A DNA stretch of 64,000 nt from Lineus longissimus (taxonomy: Eukaryota > Nemertea > Pilidiophora > Heteronemertea > Lineidae): NCBI RefSeq assembly GCF_910592395.1, contig NC_088317.1:11036001-11100000 (forward strand), given 5' to 3'. This document shows, piece after piece, positions 1 through 64,000 of this stretch. Each line of letters begins with the position of its first letter. The stretch's first letter is position 1. The notes beneath the pieces are model-generated. The model was not told the origin of the DNA and did no database searches. It was given only the letters and a program-made list of their open reading frames with translations. A program made the position numbers and the translations under genes.

Positions 1-2
1 GA

Positions 3-206
3 AAAGGGGCTGATAAGAGCAGCATACACATCCACAGGGACAATTACTGCCGAATTTACGCGCCAGAAGATCTAAGAGCCATTTACAACGGGAGAAATGA
101 TGCCGCGCTGCGGAGGCGAATTAGCGATTACGTCAAAAGAGAAGTATACATTTGCAATACTGGACGGCCTACACCGTTCGTTAAAACTTTAGTTTTTTTT
201 GCATTG
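3..206 (+). CDS. Partial open frame at window edge, unidentified
   Basis: One forward frame is open from the window edge (codons from position 3) to a TGA just after position 203. About 55 codons look protein-like, with mixed charged residues and two Arg/Lys-rich patches; the end turns low-complexity (Phe-rich). No family is recognised. It may be the end of an exon that runs in from the left. A weak donor-like GT sits at about 144, so the true exon may stop there. The acceptor-bearing frame at 1313 could be its downstream exon, but the phase cannot be verified. Low confidence. Confidence 0.25.
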
Positions 207-1280
207 TGAATTTCAACTTTGCGTACAAAAGTATTAAATATGAATTTCAGCACTGCCGTTATTGCAGACAGATATGCAAAGTAGTATGAACATTTTGTTT
301 CAGTAAATTCGTACATAGTAACTACACTACGGCATTGTGTATAACTGCATGCCTGGCTCACCAGACAGTAATTAAACGAACGGCAAACCCGTTTAATGCA
401 TATTGATCATTAAACTGAAAGTGGATGCCATGTTGTATTTTTGGAGGACATATTTGGGCTACACATATTTCTCCCGTATTGTTTTTCACGGATACTCCCG
501 GGGGATACTCCAGGATGTACTAGAAAAAAAGTGTACAGAATTGCGCATATTTATCTGTAATTTTGGGCGAATTTTTGTTGATCGTTCATATTTCGAGCAC
601 CATTGGTTATGTGCATGGAATGTACCCCGGTTTCGGGGTTATAGTGTTGCTTAGAGCATGTTGCATATCCCCAAACTTCTGAATAGGTGCAAATTTAATA
701 TACCTTTATAATGCAACAATCATTTCGAAAACATATCCAGTCCATGGTCGAAAAATAAATGCACCTGAAAGTTATGACGAAAATATGCAGTTCTTAGTAA
801 AGGAGGTTGGTTGTACATTAATGCATACCTTTTTTCCATGAGTTCCATGCAAAACTTGGCATTGTGTGCAACATATCATGAAAACATATAGCAATATCTA
901 CAAATGTAATATCACGAACGTCATAGAATGGACCAGAGTATGATACTGTTCATCAATTTGAATGTAACACCAGATTCTAAAATAATATATCATTTCTTGA
1001 CTTTTTGATACCGTGATATTTTTATGATATTTTGCACATACATGTATATTCATGTATAACATTTTGCAGATAAAAGGGATCGGTATGACATGCAACATTG
1101 GTGGCTGTTGGTCGGTTGTTATGAAAATTAAAGTTCAAGGCGAACCGTCAACGGGTGTTTTTTCCTTTTGTGTGTGCGCGCGTTTGGGGAGGTGCGCGTG
1201 TGTGTCAGGGGGGGGGAACTATAGCTTGATTTGAGCACTTAAGGACGTGTTGTTTCGTTGTGTAGAGTTGAGCAACGCAT
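207..1280. other. AT-rich non-coding interval
   Basis: No convincing gene is visible. The short frames here are AT-rich and lack splice or family signals. A GT-rich stretch followed by a G run lies at about 1170-1216. If the frames at 3-206 and 1313-2449 belong to one gene, this interval would be its intron. Confidence 0.4.
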
Positions 1281-1312
1281 ATGTCATTTTTTATAAACTT
1301 CTTTCATTCCAG

Positions 1313-2449
1313 TGCCCTTGATGAACGGTTGAATGAAATGCGCCATGCAAGACCAGCGGCACGATGGAGAGACTTACCAGCAGCTCCAAATCCCAATGAC
1401 GCCATGCAGCAACCACAACGAGTTAATCCGCCAGTACTCCGCTCATTGGGCAGACAAGCGGCAGGTGAAATGAGAAACCCGTTAGATGATCCCGATGCTG
1501 ACCAGCTTCCTGATTTGTTCCAAGACGCAGCGTTTCCACCCATTTATGAACTTGCTGCCCCACATGTGCCCCAGCCAAGACCAGCAGGGATCCGTGCGCA
1601 TACCCCATACAGCCTCCGCCGCAAGAGGCTGGTAGACAGCATCAGCCCCAGGAACCCCAGCCAAGACCAGTGGGGACCCGTGTGCCTGCCCCCATACAGC
1701 CTCAACGACTTTGTAGACAGCAGCCCCAGGTACCCCAGCCAATACCAGTGGAGATCCGTGCGCCTGCCCCAATACAGCCTTAACGACAAGAAGTTGGAAG
1801 ACCGCAGCCCCATGGACTCCAGCCAAGACCAGTGGGGATCCGTGTGCCTGCCCCCATACAGCCTCAACGACAAGAAGTTGGAAGACCGCAGCCCCATGGA
1901 CTCCAGCCAAGACCAGTGGGGATCCGTGCGCCTGCCCCCATACAGCTTCAACGACAAGAAGTTAGAAGACAGCAGCCCCAGGTACCCCAGCCACGACCAG
2001 TGGGGAACCATGCGCCTGCCCCCATACAGCCTCAACGACAAGAAGTTGGTAGACAGCAGCCCCAGGTACCCCAGCCACGACCAGTGGGGAACCGTGCGCC
2101 TGCCCCCATACAGCCTCAACGACAAAAATTTGGTAGACAGCAGCCCCAGGTACCCCAGCCACGACCAGTGGGGAACCGTGCGCCTGCCCCCATACAGCCT
2201 CAACGACAAGAAGTTGGTAGACAGCAGCCCCAGGTACCCCAGCCAAGACCACTTCGTGCGCCGAGGCCGGAACCTGCGCCTCCTCAGGTAGCTCCAGAAA
2301 ATGATCAGAATGATGTCCAGGCCGCGCAAAGAAGGGAGCCACTTTGGGCTATTGCCAGAAGGAACCAAGAAAGGTTCCAAGATAATCTTGACGCGCATGA
2401 GCTGCGAATGCAGCGTATCGATCTTTTTTTAGATCATATTGGGGTGTAA
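1313..2449 (+). pseudogene. Pro/Gln-rich repeat protein, terminal exon, frame-broken
   Basis: A pyrimidine tract ending in CAG at 1310-1312 looks like a splice acceptor. The first 95 or so codons (ALDERLNEMRHARP onward) are non-repetitive. Then comes a tandem array whose natural frame encodes a 28-residue unit rich in Pro and Gln (VPQPRPVG..APAPIQPQRQ type). The last 60 codons are again non-repetitive and acidic/basic, ending HIGV with TAA at about 2447. Two lesions break this reading. One base is missing near 1600 relative to the other units, which moves the array into a different frame. A CAA-to-TAA change lies at 1781-1783. An alternative frame (PPYSLNDKKL.. units) stays open across the array but loses the natural C-terminus. 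The frame-2 reading is preferred because it joins both unique ends. Family unknown. Confidence 0.45.
1608..2262 (+). repeat. 84-bp coding minisatellite, about 8 units
   Basis: The word TACAGC recurs at 1608, 1695, 1773, 1857, 1941, 2025, 2109 and 2193. The spacing is 84 bp except for the first two steps (87 and 78). The period is a multiple of three, so every unit encodes 28 residues in any frame. This also explains the long spurious antisense frames. The last four units are the most alike, which suggests recent expansion at the 3' side. Confidence 0.85.
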
Positions 2450-2471
2450 ATTAAATGGCATTCAGTAGAGT

Positions 2472-3384
2472 CAGAGTCTTTTTATACAGGGTCTGGTCAC
2501 TGGTTTCAACATCAAAGCCACAGCCCCGTTGGGACAGAGCTCTCTCGGGTACGCACTTTCCGAAGCCAATTCCGCACAACTGGAACATGATCAGTCAATC
2601 TTCGATCAGTTGAAGAACGCCATTACAAAGCTCCATTTTAAAGCAAAATCAAGCTTCAAAAGCACTGATTTCTATAAAACTAATCAGATGTAGTGTCAAA
2701 GAAAATATTGATATGAAAAGCGATATGTTTCGACTTTTACTTTTCGGCTGTTTTGGATGTGATGTGATGGAGCTGATTTGAGAAATGTAGAAATGTTTTT
2801 TTTTGCTCTAAATCATCGCATAAACTTACGTTTTAAACCTTACATGCATTTATGATGTGTACATTTTGAGTACATGAATAACGTGTCGGGTCACTAGTTT
2901 TGCCATTGAGTACAACCCAATTTAAAATGAAAAAAAGGAAAATACTCGGAATTCGTTGTAAAATGGTAAGTTAGGTTCAAAAGTGTGACATTTCAAATTT
3001 GGTCAAAATCTTGTTCATGGTTTGTTATTTGATCAAGTTTCAAACTGATCTGTGAGTGCATGCAGCTTAATTGTCTTTTAGTCTTTTGTTTGGCAATTAG
3101 CAGCCAATCGAAATTCGCTAAAGACGCCTGCTTTAAAAATTGTTAGATCGTTCACATCACATTGATACAAATGTCAACCATTTATAATGAATGATAGTAT
3201 TCGTAACTCGACGAGTATGGTATTTGTTGTTGAATTTTTAGTCATTCTCTCATTGTTTTGCCCCTAAGCTCAGTTTGTTGCTGAATTGAAATAGGCATCA
3301 TGATGGCTTCTAGTTAATTGCCCGAGACAGGTGTGGGATCAAAGAAAACTTGCCGGTGACCAGACCCTTTATAGAAAGACTCTG
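2472..3384. mobile_element. TIR element, about 0.9 kb, hAT-like ends (tentative)
   Basis: The left end (2472-2503) and the reverse complement of the right end (3353-3384) match over 32 bp with three mismatches. Both start CAGAGTCTTT. There is no coding capacity inside. CAGAG-type termini are typical of hAT elements. The flanks resemble each other (GTAGAGT and GTAGATT) but do not give a clean 8-bp duplication, so the superfamily is uncertain. Confidence 0.65.
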
Positions 3385-3419
3385 GTAGATTGAACCATCA
3401 TGCAGTTGAGCAATCTGTA

Positions 3420-3832
3420 TGGCACGCCAAAGCGGAATCAATTGCACATGATTAAAAACACATCAACATTACAAAAAATTGGGTCCATGATTTTTAAAAG
3501 TGGTCAAGATTTTCTGAAAACATATCAACATTTTTGAAAAACTAAATTCAACTTCAACAGTTTTTTAAACATGCCACCTCTTAAAAAAAAATTTTTCAAC
3601 TCTAAAAGGCCAGGAATATTGTTCGTTCAACACTGAAAAATCGGCAAGACCGCGCACCCTCTGTCGTCAGCTGACGGAAACCATAGGCAGACTGGATCCT
3701 GGTTGCAGTTTACCAACTTCGCGCTCAGGGTGTATACAAGATGTGTGCAAACTCCCAATGTAAAATGACACGTGAATCCCTGGGGACGAGGTGTTTTTCA
3801 TCAAGTGGAATTGATTCCGCTTTGGCGTGCCA
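3420..3832. mobile_element. 413-bp MITE with TA target duplication
   Basis: Inverted ends begin TGGCACGCCAAAGCGG and match perfectly for about 24 bp, extending imperfectly to about 30 bp. A TA dinucleotide flanks each end (3418-3419 and 3833-3834), as expected for Tc1/mariner-type insertion. There is no reading frame inside. It lies only 35 bp from the preceding TIR element. Confidence 0.75.
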
Positions 3833-4091
3833 TACGCGATAGGTAGGCTTAATCATTTACTTGATTTTATTAAATGATCAGTGTTTATGTTTTATTATTT
3901 TTTACGTTTTATCATTTGTACCGAGAGTGAGAAATACTTCAGCCTTATGTTTACGTGACTTGTTAAGTTTAAATAAAATTCATTATAGACATTACATAAC
4001 CAAGAATCCCATTCATTTTATTAGTCTACACAAATACTCGTAGAAGTGGCTGGACGTTGTAAAATGCAACACCTACATGTATGGTTGTTCC

Positions 4092-4391
4092 TGTCAGGAA
4101 TTACGCATTCCTGAACCAAGTCATTTCCTGAATCAAGTTATTAGTTCGACAAGTCGCTGCAGCTGCATGGAGCCAAGAAGTCTGAGGAAATCCTTGCGGA
4201 TTAAGCTAAGCTTAATCGTCTAAGCACCTTCTTTCATCTCTTAACATCTGTTAATTTGTAATCTTGTTTACTTAGTCAATAGTTTGTAGAAATAAAGTCA
4301 GTTGTAAAAAAGATACGATAGAGTCAAGTTCACCATCAATTTGTAGTCAGCAACTCCCCAGTAGAAAACCCGAAGTGCGGAGTTTTCGACA
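4092..4391 (+). repeat. BEL element 5' LTR
   Basis: It begins TGTCAGGAAT and ends TTTTCGACA, so it is TG...CA bounded. An AATAAA polyadenylation signal is at 4291-4296. It looks base-for-base identical to the 3' LTR. Confidence 0.97.
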
Positions 4392-4409
4392 TGGTGCCGT
4401 GACCAGGAT
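4392..4409 (+). promoter_or_regulatory. BEL primer-binding site
   Basis: TGGTGCCGTGACCAGGAT follows the 5' LTR directly. Starting with TGG, the complement of a tRNA CCA end, is the expected design. I do not assign the priming tRNA. Confidence 0.8.
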
Positions 4410-4463
4410 CTGGGAAATTCACCGAGTAAATACACAACGCAATGTACTAACGTAAAGGTCGAA

Positions 4464-7400
4464 ATGGATAAAATCGATCAACTCAAGAAAAACAGAGACT
4501 TGTTACAGGAAGCCTTGGACACCGGTTTCGAACAGGCAAATGCCGTGATTGAAAAGGAGTCACCAACGAAATTCGAACTGTCAAAAGTTGAAGCATGTTC
4601 AACAGAAATCGACGAAACGTTCGTCAAGTTACAAAGTCTAAACGTGGAAATAGCGAAACTAGTTACAAAACAGAAGGAAGATGACCTAACCAAAGAGGAA
4701 ATCTTACAAACGAAACAGAGGAATATAGACAATCGAACTAAACTAGTGCACGTGAGTAAGTTTGTAGAATTACAGTCCAAGAAAACGGTCGCAAAGCCAG
4801 CGACAGTCGACGCGCCAGCCGCGTCAGTACCCAAAACAGCGCAACTGCCACAGTTGAAATTACCGACATTCGATGGGACTTACACATCATGGAAATCCTT
4901 TTGGGACACGATTGAAGCAGATGTTCTCAGTGCTAACTATGCGGATATCACGAAATACAATTATATCAAGGGACAGTTAACGGGCTCAGCGACAGACGCT
5001 GTTGCTGGTCTTCAAGCTTCAGGGGAAAACCTGAAAGTACTGGTAGAAATCTTGAAAGAACGTTTCGGACAACCCCGAAAAATCATTCGATCACATGTGA
5101 ATAACCTCTTAGAAATGCCAGGGCCTGCAGGACATTATAATGCTCTCCGCGAATTCCACAACCGAGTAATGGGGGACATACGGTCCCTAGAAAACCTCAA
5201 CGTCGATATCTACAAATGCGCTCCGTTTATTGTTCCAATCATCGAAAAGAAGTTACCGAAATTCTTCCGGGAAAAAATGGGAACCTCAGGGCAACAGGAT
5301 GCTTTTGACTTAAAGCGATTCATGCAGTCTTTCTCGGAACAGCTTGAAAACGTTGGAGAACGCGCAGATGCTCCTCCACAGTCGGATATCAGTCATAGGA
5401 AAAGTACGCAGAATCAGAATCGAAACCTGAACGGGAGTAAAGTTTCATTGGATTCGTTTGTAAGTGTGCCCGCAGCCAAACTCAAAATGTGTCAATTCTG
5501 CAACTCCGGTCACAGTTGTTTTGAATGCACTCTATCACCAACAAACCGATACAATGCCGTTTTCAACAAACGCCTGTGCAGCAACTGTCTTCGAACATCT
5601 CATATCGCCAAGGAATGTAACAACCGCAGCAAATGCCACACGTGTGGTAAAAAGCACCACACCAGTCTTCACGAATACTTTGAACAGAAATACAGAAATT
5701 CAAGTAACACAGGAATGTGTGCCGTAACCCCCAAGTACTCCGATGTACGAAAAATCGATATCAATGATCACGTGGGATTTAAAACAACAAACGTATACTC
5801 CAAAAAACGCGCAACCAATAGGCCGTCCACAGTTCTACTAGAAACAGGGTATGTTACCTTACAGAATAAAGGGAAGGAAGCCACAGCAGGAGTGCTGATT
5901 GATAGAGGAAGCATGTCCTCTTACATTCGCAAAGATACAGCACAAAAGCTTCAACTCAACCCGGTGCGTTCCCAATCCATAAGTGTTAATGGCTTCGGAG
6001 GCCACTCTTCAAAACGGCAATACGACATTGCAAATGTTGAAATTGCAACCACTGACGGCATCAAAATAATTGAAGTTCTCATCACCGATGAAATAGTCAA
6101 CCCCATCAATCAACGAGGATGGAATACATGTAAGGAGTACCCATACATAGCGAACATTGAAAACAAGTTAGCAAATAACTTTAGTGCCGATGAATTCACC
6201 GTGGACATCATGATTGGATGTGATCATGCCTTCCAGTTCCTTGAAAATCGTCTAGTGAAAGGGGACGGGCCGACAGTACAGTATTCAAATTTGGGATGTT
6301 TTGTGTCAGGACCACTGTTTCCCGTTAAAATCGAACACTCCGTGATTACATCAGCAGATCGAATCAACACAACCGCAAACGAACATATCATCGAGGACAA
6401 TGATCCCGAGATACAATCACTTGAGGAATTCATCAACAGCAGCACTCTTCAGCCGACGGATGAAAATGACACTGATTTCGATGAACAGTTTAAATCGGAC
6501 TTCATGCAAAAAATCGAGTTCAAGGATGGGAACTATTCGGTTCCGTTACCATGGAGACCAGACCACGCGGAACTACTCACTAACAGAAGGGAATGCGAAG
6601 CCAGGCTACGTCAAGTCATGGCAAGATTACGTAAGTTAAACCTTCTCAACAACTACACCCAAGTAATGCAGGAAAACCTGGACAAGGGTTTCATCTCAGA
6701 GGGCAGCCCAGATGACTGTGACACCGGCCACTATTTGCCTCATTTTCCCGTACTCCGTGACAGTGAAACAACCCCCCTGAGAATCGTTTTTGACGCCAGT
6801 AGTGGCAGCCCATCGCTCAACTCATGCCTTTATGAAGGACCTAATATGCTTCAGGACCTAACTGAACTGATCATGCTCTTTCGGACCAAACGGATTGGTC
6901 TGTCCGCAGATATCGCTCGTGCCTTTTTAGCTGTGCATTTGTTAGAATCGGAGAGGAAGTGGGTTAGATTCCTCTGGTATAAAGACAATGATGTCTCGAA
7001 AGAACTGATTCCTTATCACTGTAACACTGTCATATTCGGAAATGTTTCCAGCCCATTCGCCCTCGCTACCACTCTGCACAAGCATCTGTCTAGTTACGAT
7101 ACCCCAGTTGCCAAGGATATGAAAACAAAATTCTACGTTGACAATCTGTTAACCGGAGTCGATTCAAATCAGGAAGCTTTGGATTACTTCCAGGAGTCTC
7201 GTGAGATCATGAACCACGCGTCTTTCAATTTGCGCCAATGGAGTTCAAACTCGGACACACTCGATGAAAGAATCAGATCGGAAGGAGTACAAACAAAATC
7301 TGACATTGTAGGGGTACTTGGACTGAAATGGGATACCAAATCTGATCAGATTTCAGTCGCGAAAAAGGATCTCAAATCATCAGGAGAACTTTCAAAACGT

Positions 7401-8417
7401 AAAGTAACATCTCAGACCGCATCAATCTTCGACCCGCTCGGAATTGTAGCACCGCTGACAGTCCCTGCTAAGTCTTACGTGAACAACCTGTGGAGAGGCA
7501 AAAAAACCTGGGATGAACACTTGTCAATCACCGAACGGGAAGAATGGGAAACAATCAAACAGGAGTCCCTCTCTCTCACGCACATGCTATCTATACCCCG
7601 TTGGCTAGGGGGTGACACCAGCAAACCGTTACAAATCGTAGTATTTTGTGATGCATGTCCCACCACCGCCATTGGTTGTGTCGCTTACGCTAAACAGAAC
7701 AATAAAGTCGCCCTCATCGGCTCTAAGAACAAAGTCATCTCGGAGAAAAATGTCAATTTCACAGTCCCTAAGCTTGAACTGATGGCCATGGTCTTGGGGG
7801 TAAATTATGCAGAGACCTTGCGAAATACCTACATCACGCAGTATCAGACAATCGAAGTGGTATACAGCACTGATTCAGAGATAGCGCTTTATTGGCTCAG
7901 ATCCAATAAAAAACTCAAGCAGTTTGTTCACAACCGCGTGCAAACAATACGTCAGAAGTCAGACTTGACTTCTTGGTACCATGTGTCAACCAAACAAAAC
8001 GCTGCAGACATCTTATCACGTGGTGCGACACATCAGGAATTGAAGGACTCTTCATGGCTGCAGGGACCAAAATGGCTCAAGGATGATAAAACCACGTGGC
8101 CTTTAACCGCACTTTCCGACCTAACCTTGAACAGTTCCGTCTCTCTGACAGCCGCGTTTGAAATGCAAAATGACTTCGTTGTTACAAGCATGGTCGCAAC
8201 AACACCTGTCGCAAGTATCAGCGACGTTATAGCACAGGACAAGTTCAGTTCATGGAATAGACTTCTGAGAATTACCGCCCTAGTATCACGCGCTTTCAAA
8301 CCCGGACTCAAAAACAGGAATAAACTGTCTGCACAAGATATCGCTAACGCGGAAGAAAAATGGATTACAAATCTTCAAAACGAACACTATAAGCACGTTA
8401 CGGATTACTTGAAGTAA
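4464..8417 (+). CDS. BEL/Pao gag-protease-RT-RNase H polyprotein, to in-frame stop
   Basis: Starts at the first good ATG after the leader and runs 1,317 codons. Visible parts in order: an N-terminal Lys/Glu-rich helical region (1-125); a DUF1759-like gag core with LPxFDGxYxxWxxFW at about 130; Cys/His knuckles at about 343-400; a DUF1758-type protease at about 475-590; reverse transcriptase at about 700-930 with YVDN at 891-894; and RNase H at about 1055-1180. The protease catalytic triplet reads D-R-G (D480) instead of D-S/T-G, one base away, which should inactivate it. YVDN in place of YVDD is, to my knowledge, an accepted BEL-group variant. The frame ends at TAA 8415-8417, but the same frame continues open through integrase. 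It encodes the particle and replication enzymes, acting in cytoplasmic particles. Confidence 0.93.
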   Translation: MDKIDQLKKNRDLLQEALDTGFEQANAVIEKESPTKFELSKVEACSTEIDETFVKLQSLNVEIAKLVTKQKEDDLTKEEILQTKQRNIDNRTKLVHVSKFVELQSKKTVAKPATVDAPAASVPKTAQLPQLKLPTFDGTYTSWKSFWDTIEADVLSANYADITKYNYIKGQLTGSATDAVAGLQASGENLKVLVEILKERFGQPRKIIRSHVNNLLEMPGPAGHYNALREFHNRVMGDIRSLENLNVDIYKCAPFIVPIIEKKLPKFFREKMGTSGQQDAFDLKRFMQSFSEQLENVGERADAPPQSDISHRKSTQNQNRNLNGSKVSLDSFVSVPAAKLKMCQFCNSGHSCFECTLSPTNRYNAVFNKRLCSNCLRTSHIAKECNNRSKCHTCGKKHHTSLHEYFEQKYRNSSNTGMCAVTPKYSDVRKIDINDHVGFKTTNVYSKKRATNRPSTVLLETGYVTLQNKGKEATAGVLIDRGSMSSYIRKDTAQKLQLNPVRSQSISVNGFGGHSSKRQYDIANVEIATTDGIKIIEVLITDEIVNPINQRGWNTCKEYPYIANIENKLANNFSADEFTVDIMIGCDHAFQFLENRLVKGDGPTVQYSNLGCFVSGPLFPVKIEHSVITSADRINTTANEHIIEDNDPEIQSLEEFINSSTLQPTDENDTDFDEQFKSDFMQKIEFKDGNYSVPLPWRPDHAELLTNRRECEARLRQVMARLRKLNLLNNYTQVMQENLDKGFISEGSPDDCDTGHYLPHFPVLRDSETTPLRIVFDASSGSPSLNSCLYEGPNMLQDLTELIMLFRTKRIGLSADIARAFLAVHLLESERKWVRFLWYKDNDVSKELIPYHCNTVIFGNVSSPFALATTLHKHLSSYDTPVAKDMKTKFYVDNLLTGVDSNQEALDYFQESREIMNHASFNLRQWSSNSDTLDERIRSEGVQTKSDIVGVLGLKWDTKSDQISVAKKDLKSSGELSKRKVTSQTASIFDPLGIVAPLTVPAKSYVNNLWRGKKTWDEHLSITEREEWETIKQESLSLTHMLSIPRWLGGDTSKPLQIVVFCDACPTTAIGCVAYAKQNNKVALIGSKNKVISEKNVNFTVPKLELMAMVLGVNYAETLRNTYITQYQTIEVVYSTDSEIALYWLRSNKKLKQFVHNRVQTIRQKSDLTSWYHVSTKQNAADILSRGATHQELKDSSWLQGPKWLKDDKTTWPLTALSDLTLNSSVSLTAAFEMQNDFVVTSMVATTPVASISDVIAQDKFSSWNRLLRITALVSRAFKPGLKNRNKLSAQDIANAEEKWITNLQNEHYKHVTDYLK

Positions 8418-9851
8418 GAACAAAGTGGAAGGCATAAGCTGCCTTCTCGACCCACAATCATCAGTCAATTAGGGCTCGTTCTTGACAAAAAAGGAACAAT
8501 TCGTTGCGGCGGGAGGCTTACTAATTCAGACGTCAGCTCAGACAGGAAGTACCCAATTCTCCTGCCAAATCAATCCTACATAACAACGTTAATCGTCCGG
8601 AACGCCCACCACAACGTGGTACACTACGGCTTAGGGTCCACCATGGCTTATCTTCGGGAGAAGTATTGGGTCACATCAATGCGCTCAACCGTTAAGAAAA
8701 TCATCGGACATTGTGTAATCTGTAAGAAAGTGTCTGGGCGTCCATATCTGACTCCCATCGCACCACCACTGCCAGACTTTCGGATTAACGACTTGTCAGC
8801 TTTCAAGTCCACTGCTGTAGATTTTACATCACACCTCTACGTACGAATTAAGGACTCGATACAAAAAGTGTACGTTTGTCTCTTTACGTGTTGCACCACG
8901 CGAGGCATACATCTTGAAATCACGCCGGACTTAACTGTTGAATCATTTCTAAGAGCTTTCAGACGTTTCACTTCAACACATTCAGTGCCTAGCCTCATTT
9001 ACTGTGACAATGCCAAAACGTTTACAAGCGCCGACACCGAGCTGAAACGGCTGTACAACATTGTGGGAACAGAACAATTCCAAAACCACCTGTCTAAGAA
9101 AGGAATAACATTCAAATATGCACCCGTACAAGCCAGCTGGTTTGCTGGCGTTCATGAGAGACTGATTGGTGTGACGAAACTTGCACTTAAGAAAACCTTG
9201 CGTAAATCACTCGTTCCAATTGATGAGTTTCAAACTCTCATCAAAGAAATTCAAGCAACGGTAAACAACAGACCACTCACATATTTGTCATCAGATCCAA
9301 ATGAACTCAAAGCGATAACACCGAATAATCTGATATACGGACATGATATGTCTTTGTTGCCACACGAAGGAGAAGATAACTTGGATGTAACATACGCCGG
9401 CAGAGATAAACTTGAGAAATTGGCGTACAAACGCGCAGAACGACTACAAACATTCAAGAAACGTTTCTATGACGAGTATCTCGCTAGGCTACGGGAACAA
9501 CACCAGTACGAACTTAGCAAACAAAATGCCAAAGCTGACATCATTAAAATTGATGACGTAATTCTTGTACACGACAAGGATGCCAAGAGGAGACACTGGA
9601 AACTTGGGATCATAAAAGAACTCAACAGAGGCCAAGATGGGCTGACCCGATCTGCGCTTGTCAAAACTGCCACAGGGCAATCTAACCGAGCAATCGGAAA
9701 ATTGTATCCGCTTGAGTTAACCGTTGACGAGAGCATCGAACGGTCTGCGCAAATCAAATCTGTTCAAAAAACAAAATCTCGACCAAAACGGTCAACCACT
9801 GACATTACGAGGCTCAAAATCAGAGAGCACTTGGATTACTACGGACAGTAG
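8418..9851 (+). CDS. BEL/Pao integrase portion, same frame, downstream of stop
   Basis: This is the in-frame continuation after the TAA at 8415-8417. It shows the RCGGRL motif that normally precedes BEL integrase, then an HHCC zinc region (NAHHNVVHYG... to CVICKK). The DDE core follows, with D in TAVDF, D in YCDNAKTF and E in GVHERLIG. The C-terminal DUF5641-like module (DVILVHDKD, GKLYPLEL) follows, ending at TAG. It would insert the cDNA and make the 5-bp duplication. As written it can be made only by stop readthrough or as a separate product from an internal start. The simplest reading is one recent nonsense mutation in a 1,796-codon polyprotein. Confidence 0.9.
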   Translation, partial: EQSGRHKLPSRPTIISQLGLVLDKKGTIRCGGRLTNSDVSSDRKYPILLPNQSYITTLIVRNAHHNVVHYGLGSTMAYLREKYWVTSMRSTVKKIIGHCVICKKVSGRPYLTPIAPPLPDFRINDLSAFKSTAVDFTSHLYVRIKDSIQKVYVCLFTCCTTRGIHLEITPDLTVESFLRAFRRFTSTHSVPSLIYCDNAKTFTSADTELKRLYNIVGTEQFQNHLSKKGITFKYAPVQASWFAGVHERLIGVTKLALKKTLRKSLVPIDEFQTLIKEIQATVNNRPLTYLSSDPNELKAITPNNLIYGHDMSLLPHEGEDNLDVTYAGRDKLEKLAYKRAERLQTFKKRFYDEYLARLREQHQYELSKQNAKADIIKIDDVILVHDKDAKRRHWKLGIIKELNRGQDGLTRSALVKTATGQSNRAIGKLYPLELTVDESIERSAQIKSVQKTKSRPKRSTTDITRLKIREHLDYYGQ

Positions 9852-10338
9852 ATATTGTGGCGTACGTGACATTCCGTTTTAATATTCACTTCGTCAAAGC
9901 TATACACTTGGGCAATGTATAGTAATGTGGATGCTCCCCTCCGTCGGGGTTACGACGCCTGTCGTCCATGAGAAACTGAAGAGACAATCAACATAATCGA
10001 ATTGACATTTGAATTTCATCTATATTGAAATACTAGAACATTATCATGGAATATTAGTTAGTTGTAACATGTTTGACACCATCGTGCTATAGATATTCAT
10101 CTTTTGATCATCATCATCTCGACATTTAGTTTAGAAACTTTAGAATCTCAATACGGATTAATCTCTTTAACGTACTTTGCATGAAGCTTATCTACCATCT
10201 CATGTTTACTTCAAGTATTTTGTGTAGTTAGCGGTTTCGAACACCGTTTAGTATCAGTCAGTCTGGATTGCAGACCACCGAGGATGATTAGCCAATCACT
10301 GTTTAACTATTCAGGGATTAAAATAACCATGTGCTTGC

Positions 10339-10350
10339 GGGCGGGGGGAA
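10339..10350 (+). promoter_or_regulatory. BEL polypurine tract
   Basis: The tract GGCGGGGGGAA lies directly against the TG start of the 3' LTR, the position expected for plus-strand priming. It has one interrupting C. Confidence 0.75.
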
Positions 10351-10650
10351 TGTCAGGAATTACGCATTCCTGAACCAAGTCATTTCCTGAATCAAGTTAT
10401 TAGTTCGACAAGTCGCTGCAGCTGCATGGAGCCAAGAAGTCTGAGGAAATCCTTGCGGATTAAGCTAAGCTTAATCGTCTAAGCACCTTCTTTCATCTCT
10501 TAACATCTGTTAATTTGTAATCTTGTTTACTTAGTCAATAGTTTGTAGAAATAAAGTCAGTTGTAAAAAAGATACGATAGAGTCAAGTTCACCATCAATT
10601 TGTAGTCAGCAACTCCCCAGTAGAAAACCCGAAGTGCGGAGTTTTCGACA
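10351..10650 (+). repeat. BEL element 3' LTR
   Basis: A 300-bp copy of the 5' LTR with AATAAA at 10550-10555. It is followed by the GTTCC target duplication. Confidence 0.97.
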
Positions 10651-10655
10651 GTTCC

Positions 10656-11290
10656 AATCCCATATTAGCAGGGGAAAAGACAGGAAATCATGTCACTCTG
10701 TCTTTCAGCGCACAATCCAGGAAACGCCCGACAAATGTTCGCACTCGGGATGTCTAAAAGACAGCCTTCGTCGTTGGAACGCCTACTTAATCCCAGTCTT
10801 TGCTCCCTGCTTTTGGATTCAGGGACATTGACACTCCCCGCCCGATATTCGGCCAGGAAAACATAAATAATATTTCAATACTATGGAAGTTTGTGCATAT
10901 TTATTGTTATTCGTAATGTTCCGGTATTGCCTGGGGTGTTTTTCCTAAGGGGGGACAGGCCCGGGGACAGGACGATGTGCATGGATAAATGGCAGCAGGC
11001 AAAATGGAAAAGAGTGAAGACAACGCATAAGTAAATAACGATTTGTGTTTGTACGAAGTTATTGAAAATGATAATGTTTGCATTTACAATCGTTACAGAG
11101 GCTGTCATTTGAAGCGGACTCCCTCATCAGGTGACAAAGAATTAATTTAATTGCATGGTTTTATGTAGTGTGATGAACCCCACCTGTGCCACTTGTCCGG
11201 CTTCATGATCGTGGTGACGTCACCGGGAAATTATCAATTACTGGCCCAATTTGAAGATTTGTTCAAGAAGCATTTTAACCTTGTGACGAC
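10656..11290. other. Interval between BEL and Harbinger transposase, no gene seen
   Basis: No supported gene. A perfect CRE-like TGACGTCA palindrome is present near 11214. The left end of the Harbinger element, if it survives, should lie here, but I could not pair it with a right end. Confidence 0.4.
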
Positions 11291-12707
11291 CTAACGAATT
11301 GTGTTTATCAACTCGATATGGCCCTGTGCCAGGCAAACACACACATCGGCCACTTTCGAGAAAAGGTTTCTACTATTTCTGTACCGTCCTTTCATTATCG
11401 AGTACGTCTTTAAATGTCGTATTGCGTGTTCAACCGTGATGCGGCACGTTGCGTGTTCTCGGTTGAACATGATACGCCTCTCTCGTCCTTCTCCACGCAG
11501 TCGATTTGCTTTAAATGGCGGCAAGATTGGATCTTCACATGGGTATATCCTGTCTGCCAGAAGGTATGTGCCAGCAGGTAGGTGGAGCTGGCGGTTGTGG
11601 CCCAGGGTTGGCATAAGACGGAGTTGACCGACATCGTTCAGATGGCCAAGGAATCCAGACTAAAATGTAAAAGTATTTTCTTTAAATATATCTTGAAATA
11701 TACATGGAGCAGCAAGAAATACGGACTGTTTTTCTTTCTGAATTTTTCAAAAGCAATTAATTGCCAAAAAATAAGTAATGCATGTACGTGTATGCACAAA
11801 CTTTACACGTTTTCCTAGTAAACACACGCAGAACGGCCGTGCAGAAAACAATACGCGGGAAAGCAATTATTGGCAGAAATGTAGCCAAAATGTGTCCGCC
11901 CAAGATGGCATCCGCCGTTGGTTTATATTGGAATAGGCTAGAGAAGCAGGTCCGGTTATGTCCAAACAATACTTACCTGCAAATATCGAATGTTTCCTTT
12001 CACATCCGCAATTATCTGTGTCGATAGAGCGTGACGATGTCGGTGCCCGCTGTAGTATTGGTGTTGTGGTTCTGTCTCGGGATGTAGATTTCCGTCACAG
12101 TACCATCAATGGTACCAACAGCATCTGGAAATGATTCCCATTGACCTCTCATCCTCTGCCACTCGTCACCAGTTGGCCATTTTATGCCTTCTTGAAGGTA
12201 GTCCCAAAGACAGTCGATAACTTGCCTTGTCGTCCTCATCACCGTCCCTTTACTAACGTCAAACATGGCACAAAGGGTGTTAAAGTCAGGGTACTTTCGC
12301 AACCAAATCAACGTCATCAGAAGTCTGTTCTCGGGCGACAGCAAATATCGTTCGTAACCATCTGTGATTAATCGATCCTGAACATGATGTAGTACTTCTA
12401 TGAAGGATTCTGGCGTTTCCCCCGTCTCCAACCAAAAGACGTGATGGTGGTGCTGCAATCTGGCGAAAACGTCATTTCCAACAAACGGGTGACCAGGCTC
12501 TGGGAACATAATCGTTTTAAATGACGGAGGTGAGACATTTGGGAGAAAGCTGCTGGCATCCAAATTGGTGAACGCTGCAAGTGCTAATGCAAAGCAATCC
12601 TGGCTTTGAACGGGAGGAAACAGAGACATCGACGCTTCACACATCACCCGAAGACGTTTTAAAGTCTCTCGATGTTCCATCTTCAAAACTTTCAGAATCC
12701 AAAACAA
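11291..12707 (-). pseudogene. PIF/Harbinger (HARBI1-like) transposase, two exons, one frameshift
   Basis: On the minus strand, exon 1 (12707-11977) encodes the helical N-terminus and the first catalytic Asp in VGTIDG. It ends CAG|GTAAGT. The 317-bp intron (11976-11660) ends TTTTAG. Exon 2 (11659-11291) starts SGFLGHLND in phase 0 and carries LLADRIYP (second Asp) and VEHAIRHLK (Glu). This is the DDE_Tnp_4 nuclease layout, and the length is near the family norm. One base is missing near 12078-12081: after the IYIP codons the frame must change to read YYSGHRHRH. So the copy cannot make full-length protein as assembled. Harbinger transposases cut and paste DNA in the nucleus with a Myb/MADF partner, and a MADF frame lies 1.2 kb away in another element. 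I found no TIR pair for this copy. Confidence 0.85.
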
Positions 12708-12709
12708 TG

Positions 12710-13728
12710 CAACAACATTGACTATGCGCGGCTAAATTTGATCGAATATTGGTCAGGCTTTCGAACACCTCTGCTTATGACAAATTGGGGTGGAATCAGT
12801 GCATGGTGTTATGAGATTACTCAATAATGGTCAATTAAGTTGTTTTCAATCTAGATGTCTATTACTACTAAATTGAATTGATTGGCGCAATTGGCGCTAT
12901 TGACAGTGATCTCGTTGAAGCTTTAAACCGCTGGCTTGCTGGCGAGCGATGGTTGTATACATTATGCGCTAACCAATGGGAGTGAAGTGGGGTAGTTCAT
13001 GAATATTTATTACACCGAGATTGACCAATTGTAGTACAGTGCCGCGATTACGGTAAGCGATAAGGCGATGACCTAAGACTCTCCAGCACAATTTATGTGA
13101 TCACTATTGTATTTATTTTGTAAGCTGAATAACCCTTTTTTTGAAGAGTATGCAGGTCGACGCAGGTTACGCGGTATACGTCCGTCCTTTGGTCATGTCG
13201 TGGAGGATACCTAGTGGCCCCTTCGTGTGAATGTAGAAGATGTGAAATTGATTTACTTGTTTCGAAAGAAGGTGGATATGGTCATTTCACCTAGAAGTAG
13301 TGTCTATACGGTATACCTGTCCATCACTTCAGGAAATTCAAAAGGGCTACACTGTTTTCAAGAGGCAGAACAAAGAAATCCTTTAAAGATTTCTTTGGTA
13401 GTTAAGAATTTCATGCAAAGTGATGTTTTAATATGTTTGTTCTCAATGGGCAGCTGGATATACACCTCGTCAAAAAATTAAACAATTCAACAATGTGTTC
13501 AGGTTAAATTTGACAATGATGATTTGTCAAAACTCAAGTACATAATCATTTTCGGAGGAATGACAAAATTTTGATAATTGATCCCCGTAACTTACATGTA
13601 TTTACCCAAGTCGAACTTTATCAAAATCTCTTTGTACAAATCAAAACAAACAACACGTGTATGAAAGCTAAAAATAAACTGTCTCGTTGGAAACTCCAGT
13701 CATGTTGTAGGCTACTCTGTAAGAGTAA
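12710..13728. other. AT-rich interval without recognisable genes
   Basis: Only short, low-quality frames. It probably holds the 5' flank and terminal region of the Harbinger copy. No TIR was paired. Confidence 0.4.
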
Positions 13729-14486
13729 AGGCGGACACAGACTACACACTGTTTAAAGTTCTAGCTCACCAAGTATTGAAGGCAGATGTGGCCAAGTTGG
13801 TCAAGTATCTAAACAGAGCATGGACAGACAGACTAACATCTAACTCTCCATTTTAATTGAATCCATTCATCTGCGGTGCGCTACCCAAGAATAAAATCCC
13901 CTTGACCTTGATGATTCTGGAGGGAAAATACAAAGATGGCTACTGTTGATATGCTGACATTGCTTGTCCAGAGGAAGAGAAGGGCAATTTCGAATTTATT
14001 TAGGGATTTGATATGCTTGTTCTTGTATTCTTTTGACGTGACATCCCATATCCCTGGTCGATCCTGTACCAGCTCTATGAATTTGAAGGTTTCCGCCGTA
14101 GATATGTTACAAGTATCTGCCAGAGCTCTTCTTCTATTCAGTATACAGGATACTACTGACCACATGCCCACTACACAGCATCTTCAGACAAAGGAATGCA
14201 ATCTGGTATCACTCAAAACACCAGAAATAGACCTATTTTGAGGTCATTACCATTGACCAACTCTGTTTAGATACCAACACACCTGTCAACAACAGGCTAA
14301 GATAAACAAATTGCTTGGTGAGAATAGAGCAGTCTCCCTAAGCGGCCAACACTTGGCAAAGTACCTCCCCGGTATCAAATTACTTTGCAAAGAAAACTTT
14401 GTGGACCAGACACACTGCCATGGAAGTTACCTGAAGGGATGGTATCAATTAAAACACTTTAGATAGATGGTAGTCTGTGTCCGCCT
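13729..14486. mobile_element. PIF/Harbinger-type element, 758 bp, TAA duplication
   Basis: The inverted ends share AGGCGGACACAGACTAC (17 bp) at 13729 and 14486, with weaker similarity inward. TAA flanks both sides (13726-13728 and 14487-14489), matching the TWA target of Harbinger elements. The minus strand inside encodes a MADF-like domain but no transposase. So it looks like a deletion derivative rather than an empty MITE. Confidence 0.75.
13881..14171 (-). pseudogene. MADF/Myb-like DNA-binding fragment of Harbinger second ORF
   Basis: The frame contains KFIELVQDRPGIWDVTSKEYKNKHIKSLNKFEIALL. This fits the MADF signature (hydrophobic helix, RPxxWD, YK, then a basic helix). In animal Harbinger elements, a second gene with a Myb/SANT/MADF domain carries transposase to the nucleus and binds the ends. 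After the domain core the frame becomes non-MADF-like (FVFSLQNHQGQG). It is truncated or passes a lost splice site. The opposite-strand frame over the same bases is a shadow. Confidence 0.6.
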
Positions 14487-15338
14487 TAACACCGAATTCG
14501 TGAGTCATCATAGGCCTACCTCGCTTCGACGCCGACTCCAAGCCCATAGTTCATAGATTAAAGGCCTTTTCTGTGCAAATCAGATCGTTATCACCGTGAC
14601 TTTGCGGTGTGATCATGTCAATGAGATAGTTATATATATGCCGGGTGAATCTCAGATAGGGGTTAGCTTCCTGTCTAATGGAAAGCTTAAATGTATTTTC
14701 TGTGAATTATTTGTTTTTCAGGTTAAACCCCCACCTTGGCTATAAAAGGAGCTCATTGGCCAAGATGGCCGTGATGTCATCTGGAACAGTTTTTGAAACC
14801 AGAAGAAATGAAAAAGCTCCAGGAAATTTTTACAGTACTCATTTTATCATAAAACAAATTACCAGATTTGGCAGAGATATTTATGAATATTCAGAGAAAG
14901 CAAATATGTGATCATTTTATAAATAAACCCTTGGTTATAATGGAATTAACAGTAGAAAATTCGAAAATTTCAATATATTTTGTCAGTTTGGAATATTCCA
15001 TATGAATTTGTAGGGATGGTGAGGTTTTGCCTCCATGGTAACCATTTGTTTACAAAATGGCTGCATATGCTCATTCAGTCCATGCCAGAAATCGGGCGCG
15101 ATCACGCCCGCGCCCGCAAACTACTCCGCACGAGCGCTATCCATAACGCCCGCCGGACACTTGAGGGGCGTGTGCCGCCCGTCATAAAAAAACACCAGCG
15201 CGATAACGCCCGCCGATTCCCAGCATGATCGTGATTCATTTCCCGGTATCCATAGTTCCATTTCGCGGAAATCCAGAAGTATTAAGGTAGCAGGAAGGGT
15301 TGGGCGTTTGTGGTTTCTGAGTCTGAGGGGGTTGGTGT

Positions 15339-15402
15339 CTGTTGACTGTGCTTTAAGAGAGACTAGGCATGGCGCCAGTCTCTCTTAAAGCACAGTCAAC
15401 AG
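15339..15402. repeat. Perfect 26-bp inverted repeat (hairpin), 12-nt loop
   Basis: Arms 15339-15364 and 15377-15402 are exact reverse complements (CTGTTGACTGTGCTTTAAGA... in the left arm). The loop is 12 nt. The right arm and the next 20 bp recur at 15718-15779. Confidence 0.9.
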
Positions 15403-15425
15403 GCATTTGGTCTCAGTATTTGGGT
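15364..15425 (+). repeat. 62-bp direct repeat, copy 1
   Basis: TAGGCATGGCGCCAGTCTCT... is repeated at 15718-15779 with four visible differences. The copies are 354 bp apart. Only the first copy has the upstream arm that makes the hairpin. Confidence 0.85.
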
Positions 15426-15638
15426 TTTGATTGCCATGACTGTACCCATGTAAAAGTCCGAGGAGGAGAAGTTTGGAATGATGAAAGCATTGAAGAAGAA
15501 GAAATGTTATTATTGAGGAAAGCAAAATTTATTATGAGACTAGAAGGCAGTGTCCTGACTTGATTATTTTGAAAATGGCGGTCTGAACACATTAAAAGGT
15601 GGAACATGGCATTTTATCGACTTTGAAGTGTTCCGCAG

Positions 15639-16428
15639 TTAAAGGGAGACTATAGGCAGCAGCTAGGTAGGCAAGATAAAGTCATACAAATTTGCCAATA
15701 GGGGTCAGTCATATCTCTAGGCATGGCGCCAGTCTCTCTTAAAGGACAGTCAACAGGCGTTTGGTCTTAGTATTTGGGTAAGTACAGAATCAAGGCAGCT
15801 CAGAGAGCAATGATTGAACGATGCTGTGGACAAGTCCAAGGATACTGCATCAGTCACGACCAACTTCTCATCAGAAAGCGTCACCACCAGCATATTCAAT
15901 GTTCAATTCCAACCTGTACCAGTCCAATGCACGCCTGTCATGGTCAGCAGTGGTCAGCTTAGCGCGATATGGAACATTCTTCCGAAACTCAAGCGAGGGA
16001 AGTCTGCTCATTAGCCTATCTCGCGCACAGCTCCTTCTTGTCAAACATCGTAGTGAAATCGTGGTACAGTGGGGCGTCCTCGAGGATTGCAGCTGGTCGG
16101 ACAGACGTGAGGTGGAATGTGGGCGGCTGCACTTCTTCGTTGATGTGCGATGGCAGATAGCACAGTTGTTGCGTTGCATGACAGCTGAAAGTGAATGTGA
16201 TATCATAGAACTGAGGCGTTTGCAATGAGACTATGGGTGAAGTAGAAGGAAGGAGTGAAATGGGCCATCTTCCAGTGACTAATATACAGAGTAAGGGCAC
16301 TGGGTGTTGTTAGATTCAGCATTGAATGTATTCCTCGTACAAGCGTGAATAGTGTGGACATACAGTGAGAGGTGAGAGACCCCTATTGACTACTTCTTGT
16401 AACTTTATCTTGGATAGTGCCCCTTTAT
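15639..16428. mobile_element. MITE-like element with long imperfect inverted ends
   Basis: The left end (TTAAAGGGAGACTATAGG...) and the reverse complement of the right end (ATAAAGGGGCACTATCC...) share AAGATAAAGT and CAATAGGGGTC blocks. The right end lacks about 17 bp present in the left. A further copy of this end lies at 63,400-63,476. No gene inside is certain. Confidence 0.6.
15929..16062 (-). repeat. 134-bp duplicated segment, copy 1 (possible exon)
   Basis: It matches 17400-17533 in the same orientation with roughly a dozen differences. On the minus strand both copies keep one open frame (SARD..MSRLPSLEF.KNVPYRAKL). Copy 2 is followed by a GTAGGT donor-like site. This could be a duplicated exon, but many of the differences are non-synonymous and no family is recognised. 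Confidence 0.6.
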
Positions 16429-17399
16429 CAAGACTGAAACCCACTGTGCGGGGCTAAGAAATTACCTTTATAATCCTAGTTGGATAACCACTGTGTAGAT
16501 GATTTGAAGAGTGCTCTGTGGATGTGTGCCTGTAATGTCAATGAAAGTATGATGAGGTGATGACGATAGTGGAATGACGAAATATTGGAAAGAGATCTAT
16601 TCCTAGAAGAACATATGTCCTGTTTTGACTAGGTGGCGCATTTTAGAATCAGCAGTGAGCACTGTGTGTAACATGATGGAGGCAGCGGAGATAATAACTG
16701 TGTCGAAAGTATTGTTATAGGGCCTTCCCTAGGCCCATGGGGTTAAATTTACAATCCACGATTGAAAAGACGTAGTTTGATCGCATTCAACTATAAATAC
16801 ATTGAACAGTTGTGTTCCTTTAGTCAACCGATGACCTTTTGTTGGGCCATGATCGGGGATTGTAAACTGTAAATGTATTATGGACTGGGAGACGGGGGAA
16901 ACACAAGTGAAACTGAAATAGACCAAAACAAGTGATTTTGGGGCTTTGGTTTAGACGCATGCCCCACATGCGCCATGCGGGATTATACGGTTCATGTGAA
17001 CTTGTTGACATCTACATGATCTAGTGCTGTTATTGGTCATGGTACATGGTAGGCCTAATCATCATGGCTATATGTTTCAGGAAAAGCTCGGAGTAAAATG
17101 AACTGCCGATGAATAATGATGTTGTTCATGTTTACCATGTTTGCTAGTACATAGCCATAGGGTATGCACTGGCCAGTGCACTTTCTGCACGTCGTCATGG
17201 TCATGTACGTGATTACCTTGCATATTTTGTTTTTTGAATGCGCATGCTTTTTGGGCAAAATCACTTGTACCAACACTAATGAATAATGTCTTCTTATCCC
17301 CATGACTCCATACACAGTGAGGGCATTGTCCCATTCCCATCAAATGGTAACTTATTGTACCGTATTAGGGTGGAAGTTGGGGAGCAGATACCTACCGTT
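16429..17399. other. Interval without supported genes
   Basis: Short frames on both strands, none with domain or splice support. TAGGCCTA-type words occur several times. Confidence 0.4.
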
Positions 17400-17533
17400 G
17401 CACGCCTGTCATAATCAGTAATGATGAGCTTAGCGCGATATGGAACATTCTTCAGAAACTCAAGCGAGGGAAGTCTGCTCATTAGCATATCTCGCGCACT
17501 GCTCCTTCTTGTCAAACATCGTAGTGAAATCGT
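17400..17533 (-). repeat. 134-bp duplicated segment, copy 2
   Basis: Second copy of the 15929-16062 segment. It differs mainly in the TCAGTAATGATGAGC stretch. On the minus strand the frame ITDYDRRAT is followed by GTAGGT. In another frame this copy reads through a codon that is TAG in copy 1. Confidence 0.6.
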
Positions 17534-18330
17534 AATGGAAAACGTCTGGCTTTGCGCCAGAAGTTGAGACTAATAAGTGAAGAACTAACAGGTAAAGAAC
17601 TTCTACTTGCGCGAGACTGATCTGATAAAATTATCATTGCAGAGACTACGGTGACGTACACATATATTTTTTACAATCAAAAATGCCCTCAAAAGACGAA
17701 ATGGAATGATTATTTTATTGATATTTCCTACTATATACCTTCCGATTATCACTTTATACAAATAGATCGGCGTTAGGTCGCATGCTTTTCTTTCCTGGTG
17801 ACACTATAAAGCAAAATAGTTGCAACCCCGTAAATGCGCTATAAGTCCAATAATAAGTGACGGTGACCCGTTATAAATGTTTCGCCAGCTTCGCTTTTTT
17901 GCCGCTACGCGGCGCGTTGGGCCCTTGCGTCTAGAGTCTCACTCAACGCGGTAATTATGCCGTTTAGCGCTGGGTACACGCCAGGCTGTACACTTCGCTA
18001 TAGTTTGCGGTTGCTGCAGTGCGCGGTTCTAAGCACGTTTTGACATGCGCCTGGCAACGGCAGCATTCCTTCAAGATGAAACTAAAGACAATGTTGGGAT
18101 AGTCGATCGACAAATAAACCATTGGGTATAAACTCAAAGACGATGGTGAGACTTTAGACACTGTTTGGTGCAAATTATGTGCCAAGCATGTAAAAAAGGT
18201 CGAAGCTAACAGGTGTCTCAAAGGCCGCGTGTTGGGGGAGTGGAGGAAGGCATACGTTCAAGGTACGACCTAAATAACAAAATATTCCGTCACCAAACAC
18301 TTTAGCAGATCCCAGGCGCATACAATTGCT
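17534..18330. other. 5' flank of the hAT-derived gene
   Basis: No gene seen. It contains a TATAAAT word at about 17873 followed by a GC-rich patch (GCCGCTACGCGGCGCG), which could be promoter-like. There is no proof that it serves the downstream gene. Confidence 0.3.
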
Positions 18331-21152
18331 ATGTCTTTTGAGAAACTTGAGACTGCGACTGCTAGTGGTGGGCCCTCAGTGGCCGAAGGCACAGCCACCG
18401 AAGGGCCGCCACCAAGAAAGCAGCCACGCATCGACGACACCATAGATAAACAGGCAAGAGTTGGTTACAGAAAGCTACTGAACACTGCGTACATAATGGC
18501 AGTGGAGGGCATGCCGCTCTCCTCCTTCCACACTTTAGTGAAAGTACAGAAAGCTAATGGTGTGAAACTACTGAAAGGGATAGACGACTCAAAGAAGGCC
18601 AAAGAATTTGTGTGGTATTTGGCAGACGCCATTCGCGACAAACTAGCCGTGATATTGTCAACATCCAGAGCTTACTCTGTCCTAACTGACGGGAGCCAAG
18701 CACGAAAAACTGGTTCAGAGAAAGAGCTAGTGTTCGTGCGTGTGGTTCAAGGTGGAGTACCAGTGTACTACGCCATTGCTCCTCAAGACATCGACGAGTA
18801 TGGGGATGCGACGGCGGAGCACATCAAGACAGCAATTGATGATGCCTTCATTGAGAAGATACACTGCTCGGAAGAAAGGTAAGTGTGGGCCTAGCTAATT
18901 CATGCCAATAAATAAATAAATAATCATTGCACTTACTACAATTTTTTGGTTTGTTTGAAATTACATGTACATGCAGTTGCCGCATTATTTGTGTGTTTAC
19001 TGTCACTGTGTCTTCATTACGCATATGTCTGTTTTCTTCAGAAAACTAGAGCGCTTTTAGACCTCTGATTAGCTGTGCTGTAACGATAGCAACGTGGGAT
19101 TGTGGTTATATTGTAAATTTATTGTTTTGATATTTTGATAGTAATGTACATTTGGGTGTTTCGTGCCTTATATGCAAAGATTGTGTTTTGGCCAATAAAT
19201 TTCATTTCATTTCATTTCATTTCATTGCTTGTTGAGTGCAATGGTCGCTAAAAATAGAGCATGCTAATCAACGAAGTCATAATTAATGTATACGCTCCGC
19301 CCCGCGCGCTATTGGCCAGCGGTTGTAGGTACGATGACACGGTATAATGATGATTGACATCGTAACGATGGCAACGTTCTATTTGACCGTTATGCTAGAC
19401 ACACACCCTCCCGACGCACCTTGTCTAATGTTGTTGAATCTGATATCGTTATCGGTGGGAGTGTGCGTTATTTATGCACCGACTTCAAGGCACGCCGGCG
19501 GGAAACGGGCAATGTGAAGTCACAGGCAGCTCCACAGGCAATTGGATTTTTTGTTTCAGTCTTGATCTGTAGGCTTATCATTTCTTTTTCTTACAGTTAT
19601 GCATACTCGCTCATCAGTGCCACATCTGTGGGTGCCAGCGTGAACTTCGGCATATACAACGGGATTCTGACAAGGATGAAAGCCACCAGACCGTGGCTGA
19701 TAACCAACCGTTCATTGCGCTTTGCATCGTGTTGAATTGTCGCTGTCTGACTCTCTCAAGAAATTTAAGTCCTTCAAAGATATGCACGACTTCATGGTCA
19801 CCTTGTTCTACACTTTCAAAAGATCGGGAAAACTTAAACGCTGCCAAGGCACTTGACGTCACCTCGTATAACTTCCCCAAAGTGCACGGCACCCGTTTCA
19901 TAGCCCACACGAGGCGCGGCCTAAATCACTTGCTGAAGAATTGGGTGTGCCTTGCAAATACAATTGAAACCATGTCTGCAAATCGGGAACATGGCAAAAT
20001 TAAGACCTTGAATGCTAAACTTGGTGGTATTCTTAAGAGGCTATTAGATTTCGTTTTCTCGCTTACTGTTGCTTCTACAGTCATGTTCTCAACATTGTAG
20101 CACAACTGTCCCTCAAACTTGAGGACAGTAAGCTTCTGGTGTTCGAAGTTGGCCCACTGATTGAAATGGCTATTAGCAGTATTAATGATCTAGCTGAGGG
20201 CCCAGAAGATGTGTTGTTGCATGATGACCATTTGCCAGCAGCGTCTGTTGACTTCAGAGTCAAAGATACCGGTACTTCTAAGAGCATTGAGTGTGACCTT
20301 GTGAAGTATGGTGACATGAAAAAGAAGCCTGCATCGCGTGAGTCAAACAAGGTGCAATTGGGAAACATGAAGTTTGTGCTTGAGAATACAAATGATGTGA
20401 TTACAGGTCTAAGTGGGCAGCTGACACAAATCAGTGATTGCTTGGAGGACAGGTTTGGATCATTTAGGGAGGAGGTGTTCATGTCTATGAGTTGGGTTGA
20501 TCCAGCTAACGATAGACCAGAGTCTAATCTCGTTGACATTGAGAAGCTTGCAGACTTCTTTCAGGAGCCCCTTCAGCACAGTTCTTTTGATAAGTCGAAG
20601 CTCCGTCGTGAGTGGAAAGACTTCAGAATCTTGGCGCGCAACCTTTACAGTGGTTGCACATGTCGAGAACTTTGGAGGAAAGTCTTTCAGTTCCAACAAA
20701 AGTCGTTCCCAAACATCTGCATTCTTGCAGAACATGTCTTGTGCATTGGAGCCACCAATGGCCTAGTCGAGGCTGGCTTCAGTCACCTCACCGCTATGTT
20801 GTCTGATCGCCGCCTCAGCACCAGCCACAATACTATGGAAAACCTTCTCCTGATCAAAATCAATGATTTCAGTTGGTCTGACCAAGATAGGGATGAAATC
20901 ATTGATTCTGCTCTGGAGAAGTACATGGAGAAAAGGCGGTTCCTGAGGACAGAGTCTTCCTCATTCAGCGCTGTAATGTCCAGGGGTCTTGATATGCATG
21001 AGCCGGTAGAACCAGAAGACCCTGATATAGAATCAGATGAAGATGAATCTGATGCTGAATCAATCATGTCGTCGATTGATGATGAGGATGAGATTGGCTG
21101 GGATGAGGATGATGATCTGCTGGATGACCTAGATCTTGACATTGAAGACTAA
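18331..21152 (+). pseudogene. hAT-transposase-derived gene (ZNF862/C17orf113-like), decayed
   Basis: Exon 1 (18331-18878) starts MSFEKLETATAS. It contains the conserved AYIMAVEGMPLSSF helix and the first catalytic-type Asp in SVLTDGS, and ends AAAG|GTAAGT. The acceptor TTTTTCTTACAG at 19585-19596 opens exon 2 in matching phase (SYAYSLISATSVGASVN). There SVGASVN replaces the usual SDGASVN, so the second Asp is lost. Downstream blocks VHCALHRVELSLSDSLKKF, NAAKALDVTSYN...RFIAHTRRGLNHLL and the C-terminal hAT dimerisation block (NGLVEAGFSHLTAMLSDRRLSTSHNTMENLL) lie in different frames. At least three frameshifts are implied (about 19,700, 19,850 and 20,080). A long Asp/Glu-rich tail ends at TAA 21150-21152. 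A 3' UTR with AATAAA at 21836 fits. Confidence 0.8.
19199..19226 (+). repeat. (ATTTC)n simple repeat
   Basis: About five and a half ATTTC units in intron 1 of the hAT-derived gene, just after GCCAATAAA. AATAAA plus a pentamer tail suggests the 3' end of a small retroposed element inside the intron. Confidence 0.7.
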
Positions 21153-21835
21153 TCCAATGTCCTCGATCCCGATCATTCACACATGGAGGAGGAGTTCGAC
21201 AGCGACCATGATAGGAATCACCAGGAAGACCAGGAGAACCTGGTTGACATGGGCCGGAATGACGATCAAATGGTAGGCTAAGCAGGTACATGTATTCATA
21301 AATACATGTACTGCATTTGGGTTACTGTTAGTATTAGATGTTATGCTGTTCTTGTCGTGTCATTTCATGATGTTAGAGCCACAGTTTGTTTTAGGCTACG
21401 TTTCAACTTTTCTATTCTTGTAACATGCCATATGGTTTATTGTAAGTTCATTACAGCAGCAATGGCTAGTTAGGTACTACTAGCATATTGATTTATTTGG
21501 TAACCTGTAAGGCACTATTTGTAGTGTCTGCTCTGGTCTCTGGTTTTAACTTCTTTGTAACGGTACAGTGTTTGTGTAAGCATTCAGGACAGCCGAAAAA
21601 TCATTAATACTTACATGTTAGTGTCATTCTGATCAGATTTATATCAAGGCTTTTAGCCAGCCACAGTCAGTAAGTTTTGACTTTGTGTTTAGTTTATTCT
21701 GTAACCATGCCTGGTTTGGTGTCAAATTTCAGTTCAGGGCAATTTGCAAATATCGTTTTGTTTTAGTTCTTCTTGTTAAAGTTCTTCTTGTTTTAGTAGT
21801 TGACATTGATTGTCGTTTGATTCAGTGATAATATA

Positions 21836-21841
21836 AATAAA
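21836..21841 (+). other. Polyadenylation signal AATAAA
   Basis: AATAAA lies about 690 bp past the hAT-derived stop codon, in an AT-rich 3' UTR-like stretch. It is the best 3' end candidate for that gene. Confidence 0.4.
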
Positions 21842-22415
21842 GCAATTTTATAGAGTATAAAAGTTTATTGCCTTCTCTCTCCTTATTTACACTTGTATAG
21901 TCAGCATAATCAAGACATCAAGCAGCAGTAATTTTTGGCACCCCTCACACTTCAAGGCTACGTGTGGGTCCTCGGCTGACAGAGTTAAACCACACTGCCT
22001 TCTTCCAGACTTGGGACTGGCCACATCATTATTCTTCTTTGTCCTACGCTTGGTGAATTTTACAGTATGATACATACAGTGCGACTAGGAAATGTGTTAT
22101 CTATAGCTGTTTCGTTAGGACATCTAAAGGACAGACAGGATAAGGACAGAGGAAGAAGAATGGTGTAGGTGGTTTAGTACCAAAGGAAATACTACAGGCA
22201 TGCAGGGAAAGTACCAGCACCTAAGCTACATACATGCAGAAAAAATCAGGGATGCCGAGATAGCCTGGTTCTTCTGGCCTACTCCAGAAATACGTTCTGA
22301 CTCATCTGCGTCGCCATCGGGAGCCATCGGAACCACATTCCGCGCATCAATTAGGTCACATCCGGGTACCTGTCACAGCCGTGTGCGGTAATGGCATATC
22401 GAATCAGGATGGAAC

Positions 22416-23320
22416 TAATGGTGTGTTCACACTGGATGCGAATTGAAACCGAATTCCGTAGAGCGCTCTCCGGAATACGAATTGGTTAATCCAGTTTCAG
22501 AACGGTCGCGTCACACTGGCCCGAATACGCATTCAAATCGGTTTAAAACGCGCCACACTCAATGCATACTAACGACGCGCCATCTATTATTATTATTATT
22601 ATTATTATTATTTATTAACCTCCCATATGGGGGAATAAAATTTACAAGTACAAAACATATAAGTGTATAATATCACAGTATCACACAGTCATTATTAACA
22701 AGTTAAAATCGCGTAAGGTGCTTGACCATTTCCATCTCCCGGCCATGCCTATTGCCAAAGTTCGGGTCAAAGAGGAGTGTCCTCAGCGAGTCGACACCAC
22801 CGTCGCTAAATGCGGAGAATCCCGGCCTCGCCCTCGAAAACGAGGCCAAAACCGGGGAAAACCCCGCCGCGACGATGTTGCTGACCAGTGTACCTTTGAC
22901 CAACGAACCGGCGGCAACATACCTTGCCAGGAAATGGAAATGCAAGTCACGTGCAAGGGAGTTGATTTTCCCTATTCTATGGCATAACGAAAAACGATTT
23001 GAGTTAATGAGATAATTTAAATACATCAGTTAACTAGTTCGGAGCACTAGTTCCCGCGGTCAAAGGTCACTTTCCATGCGCCGGGCGCATGCGCAGTGCG
23101 ATCGAAAACCTTAATTCGTATCAAGCGCGTCACACTTGAAATCTCAATACGGTTTCGTTGATTCGGATTAGCTGATTCGCATTCAATTCGGTTTAAGAAC
23201 CGTGTTGGTTTAAGCGGATTGAGATCGGTATGAACCGAATTGAGTGTGACGCCCCAATACGTATCAACGTTTTAATTCGAATTCAATTCGTGTTAAAACC
23301 CCAGTGTGACCACGGCATTA
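22416..23320. mobile_element. MITE with internal direct and inverted GAATTC-rich repeats
   Basis: The ends TAATGGTGTGTTCACACTGG and (reverse complement) TAATGCCGTGGTCACACTGG match with four differences. The subterminal parts are full of CGAATT and CGGTTTAA motifs on both sides. A LINE tail lies inside (22585-23029). Without it the element is about 460 bp. Confidence 0.7.
22585..23029 (-). mobile_element. Non-LTR retrotransposon 3' end nested in the MITE
   Basis: On the minus strand an open frame of about 107 codons (23026-22703, ending HLTRF) is followed by a short UTR, a CCCATATGGG palindrome and a run of AATAAT units at 22585-22615. That is the structure of a 5'-truncated LINE with a trinucleotide tail. 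The clade is not assigned and the protein piece carries no RT motif. Confidence 0.55.
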
Positions 23321-24532
23321 GCATTACAAAGTGGATTGTAGGCGTTTTGAGAATGTTTCTTCGCCGGGAGTTGGCTGCAAAAAGTGCATAGCAGATAAAA
23401 CTAGTTTTTTGTCTAAATTCCTTGTTCATAATGTAATAAATTGCCATGCCCGACGTGCAGCATGACTTAGTCCTGCGACTTGCCTAGAAATTGTTTTACT
23501 CTTGAATTGCTTACAGGCGTCTCATGCGGCCGGAGGCGTGATCGCGCCCGTTTCCTGGCAGTAGTTTGCGGGCGCAGGGGGCGTGATCACGGGGGCGGGC
23601 GTGATCACGCCTGTTAACTGGCATGGCCCGCCCACTGGACAGCTGGCGGGAGTGAAAAAAATAGTGCCCGTGGAAAGGGTTGCGGGAGTGACTGATGGTA
23701 CCCGTGGATTTTTCTCATGGCAGGCACTGATTTTTCATGTTGCCGTAAAAAATCAAAAGTGGCTCTATCTGCTGTAAACTTCCTCGCATTTTGCCCGAGG
23801 CAATAAGATCATGTTATGCAGCCATGATACCAATTGTTACCAGATCTAAGAATTTAGAGCTTGGGGGTTAAGGGCCTAGTTTTATTTATTTTGGGTCATG
23901 TCAGGACAATGGTTCCTTACAGGGTAATTCAGCAGTAGGCCTATTTCCTTTGTGATTCTAATATTGGGTGTAGGCCTATGTGGCTTCTCCCTACCTGTGT
24001 TCTGGGCCATTTGACCAGTTCATGTCCGTGTGAGAGGTTTAAAATATATATCTATATCATTTACAGAAGTGTCATAAGTTATTGCTCTGAAGAAGAAAGT
24101 CTATTGTCATCCGGAAGAAGCAGTTTGTCTGTCTCCGGCTACACAATCATTGTGAAGGCTATTCATTTAAGGATCTATGTTTTATTTTTGAACTTTGGTA
24201 CTGTTTCCATTTCCCCTGGTAAGAAAGAATTTGCTCTATTTCACTCCTTGTTCAAGACATGGGGTGACAAGTAAACTGCCGACAGGCAATTGCTGCAGGC
24301 TATTTTGGAAATTTCAGATTAGGTTATCATAAGAAAAATTATTAAAATCTACTACTTTGGGAGCTATATATGCATAGCGAGAACATGACCTCAAAATACA
24401 TTGATATGAAATGAAAGGGGTCAATCAAGGCCATTTTTGAAAACCTGTGGTCACCTGTGTGTGGGAGAGAGTCCTGTGCACTTAGGAAATATAATGCTAT
24501 GTCGGTAATCATATTAAAATCTTCATTTGTAG
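23321..24532. other. Interval with GC-rich repeat, no gene
   Basis: A GC-rich patch at about 23,530-23,610 contains several GATCACGCCC words and is an inverted partner of 15,100-15,125. Otherwise AT-rich and without supported genes. Confidence 0.4.
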
Positions 24533-24648
24533 GTGACAGCAGAGATAGAAAAAACAACAAGAACGCCGATGATAAAATTAAAGAAATTATGGACAAGATA
24601 CGGCAACGCAAAGGAAACGTGAAATCAAGCTGTGGAAAAAAAGCGAGG
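24533..24648 (+). CDS. Exon of the transposase-like/USP gene (N-terminal linker)
   Basis: The acceptor TTCATTTGTAG and donor AGG|GTAAGT frame a 116-bp exon encoding DSRDRKNNKNADDKIKEIMDKIRQRKGN..., a charged helical stretch. It ends on a complete codon. The next exon (25196) opens in phase 0 with KGSDVSVEARMTRTK, so the two join without a break. Upstream exons were not found. Confidence 0.6.
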
Positions 24649-25195
24649 GTAAGTTTGAGGAACAAACAACTTGTCTCTTAACAACTTGAAAATGATTGTT
24701 GGTGGTTGAATTAACCCCTTGCCTACGGGGGCCCGTCATATGACGGCATGCATGGGAGTTTTAATAGAAAACGTGGCTCTCCGTGCTTTTAGTTATCTGG
24801 GCTTCTCGCAGATTGCTCTACTGCTCAGTGGTTTATAGTTTACGTTGATCAATGTGCGCTCCAAGTTGATGCAAACCTGCAAGCTCCACCAGGTTTCAGT
24901 CGCAAGAGCCCTCCTTCAATGCTGTGGGACCTTGAAACCAATGCCATCTGCGTGGATAAGTTGTAATTATTTTAATGAAAATGTAATAAAGTATTTCAGT
25001 CACTAAGGTGTACTGGTATTATACGAAATAATGTTTAAAAGAAAAGAATTAGTTATGAGCTGAATAGAACCAAGCGCGACTCCGGCTGAACACCGAGAAT
25101 ACGCTGTCGTAAGTTTTTCGCCAGGATTGAATGCAGGCAGCAAAATTTACACAGTGTTGCAGGGGATATTTATTTTTCTTTTCTTATTATTGCAG

Positions 25196-28100
25196 AAAGG
25201 CAGTGATGTGTCAGTCGAGGCAAGGATGACAAGGACAAAGAATACCATTATCAGAGTTGGCTGGAAACATCACAAGCCCACTGGCTATAAGCAGGTATTT
25301 GCATCTGATGGGGGCAAGGTGAGAAAAATTCCACAACATACGCTAGATTTTAATGTGTGGAGGATATCATCGATGAAGCGAAGGTGTTGTTTTTTGAGGG
25401 TGGAAAATCAAAATTCGGATCACTTGCAGATATGGATTTAAGTCTGGGCGATAGGGAAGGAAACATACCGACTCACTTCGTGGACATTCAGGGTAACCCC
25501 TGTAATTATGGCCAATATCTTAAAGCACGTTGATTTTACACGACGGACTGTACACTTTATTTGATGTTAAGGAAAAAAGCTGTGGTTGAAGATGCCCCAA
25601 TGACTAGTGCAAATCCCCCAACAGACCTTGGTGGCGCTTATTCAACTAAGTCCGAAGCCGGTGGTGAGGGTGTGCCAGCAACTGAGACCAACAATGGAAC
25701 GTCATTTGATAATCAATCTCGAAAGGAACCATCTCGAACCGCGACCATGTACTCCAACAACTGGATTGTTCCTGATGATATTCTTCCAAAGAGAGACCGA
25801 CTAATTGTACAGCAGGACGCTGGTAAGGAAGATGAACAGGAGGCAGAAAGTAGCCAACGCGAAGCAGATCCAGAGAGATCAGGAGCAGAACGCGACGGTG
25901 AGGAGGATGAAGATATGGAAGACCAATGCCGTGGCAAATCGAGGTCAGAGAAAAAATGTTCCAAACACTTAGACAATGAGGGTAAAGACATTGATGAACG
26001 TTACGGAAGTGAGTCGGGGTCTAAGATGAAAGGTGCTGTAGACATAGGCAAGGACGGTGAATATATAGGAGAAGGTCGCATGGAGGGCAGGGCAACAAGA
26101 GAGGACAACAAAAGTCTACAAGAAGAAGACGTTGGTGAGGGCAGGAGATATCTTGGTTTTGCTGGAGGAAAAGGTGGGCTTGAGGGAGTTGCTAGAGAGT
26201 TGTGGGCAAATAGACGGGAGGCTATTATAGGAGACAGAGATGAGGGATTGGAACAGATTGCAGATGACATTCCAATTAGTTATCAGACAGTAGAGGCTGC
26301 AATCGGAAAGGCCATTGACTATGAACCTGAAATCCCCCAGCGAGCCACTTTTCGCATAACACAGGAACAGTGGGATACTATGCAAGAAGGGGCATCTAAA
26401 AACTACCTTAAAAGAGGAATGTGGTACAAACCGATCGTCAGGGGAATAAGGGAAAGTAACCCGTACTGTACCATGTTGGTGAGGAAACACACCAGAGGAA
26501 AACAGGATCCGTTAACCGCACATCCCGATTGTGCGCATTTTAAAACGGAGCTATGTTCAATCGACGCAGTCGTTAAACTCGATCGGAACCTAAATGCGAG
26601 GGTTATATACAGGGGAACAGTTTGTCACAAAATGCGTCAGCAGCATGCGCGTCCAGTCCGTGGCCAAGAACGACGAGATCTCCAAAGAATTTTTGCATCT
26701 GGAGAGATGCAACACAATGAATATCTCAAGCGCATCACTGAGAAGGGTTCAGACCTGTTGGGGGTGCATGGAAATTGTGATGATATTGGAAAGACTAGTC
26801 AGGTTTTCCGACAAATAGCGCATGAGGCAAACATGCAACTTGCATTCGACAGAGATGAAACGACGAGTCTATTCAAGATGAAGTCCAAAATGGCGGCTGA
26901 TAATAATGAAATGGTCCAGGGACCATGTGCTCACCTGTGTCGAAGGGGAGGCTATGGAGTCAGTGATTCTGACATTGGTAAAGCTGTATATATCATTTTA
27001 TGGTCAGACCAGCAATTGTCAATGATCCCTGTATGGTGCACATGATGTGCATTTGTAAATACAAGGTCTAATTTGGTGTGGTAATCAGTTGTTGACCTTT
27101 GGCCCCCTATTGGCCAAACCGTAAATCGTATGACGCCACGATTCAGTCTCTGAGTAAAGGTCACCCAAGGGTATATATGTACCAAGTTTGAGTTCAATAG
27201 CCTCAGCGGTTACAAAACGTGCCACCATTGACTAACAGCGGTGCCGTCGGCGAACTTTGACCTATCTTACCTTGAAAATTAGGTCAAATCAAAAACTCGG
27301 AGGATATGTGATGTCCCATTAGTAGAAGTACCTACCATATTTTTTTCAAATATTTCGGACCAGTAATAAGGGAGAAAACGCATTTCTTCATTTTTTACCT
27401 TTGGCCCCCTGGTGGCCAAACCGTGAAACATATGAGACCGCGTTTTGGTCTCTGAGTAGTGGTCACCAAGGGGTACATGTGTACTAAGTTTCAGTTCAGT
27501 GGCTTTAGCGGTAACAAAACGTGCCACCCATGTCTAACGACGACGGACGACGACGGACGACGACGACGGACGACGACGACGGACGACGACGACGGACGAC
27601 GACGGACGCTGCGTGATGGTAAAGGCTCACAGATGAGCCAAAAATGCAAAAATACCTGGCTTCATTCAGTTAATCGCGTTAGACCCATAATTTGTCTTCT
27701 ACTGGCGGGAAGATGGGATCCGCCTTTTCCACGATCTAAGTCAGAGGGATGCAGCGGTAATCGATGCAACGGGGAAACCCAAGAAAGGGAAGAAGTATTT
27801 GTTCTATGAGGTTTGCATGCGGAACCCAGTGGCAGGCTCACCGCCAATCCCTCTGTTTTCAATGCTTAGCACAGTTCAATCTCTTCCCCTCATTCGATAC
27901 TGGATATCAGAGTTCCGTCGGCATGAAACGTAGATATACGGTTATAATCGAGCAGCAATCCCATGTCAAATAAATATGGACCGGGCTATGGTGTTCATCT
28001 TGGCTATCCTCCAGGAGTTTAATGGAGAGACCCTAAAAGGGTTCCTTGAAAGATCATGGAGAATTGTTAAGGGGCAGGCAACAGAATATGATTTGACGAA

Positions 28101-29640
28101 GAAAACACTTCCACACGCATGCTGCAGCCATGTCATGAAGGACGTCAAAGGTATATTCAAGAAATATTACTCAGCAGACATGGAATGTACTGCTTTAGCA
28201 CCATATTAAATGCCGGTTTTCTTTATGAGGCTGAAGCAGCTTTGCTGGATTTGTTTATCATCGCACATGGAACTCACCTCACAACCACCGTCCGCGAGGC
28301 AGGCGAAAGAATGAGCAAAAGAATAAACAGCATCAAAAGAAGTGAAAAGAAACAAGCGGGGCGGAAATCTAAGGATACTTCAACCGATGAGTTCGGATCA
28401 GTTGATGAATTTCTCGTTGAATCGCTTGAAGACACTAATGATAGCGAAGAGGACTTCCATAATAGGGCAGAAGGAACTCGATATACTGAGTGGGCTAAGG
28501 TCACAGTTCAAAAAGGGTGTGATATTGCCGGAGAAGATGAGGTCGTCGACGAACCGGAGAATGCCAGGTACAGCCCAAAGTTCATTGAGGAATTGGTAAG
28601 GCTCCTCTTACCAACAATCCCACTCTGGTCGGCACTCATGGTCAGTGATCTTTCACAACATAGAGTGTCTTATCCATACCAAAAATATCATTTTCCAGGA
28701 AAGGGGAATAGCGGAGAATACCAGAATATAATGAAGGCTAGCATGACGACAAGTCTGCAGGAAGGACGCTTCAATATTCTGAAGAACACAATTCTAAGGG
28801 GCGGGGCAAACAACAGGCTTGATGTCTTCTCTTCCAAATTGGAAGAAAGTACCAGAGTGCTTCACATGCTAACGATAAAGTCATATCTGAAGGGAGCAGC
28901 AGGCAAAAAGGAAGACAAAACAACTAAACCTGTAGAGGAACAGTGGGATAAAAAGAGCAGGGAACCACCGCAGGTGAAGGACAAGAAATTAGGAAAGTAC
29001 CAGCAGCCCCGAACAAGATCGATCCCGGTCGTAAAACCTAAACCGACAAAGAAGAAAGAGGATGTCCGAACGACAAACGTTAAGTTTTCTGACATACCTA
29101 AAATCCGAATGCCGCAAGAAAAGGAGCCAGGTCCAAAAATTAAATCGCTGGCAAAGGATAAAAATGATGTTGGAAAGACAAGTGCCAAGCCTTTCAAGTT
29201 TTCTGACATGTCGGAAGAAAAGAAGCAAGGTCGAAACCTTAAAGCGAGGGCAAAGGCTACGACAGCGACCACACCAATCCGAGAGCCAGTGGTTAGACAT
29301 GGTAGTGATTTCTTTTCAAGCCTTGTAATCAAACAGATGTTTAACCGCGATAATAACTGTTAGTTCAATGCAACAGTTCAGGCGGTACTGGCTGTTCCGT
29401 CTGCAGTGAGAAAAATGATCGGATTTCCAGTAGAGCAGTTCAATGACATTGGTGAGGTACTACAGGAATTCCTTGACTATATGACCAGCAATAAATGTCA
29501 TAGTGTTCCTTACAACACACTAAATGAAATGGCCAGGGCCATTGTGCTCACCTCATGTGGAGGAAAGATGGATAAAGAGCATGGTATTGTGTCATGTAGT
29601 GTTAGGTTTGATGTAGGTCCAAGCAATTACAATTTCCCCA
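25196..29640 (+). pseudogene. DDE-transposase-like protein with C-terminal USP domain, broken
   Basis: Part of a large invertebrate gene family I recognise by layout, not by name. Order: a short module IIRVGWKHHKPTGYKQ to EAKVLFFEGGKSKFG (25,250-25,480); an acidic linker; a zinc-ribbon-like block NPYCTMLVRKHT...CAHFKTELCSIDAVV (26,450-26,570). After an intron the DDE-like core follows: FIQLIALD.. and VIDATG (27,750), then MDRAMVFILAILQEFN and CCSHVMKDV (C-x2-H, 28,120). The block LLPTIPLWSALM is at 28,600, then a Lys-rich tail. The USP Cys box NRDNNC.FNATVQAVL is at about 29,340. Lesions: TG duplication at about 25,357; TGA 25531; TAA 27688; TAG 27931; frameshift about 28,187; TAG directly after the catalytic Cys codon (about 29,361). 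The function of the intact family is unknown; the domains suggest DNA transposition plus deubiquitination. Confidence 0.65.
27046..27642 (+). repeat. Dispersed repeat copy 1, inside an intron
   Basis: Repeat with diagnostic blocks: a TTTGGCCCCCT..TGGCCAAACCGT palindromic block (twice), AGGTCAAATCAAAAA, CGTGCCACC, a (GACGACGGAC)n microsatellite at 27,538-27,607 and a GATGAGCCAAAAA end. It ends a few bases before the exon that encodes KIPGFIQLIALD. Related copies are at 29,640-30,064 and 45,603-46,158. Confidence 0.75.
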
Positions 29641-30064
29641 AAATGGCCAATTTACAGTACATTCGACCTCTGTGACCTTGAAAAGTAGGTCAAATCAAAG
29701 AAGACCCGGGTGACACACTGAATGGTTGTTAGAATTAGATGTACCTATGATATAAAATTGGTGCCAATCGGGCAAGTAATTACTAGGAATAATGGCATTT
29801 TGAAGAATTTAGGATTTGGCCCCCTCCCTGGGGGCAAATCAGATCGCACCAAACTTCGGTACCTGAGATCACCTGACCAAGGGGTACATGTGTACTTAAT
29901 TTGTGATCAATAGTCATTGCAGTTAAGAAACGTGCCATAGTTACGGCCTGACGGCGAATTTACGCCATTTGACCTCTGTGACCTTGACAAGAAGGTCAAA
30001 TTAAAAACCTGTGTGACATATACTGTATGGTGGTTAGATGTACCCATGATATCAAATTGGTGCC
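29641..30064 (+). repeat. Dispersed repeat copy 2, left part, interrupted at 30,064
   Basis: Two successive units of GACCTCTGTGACCTTGA..AGGTCAAAT followed by AATTGGTGCC. It stops abruptly at AATTGGTGCC, where the TIR element at 30,065 begins. The family sequence resumes at 45,603 (AACTGGTGGCAATCGGGC). Confidence 0.75.
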
Positions 30065-30813
30065 AGGGAGTTCAGTGAGGCCCAAAATGGCGTCACGCCA
30101 AGGGTTTTCCAGAAAATTCACATATTTTCAGTTCATTTATTTTCACAGAAAAATACCATAAAATATCTAACCTTCAAGAAATAAAGCGTAGATATATCAT
30201 ATCTCTCACCTTCATGTGTCATAAATTCATTTCTTGGCGATTAACAAACAAAATTATTCAATTCTGACAGATGATAACAACATGTTTTCCATCCACGTTT
30301 AATTGCCGGTAGTGACAAAAATACATTACCGGGAAATTCGTGACCTCAAATGAACTGGTGCCCGATTGGCTATCACAGCAAATGATGGCTCATTTTGCTG
30401 GGAATTCCCTAGTCTTTCCCGGTATCCAAGTGGAATTTTTCAAGAAACAACAACCTTGTCCTAGGTACCATATTTTACACACATCACATGGCAACGACCC
30501 GGAAACTTACCGTGCATAATGCCGACATCCAGACTGGAAACGAGGTTGCCGATACCGCTGTTCACGGCGCTCAAAACAGTGAATTCGTCGTGATTTTATC
30601 GGGGTTTTCGTGAGTAACTTTTTATTACACTTTAACATCTATGAGGATTAATATCTTGTCCATCTATTTAAACCCATTTCACTGATGATAGCGGCCAGGA
30701 ACCGAGACATTTTGACAATTTTATCTGGCATGACAAGCGCTTCTCGCTTCCGCGATTTAAAAATGGTGTGGTGCGGAGGGGTATCGAGTGCGTCGCCAAC
30801 AGCCGGTATCCCG

Positions 30814-30846
30814 TGACGTCAGCAGGTGGAGGACCCAGTGACGTCA
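30814..30846 (+). promoter_or_regulatory. Two perfect CRE palindromes in the LTR promoter
   Basis: TGACGTCA occurs at 30814-30821 and 30839-30846, start to start 25 bp, 12-44 bp upstream of the TATA-like box. Both are intact in the 3' LTR (43073-43080 and 43098-43105). TGACGTCA is the CREB/ATF consensus. I infer stress or cAMP responsiveness of the element. Confidence 0.75.
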
Positions 30847-30857
30847 CTCCCGGACCG

Positions 30858-30865
30858 CATAAAAG
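30858..30865 (+). promoter_or_regulatory. TATA-like box of the gypsy LTR
   Basis: CATAAAAG lies just after the CRE pair. A start site about 25-30 bp downstream would leave the GTAAGT donor at 30914 inside the transcript. Confidence 0.6.
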
Positions 30866-30910
30866 CCCTCGCAGGCCCAGTCTCGGGGCAGAAAAACAAC
30901 AGAAGTCAAC

Positions 30911-30919
30911 AGAGTAAGT
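30911..30919 (+). promoter_or_regulatory. Splice donor in the gypsy LTR R/U5 region
   Basis: CAGA|GTAAGT gives a near-perfect donor (GT at 30914-30915), downstream of the inferred start site. Its natural partner is the acceptor at 41,059, upstream of the TatD-like ATG. Confidence 0.6.
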
Positions 30920-31067
30920 TTATCCCGTATCTTGTCCGGTTTCGTGCACATTTCATACATAATGCACCGTATCATGCTCGCACCTGAATATTCGTGGTAG
31001 TGCACACCTGAATCAGCCCGTGGGTCACCCCGTCCGGCCTCTCGCTAAAAGTGGCCGGCACTACAAT

Positions 31068-31080
31068 TGGCGACGAGGAT
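31068..31080 (+). promoter_or_regulatory. Gypsy primer-binding site
   Basis: TGGCGACGAGGAT begins two bases after the LTR, as expected for tRNA priming. The tRNA is not assigned. Confidence 0.75.
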
Positions 31081-31528
31081 TTCTTAGTTAGAACCCACTG
31101 CGGCTGTAGTTTTGCGATGGTGCAAGTCAGTACACTGTGCTGACAACTTCGGGCGAATGTATTTTTGCCTTAGTAAATATATTTAGCTCAGACATTTTGG
31201 GTGTGGCAATTAGTATCTCTCGTATCTGAAGTTTTGTAAAAGTTTGCGACTAATATTTCACTTGCACATTTTGAATTTGTTGGTTTATTCCGCACTGTAT
31301 TTTTGTACCGAGCACCGGCGACGTATACCCGCATATTCAGTCGTATCAGTTTCATTAGTCAGATTGTGAATTATTATTGTGTGCCACGCCCGTCTAGGCC
31401 TTTGAATTATTTCTCTCTCGTCTAGTGAATACCTAGGCCCGGTTCTTAGAATTTCTATTCTGATTTCGTAATATTACTATTCGTCCGCCTAGTTCTTATT
31501 ATTATATTGTTATATTACCATTTTCGTC

Positions 31529-33600
31529 ATGGCGTTTAGATTTGCTTCCGCTTCGGAAGATTATGACAATCCGGTTTCAATAAATAAGTCCTCGGATGAG
31601 GAGTTGGATCGTTTGCTTTGCTTTCCTTCTGCCGCTCCGGCGAGTCGGACGGAGTTGGTATCTTTGAAAGAGGCGCGTGCGCGGGGTCAAATATTTCGTT
31701 CCTACGACAACTTGTTGTCCATCTTTAACTATAGGACTCTTGACATTTGGCGTAACTTGTCTATTATTGATTTCTCTTCTCCATCAAAGGACCAGAGTGT
31801 TCGTCCAAAGGGACGGAATATCACTTGGGGGAACCCTCCTCCTGCCAATGTCGAGGAATTAGGCCGTACTGTAGGCCTATTAGCTCCTAATGGGAGTTAT
31901 TCTCTTAGGCCCACTGCGCGAGCTCCGCCAGGTTTTGATGCGCGACCACAAGTTGTAAGTACGCCATCGCACGATCGAAGAGACTGGTCTGAATTCGATT
32001 TATCGGACGGTCTGGAACCGATTCTGTCACGTGGGCCACCCACGTCACAGTATCATGGTAATCCCATGTTGCGTTCTTCGGTCCAATCTCCGGACGGCAA
32101 TGAGCTGGGGAGGCGACTGGAGGACGTTGGGATCCCGTCATTGTCTACGTATTATCCACCTCATGTACCACAACGTCCTTGTCCTAATCCAAATGTTCAA
32201 CAAGGAACATATCACCAGAGAAGTGCTAGTACTGGATACCCAATACCTCCCCCGAATTACATTTCAGGTCAGCACGGACAGGTGTTGAGTCGTGCCCCAT
32301 TTCCACCATTTCAGGTTCCTCCCTATTTGAGTGCAGGTCCCTGTCCAGGCTTGACTGCGACACCACGTCTCCCAAATCATTTTCAGGACAATAGACAGCC
32401 GGAATATAATCCTCAATATTCCCAATATCCCCAATATTCTCCGTTTACAGCTGTGGTTCCACCTCAACCCGGTGTCCAAGTACGTCCATTTACTCCTGCT
32501 CCTCCACATCTATCTGCCCATTTTCAGTCACCCGAGGTACGACGAGAGGATGTTCATCGATATGATTCTACTTCCATGATGCCCCCCGTTTCCCATTTTC
32601 AGATCCTGGGCTGCAACATCATGCAATTCCGGAACAGATGGATCACTCCAGGGACGACTCACGTCATTCTCATTTCCGTCCATACAATCCACCCCCAGCC
32701 CCGCTCCCTATTTCCGATGGTGGTGGCCAGTGATCAACCTTTGATTTACAGATGCAGAGGGCGGCTACCAAGTATAGCTGGTCGGAGGTGGAGAAATTAG
32801 ATCGTCTCATTGACGCTCTTCGGGGGAGGGCACTCGAGTTTGTGGCGGAGTTGCCTCATTATTACCAGAACGATTACAATCAAATTTATATGAAACTACG
32901 TTCCCGTTTCGGGAGGACCGAGCCTCCGGTTTCGTATCACCGTCGTCTGGCTGAGCTTGAACAATATGAAAACGAATCGTTGGCGGAGTTCGCGGAGCGC
33001 GCGCAACGTCTTTCGTCCCGTGGTTTTTCCTCTGCGGAGCCCGCGATTATTGATGAGTTGGCGGTGGAGGCCTTCTTCCGAGGCTGCCGGGAAAAGAATG
33101 CCGTCATTTTTGCTATGGACAAATGTCCTCTGAACATTGATCACGCCCTCAGATTAGTCCAGTCAAATCTGGATAATCAAAAAGCTATTTGGGGCCGTAC
33201 AAAACAGTCAAAATTTTATAGTCGTACTACTCTTCCTGTAAGTGATGGTCCAAGCATACGTGCTGTCTCTGCTGGTGGTCTGGAGGGACGTGTTGGAGTT
33301 CTGGAGACCGATGTCTCTGTCCTCCGCTCAACCGTCGAGGCGACACGAGAGGATGTCTCTACTATAAAAAACACTGTGTCCTCGACGGGTGAGAAGGTGG
33401 ACAGGGCACTCCGTTCGCTTGACGGTCGGCAGCGCTCCCGTTCCCGATCCTCCAGTCCACGGCGGGGCTGTTCAAATTGCGGTTCAATGGATCACTTCTT
33501 CAGAGTCTGCCCGGATGTGTCATGTTACTTCTGTAAAGAAAAGGGGCACATCAAGGAGAACTGTCTTAAATTGTCTCCGTCACCGTCCCCAAATGCTTAG
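31529..33600 (+). pseudogene. Gypsy gag, frame-broken
   Basis: ATG at 31529 after a 463-nt leader. The first 360 codons are Pro/Tyr/Gln-rich and disordered. Near 32,600 the frame must change by one base, and a TGA lies at 32,729. The second open part (from about 32,752) is a typical gag capsid: RAATKYSWSEVEKLDRLIDALRGRALEFV, then ESLAEFAERAQRL. A heptad-like stretch (VGVLETDVSVLRSTVEATREDV) follows, then an Arg/Ser-rich patch and two CCHC knuckles (CSNCGSMDHFFRVC, CYFCKEKGHIKENC). It ends at TAG 33598-33600. Gag forms the particle and binds RNA. The lesions mean this copy cannot make full-length Gag without help. Confidence 0.85.
33588..33594 (+). promoter_or_regulatory. Candidate -1 frameshift site at the gag-pol junction
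   Basis: The heptamer C_CCA_AAT sits in the correct codon phase (TCC CCA AAT GCT TAG), one codon before the gag stop. A -1 slip enters the pol frame, which is open from there to the LINE insertion. The X_XXY_YYZ form fits, though CCCAAAT is not among the strongest known heptamers. Confidence 0.5.
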
Positions 33601-36600
33601 GGACTGAAATGTATGGCCAACATTCAGTCCCTACCATCGTAAGGCCAACTTTGAGTCATGTTTCTCCCACCATACGGCAATTAGCTGAGTCTCATCCGTG
33701 GGACTCGGACAGTCGTATGGTTCAGGTTCCTTCATCTGGATCTGTAAGTGAATATAGTCTCGGTCGCAACTTGTTGGAAAGTCAGTCAGGTTATGTGTGC
33801 AAGTCGTCACCGTTTCAGGTCGTGTATGACGAACTACCCGACGTTGCGCCGGAGACTGAGTGGACTAGTGAGTTAGCAGAAGAGCTTTGTCTTGCTGGGA
33901 CACCAGCCCCTGGCCTACCACCTGGTGGTTTGGACTACAGCGACTTTGGGGATTACGATTTTGTTATGTCTCGGAGGTCGTCCCAAGCGAAGTGGAGTGG
34001 TGACATTGTAGCTCCAGATAGTTACATTTACTCTGAAGGTTGTGGCGTGGCTGTCCCAAGTAATCCGTCTCCTGTAGAGTCCAGTTTGCCAGTCGGTTGT
34101 GACTTTGTCCCTCCAAATATATCCGGGATGTCCCATGATAGTGTCTGTCGGGTTGTGTCTCGGCCTGTTGAAGGTTGTGACATTGTCCCCTCGGAGGACT
34201 CTCGGGGGATGTCTCGTGTTGGAGGTGGTGAAGTGCTTCCCCTTGCTGACTACTTTTTACCATTTACATCAATGATCTAAACAAAGCAAGTAAATTCTTC
34301 AATTTTATAATGTTTGCGGACGATACAACTTCACTTAGCGAATTACATTCTTTCTCTACCAAGGTAAACCACATATTAAACACCGAGCTATTAAACATAG
34401 CAAACTGGTTAAAAGCAAATAAATTATCTTTAAATATCTCAAAAACTGAATTTATGATCTTTGAACGAACACACAAAATTTTTAATGGCATCCTAGATTT
34501 ACAAATTGAAGGCACGAAACTCGAATGTGTTGAATCGTTTAACTTCCTTGGATTACTTATAAATAAGGATCTTACTTGGACTTCACATATAAATCATATT
34601 TCAAAAAAAATATCAAGGGCAACCGGCATTATCAATTACTTAAAACATTTTATTCCACAGAAAATTCTAATAACGATTTACCACTCTCTTATCTCTGCTC
34701 ATCTCAACTATCAAATATTATCTTGGGGCTATGATCACAACGAAATTTTAAAATTACAAAAGAAAGCTATTCGTGCCATTACTCTCAGTCATCCTATTAG
34801 TCACACTGACCCTTTATTCATAAAGCTGAAACTACTCAAACTACCGGACTTACACAAATTAATTGAAATAAAATTTCTCTATAGATTTTTAAAAAAGGAT
34901 TTACCAGTGTACTTCATGCACAATTTTTTCTCATTTAACAGTGATGTTCATAACTATCCCACAAGAATTAATGATAAATTTAAAATACCAAATGTAAGAC
35001 ACGAATATGCCAAAATGACACCACGATACAGTTTAACTAAATTATATAATTCTCTCTCAAAACAAACTCTAAGCAAACTCCACTCAAATTTTAGCTTAAA
35101 ATCCTTTTCAACATACTACAAAAATGAAATTTTGGGTTCCTATAATAAAAAGTGCCAAATTCGCAACTGCTATGTTTGCGACATTCGTTAAACTTTTTTC
35201 GTCTTATAACTGTTATTACTCACTCCTTCACTGTAAAATAGAACTGTCTTGTAAATTAAATTGTAAATCCTGTATATAATAATTAACATTGTACTACATG
35301 TAATTCATAAGGGAGCAGGCATTAAGCGGCCAATCTGGTCTTGTTCTGCTCCCGACCACAATCAATATCATGTATTTCATTAATGCACCTTGTAAATTTT
35401 GTTGGTCGAATAAATATTCATATTCATATTCATATTCATATGACGGGATGCCCCGTTCTGTTAGAGGTTGTGACAATGACCTTTCGGGTCTTTGTCAATC
35501 TGTGCCGTTCCAATCCTTTGATCCTGGTAAGAGATGATTGTCACCCGCCCCTGATTCTTCTCCGGACGATTTAGAGCTGGGGAGGGAGGGGGGAGGTGTG
35601 GTTTCATCATCTAATCCCGTTTCGGTTATCTCTCATTTTGACCTCGGGTCACCACCAGCCCCTGATCCTTCTCCGGACAATTTAGAGCTGGGGAAGGGGG
35701 GAGGAGGCGTGGTGTCATCATCAAATTCAGTCTCACTCATCTGCCCTTTCAATCCTATATTGTCACTTGGTTCCTCAACCAACACTGGAGACATTGGCTG
35801 TATCCGGGAAGTAGATTTTGGGGGTGTGGGCGTAGTGGGGGAGAGTGCCGTGGTCCTGGCTTCAATACAGGGAATGGTGGCTGAAGCGACAATAGACAGT
35901 GCTGCTCAGGTTACCGTATTGAGTACAGACTACGTGCGTTCACTCCCTGTTGCTCTCATTTCTAAAGAATCCGTAAAACTTAAAGGTGCAGCCAAGGATA
36001 GTGACATTATTGCTTCGTATGTGGAGGGGGTGGAGTTCAGGATTAGTGATCAGGTGTTCTTGGTAAACGCGTACATTGCTCCGATATCAGATCCCATTCT
36101 GTTGGGGTTGGATTTTCTCAAGGCACAAAAGGCTGTTATTGACCTTCACCTTGAGAATCTAATCTTGAATGATATCCCAATTCCGATTAAGCTGGTACCC
36201 AATGTTCCACCGGTTTCCGAACCCAATGTACGCAACATCCGTATGGACTCATCCTCCCACGTTGTTGGGAACTTGGATGAGAAGTCTGATGTGTTGTCTT
36301 CGGGACTTAGAACTCCCATTGATCTCTCTCCTAGTTGTGAGTCTCTTCCTCCCGATCCGGATCGCAAGGCTCCTGTTCCTGAGTATTTAATGGATCTATA
36401 TCTCCGTTCCATAGTACACCTTACGGACGAGCAAGCAGTGAAAGTTGCTGACCTCCTGAATGAATTCCAAGATGTCTTCTCAAAAGACGAATTCGATATT
36501 GGAACTTTTTCGGGGGTGCAGCACCATATAGACACTGGTGATGCTGAGCCCATTAAGGTCCCGACTAGACGAACTCCTGTTGCTTTTGATGATGAGGAGA

Positions 36601-39600
36601 GGCAGAATCGCACTTTGATGTTGAAGGCCACTGTCATTGAGCCTGCTTCATCTCCCTGGTCTGCGGCCCCGGTGTTGATCCTAAAAAAGACGGCAAGGTC
36701 CGCTGGTGTTGTGATTGGAGGGGTCTGAACTCTGTTACAAAAAAAGATGCATACCCTGTCCCAAACATTGAACAATGTTACCACACACTGAGGGGGTGCA
36801 AGTACTTCAGCACCCTAGATGCTACTTCCTCGTATTGGCAAATTGAGATTGCCCCCATTGATCGAGAAAAAACTGCATTTTCGTCTAGCAAATACGGTCT
36901 CTTTCAATTCCGGAAAATGGGGTTCGGACTTTGCAATGCTCCCGCGACGTATCAACGTGCGATGGAGCATATTCTCTCTGATCTGTTGTGGGACAAACTG
37001 GTTTGTTACTTGGATGACGTCATTATGGGAGAATTGACTTTTGAAGACCACCTGGTACTCCTCCGTAAGTCACTTCTCAGGTTCCGTGAACACAAACTCA
37101 AGTTGAAACCTCGAAAATGCAACCTCTTTCAACTAGCGGCTAAGGTTTTGGGTCACATTCTCGATGAGCGCGGGATTGCAGTCAATCCCGAGAACATCGA
37201 GAAAGTAAAGTCATGGGCCCCACCTAGGTGTCTCCGAGAGTTGCAATCTTTCCTCGGCTTCGCTAATTACCACAGATCTCACATCAAGGATTTTTCGGAG
37301 ATTGTGGTTTCACTCACCGAATTACTCAGTAAATCAGTCCCATTTCAGTGGGGAACAGAGCAGCAGTCCGCTTTCGTACGGTTACGGGAGGCCCTGTCGT
37401 CTGCTCCGGTGTTAAGTTATCCCAACGATTCTGACCCCTTCATTCTAGATTGCGATGCTTCTGATCGCACCATAGGAGGGGAACTCCTACAGGTTCAGAA
37501 TGGGGAGGAAAGAGTCATTGCATATGGGAGTTATACCATGACACCGGAGCAACGGCGTTACTGTACCACCCGTAAGGAGTTGTTGGCGTTGGTAAGATTT
37601 ACCCGGAAATTCCGGCACTTCCTTCTCGGGAAGAAATTCACGGCCAGAACAGATCATGGCAGTTTGGCTTGGCTTATGCGATTTAAGCATATTGAGGGCC
37701 AGTTGGCTCGTTGGTTGGAAGAGCTAAGCTGCTATGATCTCCAAATTATTCATCGTCCGGGTAAATTACATGCCGACGCTGACGCTCTGTCTCGACTCCC
37801 TGATTTGCTCCCCGCTTGTGATTGTTATAGGGCGGGTATCTCCTTAGACAGTCTTCCTTGTGGTGGTTGTGCTTACTGTACCAGGGCGCACAATCAGTGG
37901 GCACGCTTCGAGGAGGAGGTGGATGATGTTTTGCCTTTGGGAATTGGGATGGTTTCATTAAATTCCTCAGACGACTCTCCTGAGGACCCTATGTTGAACC
38001 CCATGTGTAATCCTTTTCTTAGTGTCTTACAAGATCAAGATTTGGACTCAGAGTTGATTTGGGATGGTGAGGAGCTGGATTTTATTCCGGACATTGTCAC
38101 TTCGGGTACTGGTCGTGTAGACGTACTGCCTTGTTTGTTTGAAGAGCTGGATCATTCAGATTCATTGGTTGAGTTGTGCGACGGGCCTGGGACGGTCGGG
38201 GGTGGTTCTGTTTGTGACCCTGTTTCCCCCCCGGACGTATCTGAGCTGGAGGGGGAGCAGGATCTGATAGAGCCGGTGTGCCCCCGGTCCCCTTCTTCCC
38301 CGGCGGACAATTCTGGTTGTTCAGATGTTCCCGATCTTTCAAAATATTAATCTCCTGTGAATTGGACGGATAGTTTCACACGTGATGAACTAGAGGCGTC
38401 TCAGACTCAAGACCCAGATTTGGGAAAAATCATTGGTTGGCTTAAGGAAGGTGTTGTGCCGTCCAAGTTCATGCTACAGTCATGTGGGCCTGTGGTTAGG
38501 CATCTTTGGTTATGTCATACTCAACTGGTATTGGAGAATGGCCTCCTTTGGTATCAGTGGGATGATGTTGTTAATTCCCGTTTGCTTCTTATGGTTCCCT
38601 CATCTCTCAAAGAACGTGTCTTTGGTATAGTTCACGATAACATCACATCCGGCCATCTGGGGTACAAAAATACTCTTTCTCGTCTCAGACAATCATTTTA
38701 TTGGCGAGGTATGGGTCAAGATTGTTATGCATATGTGGCCTCGTGTTCCATATGCAGTATCAATAAGAAACCCTGCCGTAAAATGAAAGGCGCTCTTGTG
38801 CCATTTACGGCTTCTGTTCCGATGGAAAGGGTCCATCTGGATATCCTAGGTCCGTTTATTCCGAGTTCTAATGACAATCTTTACATTCTCATGATTATAG
38901 ATCAGTTTACCCGTTGGATTGAGTGCTTTCCACTCCCCACTCAAGGAGCTGAGCAAATTGCTCGGACGTTCGTCTATGAGTTTGTCGCACGCATGGGTTG
39001 TCCGTTCGAGATACACACAGATCAGGGCCGTAACTTTGTTTCAAAGTTATTCGGAGCTGTCTGTCGTCTCCTTCAGATAGCAAAAACCCGCACTACGCCT
39101 TATCATCCTTCGTCTAATGGTCAGGTTGAGCGATATAATCGCACTCTTCTTCAATTAATTCGTTGTTTCCTGGGAGAGGACCAGCGGGATTGGGATAATG
39201 ATTTACCCCTTCTCGCTGGTGTTATCCGCTCTATGCCGAATCGGAGCACTGGTTTCACCCCCAACATGCTTATGTTGGGAAGAGAGGTTCACATGCCCTC
39301 CGACCTGGTCCTCCGCCCATTCCTAAAACAACCTCCCGCAGCATCGGCCGGCGAATACGTACTGAAGCTGCGGGAGAAACTTGAGTTTGTACATCATATC
39401 GCTCGGCAGCACTTGGGTGTAGCCGAGCACCGTAGAAAAAAGGACTATGATGTACAACTCCGGGAAAAGAGGTATCAGGCCGGGGATATCGTGTACAAGT
39501 CTGACACTGCGTCCAAGGTTGGGCAAAGCTCCAAACTTAGACCGCCTTGGCTTGGTCCGTTTCTGGTTGAGAAGGCAATCTCGCCGGTTTTATATCTCAT

Positions 39601-40147
39601 CGACGGGCAGAGTAAGAACCAAGTCGTTCATCATGATCGGCTTAAGCTCTGTCGAGATCGGATCTTGCCGTTCTGGCTTCGGAGAAAGCGTCATCATCTC
39701 CTTGGTCCGGACGATTCAGTGATTGCTCCATGTACAGATTCCCCTGACATGGAAACTGGGGTGTTTCCCTTTTGTGCTCTGGATGAATTGGAGTTTGCGG
39801 ATGTTGCCCAGGGTTCATTAGAGAATATTTCTCCTTCATTACTCTCAGTTTCTCCTCCGTCCGATGATGCGCTGCCCGGACGATCTGTAGAGCTGGGCGG
39901 GGCTTCCCGGTTGGAGGAGACAACTTCTCACCATGAAGCCGAGTTGGACCACAGTCTGTCTTCCTCCCCGTCAGTTAGTCTCCCTGAAATCAGTTTCTCT
40001 CAGGATATGCCCCCGATTCCAGGGTTACCACTCTGGGGGGTACGTGATGGGTACGACGAAACTGACGAACCACCCTGGAGACTGTCTGATGGACGCGGTG
40101 GGAGAAGGCGGCGGTTGCCGGCTTATTTGGGAGATTATATTCTCTAG
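33594..40147 (+). pseudogene. Gypsy pol: protease, RT, RNase H, integrase, broken
   Basis: A long low-complexity spacer leads to a protease with ATIDSAAQVTVLS (D-S-A variant) and LLGLDFL. Reverse transcriptase follows (WSAAPVLILKK at 36,660, LDATSSYWQIEI, GLCNAPATYQRAME and YLDD at about 37,010). RNase H has FILDCDASD, TTRKELLAL and DADALSR. A variable linker precedes an HHCC integrase with LDILGPF, IHTDQGRNF and NGQVERYNR. A GPY/F-like module (LRPPWLGPFLVEK) follows; there is no chromodomain. Lesions: LINE insertion 34,251-35,440; TGA 35535; one A missing in the A-run 36683-36688 inside RT; TAA 38348. Pol copies and integrates the element. Confidence 0.9.
34251..35440 (+). mobile_element. 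5'-truncated LINE inserted in gypsy pol
   Basis: A reverse transcriptase C-terminal half starts in FTIYINDL and holds the FADDT catalytic box at about 34,310. It continues through the thumb region (NFLGLLINKDLTWTSHINHI...) to a CYVCDIR end at 35,191. The 3' end has AATAAA and an (ATTCAT)n tail. TGAC flanks both sides (34247-34250 and 35441-35444). It is AT-rich, unlike the gypsy around it. Jockey/CR1-like by general pattern; clade not assigned. Confidence 0.85.
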
Positions 40148-41044
40148 ATTACATGAAACTAGGCATTCCATAGTTGCGGGCTTGGGTTATTTTTTCCCTT
40201 TACCTTTCTGTGTTCAAACACTATCTTACGATACGTCCAATTCTCGTCTATCGGCGTATCGATTTCCACTATTTCAAGCTTCTTGAGACTGATTGTTGAA
40301 TTCTGCCGGAATCAAATTGCCGAAGTTGAATTTCTCGTAGTCCGTCTTTTCCCCAATCGGTTACTCCGTGTTAGTACTCTGTTCGTTTGTCTTGTTCTAT
40401 GGGGGATTTTATATTTTTTATCCTGTCTGAAATTCAAATTGGTGATCTGTTCCTTTTGTCGATCGTTGATACCTCATTTGTTTCAACATCGATTCAGTGT
40501 TGTCAAATTTTAAATTTACAGTTTTGTAGCAAGTTCCTGCTTTGCAATCTTGTCCGTGCCGAGCTGAGATGAATCTCGGACTAAGCACGATTTCCTTGCG
40601 GTAACAAAATAGGTTTGTTTGCAATTTCCATGTTAACTGGATCAGGCATGATTCAGCTGGTTTGACCGGCTTCGTAAAATAATTTTTTTTGTGTAAAACC
40701 AAAGTCCACTAAAAATCTAAATCAAGCCATTTCTGCATTAAAGCTAAACCGTTCTTTATCAGGATGGTTCAATACCACATTGCGTCATCAGTGTGTTTAC
40801 ACTTCATAAAATCGGTCATTATTTCCTTGTTTCTGGTTACCGCATTACCGTCTCAATGGGGTTGAGTGGTGAATTACAGTTGCAGATAAGCAACCTTCAT
40901 TTCGTTCTCATTTTTTTAGTTGAGTTCAGTTTTCCGTTTGGGTTCTAATTCTGGTTAAATTAAGACGGGAACCCCATTTTCGTTCTAGTTATTTTCTGTT
41001 CTCAAATATATTCGATTCACCATCCGACCCTATTGGTAAAAAGG

Positions 41045-41060
41045 TTTCTTTCGTTACAGG
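41045..41060 (+). promoter_or_regulatory. Splice acceptor before the TatD-like ORF
   Basis: TTTCTTTCGTTACAG|G: a pyrimidine-rich tract ending in AG at 41058-41059, seven bases before the ATG at 41066. This is the position an env acceptor takes in retroviruses. Confidence 0.6.
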
Positions 41061-41065
41061 CAATT

Positions 41066-42263
41066 ATGTCACCAACTAAGGTTCAGTGTCCGGTTTGTCC
41101 AGCCAAGGCTGGACATGTCAAGCGCCATGTCCTGGAGGCTCATCTCCCCCCTTTTTTTAACATCAAGATTTTGATAGCCGATAGAGCTAATCAGTATTTT
41201 GGATTTCTTCATAAAATTTCTAATTTTGCGTGTGAGGGGGACTTGCGTGAGCTTGTCCCCTATTTGTACGAACGCGGGGTATGTCCGGGTCCGTCTGACA
41301 CCATCTGGTCGGACCACGAGATTTTATTCGTTCGGGAACTGCGTCTGGCGGAGTGGCTCCCCCCAACCTGGGACCTCTCCGTCGGATTCAGTCTAGCGCA
41401 CTTATGGCATTGGAGGACGGCGTGTCGGGTCTTGTCGCTGTTCCCGGAGGCCCTTCGGGCCTCGTTCTATCTACCTCCTTTAATAGCGCCAAGACTCGCC
41501 CCGCCGCTCTTCGATGCGCATTTCCATCTGGACCGTCTACCTGGTGGGGTGGGGATGGCTATCGATCCCCTGGTTACCGGGGCGGTCGCTAGCTATTGTT
41601 TCCCCTCCTCCTGGCCTCGCGCGGGTGGTCCTGGGGTCTCGGATGGCAGGGTCTCTTTTGCTGTGGGACTCCATCCCAGGATCGCCCATAATATTTGCGC
41701 GACAAATTTTGGTACCAGATTGCAGGCAGAGGTGGCGCTTCTTGGACCGAGGGTGGTGGCCATCGGTGAGGTGGGGTTGGATTACGTTAGTAATCCAACG
41801 CCTCAGGTTCGGGAGGCACAGTTCAGGGTTTTCCGGGTTTGTGTGGGGGTGGCTAAGGACCGGGGCCTTCCCCTTGTTTTACACTGTAGGGGTAACAAGT
41901 TGTCCCCGGACTCCGCCGGCCTCGACTGCCTGGACTATCTGAAGACTGTCCTCCCCTCCTCCCACCGCATCTATCTCCACTGCTTTACCGGGGGTTGGGA
42001 GGTTGCCCTTCAATGGCTGTCCGCTTTTCCTGCGACTGTCTTTGGCGTGACCATCGTTCGAAATTTGCCGGGGGTGCGGCGAACTCGTTTAATCGCGTTT
42101 GGAACTGGCTTCACTGGTGGTGGAGACGGATTCCCCCTACCTCCTTCCTAGCCCTGGCAAAATTACCGAAGTGGTAGAGTATCTGGCCGGGATTGTGGGC
42201 GAGTCTAGGAGGACCGTCGCTGAAGCCACCAGCGAGGCGGCTCTACGGTTCTATTCGTTGTAG
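41066..42263 (+). pseudogene. TatD-family metal-dependent nuclease carried by the gypsy element, one frameshift
   Basis: The ATG at 41066 is the first after the acceptor. Residues 8-26 form a C2H2-like finger (C8, C11, H21, H26). A helical linker follows, then a TatD hydrolase domain from about 149: D-A-H152-F-H154, GLHP at 201-204, GE235-GLD, LVLH273CRG and YLH305CFTGG. Near 42,060-42,105 the frame shifts by one base. The next frame then reads VVETDSPYL with the catalytic Asp (42129-42131) and a normal TatD C-terminus to TAG 42261-42263. All six canonical metal ligands are present. TatD enzymes are Mg-dependent 3'-5' exonuclease/DNases, some acting in repair or apoptosis. Here it replaces env as a third gene; its role in the element (cDNA trimming, host defence, repair) is inference. 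Confidence 0.85.
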
Positions 42264-42428
42264 ACCTGCATTTTCGAGCGAGCAGGCCAGGCTTTGTGCA
42301 ATTTTCCAGGTAGGTCTGGCCTGTCCCGTCGTCCGGTATTTCTCTTTCCGAGGAACGACCAGTGTTGTCATTTTTTAAATTTATTCCGGTTCATTCCTGG
42401 GGAGGGTTTTACACTCGGTTTACTTATA

Positions 42429-42470
42429 CGGGTTTGGCCCCTTCGGACAATCAAAGGCTGAGGAGGCCCT
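42429..42470 (+). repeat. Short direct repeat in gypsy 3' region, copy 1
   Basis: CTTCGGAC...AAAGGCTGAGGAGGC here and again at 42,891-42,917 (CTTCGGAT...AAAGGCTGAGGAGGC). The two copies bracket the three hairpins. Confidence 0.7.
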
Positions 42471-42492
42471 AGTTTTTTGTACTAAAATTAAG

Positions 42493-42786
42493 TTGTCTTG
42501 GTAACGGGGTGTCCTAATTTAGTATGCTCCTCGGACTTTGTGAGCTGAGGGGTCCTTAAGGACATTCCAGTTTCCTTTATGTATCTATTAACTTGTCTTT
42601 GGAACGGGGTGTCCTACTTTAGCATGCTCCTCGGACTTTGTGAGCTGAGGGGTCCTTAAGGACATTCCTACTTCCCTCCGTGTATATAGTTATTATAATC
42701 ATGATCTAAAGTGCCCTTGGAACTGAGTGTCCCATCGTAGCACGCTCCTCGGACTTTGTGAGCTGAGGGGTCCTTCTGGGCATTCA
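42493..42786 (+). repeat. Three tandem conserved RNA hairpins in the gypsy 3' UTR
   Basis: Three units at 42493-42568, 42593-42668 and 42712-42786 share GCTCCTCGGACTTTGTGAGC. In units 1 and 2 GGGGTGTCCT pairs with AGGACATTCC (10 bp, two G-U) and CTCCTCGG pairs with CTGAGGGG. In unit 3 the outer stem changes on both sides (GTGTCCCA with TGGGCATTC) and still pairs with one bulge. Paired changes argue for a selected RNA structure. The position between the last ORF and the polypurine tract recalls retroviral export or packaging elements. Confidence 0.8.
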
Positions 42787-43013
42787 TAGTCCAAATTTTG
42801 TATAATATACTATAAAGTCTAGTTTTTTCATACATATTATAGGCCCGAGTGGGGTTAAGTTTTTTTTTTGGTAAAAAAGCCGGCGTGTCTCTTCGGATAT
42901 AAAAAGGCTGAGGAGGCTCGTGCAGGGAATTACATTGTACAGTACATCGACAAGATCATGCAGCTCCCAGAAGACGGTGACCACCCTCATCTTCCCGAAT
43001 CCCGAGACGACCT

Positions 43014-43025
43014 AAGGGGGAGGAA
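43014..43025 (+). promoter_or_regulatory. Gypsy polypurine tract
   Basis: AAGGGGGAGGAA directly precedes the TG of the 3' LTR. Confidence 0.85.
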
Positions 43026-43324
43026 TGTGGTGCGGAGGGGTATCGAGCGCGTCGCCAACAGCCGGTATCCCGTGACGTCAGCAGGTGGAGGACCCAGTGA
43101 CGTCACTCCCGGACCGCATAAAAGCCCTCGCAGGCCCAGTCTCGGGGCAGAAAAACAACAGAAGTCAACAGAGTAAGTTTATCCCGTATCTTGTCCGGTT
43201 TCGTGCACATTTCATGCATAATGCACCGTATCATGCTCGCACCTGAATATTCGTGGTAGTGCACACCTGAATCAGCCCGTGGGTCACCCCGTCCGGCCTC
43301 TCGCTAAAAGTGGCCGGCACTACA
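43026..43324 (+). repeat. Gypsy 3' LTR
   Basis: A 299-bp copy of the 5' LTR, followed by the ATGG duplication (43325-43328). Confidence 0.95.
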
Positions 43325-44074
43325 ATGGCGGACGGTTGGTGAAGTTGAAGCGAGCGGGCAGAACGATCGTTCTAACTGCCGTTTCCCCCAAGATTGAACA
43401 CACAAAATACCTGCATCAACATTTGGAGTAGTTTTAGCGATCAAAACATCATGATATGTGTGCAATGTGATCGGAGAAACGGCACACGGACGGTGAATGT
43501 GTAGTGGGGAGTGAGTGCGAATATGTAAATAGCAGTGTACACGGCACACAGTAATGGAATTGCATCTTCATTTTCTACGGTTCGCGCATGCGCATGAGTG
43601 CCTTTTTCGTGCCATTAATTGGTTTTCCCCCCTCTGTTATGTGGTACTGCAGGGGTTGAAAAAAAATTTGTTATGAAATGAGCTTGATACTACAGGTAGT
43701 CTTCTTTTTTTCAGTTGAGACATGGTAACCAAAGATGAGCTTCTTGCATTGTCTGGATGGCAGTTGCAGGTTATTGAAGATTTGGCACACTAGAAGCCCG
43801 TCGAAGGTATGCAGACATGACTGAGTAGGCGTGTGAATTATGTATTGGTGAAACTTGCGCGTCTCATGTTCAGAGAGCTAGAAAATAAATGAATATTACA
43901 TGTACATGTATAAGAAATGAAAAGTCAGAAAACAGATTTGTTCAAAAATTTATTTCTCACTTTAATGTAAATAAGGAATACAGGAAAAATACTATAGTAG
44001 GTCTAATACTTTCCACAAGATAAGATGTTTTTTGTTCTCAATGTCAATCTCACAGTTGATTTGTTTCTTTACAG

Positions 44075-44223
44075 GTTCATCTCTGGCTGGTCTCGTGCCG
44101 GACAATGCCTTCTTCTCATTGCTGATAGAGACAATTGAAGAATCAGCATATCTTTCATTCAAAGACAGCCTTCCATCTGTAATTACAAGACACACGACAT
44201 CAGACCCAGGGATTCGAGTCTGA
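44075..44223 (+). CDS. Exon-like frame, unidentified
   Basis: A good acceptor (TTGTTTCTTTACAG) is followed by an open frame GSSLAGLVPDNAFFSLLIETIEESAYLSFKDSLPS... ending at TGA 44221-44223. It looks protein-like but is short, lies in transposon-derived DNA and has no recognised domain. Confidence 0.25.
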
Positions 44224-44689
44224 GGTTTTATCTTCTTGAGGACTGTACTGCCATTTCACGCCAAGAGATTTATGACACCTTTAGAAATAAGATGGGATGG
44301 GTTTAAGTGACCATGCATGTTTAATGTACCGAGCACAATGTCTAATAATAATATTGACGACGTCTTATATTGACAATTCACCACTTTTGAAATGAAAAGT
44401 TTCAAATCACTCAGACACACAGTCATGGTCATGGTCATAAGTGTGGGATCTTTTTTGAAAGTAACAAGTCATATACTGTACCTGACTATGCTAATGGCTG
44501 GTGTTATTCACTCTAAATGGAAATTAGCTTCTGTGAAAACTTCTGGGGAGTCTTGCATTTTAGAGAGTAGGTATTAAAAACACTGCTATTTTTCCAGAAT
44601 ATGTGGTCTTTATTTTGATACCATACATGCAGTGGTTGGTGTAAAATCTGATTTTAACAGTGCTTGCCCACAATCAAGGCGGCTGACAA

Positions 44690-45235
44690 AATATAATGTG
44701 ACCACAAATGTCTTGCCATAGTCTTGGACTCTGTCAGCCATCTTGAATACCTTTAAAAGCTGTAGATTCTTTATAAACAAAGTGAGACCTTCATTTTGAT
44801 ACCATACATGCCACGGTTAATGTAAAATCTCATTTCGACACTGCTCGTCTGAAATCAAGATGGCCGCCAAAATCCAATATGGCTGCCAAAATCCAATATG
44901 GCCACCTGCATGTGACATAATGCCATGAACATTGCTTATTACTTCCAACAAATACTCATAATTGTTAAAAGTATGATCATGGTATGGTACAAATTGATAC
45001 TTACGTGCCTTGAAAGGAGCAATGGCAGCCATCTTGGATTTTGGCGGCCATCTTTGATTTTGTCAGTCATTTTGTATACTTGAAACTTTTGAAACACAGA
45101 ATTGATACAAAAAACTGAAATTGCACTTTAGTTTGTCAGATATGCTTCCCTTGTTGACATGGTTACATAGTGCTAATTGTGAACCAACATGTTGTGTCGG
45201 CCATCTTGGATTTTGTCGGCCATATTGAATCTAGC
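44690..45235. other. Cluster of AAGATGGCNGCC (YY1-like) motifs in both orientations
   Basis: About ten near-copies of AAGATGGCCGCC or GGCGGCCATCTT occur in 550 bp, for example at 44,858, 44,879, 45,027, 45,043, 45,199 and 45,219. The text between them is also repeated (CCAAAATCCAATATGGC). The core AAGATGGCGGC is the known YY1-type motif. Confidence 0.6.
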
Positions 45236-45602
45236 AGAACTATTTCAAATGTGGTTTTTTGTTCGGTAGGTCATTCTGAGGTTGTGTCCCAAATTTGGTG
45301 GTAATCTGTCAAGGCTTTTAGAAAATACAGCATTTTAAACATGTTTAAACAGTGTTTTTTGGCTAAAAACCTTACCATCACATGCCTAGAGATAGAATGC
45401 TATGTATTGTATTATGTACAGTGAGATAATGACTGCCTTTGTCTCAAGCCAATTAACGGTGACGTGAAATTGACCGTAGAATCCTAAATAATCAACCGAT
45501 TTTCAAAATTTTTGCAGTGTTTTCTTTCTTTTGCTCAGCTCTTTCTGGAAATACACTGTATTTCTCTATATACTCAAGTTTAAATTTCTCACTGAACTCC
45601 CT

Positions 45603-46158
45603 AACTGGTGGCAATCGGGCAAGAAGTTAAGGAATAATCACATTTTTAAGTTTTTGGATTTTGCCCCCTGGTGGTCAAGTGGTGAATCATATTGGACCAA
45701 ACTTCGGTCCCTGAGATCACCTGACTAAGTGGTAAATGTGTACCAAATTTGGGATCAATAGTCATTGCAGTTTAGAAACATGCCGTCGTGTACATCCTTA
45801 CGGTCAATTTACACCATTTGACCTCTGTGACCTTGAAAAGTAGGTCAAATCAAAAACCCGTATGATATGTGATGTATCCTTGCTAGGAGTACCTACCATA
45901 AAATTTTTATTGAAAACGGATCATAAGAGACATATCACACTTTTTATGTTTTAAGTTTTAGCCCCCTGGTGGCCAAGTCATGAACCAGACCGGACCGAAA
46001 TTCAGTGTCAGAGTACCTCTGACCTAGGGGGTCATGTGTACAAAGTTTCAAGTCCATAGCACAAGCGGTGAAGAAACGTGCCACACAGGATACGGACGAC
46101 GACGACGACGACGACGACGACGGACACAGGGCTATCGTATAGACTCCCCTAACGGTGA
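45603..46158 (+). repeat. Dispersed repeat copy 2, right part, ends at USP exon
   Basis: Continues the family sequence cut at 30,064: GGCAATCGGGCAAG, GACCTCTGTGACC, GCCCCCTGGTGGCCAAGT, CGTGCCACAC, a (GAC)n run at 46,094-46,125 and the end GGTGAGCCAAAAAG. It abuts the USP exon. Confidence 0.75.
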
Positions 46159-46164
46159 GCCAAA

Positions 46165-46723
46165 AAGGTGACTGAGAAATCAGGTGGCAGCCTCAGGTTT
46201 GGCTCACAAAATGATGCCCATGAGTTCATTTTGCAAGGCTTTGGGGCCATGATGCAATCACTAGGGTTTGTGATGGTTACAGAGCAAGTGGTAAGGTGTG
46301 ATGCCTGTGGGTTTGAAGGGCGACCAAAAATCATCGAAAATACCGAGGTTGTGGTGCCAGTCACTACAGCACCTACCATCAAATTGCAAGAGATACTTGA
46401 CGAATATCCAAAGGAAGAATGGCTCACTGGATTTGAATACCAGTGTCTGGATGATGTCAGCACGTACAAGCATACTGAAATACTCAGTCCACCAGACGTG
46501 CTTGTCTTTATCGTCTCAAGAAATCAAGGAAGTGGCATTGGAAAGTTGCTAACACCAGTTGAACCATCTGACCAGCTTACGGTAACCGATAGAAAAGGCG
46601 TCACAACGTACACTCTGCGGTCTGCTATAGTTCACAAAACACATGCGAACGGACAACATCGGATTGGACACTTCGCTCTCCGTTTACGCAATATGTTTAC
46701 AGTCAAACCGCAAAGGTGCCCAA
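46165..46723 (+). pseudogene. USP (peptidase C19) C-terminal half, separated from its Cys box
   Basis: Opens VTEKSGGSLRFGSQNDAHEFILQ, the QQDAHEF box of ubiquitin-specific proteases. It continues with a CDACGFEGR zinc-finger pair, LSPPDVLVFIVSRN (the lP.vL..l.Rf motif) and a His box GQHRIGHFALRLR at about 46,640-46,690. The following bases become AT-rich and less protein-like, so the true end or donor is near 46,700. The matching Cys box lies 16.8 kb upstream at 29,340-29,380, so the catalytic domain straddles the transposon nest. This frame itself is undamaged, unlike the upstream part. USPs remove ubiquitin from proteins. Confidence 0.75.
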
Positions 46724-46884
46724 ATGTTTTCTGTTTTATACTGTACGGGAAAACAATACACATAAATTTGGTGACCAATGGGGTGCTTGCCTGGGTCATA
46801 TTTGATGTCTCGAATTTTTTTTTCTCAATCAAATCTGTTTTTAATGTGTTTTGCGGAACATATTCCAAAGGGAAAAGGGTTTAA

Positions 46885-47899
46885 AAGTGTAAACTTCAGG
46901 GTTAACTCAACTCACAGTGGGAGGTCAAATTCAGGGATTAATGGAACTATTGTTAACAACTTGGCTTGCCACAGCTTTCTTTGATATTTGACCTCACCCA
47001 ATGTAAGCCGTGATTGGGTTACAAGTACTCAATGAGAGGTACATTTGAAAAGCACAGTGATTGAGTAAATGTTTCTTCGGTCACATTGACTAAAACGTTT
47101 GTGAAGCTTTTAAATTGTAGAGTTGGCCTCCTTCACCATGAAAATTAGGTCTAGGTCAAAATGCTTCTTGCACAATGCTAGACTTGGTAAGAATAACTAA
47201 GGCCAGAGCCCTCTATTAAAAACTGTGTACATTACGTGTACATTGTTGTGCATAAGTTTTGGTAAAAAAAGTACACCTTGGACAATCAATCCGCACAAAA
47301 TTTTATATGTGTCAAGAAGAACCCTTTGCCAATAGCATAATAAAGTTTAAAAACATTCCAATACCGATTGCCTGAGAAAAAAAGATTTCCGTACACCATA
47401 TCCATCAAAACGTCACTGGCGCATTGATATGGCCCTGTCAAAATACAAGTTCTAAACTGACCAGTGAGACCACATTTTCTTAAATACTGTCTTCTCCCAC
47501 TTAACCGAGCGCCAGGAAAATGGCTCGAAAATTACTAAGTCCAGAAACATGGCAGTCTGTAATATTTTACGGGTGGGCTGCAAACATTCAATATGACAGC
47601 CAATTATAGTGATCAATGGATACAGGAAGACAACCTTGTAAATGTTGTCAATTCAATAACGCCTTGTCGCGGCCAGGGCCAGTAATCCCTGCAGTCAGGG
47701 TGATGATTATTGAAGTTACGTAAGTCTATTACAAGTCCATGTAAATGGTTGACCGATCCAGAGTCTTTTAAATGAATTTATTTTATCTAATCGATTATGG
47801 AATCGTTTTCTTGTGGGGAAAATCCAATAAAGGGAACTTTCGTGTCAAATGTCATAATTGTTTTCTGCCATCTTGCTTTGACCACGTTCTTCTGGTAAG
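46885..47899. other. Interval without supported genes
   Basis: AT-rich, no domain-bearing frame. It contains the presumed 5' flank of the CENP-B/pogo-like gene. Confidence 0.4.
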
Positions 47900-48791
47900 A
47901 TGCACGCAATCCGATGGAGTTTGTGGGTAGGCCTAGCAGGCACCCTGATGATCTTAACGTATGGAATGGAGTATGGAGATGATGTTGACAGCCCTGACCC
48001 TGATACCACTACTGATGATGATGATGTAGATGATGCTAACCAAGCTGTACCGGGTGCACGTAGGCACCAGAAAAGCTACAGTCTCAATCAGAAGATTGAC
48101 CTTATCGAGACATACCAATTGGAGCATGCTGTAGGATTACGTCATGCTGAAACTGCGACATCCTGTGCTAGACACCACCACATAGCACCGCAGACATTTA
48201 GACGTTCGATAAGCACACAGGATGACTTGTTTGCCCTCAGAGATAGATCAACTCAAGACCATAGAAGACGGAGGAGACAACGGCAACACGGAACTGATGC
48301 TCAAGGTAGTTTTTCGTCAAGCATTCTATTCCTCGCTAAATGAATTTCCTTCTTTGTTGGCCTATACTGACTGGAATAAGTCCGCTTCTGTGTCATGGAC
48401 GGAAGAATAAGTCGCATGATACATCAAAGCGACTGACCCTGACCATGCCTTTTACAATCAGTATTATCGTTCCAGGGACCTTTATTCTTAGGACTAACAT
48501 TGCGTTCATACCAGTGGTCATCACCAATATTTCCAAAGATGTTAAACGTGTTAGCTTTTTTATTTCAGCATATTCGCCCGAAATGGAAAACAATTTGAAC
48601 ACTTGGTTCCTTGAGCGCCGAAGACTTGGTTTCCCTGTTCCCGGTGAGGATATCAAAGGGCAAGCTGGAAGAGAATTTCGGCAATGGTTGGCAGAGCTTC
48701 CGAACGAAACAAAGGCCGAAAGACAAGAACGGAGACCCCTGCGATACCTTTTCCATGCATCTGCACATTGGCTTAGCAACCCTATGGAAAG
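47900..48791 (+). CDS. CENP-B/pogo-type HTH protein, two exons, incomplete
   Basis: Exon 1 (47900-48305) begins MHAIRWSLWVGL. It has an Asp-rich stretch and then SYSLNQKIDLIETY...HHHIAPQTFRRSI, a psq/CENPB-like first HTH. It ends AAG|GTAGTT in phase 1. The acceptor TTTTTATTTCAG at 48557-48568 opens exon 2, which completes an Ala codon. Exon 2 reads YSPEMENNLNTWFLERRRLGFPVPGEDIKGQA...FHASAHWLS, the Tc5/CENP-B second HTH. It ends GAAAG|GTGAGC at 48791 in phase 2. The two HTH units in this order are the DNA-binding half of pogo/Tigger transposases and of jerky/CENP-B proteins. The DDE half was not found downstream. The Leu/Trp-rich first 15 residues may be a chance upstream extension. Confidence 0.6.
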
Positions 48792-50990
48792 GTGAGCTTT
48801 ATTCCTCTGTTGCACGGATCGGCCTTAACGTACGGAATGGATTGTATTCGGTGAATTTCAATAATATGCAAATTCCATTTCAGGAAACAAATCAGCTATC
48901 GAAGGAAGACCAAATATTCAAGGGGGTTACCTGATGACAACGCCCAGGCTTTGGTTGCCAACTAAAATATGTCAAGAGTTTCAGGAAAATGGAATTTGCA
49001 TTTGGGCCATTTCATGGTATTTTGGAAGTGGTATCAAAAATATAAATGTTGGAATCTTAGCAAAATATGAATTGGACATGTTAGAGAGATGTCTGAACCT
49101 ACTGGAAATCAAAAATCTGGGTCAAAATTTCCACTTCTTCATTATGCAAATTCAGTTTTTTACACGAAACATTGAAAATCAGTGTGTCGGACAGGACACT
49201 TGATTTTCTTAATTCTCTCCAGTTGTATTTGATTTCTGATACTTTTTTCTTGTTGACAGGTTAGGTTTCATGTCTAAGTAGATATCACACCAACTTTTTT
49301 TTCAGTTTCCAATTTCAATGCCCTCTTAATTTCAACTCGTAGTAGTCAAGTGTCCTGTCCGATGTAACAAGAGGTCCAAGGGCCTGGCGCTCAGCTGGAT
49401 GACCTAATAACATAGGACGGAGAGTGTAAAGTAGTAAATATCGGCTTTATACTACTGTTTGAAGGTCAAGAGAACACGTTATACCACTAAAATTTCCAAT
49501 GCAGAGCTGCCAGCTGGATGAAATATGATTGAACTAATCAGCCATGGTATGTAAATATTACAGGAGGCAACGGAAGATATCCCTAGTTCAGTATGTTGTT
49601 ACGGTAGCTTTACAGAAAAGAAGTGTCAGAGAGGATGAGACTTCTCCATGGACAACGGTGGTATGTCCAGGCTGGGTTGTACAGCACAAGGATACAAAAT
49701 GCTGTCTGTAATTGAGAGGTATCCTGATTTAACAGAGTTCAAAATAAATAGAAATGACCAGTTTGGGACGAACACCACTGTTTTTTTTTTTAAAAGGTAG
49801 AGATTACAGGAGTCAACAAAATTAATTTTATTGAGAGAAATTGACCTTTCCTGCAGGTGATTGGAATTTACAATACAAAGGGTCGTTTTTCATGACATTG
49901 TGCTCTACTGCGTATCCCTAGTGAGTCGATCGGGAACCAATCTATCCTTGGCGCAGACAGGTTCAAATTGGCTATATCTTGAATAGATTGAATTGCGATG
50001 AAAATCTAATGCAATAAAGGAGCAATATCAAAGAGACAAATTAATCGAACCAATTTTCCACAGACTCTGACCCTGCAATGGCGTGATGTATGCGTGCATA
50101 TAAAAGTATATCAATTGGTCCGATAGAGATGATGAGGCAATGTCAATATGCCTCGTTCCTTAGTCAGCAATATTCCCCTTTTTATACGGAGAAGAAGGAG
50201 AACCCAGATAGGCCTTCACACGTCGGCTTCCAGATGGCTCGAACCAACTGTACTATCACTACTATAACTTTAAAATGCGTGCTCCTCCTACATGTAGCAA
50301 TGTCTCGGCCAAAAAGGCACTTAGTCGACAGGCAAGCTAGAAGTTCAGCACCGTGAGCAGCTCCTTGGTAAGGCCATGTCAGGTTCCGCACGCCTCTTCA
50401 GATACATCAAGTATTGAAAGCCGTGGTGAGCATATAAAAAGACCATGGTCACCTTAATTTGAAAATCCCTTCATAATCAAGGGCTACCTCTGACTAAAAC
50501 AGCACCCATAAACAATAGACCACCAATTTGACCCCAGCTCCTAACTGCGGGAAAACCCAAGTCCAGCAAAAATACCAAAAATACATTTTTGTTTACATTT
50601 GAACTGCACACATGCGTTTGTTTACAATTTCATTTCCCGCGAAATCTCGAAAATCAGGTGACCTGCAATCGTGGATTGAAAATAACATCAACCTGGGTTC
50701 AGCAGGTCAGCAGGTATACCGGCTGTTCCAATCATCCCCCTATAGCCAGCTGTTCAAAAGGTAATGTTATTCACCCCACAGGGAGTGCAGGTAATTGATT
50801 AAGCCCCAGCATAACTTAACAGCAATGGCTTGGCTTCTGTGAGTGGTAAGGAGAATTGACAGTGTCCGATTAAAAATCCCTCATTACTGCTCCGCTGAAG
50901 TAAATTTTTGAATAAAACCAAGACGTTGCATCAGGGTAAGGTGTCACCACCATTCATGCAAAATTTCAAGGCGATCCAACGCCTCTAAGT
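48792..50990. other. Interval without supported genes
   Basis: Contains a small inverted-repeat element at 49187-49362. No DDE transposase exon follows the HTH exons. Short frames here lack support. Confidence 0.4.
49187..49362. mobile_element. 176-bp inverted-repeat element
   Basis: Ends TCGGACAGGACACTTGA and its exact reverse complement (17 bp). The same GTCGGACAGGAC core makes the hairpin at 54,725-54,767, which points to a small repeat family. No clear target duplication. Confidence 0.6.
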
Positions 50991-52235
50991 GTGACTTTAT
51001 TCGTCCCCCTTCTAATATCTATCATCATGGACTTTAGCAAGGCCTTCGACAAGGTCTCGCATGCAAGGATCCTCCTCAAACTAGAGCGATATGGAATCTC
51101 AAAGCAAGCCCGAAGCTGGATCAACAACTTTCTAACCGGACGCAAGCAGCGGGTTGTCATAGAAGGGGAGGCCTCAAGGAACGAACCAGTTACATCAGGA
51201 GTTCCCCAAGGCTCCGTCATTGGCCCTCTGTTATTCCTGATATACATAAATGATCTTCCTGAGTGTGTCAGGTCCCACGTACGCCTATTCGCGGATGACA
51301 CAATCGTGTACCGGCTCATAAAATCAAGATGCGATGAAAAACAGCTTCAAGCCGACCTCCTCGCGCTCGAGATCTGGGAAAGTGAATGGCTCATGGAATT
51401 CCACCCTAAGAAATGTGTACTTCTGCCTATATCGAGAGGAAGAGCAATACCACCGCCTGAATACCACCTTCACGGCCACTGCCTCGACAAGGTCGACTCT
51501 GCCAAATACTTGGGCATAACCTTCACCAAAGACCTAAAATGGAAAGAACACATTGACAACATCGCCAAGTCAGCAAATTCCACTCTTGCCTTTTTACGAA
51601 GAAACATTAGAACCTCTAACCAAAAACTTAAATCCAAAAGCCTACACCACCTTAGTAAGACCCAAGCTAGAATATGCAGCACCAGTCTGGGATCCACATT
51701 ACCAGAACGAAGTCCACAAATTAGAGATGGTCCAGAGAAGAGCGGCCAGATGGGCAACTGGCAGGCACCACAACACCAGCAGCGTGACCGAGATGATAGG
51801 CACCCTAGGTTGGCCCATCCTTGCGGAACGAAGACGCCAAGCCAGGCTCCTGCTCTTCTTCAAAATCCTCCAGCTGCAGGTCGTCGTTGAACACCACCTC
51901 ATCGCGACAACCAGAAGGACCAGACATGGCAACTCAAGATCCTTCAGGCAGGACCACACCACCACCGAGGCCCAAAGAAATTCCTTCTTCCCGCGTACGA
52001 CCGTCGACTGGAACAGCCTACCTGAAGCCACAGTGACGGCCGAGAACACCGACGCCTTCAGGAAGATGCTCACCACTTAGACCAGCGCTGATTTTAACTA
52101 TTTTACCTTGCACGACCTTACATTTTTATCAACTTTTACCATTCACCAACCAAGCTTTTATCTGTTCAACATGCGCCTGGGACTAATGGTCTGCTTAGAC
52201 TGAAACCCAGTATTGGAAGAAGAAGAATATTATTA
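50991..52235 (+). mobile_element. 5'-truncated LINE, reverse transcriptase fragment, one frameshift
   Basis: The frame from about 51,021 carries MDFSKAFDKVSHARIL, GVPQGSVIGPLLFLIYINDL and FADDT (51,291-51,305), all RT motifs of Jockey/CR1-like LINEs. Near 51,644 an extra A in CCAAAAGCC shifts the frame. The C-terminal part (KAYTTLVRPKLEYAAPVWDPH...VDWNSLPEATV) runs in the next frame to TAG 52078-52080. A 3' UTR follows, ending in GAAGAAGAAGAATATTATT. The N-terminal endonuclease is missing. Confidence 0.85.
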
Positions 52236-52959
52236 TATAGAAGATTTAGATCAGCGATGACGTCATTACTGGTGATTCCCAACGTTGTCCAATGAGCGCT
52301 TTTTAAAGTGTGCCATTTGGCATGTATTAGCATGCAATGTATTTTATCAGCGCTGCCAATTGTCGAACAGAATGCCGTAGCTCCGTCAATTTTGAATCAA
52401 TTTTTATGGGAGTAACATTATTGTGTTGCTTAAAACGTCTACTTTTTACTCATGTAAGAATCGTAGTACTAAAAACTAATATGCAAACAGAATCATGCCG
52501 ATTCACTGCACATACTGTGGGAATTCTCCACTTCAAAATACATCGCAAACAGAGCGTGCACTTCCGATATCGTTTTCACAGAATTGTGGCCAAATTTTCA
52601 AGAACTAATTTCTGAAAGTATTCCCTTAAGACCTTATGACTACCCACTGAAAGGAACTAGTGATAATATCGCCTACTTGACTACTTTTTAGCAGAAAATT
52701 GGTTACTTGTTGCAAAATCAATCTTCCATCTTTAGACTGGTCACAGTGAGTATGCTGAAATATAGCCTGGTTCCTTGGCCAATTCAATGCGCAGAATACA
52801 ACTGCGCAACTATACGTCATAACCCGGGCTTTTAAATCGTCAAAAAATCTGTCAAATGTGCCTGTAGCGCCAACTGGCGGTGAAAACTAAACTAATTCCA
52901 TTACAAGTCAAAATGAAAAATTATTTTAAAATATTCGGCCAGATTTGAAAACAATATTT
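52236..52959. other. Interval without supported genes
   Basis: AT-rich, only short frames, none with motif support. Confidence 0.4.
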
Positions 52960-53222
52960 CCTCTGTGGACCGAGGTATAAAGGAGAGGAAGTTTAAACTT
53001 CCCGATGACCTCATTCGCCGAATGTAGGTCGGATCGCGCTGATTTTTGGTTTCTGAGTTCCCCTTGGGCTACTCCTAATTTAGCAGCGCCAACAAAGTGC
53101 CTAGGTCTTACGGTTACAAAATGCCCAAAATTGACATGGAAGGAAGGATGGCAGGAAGGACGGACACCATTCCCTTAGTAATATGACAAGCTTCGCTGAC
53201 TTTGTCAGCTGAGCTAAAAAGG
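52960..53222 (+). repeat. Second dispersed repeat family copy
   Basis: Holds GGAGAGGAAGTTTAAACTTC, AAGTGCCTAGGTCTTACGGTTACAAAATG, a GGAAGGA-type microsatellite, GGACGGACACCATTCCC and GAGCTAAAAAGG. The design parallels the other dispersed family, which ends (GAC)n...GACTCCCCTAACGGTGAGCCAAAAAGG. Confidence 0.45.
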
Positions 53223-54724
53223 TTTGTTTTTTTTCAAAACTAAGAGACTTATGAAAACAGGATTCATTTTCCTCCTACCTAAGGCAGTATACAGTAATAT
53301 CATGAAGAAATTTTTAAAGAAAAATGACACACCTCTCAGTCTGCAATCTAGGCCATATTATATCCTTATCTGCTAAAACTCAGCCTCGTTGCTAAAACTC
53401 AGCCTCGTTTTGGTACCAATGCATGATAGTGCATTGGTACTGCAATGTACTACCTGTCTGATAGAGAGTAGCCAAATGATTATGTGCCACTAAAAGTGTC
53501 CCCTGTGACCATACAGTAACCCACATCTGTTTCAATCTTGCTGATATTGGAGAATAAGTTACTCACTGACTGTTTATGATATTTATCCTCAAACATATTA
53601 TCCTATTTAGCTCCAGTAGACAGAATAATAATCCTAAATAATCCTGAAGGGTGTGGCTGCCCTTTTTGGGCGTGTTCTGGGAGGCTTAAAGAGCCTTGAG
53701 GGTGAAAAATCCACTAGGCCTCTCTCTTGATATCTTGACTAATGGTATGCAAAATGTTGATTTCATATCTCAACTGGTCTCTGCTATATTATTGGTTATA
53801 GTCATGAGGGGCAGGGTTCTAAAATGCCAATCAACAGAAAAAAGCTGTCGTCTAAGCGTGGTCTCAGCCAATTAGCTCAGTATCTATGCACATTTTGGCA
53901 CATAATGATGCCTTCTTTCAGATGCAAGCGGTCTGATGGCTTGAAATTAAAATAGTTCTGAGAAATCTTCAAATAAACAGTGGCTTGATAGATGGGGTCA
54001 AACATGCTGAGAGACACATGTTGGGTGCCATGTTCTGTGAGGCTTAGAGTTCAAGACAGTTGATGTATGATATCCATGGGTACATAATGTCCTAAGGTAC
54101 CAAAATATAGTAATCTTAAACTGAAATATACCACACATGATGTAAAATCAGTACTTTGTTGGTGCTCATTTTGCAAATCAGAGTTAAAAATCCAGGACAT
54201 GACCTACTTCCTTGATGCACATTCTGTATACCCTGCACTAGTATGCATGTGTCAGTTAGGCGTTGGTGTAGTGGTTGCTATGGCTAGGGCATTTTCACCA
54301 TTAGTTAAGTTAGTTCATTGTAGAGTTTGAAGTAACTGGTACATATACCTAATTAATAATATATCCCAAGTGTCCACTTATATTAGTTAGCATAGCCCCA
54401 TAGGTTAATAATATTCATGAATTTTTTTATCTTTCACCCATGGGTGGATGGAGCCCATGTGGTCAGCATGAGCTAGTAGCTAGTTAGTTGTCCAACAGAC
54501 AACATGCTTGGGGTTGTTTCTTTTGGATTGCTATCCAGTCATCACGGATGCCTCTCTATCCCGGAATGGCTATATTGAGCGTGTCCTAATTAGAGTCTGG
54601 CCTGCTTGCAGCAGATATGCCACTCAGCGTAAACCATACCGAGGCCATCAGATTACGCGGGAACTGATATCAATTACATATTCCTGGTCTGGATCGTAGA
54701 CTGTCTTGGAAAATTTAAAACCAA
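53223..54724. other. Interval without supported genes
   Basis: No coding frame with support. It includes a local duplication (GCTAAAACTCAGCCTCGTT twice at about 53,370-53,408). Confidence 0.4.
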
Positions 54725-54767
54725 TTTTGTCCTGTCCGACACGTTCTGCGTGTCGGACAGGACAAAA
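54725..54767. repeat. Perfect 19-bp inverted repeat with 5-nt loop
   Basis: TTTTGTCCTGTCCGACACG, loop TTCTG, then its exact reverse complement. It shares the GTCGGACAGGAC core with the element at 49,187. Confidence 0.9.
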
Positions 54768-54891
54768 GCCTGGCGGACAGGGCACAAATCCTCCTTTGGT
54801 TGACTAATGACTACTTGTTTTGATAGCTATTGCATGTTTCACAATGAATTTACCTTATTAAAGGTTATTTTGACCTTTTTGATTAAATCAG

Positions 54892-55112
54892 GAACCTCGA
54901 AGGATGATTTAATTGCCAATAAATGGCATCTAAAAAAGGGAAAATGGCTTCCAAATAATGAACTTACTCGCAGCCAATCTTTCAAGATTGTATGCCCAGC
55001 TCTTTCTGATTACATATATATGTCAGAACTTGTGAATGAGGGAGTCGATACTCCACAAGTGGACGGCGGATCAAGATGGTCCGAATTTGCCAGCAAAAGG
55101 GTTAAGATTTAG
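54892..55112 (+). CDS. Terminal-exon-like frame, unidentified
   Basis: The acceptor GATTAAATCAG is followed by an open frame of about 73 codons (TSKDDLIANKWHLKKGKWLPNNELTRSQSFKIVCPALSDYIYMSELVNEGVDTPQV...), ending at TAG. The composition is protein-like. No family recognised and no upstream exon matched. Confidence 0.35.
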
Positions 55113-56442
55113 CAGTGAACAGCTTTTTTAACACTTGACCTCATGCATTACCAGCTTCTTTATTGGTCTATCACCATTCAAACATTTACAACTGCGGTTA
55201 GCTTATCCTAAAACATTGTCATGATCAATCTCATCGAAAATGCCCCGGATGTGTTTCATCCACCAAATCAAAGACTCCATGAACATGAGGAATCCTGCTG
55301 CCTCAACTGAATGGAGACACTTTGCATTAGGATATGTTGACCAGACTTATTACATTAACAATCAAAGTATATAGTTTGATGAAAGGATGTTGTCAGTTTG
55401 ACCTGTTCATACAGGTAACAAATGTATGCCTATATCCCACTACATGTATCAGTCTCTGGTCTCATTGTCATCTCACCTCTGCCACAGTCACAACTGATAT
55501 ATACCAGGCTGGTTGTTAGTTTCCTGTGTCTTTTCACGGAGAAGATCAGGGATACTTTCAACCTTCTGCCCACATATCGTACTTGTAGTTGATCTTCCTT
55601 CACTGCAATAAACAAGCAATATGACACTTTTTAAAAATGTCTTTATTCTCATTCTCACACAATCAGAACAGTTGATACAATAAGAAAACCGACTGAGTGA
55701 CCAGTCCGAGTCACCGGATCAGCACCACAATGCAAAAGACGCAAAAGAAAAAATGTCAGGAGCCAGACATGATGCAGAATCGTTGCTGGTTGACACTGTA
55801 AAATGTCAGATAGTTACAATAGATCACATTCACATAGATCTTCTTAGAATTCTAGAATGTACTTACTCAAATTGTATTCAAAAGATATCAGCCAACGACT
55901 GGAATAAACTGACAAAATTTCGTTCATTGGGTGCAATACCCATCACTGAGCATCTCCGCAGCATCTTCTTCATTTGATCCAAAAATTTTATAATTCCGCC
56001 CATGCTGAAAAAAAAATTCATTTTAAAATTCATGATCTATCTCCTATTGGTAACATGCTTTCCATTATCCTCATGATCATTGGTCATGTTGGTGTGGTCT
56101 AAATTACTCACTTTTCAGTGAACTGCAAAGTACGAAAAATGACCGATCAGTTTTTATTAACAACTCCCTTATCTTTATACACCCAAATGTCATGAAATTT
56201 TCAAGAAAGGCGTCTTTGGTTTATTTACTTCGTTTGCGATTAATTTTGATGACTTTATATCCGACTTTAAACTTATTTTGATGACTTTATATCCGACTTT
56301 AATCTTGGTGGATGCTACTGGACACTGGTGGACGCTGTTTAGGATGACCGTTCAAAACCGACAAAAGTGTAGAACTTACCATGTATATGTTGTTAGGCTA
56401 TCCGGGCCAAGTGAACCTGATCGAAGCATTGAGCACTTATGA
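55113..56442. other. Interval without supported genes
   Basis: A 74-codon frame at 55,753 lacks splice or domain support. A direct duplication TTTTGATGACTTTATATCCGACTTTAA is present twice at 56,238-56,302. Confidence 0.4.
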
Positions 56443-56684
56443 CTATGAGTCACAGTGCAGTTGATCCGATAGAGACTTTTCAACTTGATCCAGGATGGAC
56501 TTCTCATCTTCTTCAAGTTCAATACCGACAACATTTTTCGGACTCTCTAAAATTTCCATTGCAGTTTTAGAGGAGTTCCCAGCATGCCTGATGTCGAACA
56601 GAAACTGCGACGAGAAAACATCTTTCAGTTTCCTAAGGCTTGGTGACAGAAACATTCCCATTTCATCGGCATTAATATCCGCAA
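56443..56684 (-). CDS. Terminal exon on minus strand, unidentified
   Basis: On the minus strand the acceptor ATTTTTCAAAG (rc of 56,685-56,695) is followed by an open frame VADINADEMGMFLSPSLRKLKDVFSSQFLFDIRHAGNSSKTAMEIL..., rich in Asp, Glu and Ser with amphipathic helices. It ends at a stop near 56,443. It looks like a genuine C-terminus, but I recognise no family. Confidence 0.4.
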
Positions 56685-56929
56685 CTTTGAAAAATATTTA
56701 AGCGTAGTCCAAAAACATGTGAAAAATCCTCCAGTTTACAAAAATCATCAGGGACACATTTGCTGTCCAATACACTATACAGCAGGAGGAGTTAGACGTC
56801 CAACATTATTTGTCCAGTGGTCGCACTTTTCAAAACACTAATAGCACCGGTACTAGGCCTGCTAGTATTACATGAAGCGATATTACTGGCACTGGCAGTA
56901 ATATCTCCAAAGCGATCATATCTCTATAA

Positions 56930-57090
56930 TAACGACATGACGATATTATTTACGACATGTCGATATTATCAATTACGACATGTCGTTATTAATTTCGTCA
57001 TGTCGTTATTATTATTTCCGACATGACAATATTCGTTATTAATATTGTCATGTCGGGTATTTTGAGCGTTATTTTCGACATGACGATATT
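56930..57090. repeat. Array of seven CGACATG(A/T)CG near-palindromes
   Basis: The CATG cores lie at 56936, 56956, 56979, 56999, 57022, 57049 and 57079, so the spacing is 20, 23, 20, 23, 27 and 30 bp. The units are joined by TATTA/TAATA-rich linkers, and some units are in reverse orientation. The array ends about 200 bp upstream of a first-exon-like ATG. Confidence 0.85.
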
Positions 57091-57123
57091 ACAAGCGCTC
57101 GAAAGCGATCACAATTATATTGG

Positions 57124-57294
57124 CTAGTCCCGCCCACCAATTACTCTGGCCAATTGAAATCCTCCTTACAAATTGATTGGCTGCTGCTCGTCAATCCACG
57201 CCATTGTTTGAAGATTCTGTATCTATAGTCACGTGTAGGGGATTGGGATCACTTCTCATTTTTCTTTGAGGAAGAAAGGAGGAAAGCGTTTGAT
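57124..57294 (+). promoter_or_regulatory. Promoter-like region with CCAAT boxes and E-box
   Basis: CCAATTACT, GGCCAATTG and GATTGG (CCAAT in either strand) lie at 57,138-57,182. A CACGTG E-box is at 57,231, and a purine-rich stretch lies just before the ATG at 57295. No TATA box is evident. Confidence 0.4.
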
Positions 57295-57436
57295 ATGGAT
57301 ATGCCTCTGGATTTAACTGTTGATAATGGGCGCATGCCTTTGGCTTTGCCGACCGCTGCACCTCCCCAAGAACCAGCACTTGTGTCGCTCTCACAGCCAC
57401 GACCAGCAGTGTCACAGCCGCACCCGGTTCCAATTG
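57295..57436 (+). CDS. First-exon-like frame with donor, unidentified gene
   Basis: ATG GATATGCC opens MDMPLDLTVDNGRMPLALPTAAPPQEPALV..., a Pro/Ala/Gln-rich sequence. It runs to CAATTG|GTGAGC at 57436. PLDLT resembles the PxDLS motif that binds the CtBP corepressor. That match is short and could be chance. Promoter-like boxes precede it. The next exon was not found in the remaining 6.5 kb. It could be the 5' end of a host gene extending beyond the window. Confidence 0.4.
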
Positions 57437-60400
57437 GTGAGCACGATTCTATAACTATAGTAGTTTGCGTAAATATTTACTGTTAAATATCCATGTAAAT
57501 CACAGTCCAGCAAACAATGTCAGAAATAATAATATCCTTGAAAATGTCAATGTACAATCATGCTTTTCAGTGCATTTTTTCAATTCAAATATCAACATGA
57601 ATGATTAATGGCAAGGGTGAGGGTGAGGGCCCGGGTGAGGGAGAGCCCTTGCCCAACCAAATTCCATTCTCCATTATGCCTCGCGTGCGTCGTCAGTCCC
57701 GATGATAACCTGAAGTCAGTGAAGATGCCAAATTCCGACTGAAGCGGACGCCAAAAGGCGTCACAGTCGAAGTATAAAGCACTAGTTAGATGCAATCCAG
57801 GGATGCAACGGGAATGTCGCGCTGCATGGGCAGGCGGTATTTGCACTACGCCACCACGGGCACCACGCGACCACCACGCCACCACGCGAACAGGCGGAGC
57901 GATCATAATGACGATATCAAAACAGACCATCAGACCACAGACACTTGAGAGTTGTGGTTACACCTACCAATTATAGATGGCATGTTGGTATACTGCGTTG
58001 TTGCCTGACGGGATTTACGAGTATTTATTATTCACAATGTGATCTTATTTCTGTTCCTGAAAAGTTGTTTTCAATGTATTTTCTCCTTGAAATCGATCAC
58101 TTCAGGTACTATTACTGTGCATACCTAGCTAAATTAGTGTCTAGTTTCGTCTCTGATGACATTTATTTCGTAAAAATCGCTGTTTTTTTCTAAAAAGGTG
58201 TTTTTGTGGTCATTTTGGCTGTTTATTTCGAGGGTACGGTAGGAGGTCATCGTTCACTCGATAACTCTTTTTAAAATGAAATAAAAGCGTTTTAAGATAC
58301 ATGATATGAATTGATATTAATATTCGTTAAGTGGGATTGTCGGTGGACGTTCATTGGTGAACAGTTGTGCTGGAATTACGAAAATATATCGATATCGTTG
58401 AGAGTTCATTCATTAGGGGCCTGCTCTCAATTTTCCTTACAACGCCTCTAGCACTGGGCAATTGCCACCATCTTGAAAAGCAGTGCCGCGGATGGCTATC
58501 GCATCGCCACTACGCATGAGAACACGATGGCTGCCCTGCGCTGCATTGATAGTTCGTAATAAATTCACATAAAAACACACCAGAAGATCTCCGATTTTAT
58601 TTACAAAGATCATATTTTGTTATTTATTGATAAAACAAGCCATTTTACCACAGCAGGTGACACATATTAGGCCTGAATAAGACTTTAGAATTTGAAGTGG
58701 TGGTGACGATGCCGATATCCAAGATGGCGGAATTATACCAGTGGTCAAATCTCATCTATTTTGGGTAATTGCATCATTATTTCTTTTTGTGATTGGTGAT
58801 TTGTAAAATTGAGAATGATTGAAAAATCAGTATTTTTTCACCCAAAGGCATGAGTGAACATTTGATAAGTTTATTGTGATTTAATTGGTAATTTGGTCGA
58901 CATTTTGACAATTATGTTTAGCAATATTTCGATAAATGCGGACCTGCTTCTTCCTCTTTTCGCAGTGACGGTGTTTCGATAACTCAGGTCAGTTTCACGG
59001 CAAAAATAAGTGGTAGTTTTGAAATTCGAATGTGCATTTATTGATGTAACGATAAAGTACATTTCCGAGAATAATTAGTGAAAGTTTCAGTAGGTGTCGA
59101 TTTTTGTAAAGTAGTGTATAGGCGATGGATTGGCTCAGCCATGTGCTCGTCGTGTCAGCGGGGCGCAAGCCGTCAATGGGATGGGGGATGTACACTACTA
59201 CAATGCACGTGATTGATGGTTGAACATTCATTCTCGTTGACAGTGTAATATTGAAATATTTGATTGTGATGATGGTGTATTGTACTAGGCCTTGCATGCT
59301 CCCAACGTGTGGCATATTTCACATTGATACTACCAGTATCAATTACAAAAAAATAGATTGTGAGTAACAATAGGCCTACAAACAATGCTACATGTCATGA
59401 GGGTGGGAACGGGGAAGGGGGGGGTAACTGTCTCGACGTCCCGTTAGGAAAAAAGGCTTATCCCGTTTCCCAATACGCAATTTTAGCCGAATCGTGACGC
59501 AAAACACGGCTTGTCTCGAATCCCGCTAAAATAAGGGTGTCTATCCCGAATCCCGACAGTTATTTTCGGCCCATCCCAGTGTCCCGAAAATACCCGTTCT
59601 CCCCCTCATACATAGTAGACCATATTGTCACATTGATGTTTTCTTTCATTACAGTTAGACTTCGAAATCTACATTTTCGACAAAGGCCTGGTGTAATATT
59701 ATTACGTACTTGATGAAGGTAATATCAATTTCTTCAAATTTGAAGCATGACGTTAATGGAGTACCAGCACAACTTCATTGACTGCTACGTGGCGCTGGTG
59801 GAAACTAACTCCATCGCTCATATCACTTGAAAAAAACATTTACCCTAGTTACGACCAAAGCTGCTTAATAGCAGAGGGCGATACCTCATCAGGAGCGCCA
59901 CAATCATATCATTGGTGTGAAAGCATTTGTATGAAGTTTTTCAGTTCTCAATGTGTTCGAAACCTTAATTGTGAATTTGTGCACTTCGAATTCAAATTTA
60001 CGTCACTACGTTAGTTTGACATCCATTGATGTCACGGTAATTTCACTGTTATGCTGTGCTGCTTTCAGGTTTAATGACACGAATGAGTACAAGTACATTA
60101 CATTTTTCGACGAAGGCCTTCTGTAATTTCATACGCTTCTTACGGTTAGTATTGATTCATAATTTCTAGTAAAAAAGTTAATTTTGAAAGTGAAAAATAT
60201 GTTACAATACAATAGACCTGCAAATACCATATACGCAAGTTTTGAACAAATATCACACATATTCCCCAGTTGACTTGTGATGATATTGATAATGGTGGTG
60301 GTGGTGTTATCATGTACATGGCTTCTAACGTAGTAAGTGTTTTCTTTTCAGCAACATTCAATAGATTTATTTACTGTATTATCATTTCGACCAAGGCGAA

Positions 60401-60468
60401 TTCGACACTTCAATTACACAAGGTTAGTAACTTTTGTTCACAAAATCCAAATGGAGGCAAATACAGAA
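57437..60468. other. Interval without supported genes (possible intron)
   Basis: No exon recognised. A C-rich stretch at about 59,400-59,600 has several internal copies of TCCCGAATCCCG/TATCCCG words. It looks like a diverged dispersed repeat. Confidence 0.4.
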
Positions 60469-61050
60469 CAATCAAACTTAGTCATTCCAGTCAGTTACTG
60501 AAGCACAGTGAAAACTGTCGGGAGCAGTGCAACTGATGGCATGTCAAACTTCCAGTGACTGTCCCTGTCCATATATTTCAAGACAGTACAAATCTTGTAA
60601 TCATTTTGTTTATGCAATGTACGTTATTATGTATCATTTCAGCACAATCAAACTTAGTCATTCCAGTCAGTTACTGAAGCACAGCGAAAACTGTCTGAAT
60701 TAGTGCTGCTGATGGCATGTAATTACTCTACTACCACTACCAGTGGCAGTCAATGTCCAAATATTTTCAAGTGTGCGAAATTAGTACTCGTCTACTTCTT
60801 AGTGTTATTTGAATGCAATGTATGTTATAAAAATATTTTTTCAACACTATATCAACATTCTCATTCCTGTCAGTTTCTGAAAATCAGCTAAAGCAATCGC
60901 TACCAATGCAGCTGATAACAGCAATTCTTTTTGTTCCCAATGCCCATCCATGACAATATATTTCACGCATGTGACAATCATGTAATCATCCTGTTTTTTG
61001 TGTTCTATTCATGCAATAAATAAATTCAGTATTTCAAATCATTGGTGCTA
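60469..61050 (+). repeat. Tandem duplication, three units of about 180-200 bp
   Basis: AATCAAACTTAGTCATTCC... at 60,469 recurs almost exactly at 60,647. A diverged third copy (CATTCTCATTCCTGTCAG) is at about 60,850. Each unit ends with a TGCAATGTA/TGCAATAAA AT-rich part. Confidence 0.75.
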
Positions 61051-61734
61051 CAAAACTATTCTCATTATAGATTATTCATATTTTATAAAATGCTGTCATG
61101 TCAAATTTTGTGTCCTATAAATCAAAATGAAGTCGGCATTTTATATACAACTTTTGTACTCCTCCTAAATAAACATACAAATCTTGTTTTATGTAAACTT
61201 TGTATATGTGACCCGTCACAGCAAAACCAGGCGCATGTCGCTCTGAGCTTGGCAGGTTGAGACGGACTGTTCTAATCTTTCATTAGCGACACCATTTCTT
61301 ACCAGAGTGCCTCCTTCATTCATACATCTTGTACTTTAACTCAAGATACCCATCTTTGAATATTTTTAGTATACCAAGTACTACAATGTCAATGTATTGA
61401 AGTCATGTTCTTGTAGTGTTATTGGCTTTCTATTATCTTGTCAAAATACCACTTGGTTCTCGCAAAATCTCAATAAAAACAAATGCTATTGCATGTATTG
61501 CATATTCTAACAGCTATCCACTGTATCGATTTATCCATCATCTGTACTATTTGTCACAAAAATGTTATATTATGTAAATCATATTTCATTACATAATGCA
61601 CACTGCCAATTACTGCTGAACCATTCATATGTCATTTAAATAAATAATTTTCAACTTTTTAAAACCGTCTTATAGTACTGTTCTTTTCACTTAGCTGAAC
61701 CAATTGCTCTATAGCATGAAATTTCCAGAAATGC

Positions 61735-61905
61735 CCCAGGGACTGAAAAGTGCTGTTTTAACAGAGAGGTGTCCTAAACTGAGAAGTCGAGTTGAATGGA
61801 AACAACCAATTTGGAACCAAAAACTACTGTCCTTATTAAAGAGGTTGTCCTCAATAGAAAGGTGTCCACAAAAAGTAGGTCCACTGTATATGAAAGTACA
61901 AACCC
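61735..61905 (+). repeat. GTGTCC-rich dispersed repeat, copy 1
   Basis: GAATGGAAACAACCAATTTGG, GAGGTGTCC and GGTCCACTGTATAT blocks. They recur at 62,638-62,745, about 0.9 kb downstream. Internal AGAGGTGTCC units are themselves repeated. Confidence 0.75.
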
Positions 61906-62637
61906 TGGTACATGTAGTGACATCATCTACTCCTCGATGTGGACACCTGCAAATGCAGCGACAATGTCACATCAGTTATTCATTCATCGTCCTTTGTGCA
62001 GATGGCACCACCCATCAAACATGTTGGTGACGAATAGTGTCGCAGCATTTCGTCACCGAGCTTTCACGAAAATGCACTGTCATTCATTCAGCCATAAGTG
62101 GCACAACACCAGAGCCACCTGCAATGGAATGGGTGTCAAATTGTTGAATATCAAAAACATAAGTTAGACACTGGAATAGAAGGGGTTAATGATTAGCTGA
62201 AGTAGAAAAATAGGGATTTGAAATATTAAACTGGATTCAAGCTTTAGAATAAAATTCATTTTGGACAGGGGTTTCGTCCAACTAATGCCAGGGGGCAGCA
62301 CAGAGGAGAGCTTCTGTACCAGTAGACAGTTTGACTGAGCGTGTGAAATCTGAGGGTACATTTTTAAAAATCAATATTTCTCAAAATTTCCGTGGTGAAC
62401 CCCACGCAAAATTTTCAGGGTAAGTGGCCCGGATGATGTATATTGACCCCCTAAAGCGGTTTGGTTTGAAACCCGGATTTGATATTTTTCGCTGATTTTT
62501 GAAACAACTGGAAAATGACTTAAAAAACGATACCGGTGTTGTGCCAAGTGTAAGACTGTAGGGTTGTTTCCAACCAAAACATGTTCGAAATGTGTCAAGC
62601 ATTCGGAACACCCAAAGACTGATTAGAGAAGTCAAAA

Positions 62638-62745
62638 TTGAATGGAAACAACCAATTTGGAACCAAAACTAGTGTCCTTATTGGAAAGGTTGTCTTTAAT
62701 AGAGAGGTGTCTACTAACGGAGGTTCCACTGTATATAATGTAGGA
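62638..62745 (+). repeat. GTGTCC-rich dispersed repeat, copy 2
   Basis: Shares the GAATGGAAACAACCAATTTGG block and ends GGTTCCACTGTATATAATG. It is slightly shorter than copy 1. Confidence 0.75.
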
Positions 62746-63399
62746 ACCCTGGTTGTGACATTGTCCACTCCTCCAGCTGCACACCACCAAATCCACAACA
62801 ATGTCACACCAGTTATTTAGTTCATCATGCTTATGGTCATTGTACTTTCATCTTATGTGAAATGTAACTTTTTACACGGTTTCAATAAACGATTTGTAAT
62901 TTGTAAATTATAAATTTCACTAATAATTTGACGCCGCCAATTCCACTGGTCTTCGAAATACGTAAGCTACACTGTTGACGACTATGACACTCCTCACAAA
63001 CCACATTGTGAATCAGACGCCGATAGGCTTGTTACTTGTTAATGGCAGTCGCAAAAAGCAGGGCTATTATTAAGCCGCTATACATCCGTGTCCAACCGTT
63101 TTTCATGAGAGATCTTATCACACCATTATTGTTATCACAATACTGTCACTGCGGAGAAAGTATAGATCGGAGACCTATTATTGCGAATTCGTGTTGTACA
63201 GAGACTTGTCCCCGGTAAGGTCCTGTACGGCATGTACGCTTATGCATTGAAGGCCTATTTGGTACACTGATGTGAAAGTAAATATTGTGACCTGTTTTAA
63301 AGGTCCCGCCCTATTGTTCGACAATGGTTCAGTGATTTCAAATACCTGACGGGCTCATCTTGCCTATAGGTGTATTGTCTCATGTGTGAACAGTTTCGA

Positions 63400-63476
63400 C
63401 GTCCTGTGAGAGGTGAGAGACCCCTATTGGCTACTTCGTGTAACTTTATTTTGCCTACATAGCTGCTGCCTATAGC
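63400..63476 (-). repeat. Copy of the 15.6-16.4 kb MITE end
   Basis: AGAGGTGAGAGACCCCTATT...GCTGCTGCCTATAGCG matches the right end at 16,368-16,428. Its reverse complement also contains the CTATAGGCAGCAGCTA block of the left end at 15,649, which the 16.4-kb end lacks. Confidence 0.75.
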
Positions 63477-63547
63477 GTCCCTTTAAACACTATGAAGACT
63501 GTGACACTGGTGTGAAAGTAAATATAGTCCACTATTTAAAAGTCCTG

Positions 63548-63930
63548 GGCCCGGTTGTTCAAAAGAAGAAATACATTTTTAAAGATAACTTAACGTTAAA
63601 ATTCCTGACTTGGCGTTAAGATAACGTCAAGTTTTATTTTGAGTTGTTCAAACAATATTAGCCTAACATTGGCGTTATCTTTAACGTTAGATTTAACTTA
63701 CCTAAAACCCTAAGTTAAATCTAACGTTATCTTTAACTTGATTACCTATACCTACCATGGCAACTAACATCAGTGAACCAAGATGCAATATTTACTAACA
63801 TTAGCGTTAGTTTACCCTAACGTTGTTTTGAACAACCCAAATTTAACGCCAAGTTAGCTAACGCCAAGTTAAGGAATTTAACGTTGATATTTAACTTAAC
63901 ATCAATGAAATTCTTTTGAACAACCGGGCC
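63548..63930. mobile_element. 383-bp MITE with perfect TIRs and TAACGTTA-type repeats
   Basis: The ends GGCCCGGTTGTTCAAAAGAA are perfect inverted copies (20 bp). CTG flanks each side (63545-63547 and 63931-63933). The interior is a dense set of TTAACGTTA and GGCGTTA palindromes. It has inserted into one of two locally duplicated units that contain GTGAAAGTAAATAT (63,262 and 63,509). Confidence 0.85.
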
Positions 63931-64000
63931 CTGTTCTATTGTTTGATGGGATTTCATGAATAGCAATATGGGCCCAGGCTTATACATCGTAGACGTATTA

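What the first reader, a model, noticed from the sequence alone, without database searches (positions are those of the whole stretch)
41066..42263. A gypsy retrotransposon carrying a TatD-type nuclease in the env position
Between integrase and the 3' polypurine tract lies a C2H2-finger plus TatD hydrolase ORF. It has the full ligand set: HxH, E in GEVGLD, two later His and D in ETDSP (after one frameshift). The 3' LTR, polypurine tract and matching 5' LTR with ATGG duplication show that it lies inside the element. LTR elements normally add env here. A nuclease cargo could trim cDNA ends, assist integration or act on competing DNA. I know TatD-like (TATDN) genes as high-copy annotations in some invertebrates, which this could explain; the mechanism is inference.
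Basis: partly seen in the sequence, partly recalled or inferred. Interest (0 to 1): 0.93.

Follow-up and report, generated by a model that had tools for sequence, protein, structure and literature searches.

The report
Gypsy retrotransposon with its own TatD nuclease
A retrotransposon family, probably of a marine invertebrate, carries, where related viruses keep their envelope gene, a gene for a zinc-finger enzyme of the DNA/RNA-cutting TatD kind; it looks like an old gene of the element, and some recent copies have lost it and still spread.

Summary
A 12.6-kb Ty3/gypsy element (299-bp LTRs, ATGG duplications) carries between integrase and polypurine tract an ORF with a C2H2 finger, a middle part and a TatD domain (Pfam 5.9e-24) with all six ligands, broken by one frameshift.

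It is no chance insertion. In the host genome (391 Mb) three further same-family copies keep the order IN-TatD-LTR. A TatD match follows 4 of 9 near-family integrases, 6 of 13 sister places (49-54% identical), 0 of 99 distant ones among those scored; closer reading raises the sister count to 11 of 13. Elsewhere, P0161 (unnamed contig) and, weakly, an oyster protein join pol pieces to TatD. An acceptor-like site abuts the ORF3 start in five lineages; dN/dS 0.33-0.44.

Against necessity: five same-LTR copies lost the segment by deletion; the four datable ones have younger LTRs, and three keep long open pol frames. Three sister copies keep finger and middle part without TatD.

Best reading: an old, spliced, dispensable accessory nuclease of one Ty3/gypsy lineage; its substrate is inferred.

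The parts
30763..30766 (.). target-site duplication ATGG, 5' copy
30767..31065 (+). 5' LTR, 299 bp, with TATA-like CATAAAAG and a weak donor-like AGA|GTAAGT at 30914
31066..31085 (+). presumed primer binding site (TTGGCGACGAGG...); tRNA not identified
   Evidence: read from the sequence printed; inference
31493..34253 (+). gag region in three overlapping frames: Retrotrans_gag and CCHC knuckle
34254..35440 (+). nested insertion of about 1.2 kb with a weak RVT_1 match (E=0.005), probably a non-LTR fragment; absent from the C2 and C15 copies (ends approximate)
35538..38347 (+). aspartic protease, reverse transcriptase, RNase H (frame-broken in this copy)
38351..40147 (+). integrase: H2C2 finger, rve core, p58 C-terminal domain
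40148..41059 (+). spacer between integrase and ORF3, no long ORF in the ORF3 frame
40495..40518 (+). direct repeat (24 bp, 22 identical to 42360-42383); left breakpoint of the TatD-less derivatives
41042..41059 (+). splice-acceptor-like site, rank 21 of 3691 AG in the window; similar sites before ORF3 in other copies and lineages
41066..42148 (+). ORF3: C2H2 finger, middle part, TatD domain with five of the six ligands (HxH, E, H, H)
42090..42263 (+). end of the TatD domain in another frame (ETDSPYL ... stop), with the sixth ligand; start approximate
42360..42383 (+). second copy of the 24-bp direct repeat
42487..42793 (+). three copies of an 89-nt unit at spacings 100 and 118, non-coding
43014..43025 (+). 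polypurine tract AAGGGGGAGGAA
   Evidence: sequence printed
43026..43324 (+). 3' LTR
43325..43328 (.). target-site duplication ATGG, 3' copy

Best explanation
The ORF is ORF3 of a Ty3/gypsy lineage: an old element gene, not a passenger of one copy. SHOWN by sequence: it sits inside the LTRs between IN and PPT, recurs at that place in same-family copies and in a 50%-divergent sister lineage, belongs to one clade of finger-TatD proteins whose ligands are kept, and changes with dN/dS below 1. SUGGESTED: it is translated from a spliced subgenomic RNA, because an acceptor-like site abuts its ATG in the five lineages looked at. INFERRED: finger and middle part bind nucleic acid and bring a metal-dependent TatD nuclease to the element's own intermediates, most likely RNA:DNA hybrids, R-loops or 3' ends, as reported for human TATDN2; it helps but is not required, since TatD-less derivatives of the family have spread.
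For: Anatomy. Own genome: near copies L009 (C15), L010 (C17), L011 (C2) show IN-spacer-TatD-tail-LTR, IN 98-99% and TatD 94-98% identical in nucleotides (one tail piece 89%); 4-bp duplications GGAC (C2) and GAAG (C15). Sister lineage: L015 has PR-RT-RNH-IN (pieces 30-51% aa) then a 481-aa finger-TatD ORF; L019 and L022 have IN then TatD; L018 has PR-RT then TatD inside 404-bp repeats 99% identical. Same test on all 122 integrase matches: a listed TatD match within 15 kb downstream on the same strand at 4 of 9 near, 6 of 13 sister (14 matches), 0 of 99 distant. Seven sister places without such a match were read for 4 kb: five have ORF3-family sequence; three distant ones read for 3 kb as control: none. 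Elsewhere: of 237 TatD hits, P0161 joins the RNase H end plus tether, 61% identical to this pol over 90 aa, to TatD, and P0145 of Saccostrea joins a protease end to TatD. One clade, 98/92. Ligands kept in 36-37 of 37 rows (sixth: 34 of 35). dN/dS 0.33, 0.41, 0.34, 0.44. Acceptor-like site 0-6 nt before the ATG: score 5.7-12.2 in 11 of 12 ORFs looked up, 3.6 in the twelfth; chance rate 0.25 (score 6) to 0.37 (score 5) per 80 nt. Model of relative P0127, pLDDT 84.9, matches TatD structures, TM by target 0.58-0.89 in the top 18. TATDN2 acts on R-loops (PMC12709183, abstract and passages).
Against: Five same-LTR copies lack ORF3; the four whose LTRs could be compared have 0-1 mismatch against 2-7 in three TatD-bearing copies, and integrase lies in open frames of 1,530-1,796 codons in three of the five and 1,035 in a fourth, so ORF3 is not needed. 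Three sister copies keep finger and middle part without a TatD domain and two sister places show no ORF3 within 4 kb. Ligands are not always kept: L009 lacks the first His, L024 one later His, P0132 and P0002 one each. Gaps of 7.8-12.2 kb in three of the 11 sister cases could be coincidence or nested insertions. Of 12 divergent TatD places, five (L014, L016, two in L017, L020) show no pol in the stretch read, L021 only gag and opposite-strand pol, L023 a weak RT, L024 another, 30-43% identical pol. The distant integrases were not read as closely as the sisters. The oyster link is weak (E=9e-6 pairwise; follow-up found nothing). No RNA data; the LTR donor is weak. No activity was tested.
Confidence: 0.78

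Rival explanations
1. ORF3 is mainly a nucleic-acid-binding regulator (for instance of unspliced RNA export, packaging or escape from silencing), made by its finger and middle part; the TatD fold is secondary.
For: Three sister copies (L042-L044) keep a 276-280 aa ORF with finger and middle part but no TatD-family ORF of 40 aa or more further on in the 4 kb read. Two distant gypsy elements read as controls have other ORFs of 317 and 366 aa after integrase, one with finger-like cysteines. Cer1, another LTR element, makes a protein needed for nuclear export of its genomic RNA (PMC10309623, seen only in the search listing).
Against: The TatD ligands are among the best conserved residues of the family.
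Confidence: 0.25
2. A recent transduction of a host TATDN mRNA or gene into this one copy.
For: LTR elements are known to pick up host sequence (general knowledge).
Against: Same position in other same-family copies and in a sister lineage whose TatD is only 25-29% identical; one clade.
Confidence: 0.02
3. ORF3 was gained recently by the family and the TatD-less copies are the ancestral form (the 24-bp repeat being made at insertion).
For: The C10 derivative has one copy of the repeat, like an empty site.
Against: TatD lies at the same place in elements whose integrase is only 49-54% identical and in P0161; TatD-less copies are 98.6-99.1% identical to this pol and have the younger LTRs.
Confidence: 0.05
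4. ORF3 serves as an env-like protein.
For: It occupies the env position and looks spliced. Its best 19-residue hydrophobicity mean is 1.65, just over the usual cut-off of 1.6 (cut-off recalled).
Against: That segment lies in the TatD barrel; of nine relatives checked, eight reach at most 1.45 and one 2.11, again in the TatD domain. Pfam finds only TatD and the fold is an enzyme's.
Confidence: 0.02

Closest known systems
Bdelloid rotifer LTR elements (Vesta, Juno) with a DEDDy-exonuclease or GDSL ORF3 (PMC5408684; abstract and passages seen)
   Same: enzymatic, non-env ORF3 after pol in LTR retrotransposons; one type is a nuclease related to 3'-end processing enzymes
   Different: another nuclease fold (RNase D-like); rotifers; 'TatD' occurs 0 times in the text
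Orchid Ty3/gypsy elements with an AlkB-type m6A demethylase ORF (PMC9289625; abstract seen)
   Same: extra enzymatic ORF fixed in a Ty3/gypsy lineage, active in vitro according to the abstract
   Different: plant, demethylase, recent acquisition
TATDN2 (PMC12709183; abstract and passages seen)
   Same: animal TatD nuclease with an N-terminal extension; RNA 3' exonuclease and endonuclease on R-loops is cited there for the human protein
   Different: host gene with a disordered N-terminus; whether ORF3 derives from it is open (P0025, called TATDN2-like from recall, branches between bacterial TatD and the ORF3 clade)
Metaviridae with env, such as errantiviruses (recalled)
   Same: third ORF after pol, spliced subgenomic RNA
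   Different: fusion protein there, enzyme here

Membership tests
Ty3/gypsy LTR retrotransposon | LTRs TG...CA, short target duplication, PPT | tested here: met
   also duplications in the C2, C15 and C3 copies, not clean in the C13 copy
Ty3/gypsy LTR retrotransposon | gag, then protease-RT-RNase H-integrase order | tested here: met
   Ty3 RT E=4.4e-37
TatD nuclease family | TatD_DNase profile | tested here: met
   5.9e-24
TatD nuclease family | metal ligands HxH, E, H, H, D | tested here: met
   present in the window (D after a frame break); 36-37 of 37 family rows, D in 34 of 35
TatD nuclease family | metal-dependent nuclease activity | not testable with these tools
   needs protein
env-bearing errantivirus | ORF3 related to a viral env/fusion protein | tested here: not met
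   Pfam finds only TatD
env-bearing errantivirus | membrane span in ORF3 | tested here: inconclusive
   hydrophobicity maximum 1.65 inside the TatD barrel; no signal-peptide or membrane predictor at hand
LTR element with enzymatic ORF3 | extra ORF between IN and 3' LTR conserved across copies | tested here: met
   absent, by deletion, at 5 of 9 near-family integrase places
TATDN2 orthologue | closest kin among TATDN1/2/3 | tested here: inconclusive
   one TATDN2-like row and no TATDN1/3 in the trees
Spliced subgenomic ORF | donor and acceptor used in vivo | tested here: inconclusive
   acceptor-like sites conserved; no RNA data; LTR donor weak, rank 117 of 3876

The most novel reading that the evidence does not exclude
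A whole Ty3/gypsy lineage, present in at least three host genomes (this one, an oyster, an unnamed one), has a spliced finger-TatD nuclease as its third gene; most high-copy 'TATDN2-like' genes of marine invertebrates are its copies, and loss of the gene, or only of its nuclease domain, gives natural with/without pairs within one genome.
Probability: 0.6. Interest if true: 0.8.

Novelty: new variant of a known kind. Interest (0 to 1): 0.72.

Why it matters
It adds a TatD nuclease to the few enzymes known as third genes of LTR retrotransposons, could explain multi-copy TATDN annotations in invertebrate genomes as transposon genes, and offers with/without copies of one family in one genome to ask what an accessory nuclease buys a retroelement.

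Tried and rejected
Single-copy capture: rejected by other copies. Env-like protein: unlikely. Seven scans of viral contigs and two of genome contigs found no relative. The search for fused polyproteins gave only P0145 and P0161 among 237 listed hits; a follow-up with the P0145 N-terminus scored none of 42 candidates. LTR pairs for L015 and L019 were not found in the pieces read. A profile search for TatD in the own genome (PF01026) did not complete, so TatD places rest on the window ORF as query and are lower bounds; of 1,522 integrase candidates 121 were scored. Structure searches named nothing beyond TatD and distant relatives for the model. Literature: ten searches; those that required TatD or TATDN together with retroelement words listed 18 rows, none by title or start of abstract on TatD in LTR elements; passages were read in two of them or of the others; no bioRxiv, and most subscription papers are missing. 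TATDN2 in the giant-squid Hox region (PMC6962438, passages) is only a lead. The weight matrices for splice sites were written from memory.

Full report
What is there. The window holds an LTR retrotransposon at 30767-43324. Its LTRs are 299 bp each with two mismatches, TG...CA ends and ATGG on both sides. gag with a CCHC knuckle, protease, RT, RNase H and integrase lie in order; the RT piece is closest among solved structures to Ty3. An insertion of about 1.2 kb with a weak RT match sits between gag and protease and is absent from the C2 and C15 copies. After integrase come 0.9 kb of spacer, the ORF at 41066, a short tandem array, a polypurine tract and the 3' LTR. That the host is an animal, probably a marine invertebrate, is my inference from the relatives; no call names it.

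The ORF. Pfam finds TatD_DNase at 5.9e-24. A protein search gave 227 hits, a profile search 169, each listed to 120; 237 distinct proteins were held, many of them bacterial or partial. A finger pattern (C, 2-4, C ... H ... H[L/M/V/F]P) is found in 24 of 238 sequences including the window ORF. In 37 family rows chosen by me the ligands are kept in 37, 36, 37, 37 and 36 of 37 rows and the last in 34 of 35 (the exception is the window row, misaligned by its frameshift; two rows have gaps). Named members are from Crassostrea, Saccostrea, Pecten, Mercenaria and Lytechinus; one oyster cluster stands for 153 sequences on 77 contigs. A model of relative P0127 (pLDDT 84.9) has a TatD barrel and a helical middle part. 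In two trees of 49 chosen rows the finger-TatD rows stand on one side of a branch (99/91; 98/92), with the TATDN2-like P0025 (name recalled) next and bacterial rows outside; deeper branching inside the clade is weak.

Own genome. After many unanswered tries the search of the window's own 391-Mb genome gave 21 matches to the ORF: the window, five other places at 89-97% identity and twelve at 27-34%. Of the near ones, L009, L010 and L011 show IN-spacer-TatD-tail-LTR; L012 keeps most of TatD and part of the spacer but no pol or LTR in 10 kb; L013 keeps a 3' piece and LTR pieces. The frame break of the window copy is shared with the C2 copy; in the other near copies the last part of the domain follows without it. 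Of the twelve divergent places, L015, L018, L019 and L022 have same-strand pol upstream (30-51% aa identity); L018 lies inside 404-bp direct repeats, 99% identical. L021 has gag plus TatD inside 196-bp repeats and opposite-strand pol; L023 a weak RT; L024 another pol (30-43%); L014, L016, both places in L017 and L020 show no pol in the stretch read.

How specific is the link? They fall into 9 near (96-100%), 14 sister matches at 13 places (49-54%) and 99 distant ones (34-43%). With one test for all, a listed TatD match within 15 kb downstream on the same strand, the counts are 4 of 9, 6 of 13 and 0 of 99; no distant one has a TatD match within 30 kb on either strand. The sister gaps are 1.2, 1.6, 2.7, 7.8, 12.0 and 12.2 kb. 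The other seven sister places were read for 4 kb with the family profile: L042-L044 have an ORF with finger and middle part only, L045 one reaching into TatD, L048 TatD fragments, L046 and L047 nothing. That makes 11 of 13.

Copies without the gene. The LTR search gave 26 matches. Five copies with LTRs at both ends, two of these ends incomplete, lack TatD (L032-L036). Four share one junction (window about 40506 to 42481); the fifth begins at the same left point and ends in the second copy of a 24-bp direct repeat near 42371. Loss by template switching at this repeat, with a further small deletion in the four, is the simplest reading. LTR mismatches are 1/299, 0/299, 0/263 and 1/289 in four TatD-less copies (the fifth is too incomplete) against 2/299, 3/298 and 7/298 in three TatD-bearing ones. 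Integrase lies in open frames of 1,530-1,796 codons in three TatD-less copies and 1,035 in a fourth. So the TatD-less form looks the more recently active.

Selection and expression. TatD dN/dS of the window copy against four others is 0.33, 0.41, 0.34 and 0.44 (synonymous/nonsynonymous changes 17.5/17.5, 24.7/31.3, 6/6, 14.5/19.5); pol pieces in the same pairs give 0.28-0.97. The changes include neutral ones after insertion. The acceptor-like site before the ORF3 ATG scores 9.2 in the window (rank 21 of 3691) and 11.3 in four near copies; elsewhere 7.9 (L015, L045), 7.5 and 9.2 (L019, L022), 12.2 (L020) and 3.6, 7.6, 5.7 (L042-L044), always 0-6 nt from the ATG. Starts of the other divergent copies were not looked up. 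The donor is uncertain.

Other genomes. Of 237 TatD hits, phmmer with the window's gypsy segments found retroelement parts in P0161 (E=6e-34) and P0145 (6e-4), and a weak CCHC match in P0025 (0.004). P0161 (unnamed organism, 2.1-Mb contig) matches this pol at 61% over 90 residues, including a cysteine-rich stretch after RNase H, but its TatD only at 27%. P0145 is from Saccostrea cucullata and is 87.8% identical over 180 columns to P0121, a full finger-TatD protein.

Mechanism. [quoted passage not shown] A reverse-transcribing element makes RNA:DNA hybrids and defined 3' ends, so ORF3 most likely works on these (inference, about 0.45); acting on host defence RNA or foreign DNA is possible (about 0.15); a mainly binding role is about 0.25. 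Loss in young copies shows that it is optional or can act in trans.

Comparison. Enzymatic ORF3s are known in rotifer LTR elements (PMC5408684) and an AlkB ORF in orchid gypsy (PMC9289625). TatD as ORF3 was not found in the library searched. Hence a new variant of a known kind.

Noticed in passing
L042:366-1193, L043:334-1173, L044 (read on its minus strand) 347-1174: Sister elements whose ORF3 keeps finger and middle part (276-280 aa) but shows no TatD domain in the 4 kb read; a natural split of the two parts.
   Followed up: partly
L014, L016, L017/L025 (C5:16.36M, C12:8.53M, C3:16.77M): A different dispersed repeat, 95-99% identical between places, with an ORF of 1,017-1,070 aa (no Pfam match in the one scanned) followed by a TatD ORF; possibly a second kind of mobile element with TatD.
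   Followed up: partly
L021 (C11:6.14M): gag-like and TatD sequence inside 196-bp direct repeats without same-strand pol: perhaps a non-autonomous element that kept the nuclease.
   Followed up: no
L049, L050 (C6:6.24M, C10:5.62M): More distant gypsy elements with other ORFs of 366 and 317 aa after integrase; the one in L050 begins with finger-like cysteines. Third genes may be common in this genome's gypsy elements.
   Followed up: no
G000:C8:8990738-8993001 and 8994669-8994966: Three LTRs of this family spaced 1.97 kb apart on one strand: perhaps a short tandem derivative.
   Followed up: no
P0133, P0142: 'TatD family hydrolase' entries of Sedimenticola and Thiodiazotropha bins belong to this family, so they look like host DNA in symbiont bins (inference).
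   Followed up: no
P0007, P0011, P0016, P0121, P0123, P0127, P0136; L015: Shared acidic N-terminal motif like FVPDY before the finger; absent from the window ORF.
   Followed up: no
P0025: Protein with two CCHC knuckles and a TatD domain; host gene or gag-like origin unclear.
   Followed up: no
window 4365-9848: BEL/Pao element with Peptidase_A17, DUF1759 and integrase.
   Followed up: no
window 25534-27042 and 28092-29360: Two long open frames without Pfam match upstream of the 5' LTR.
   Followed up: no
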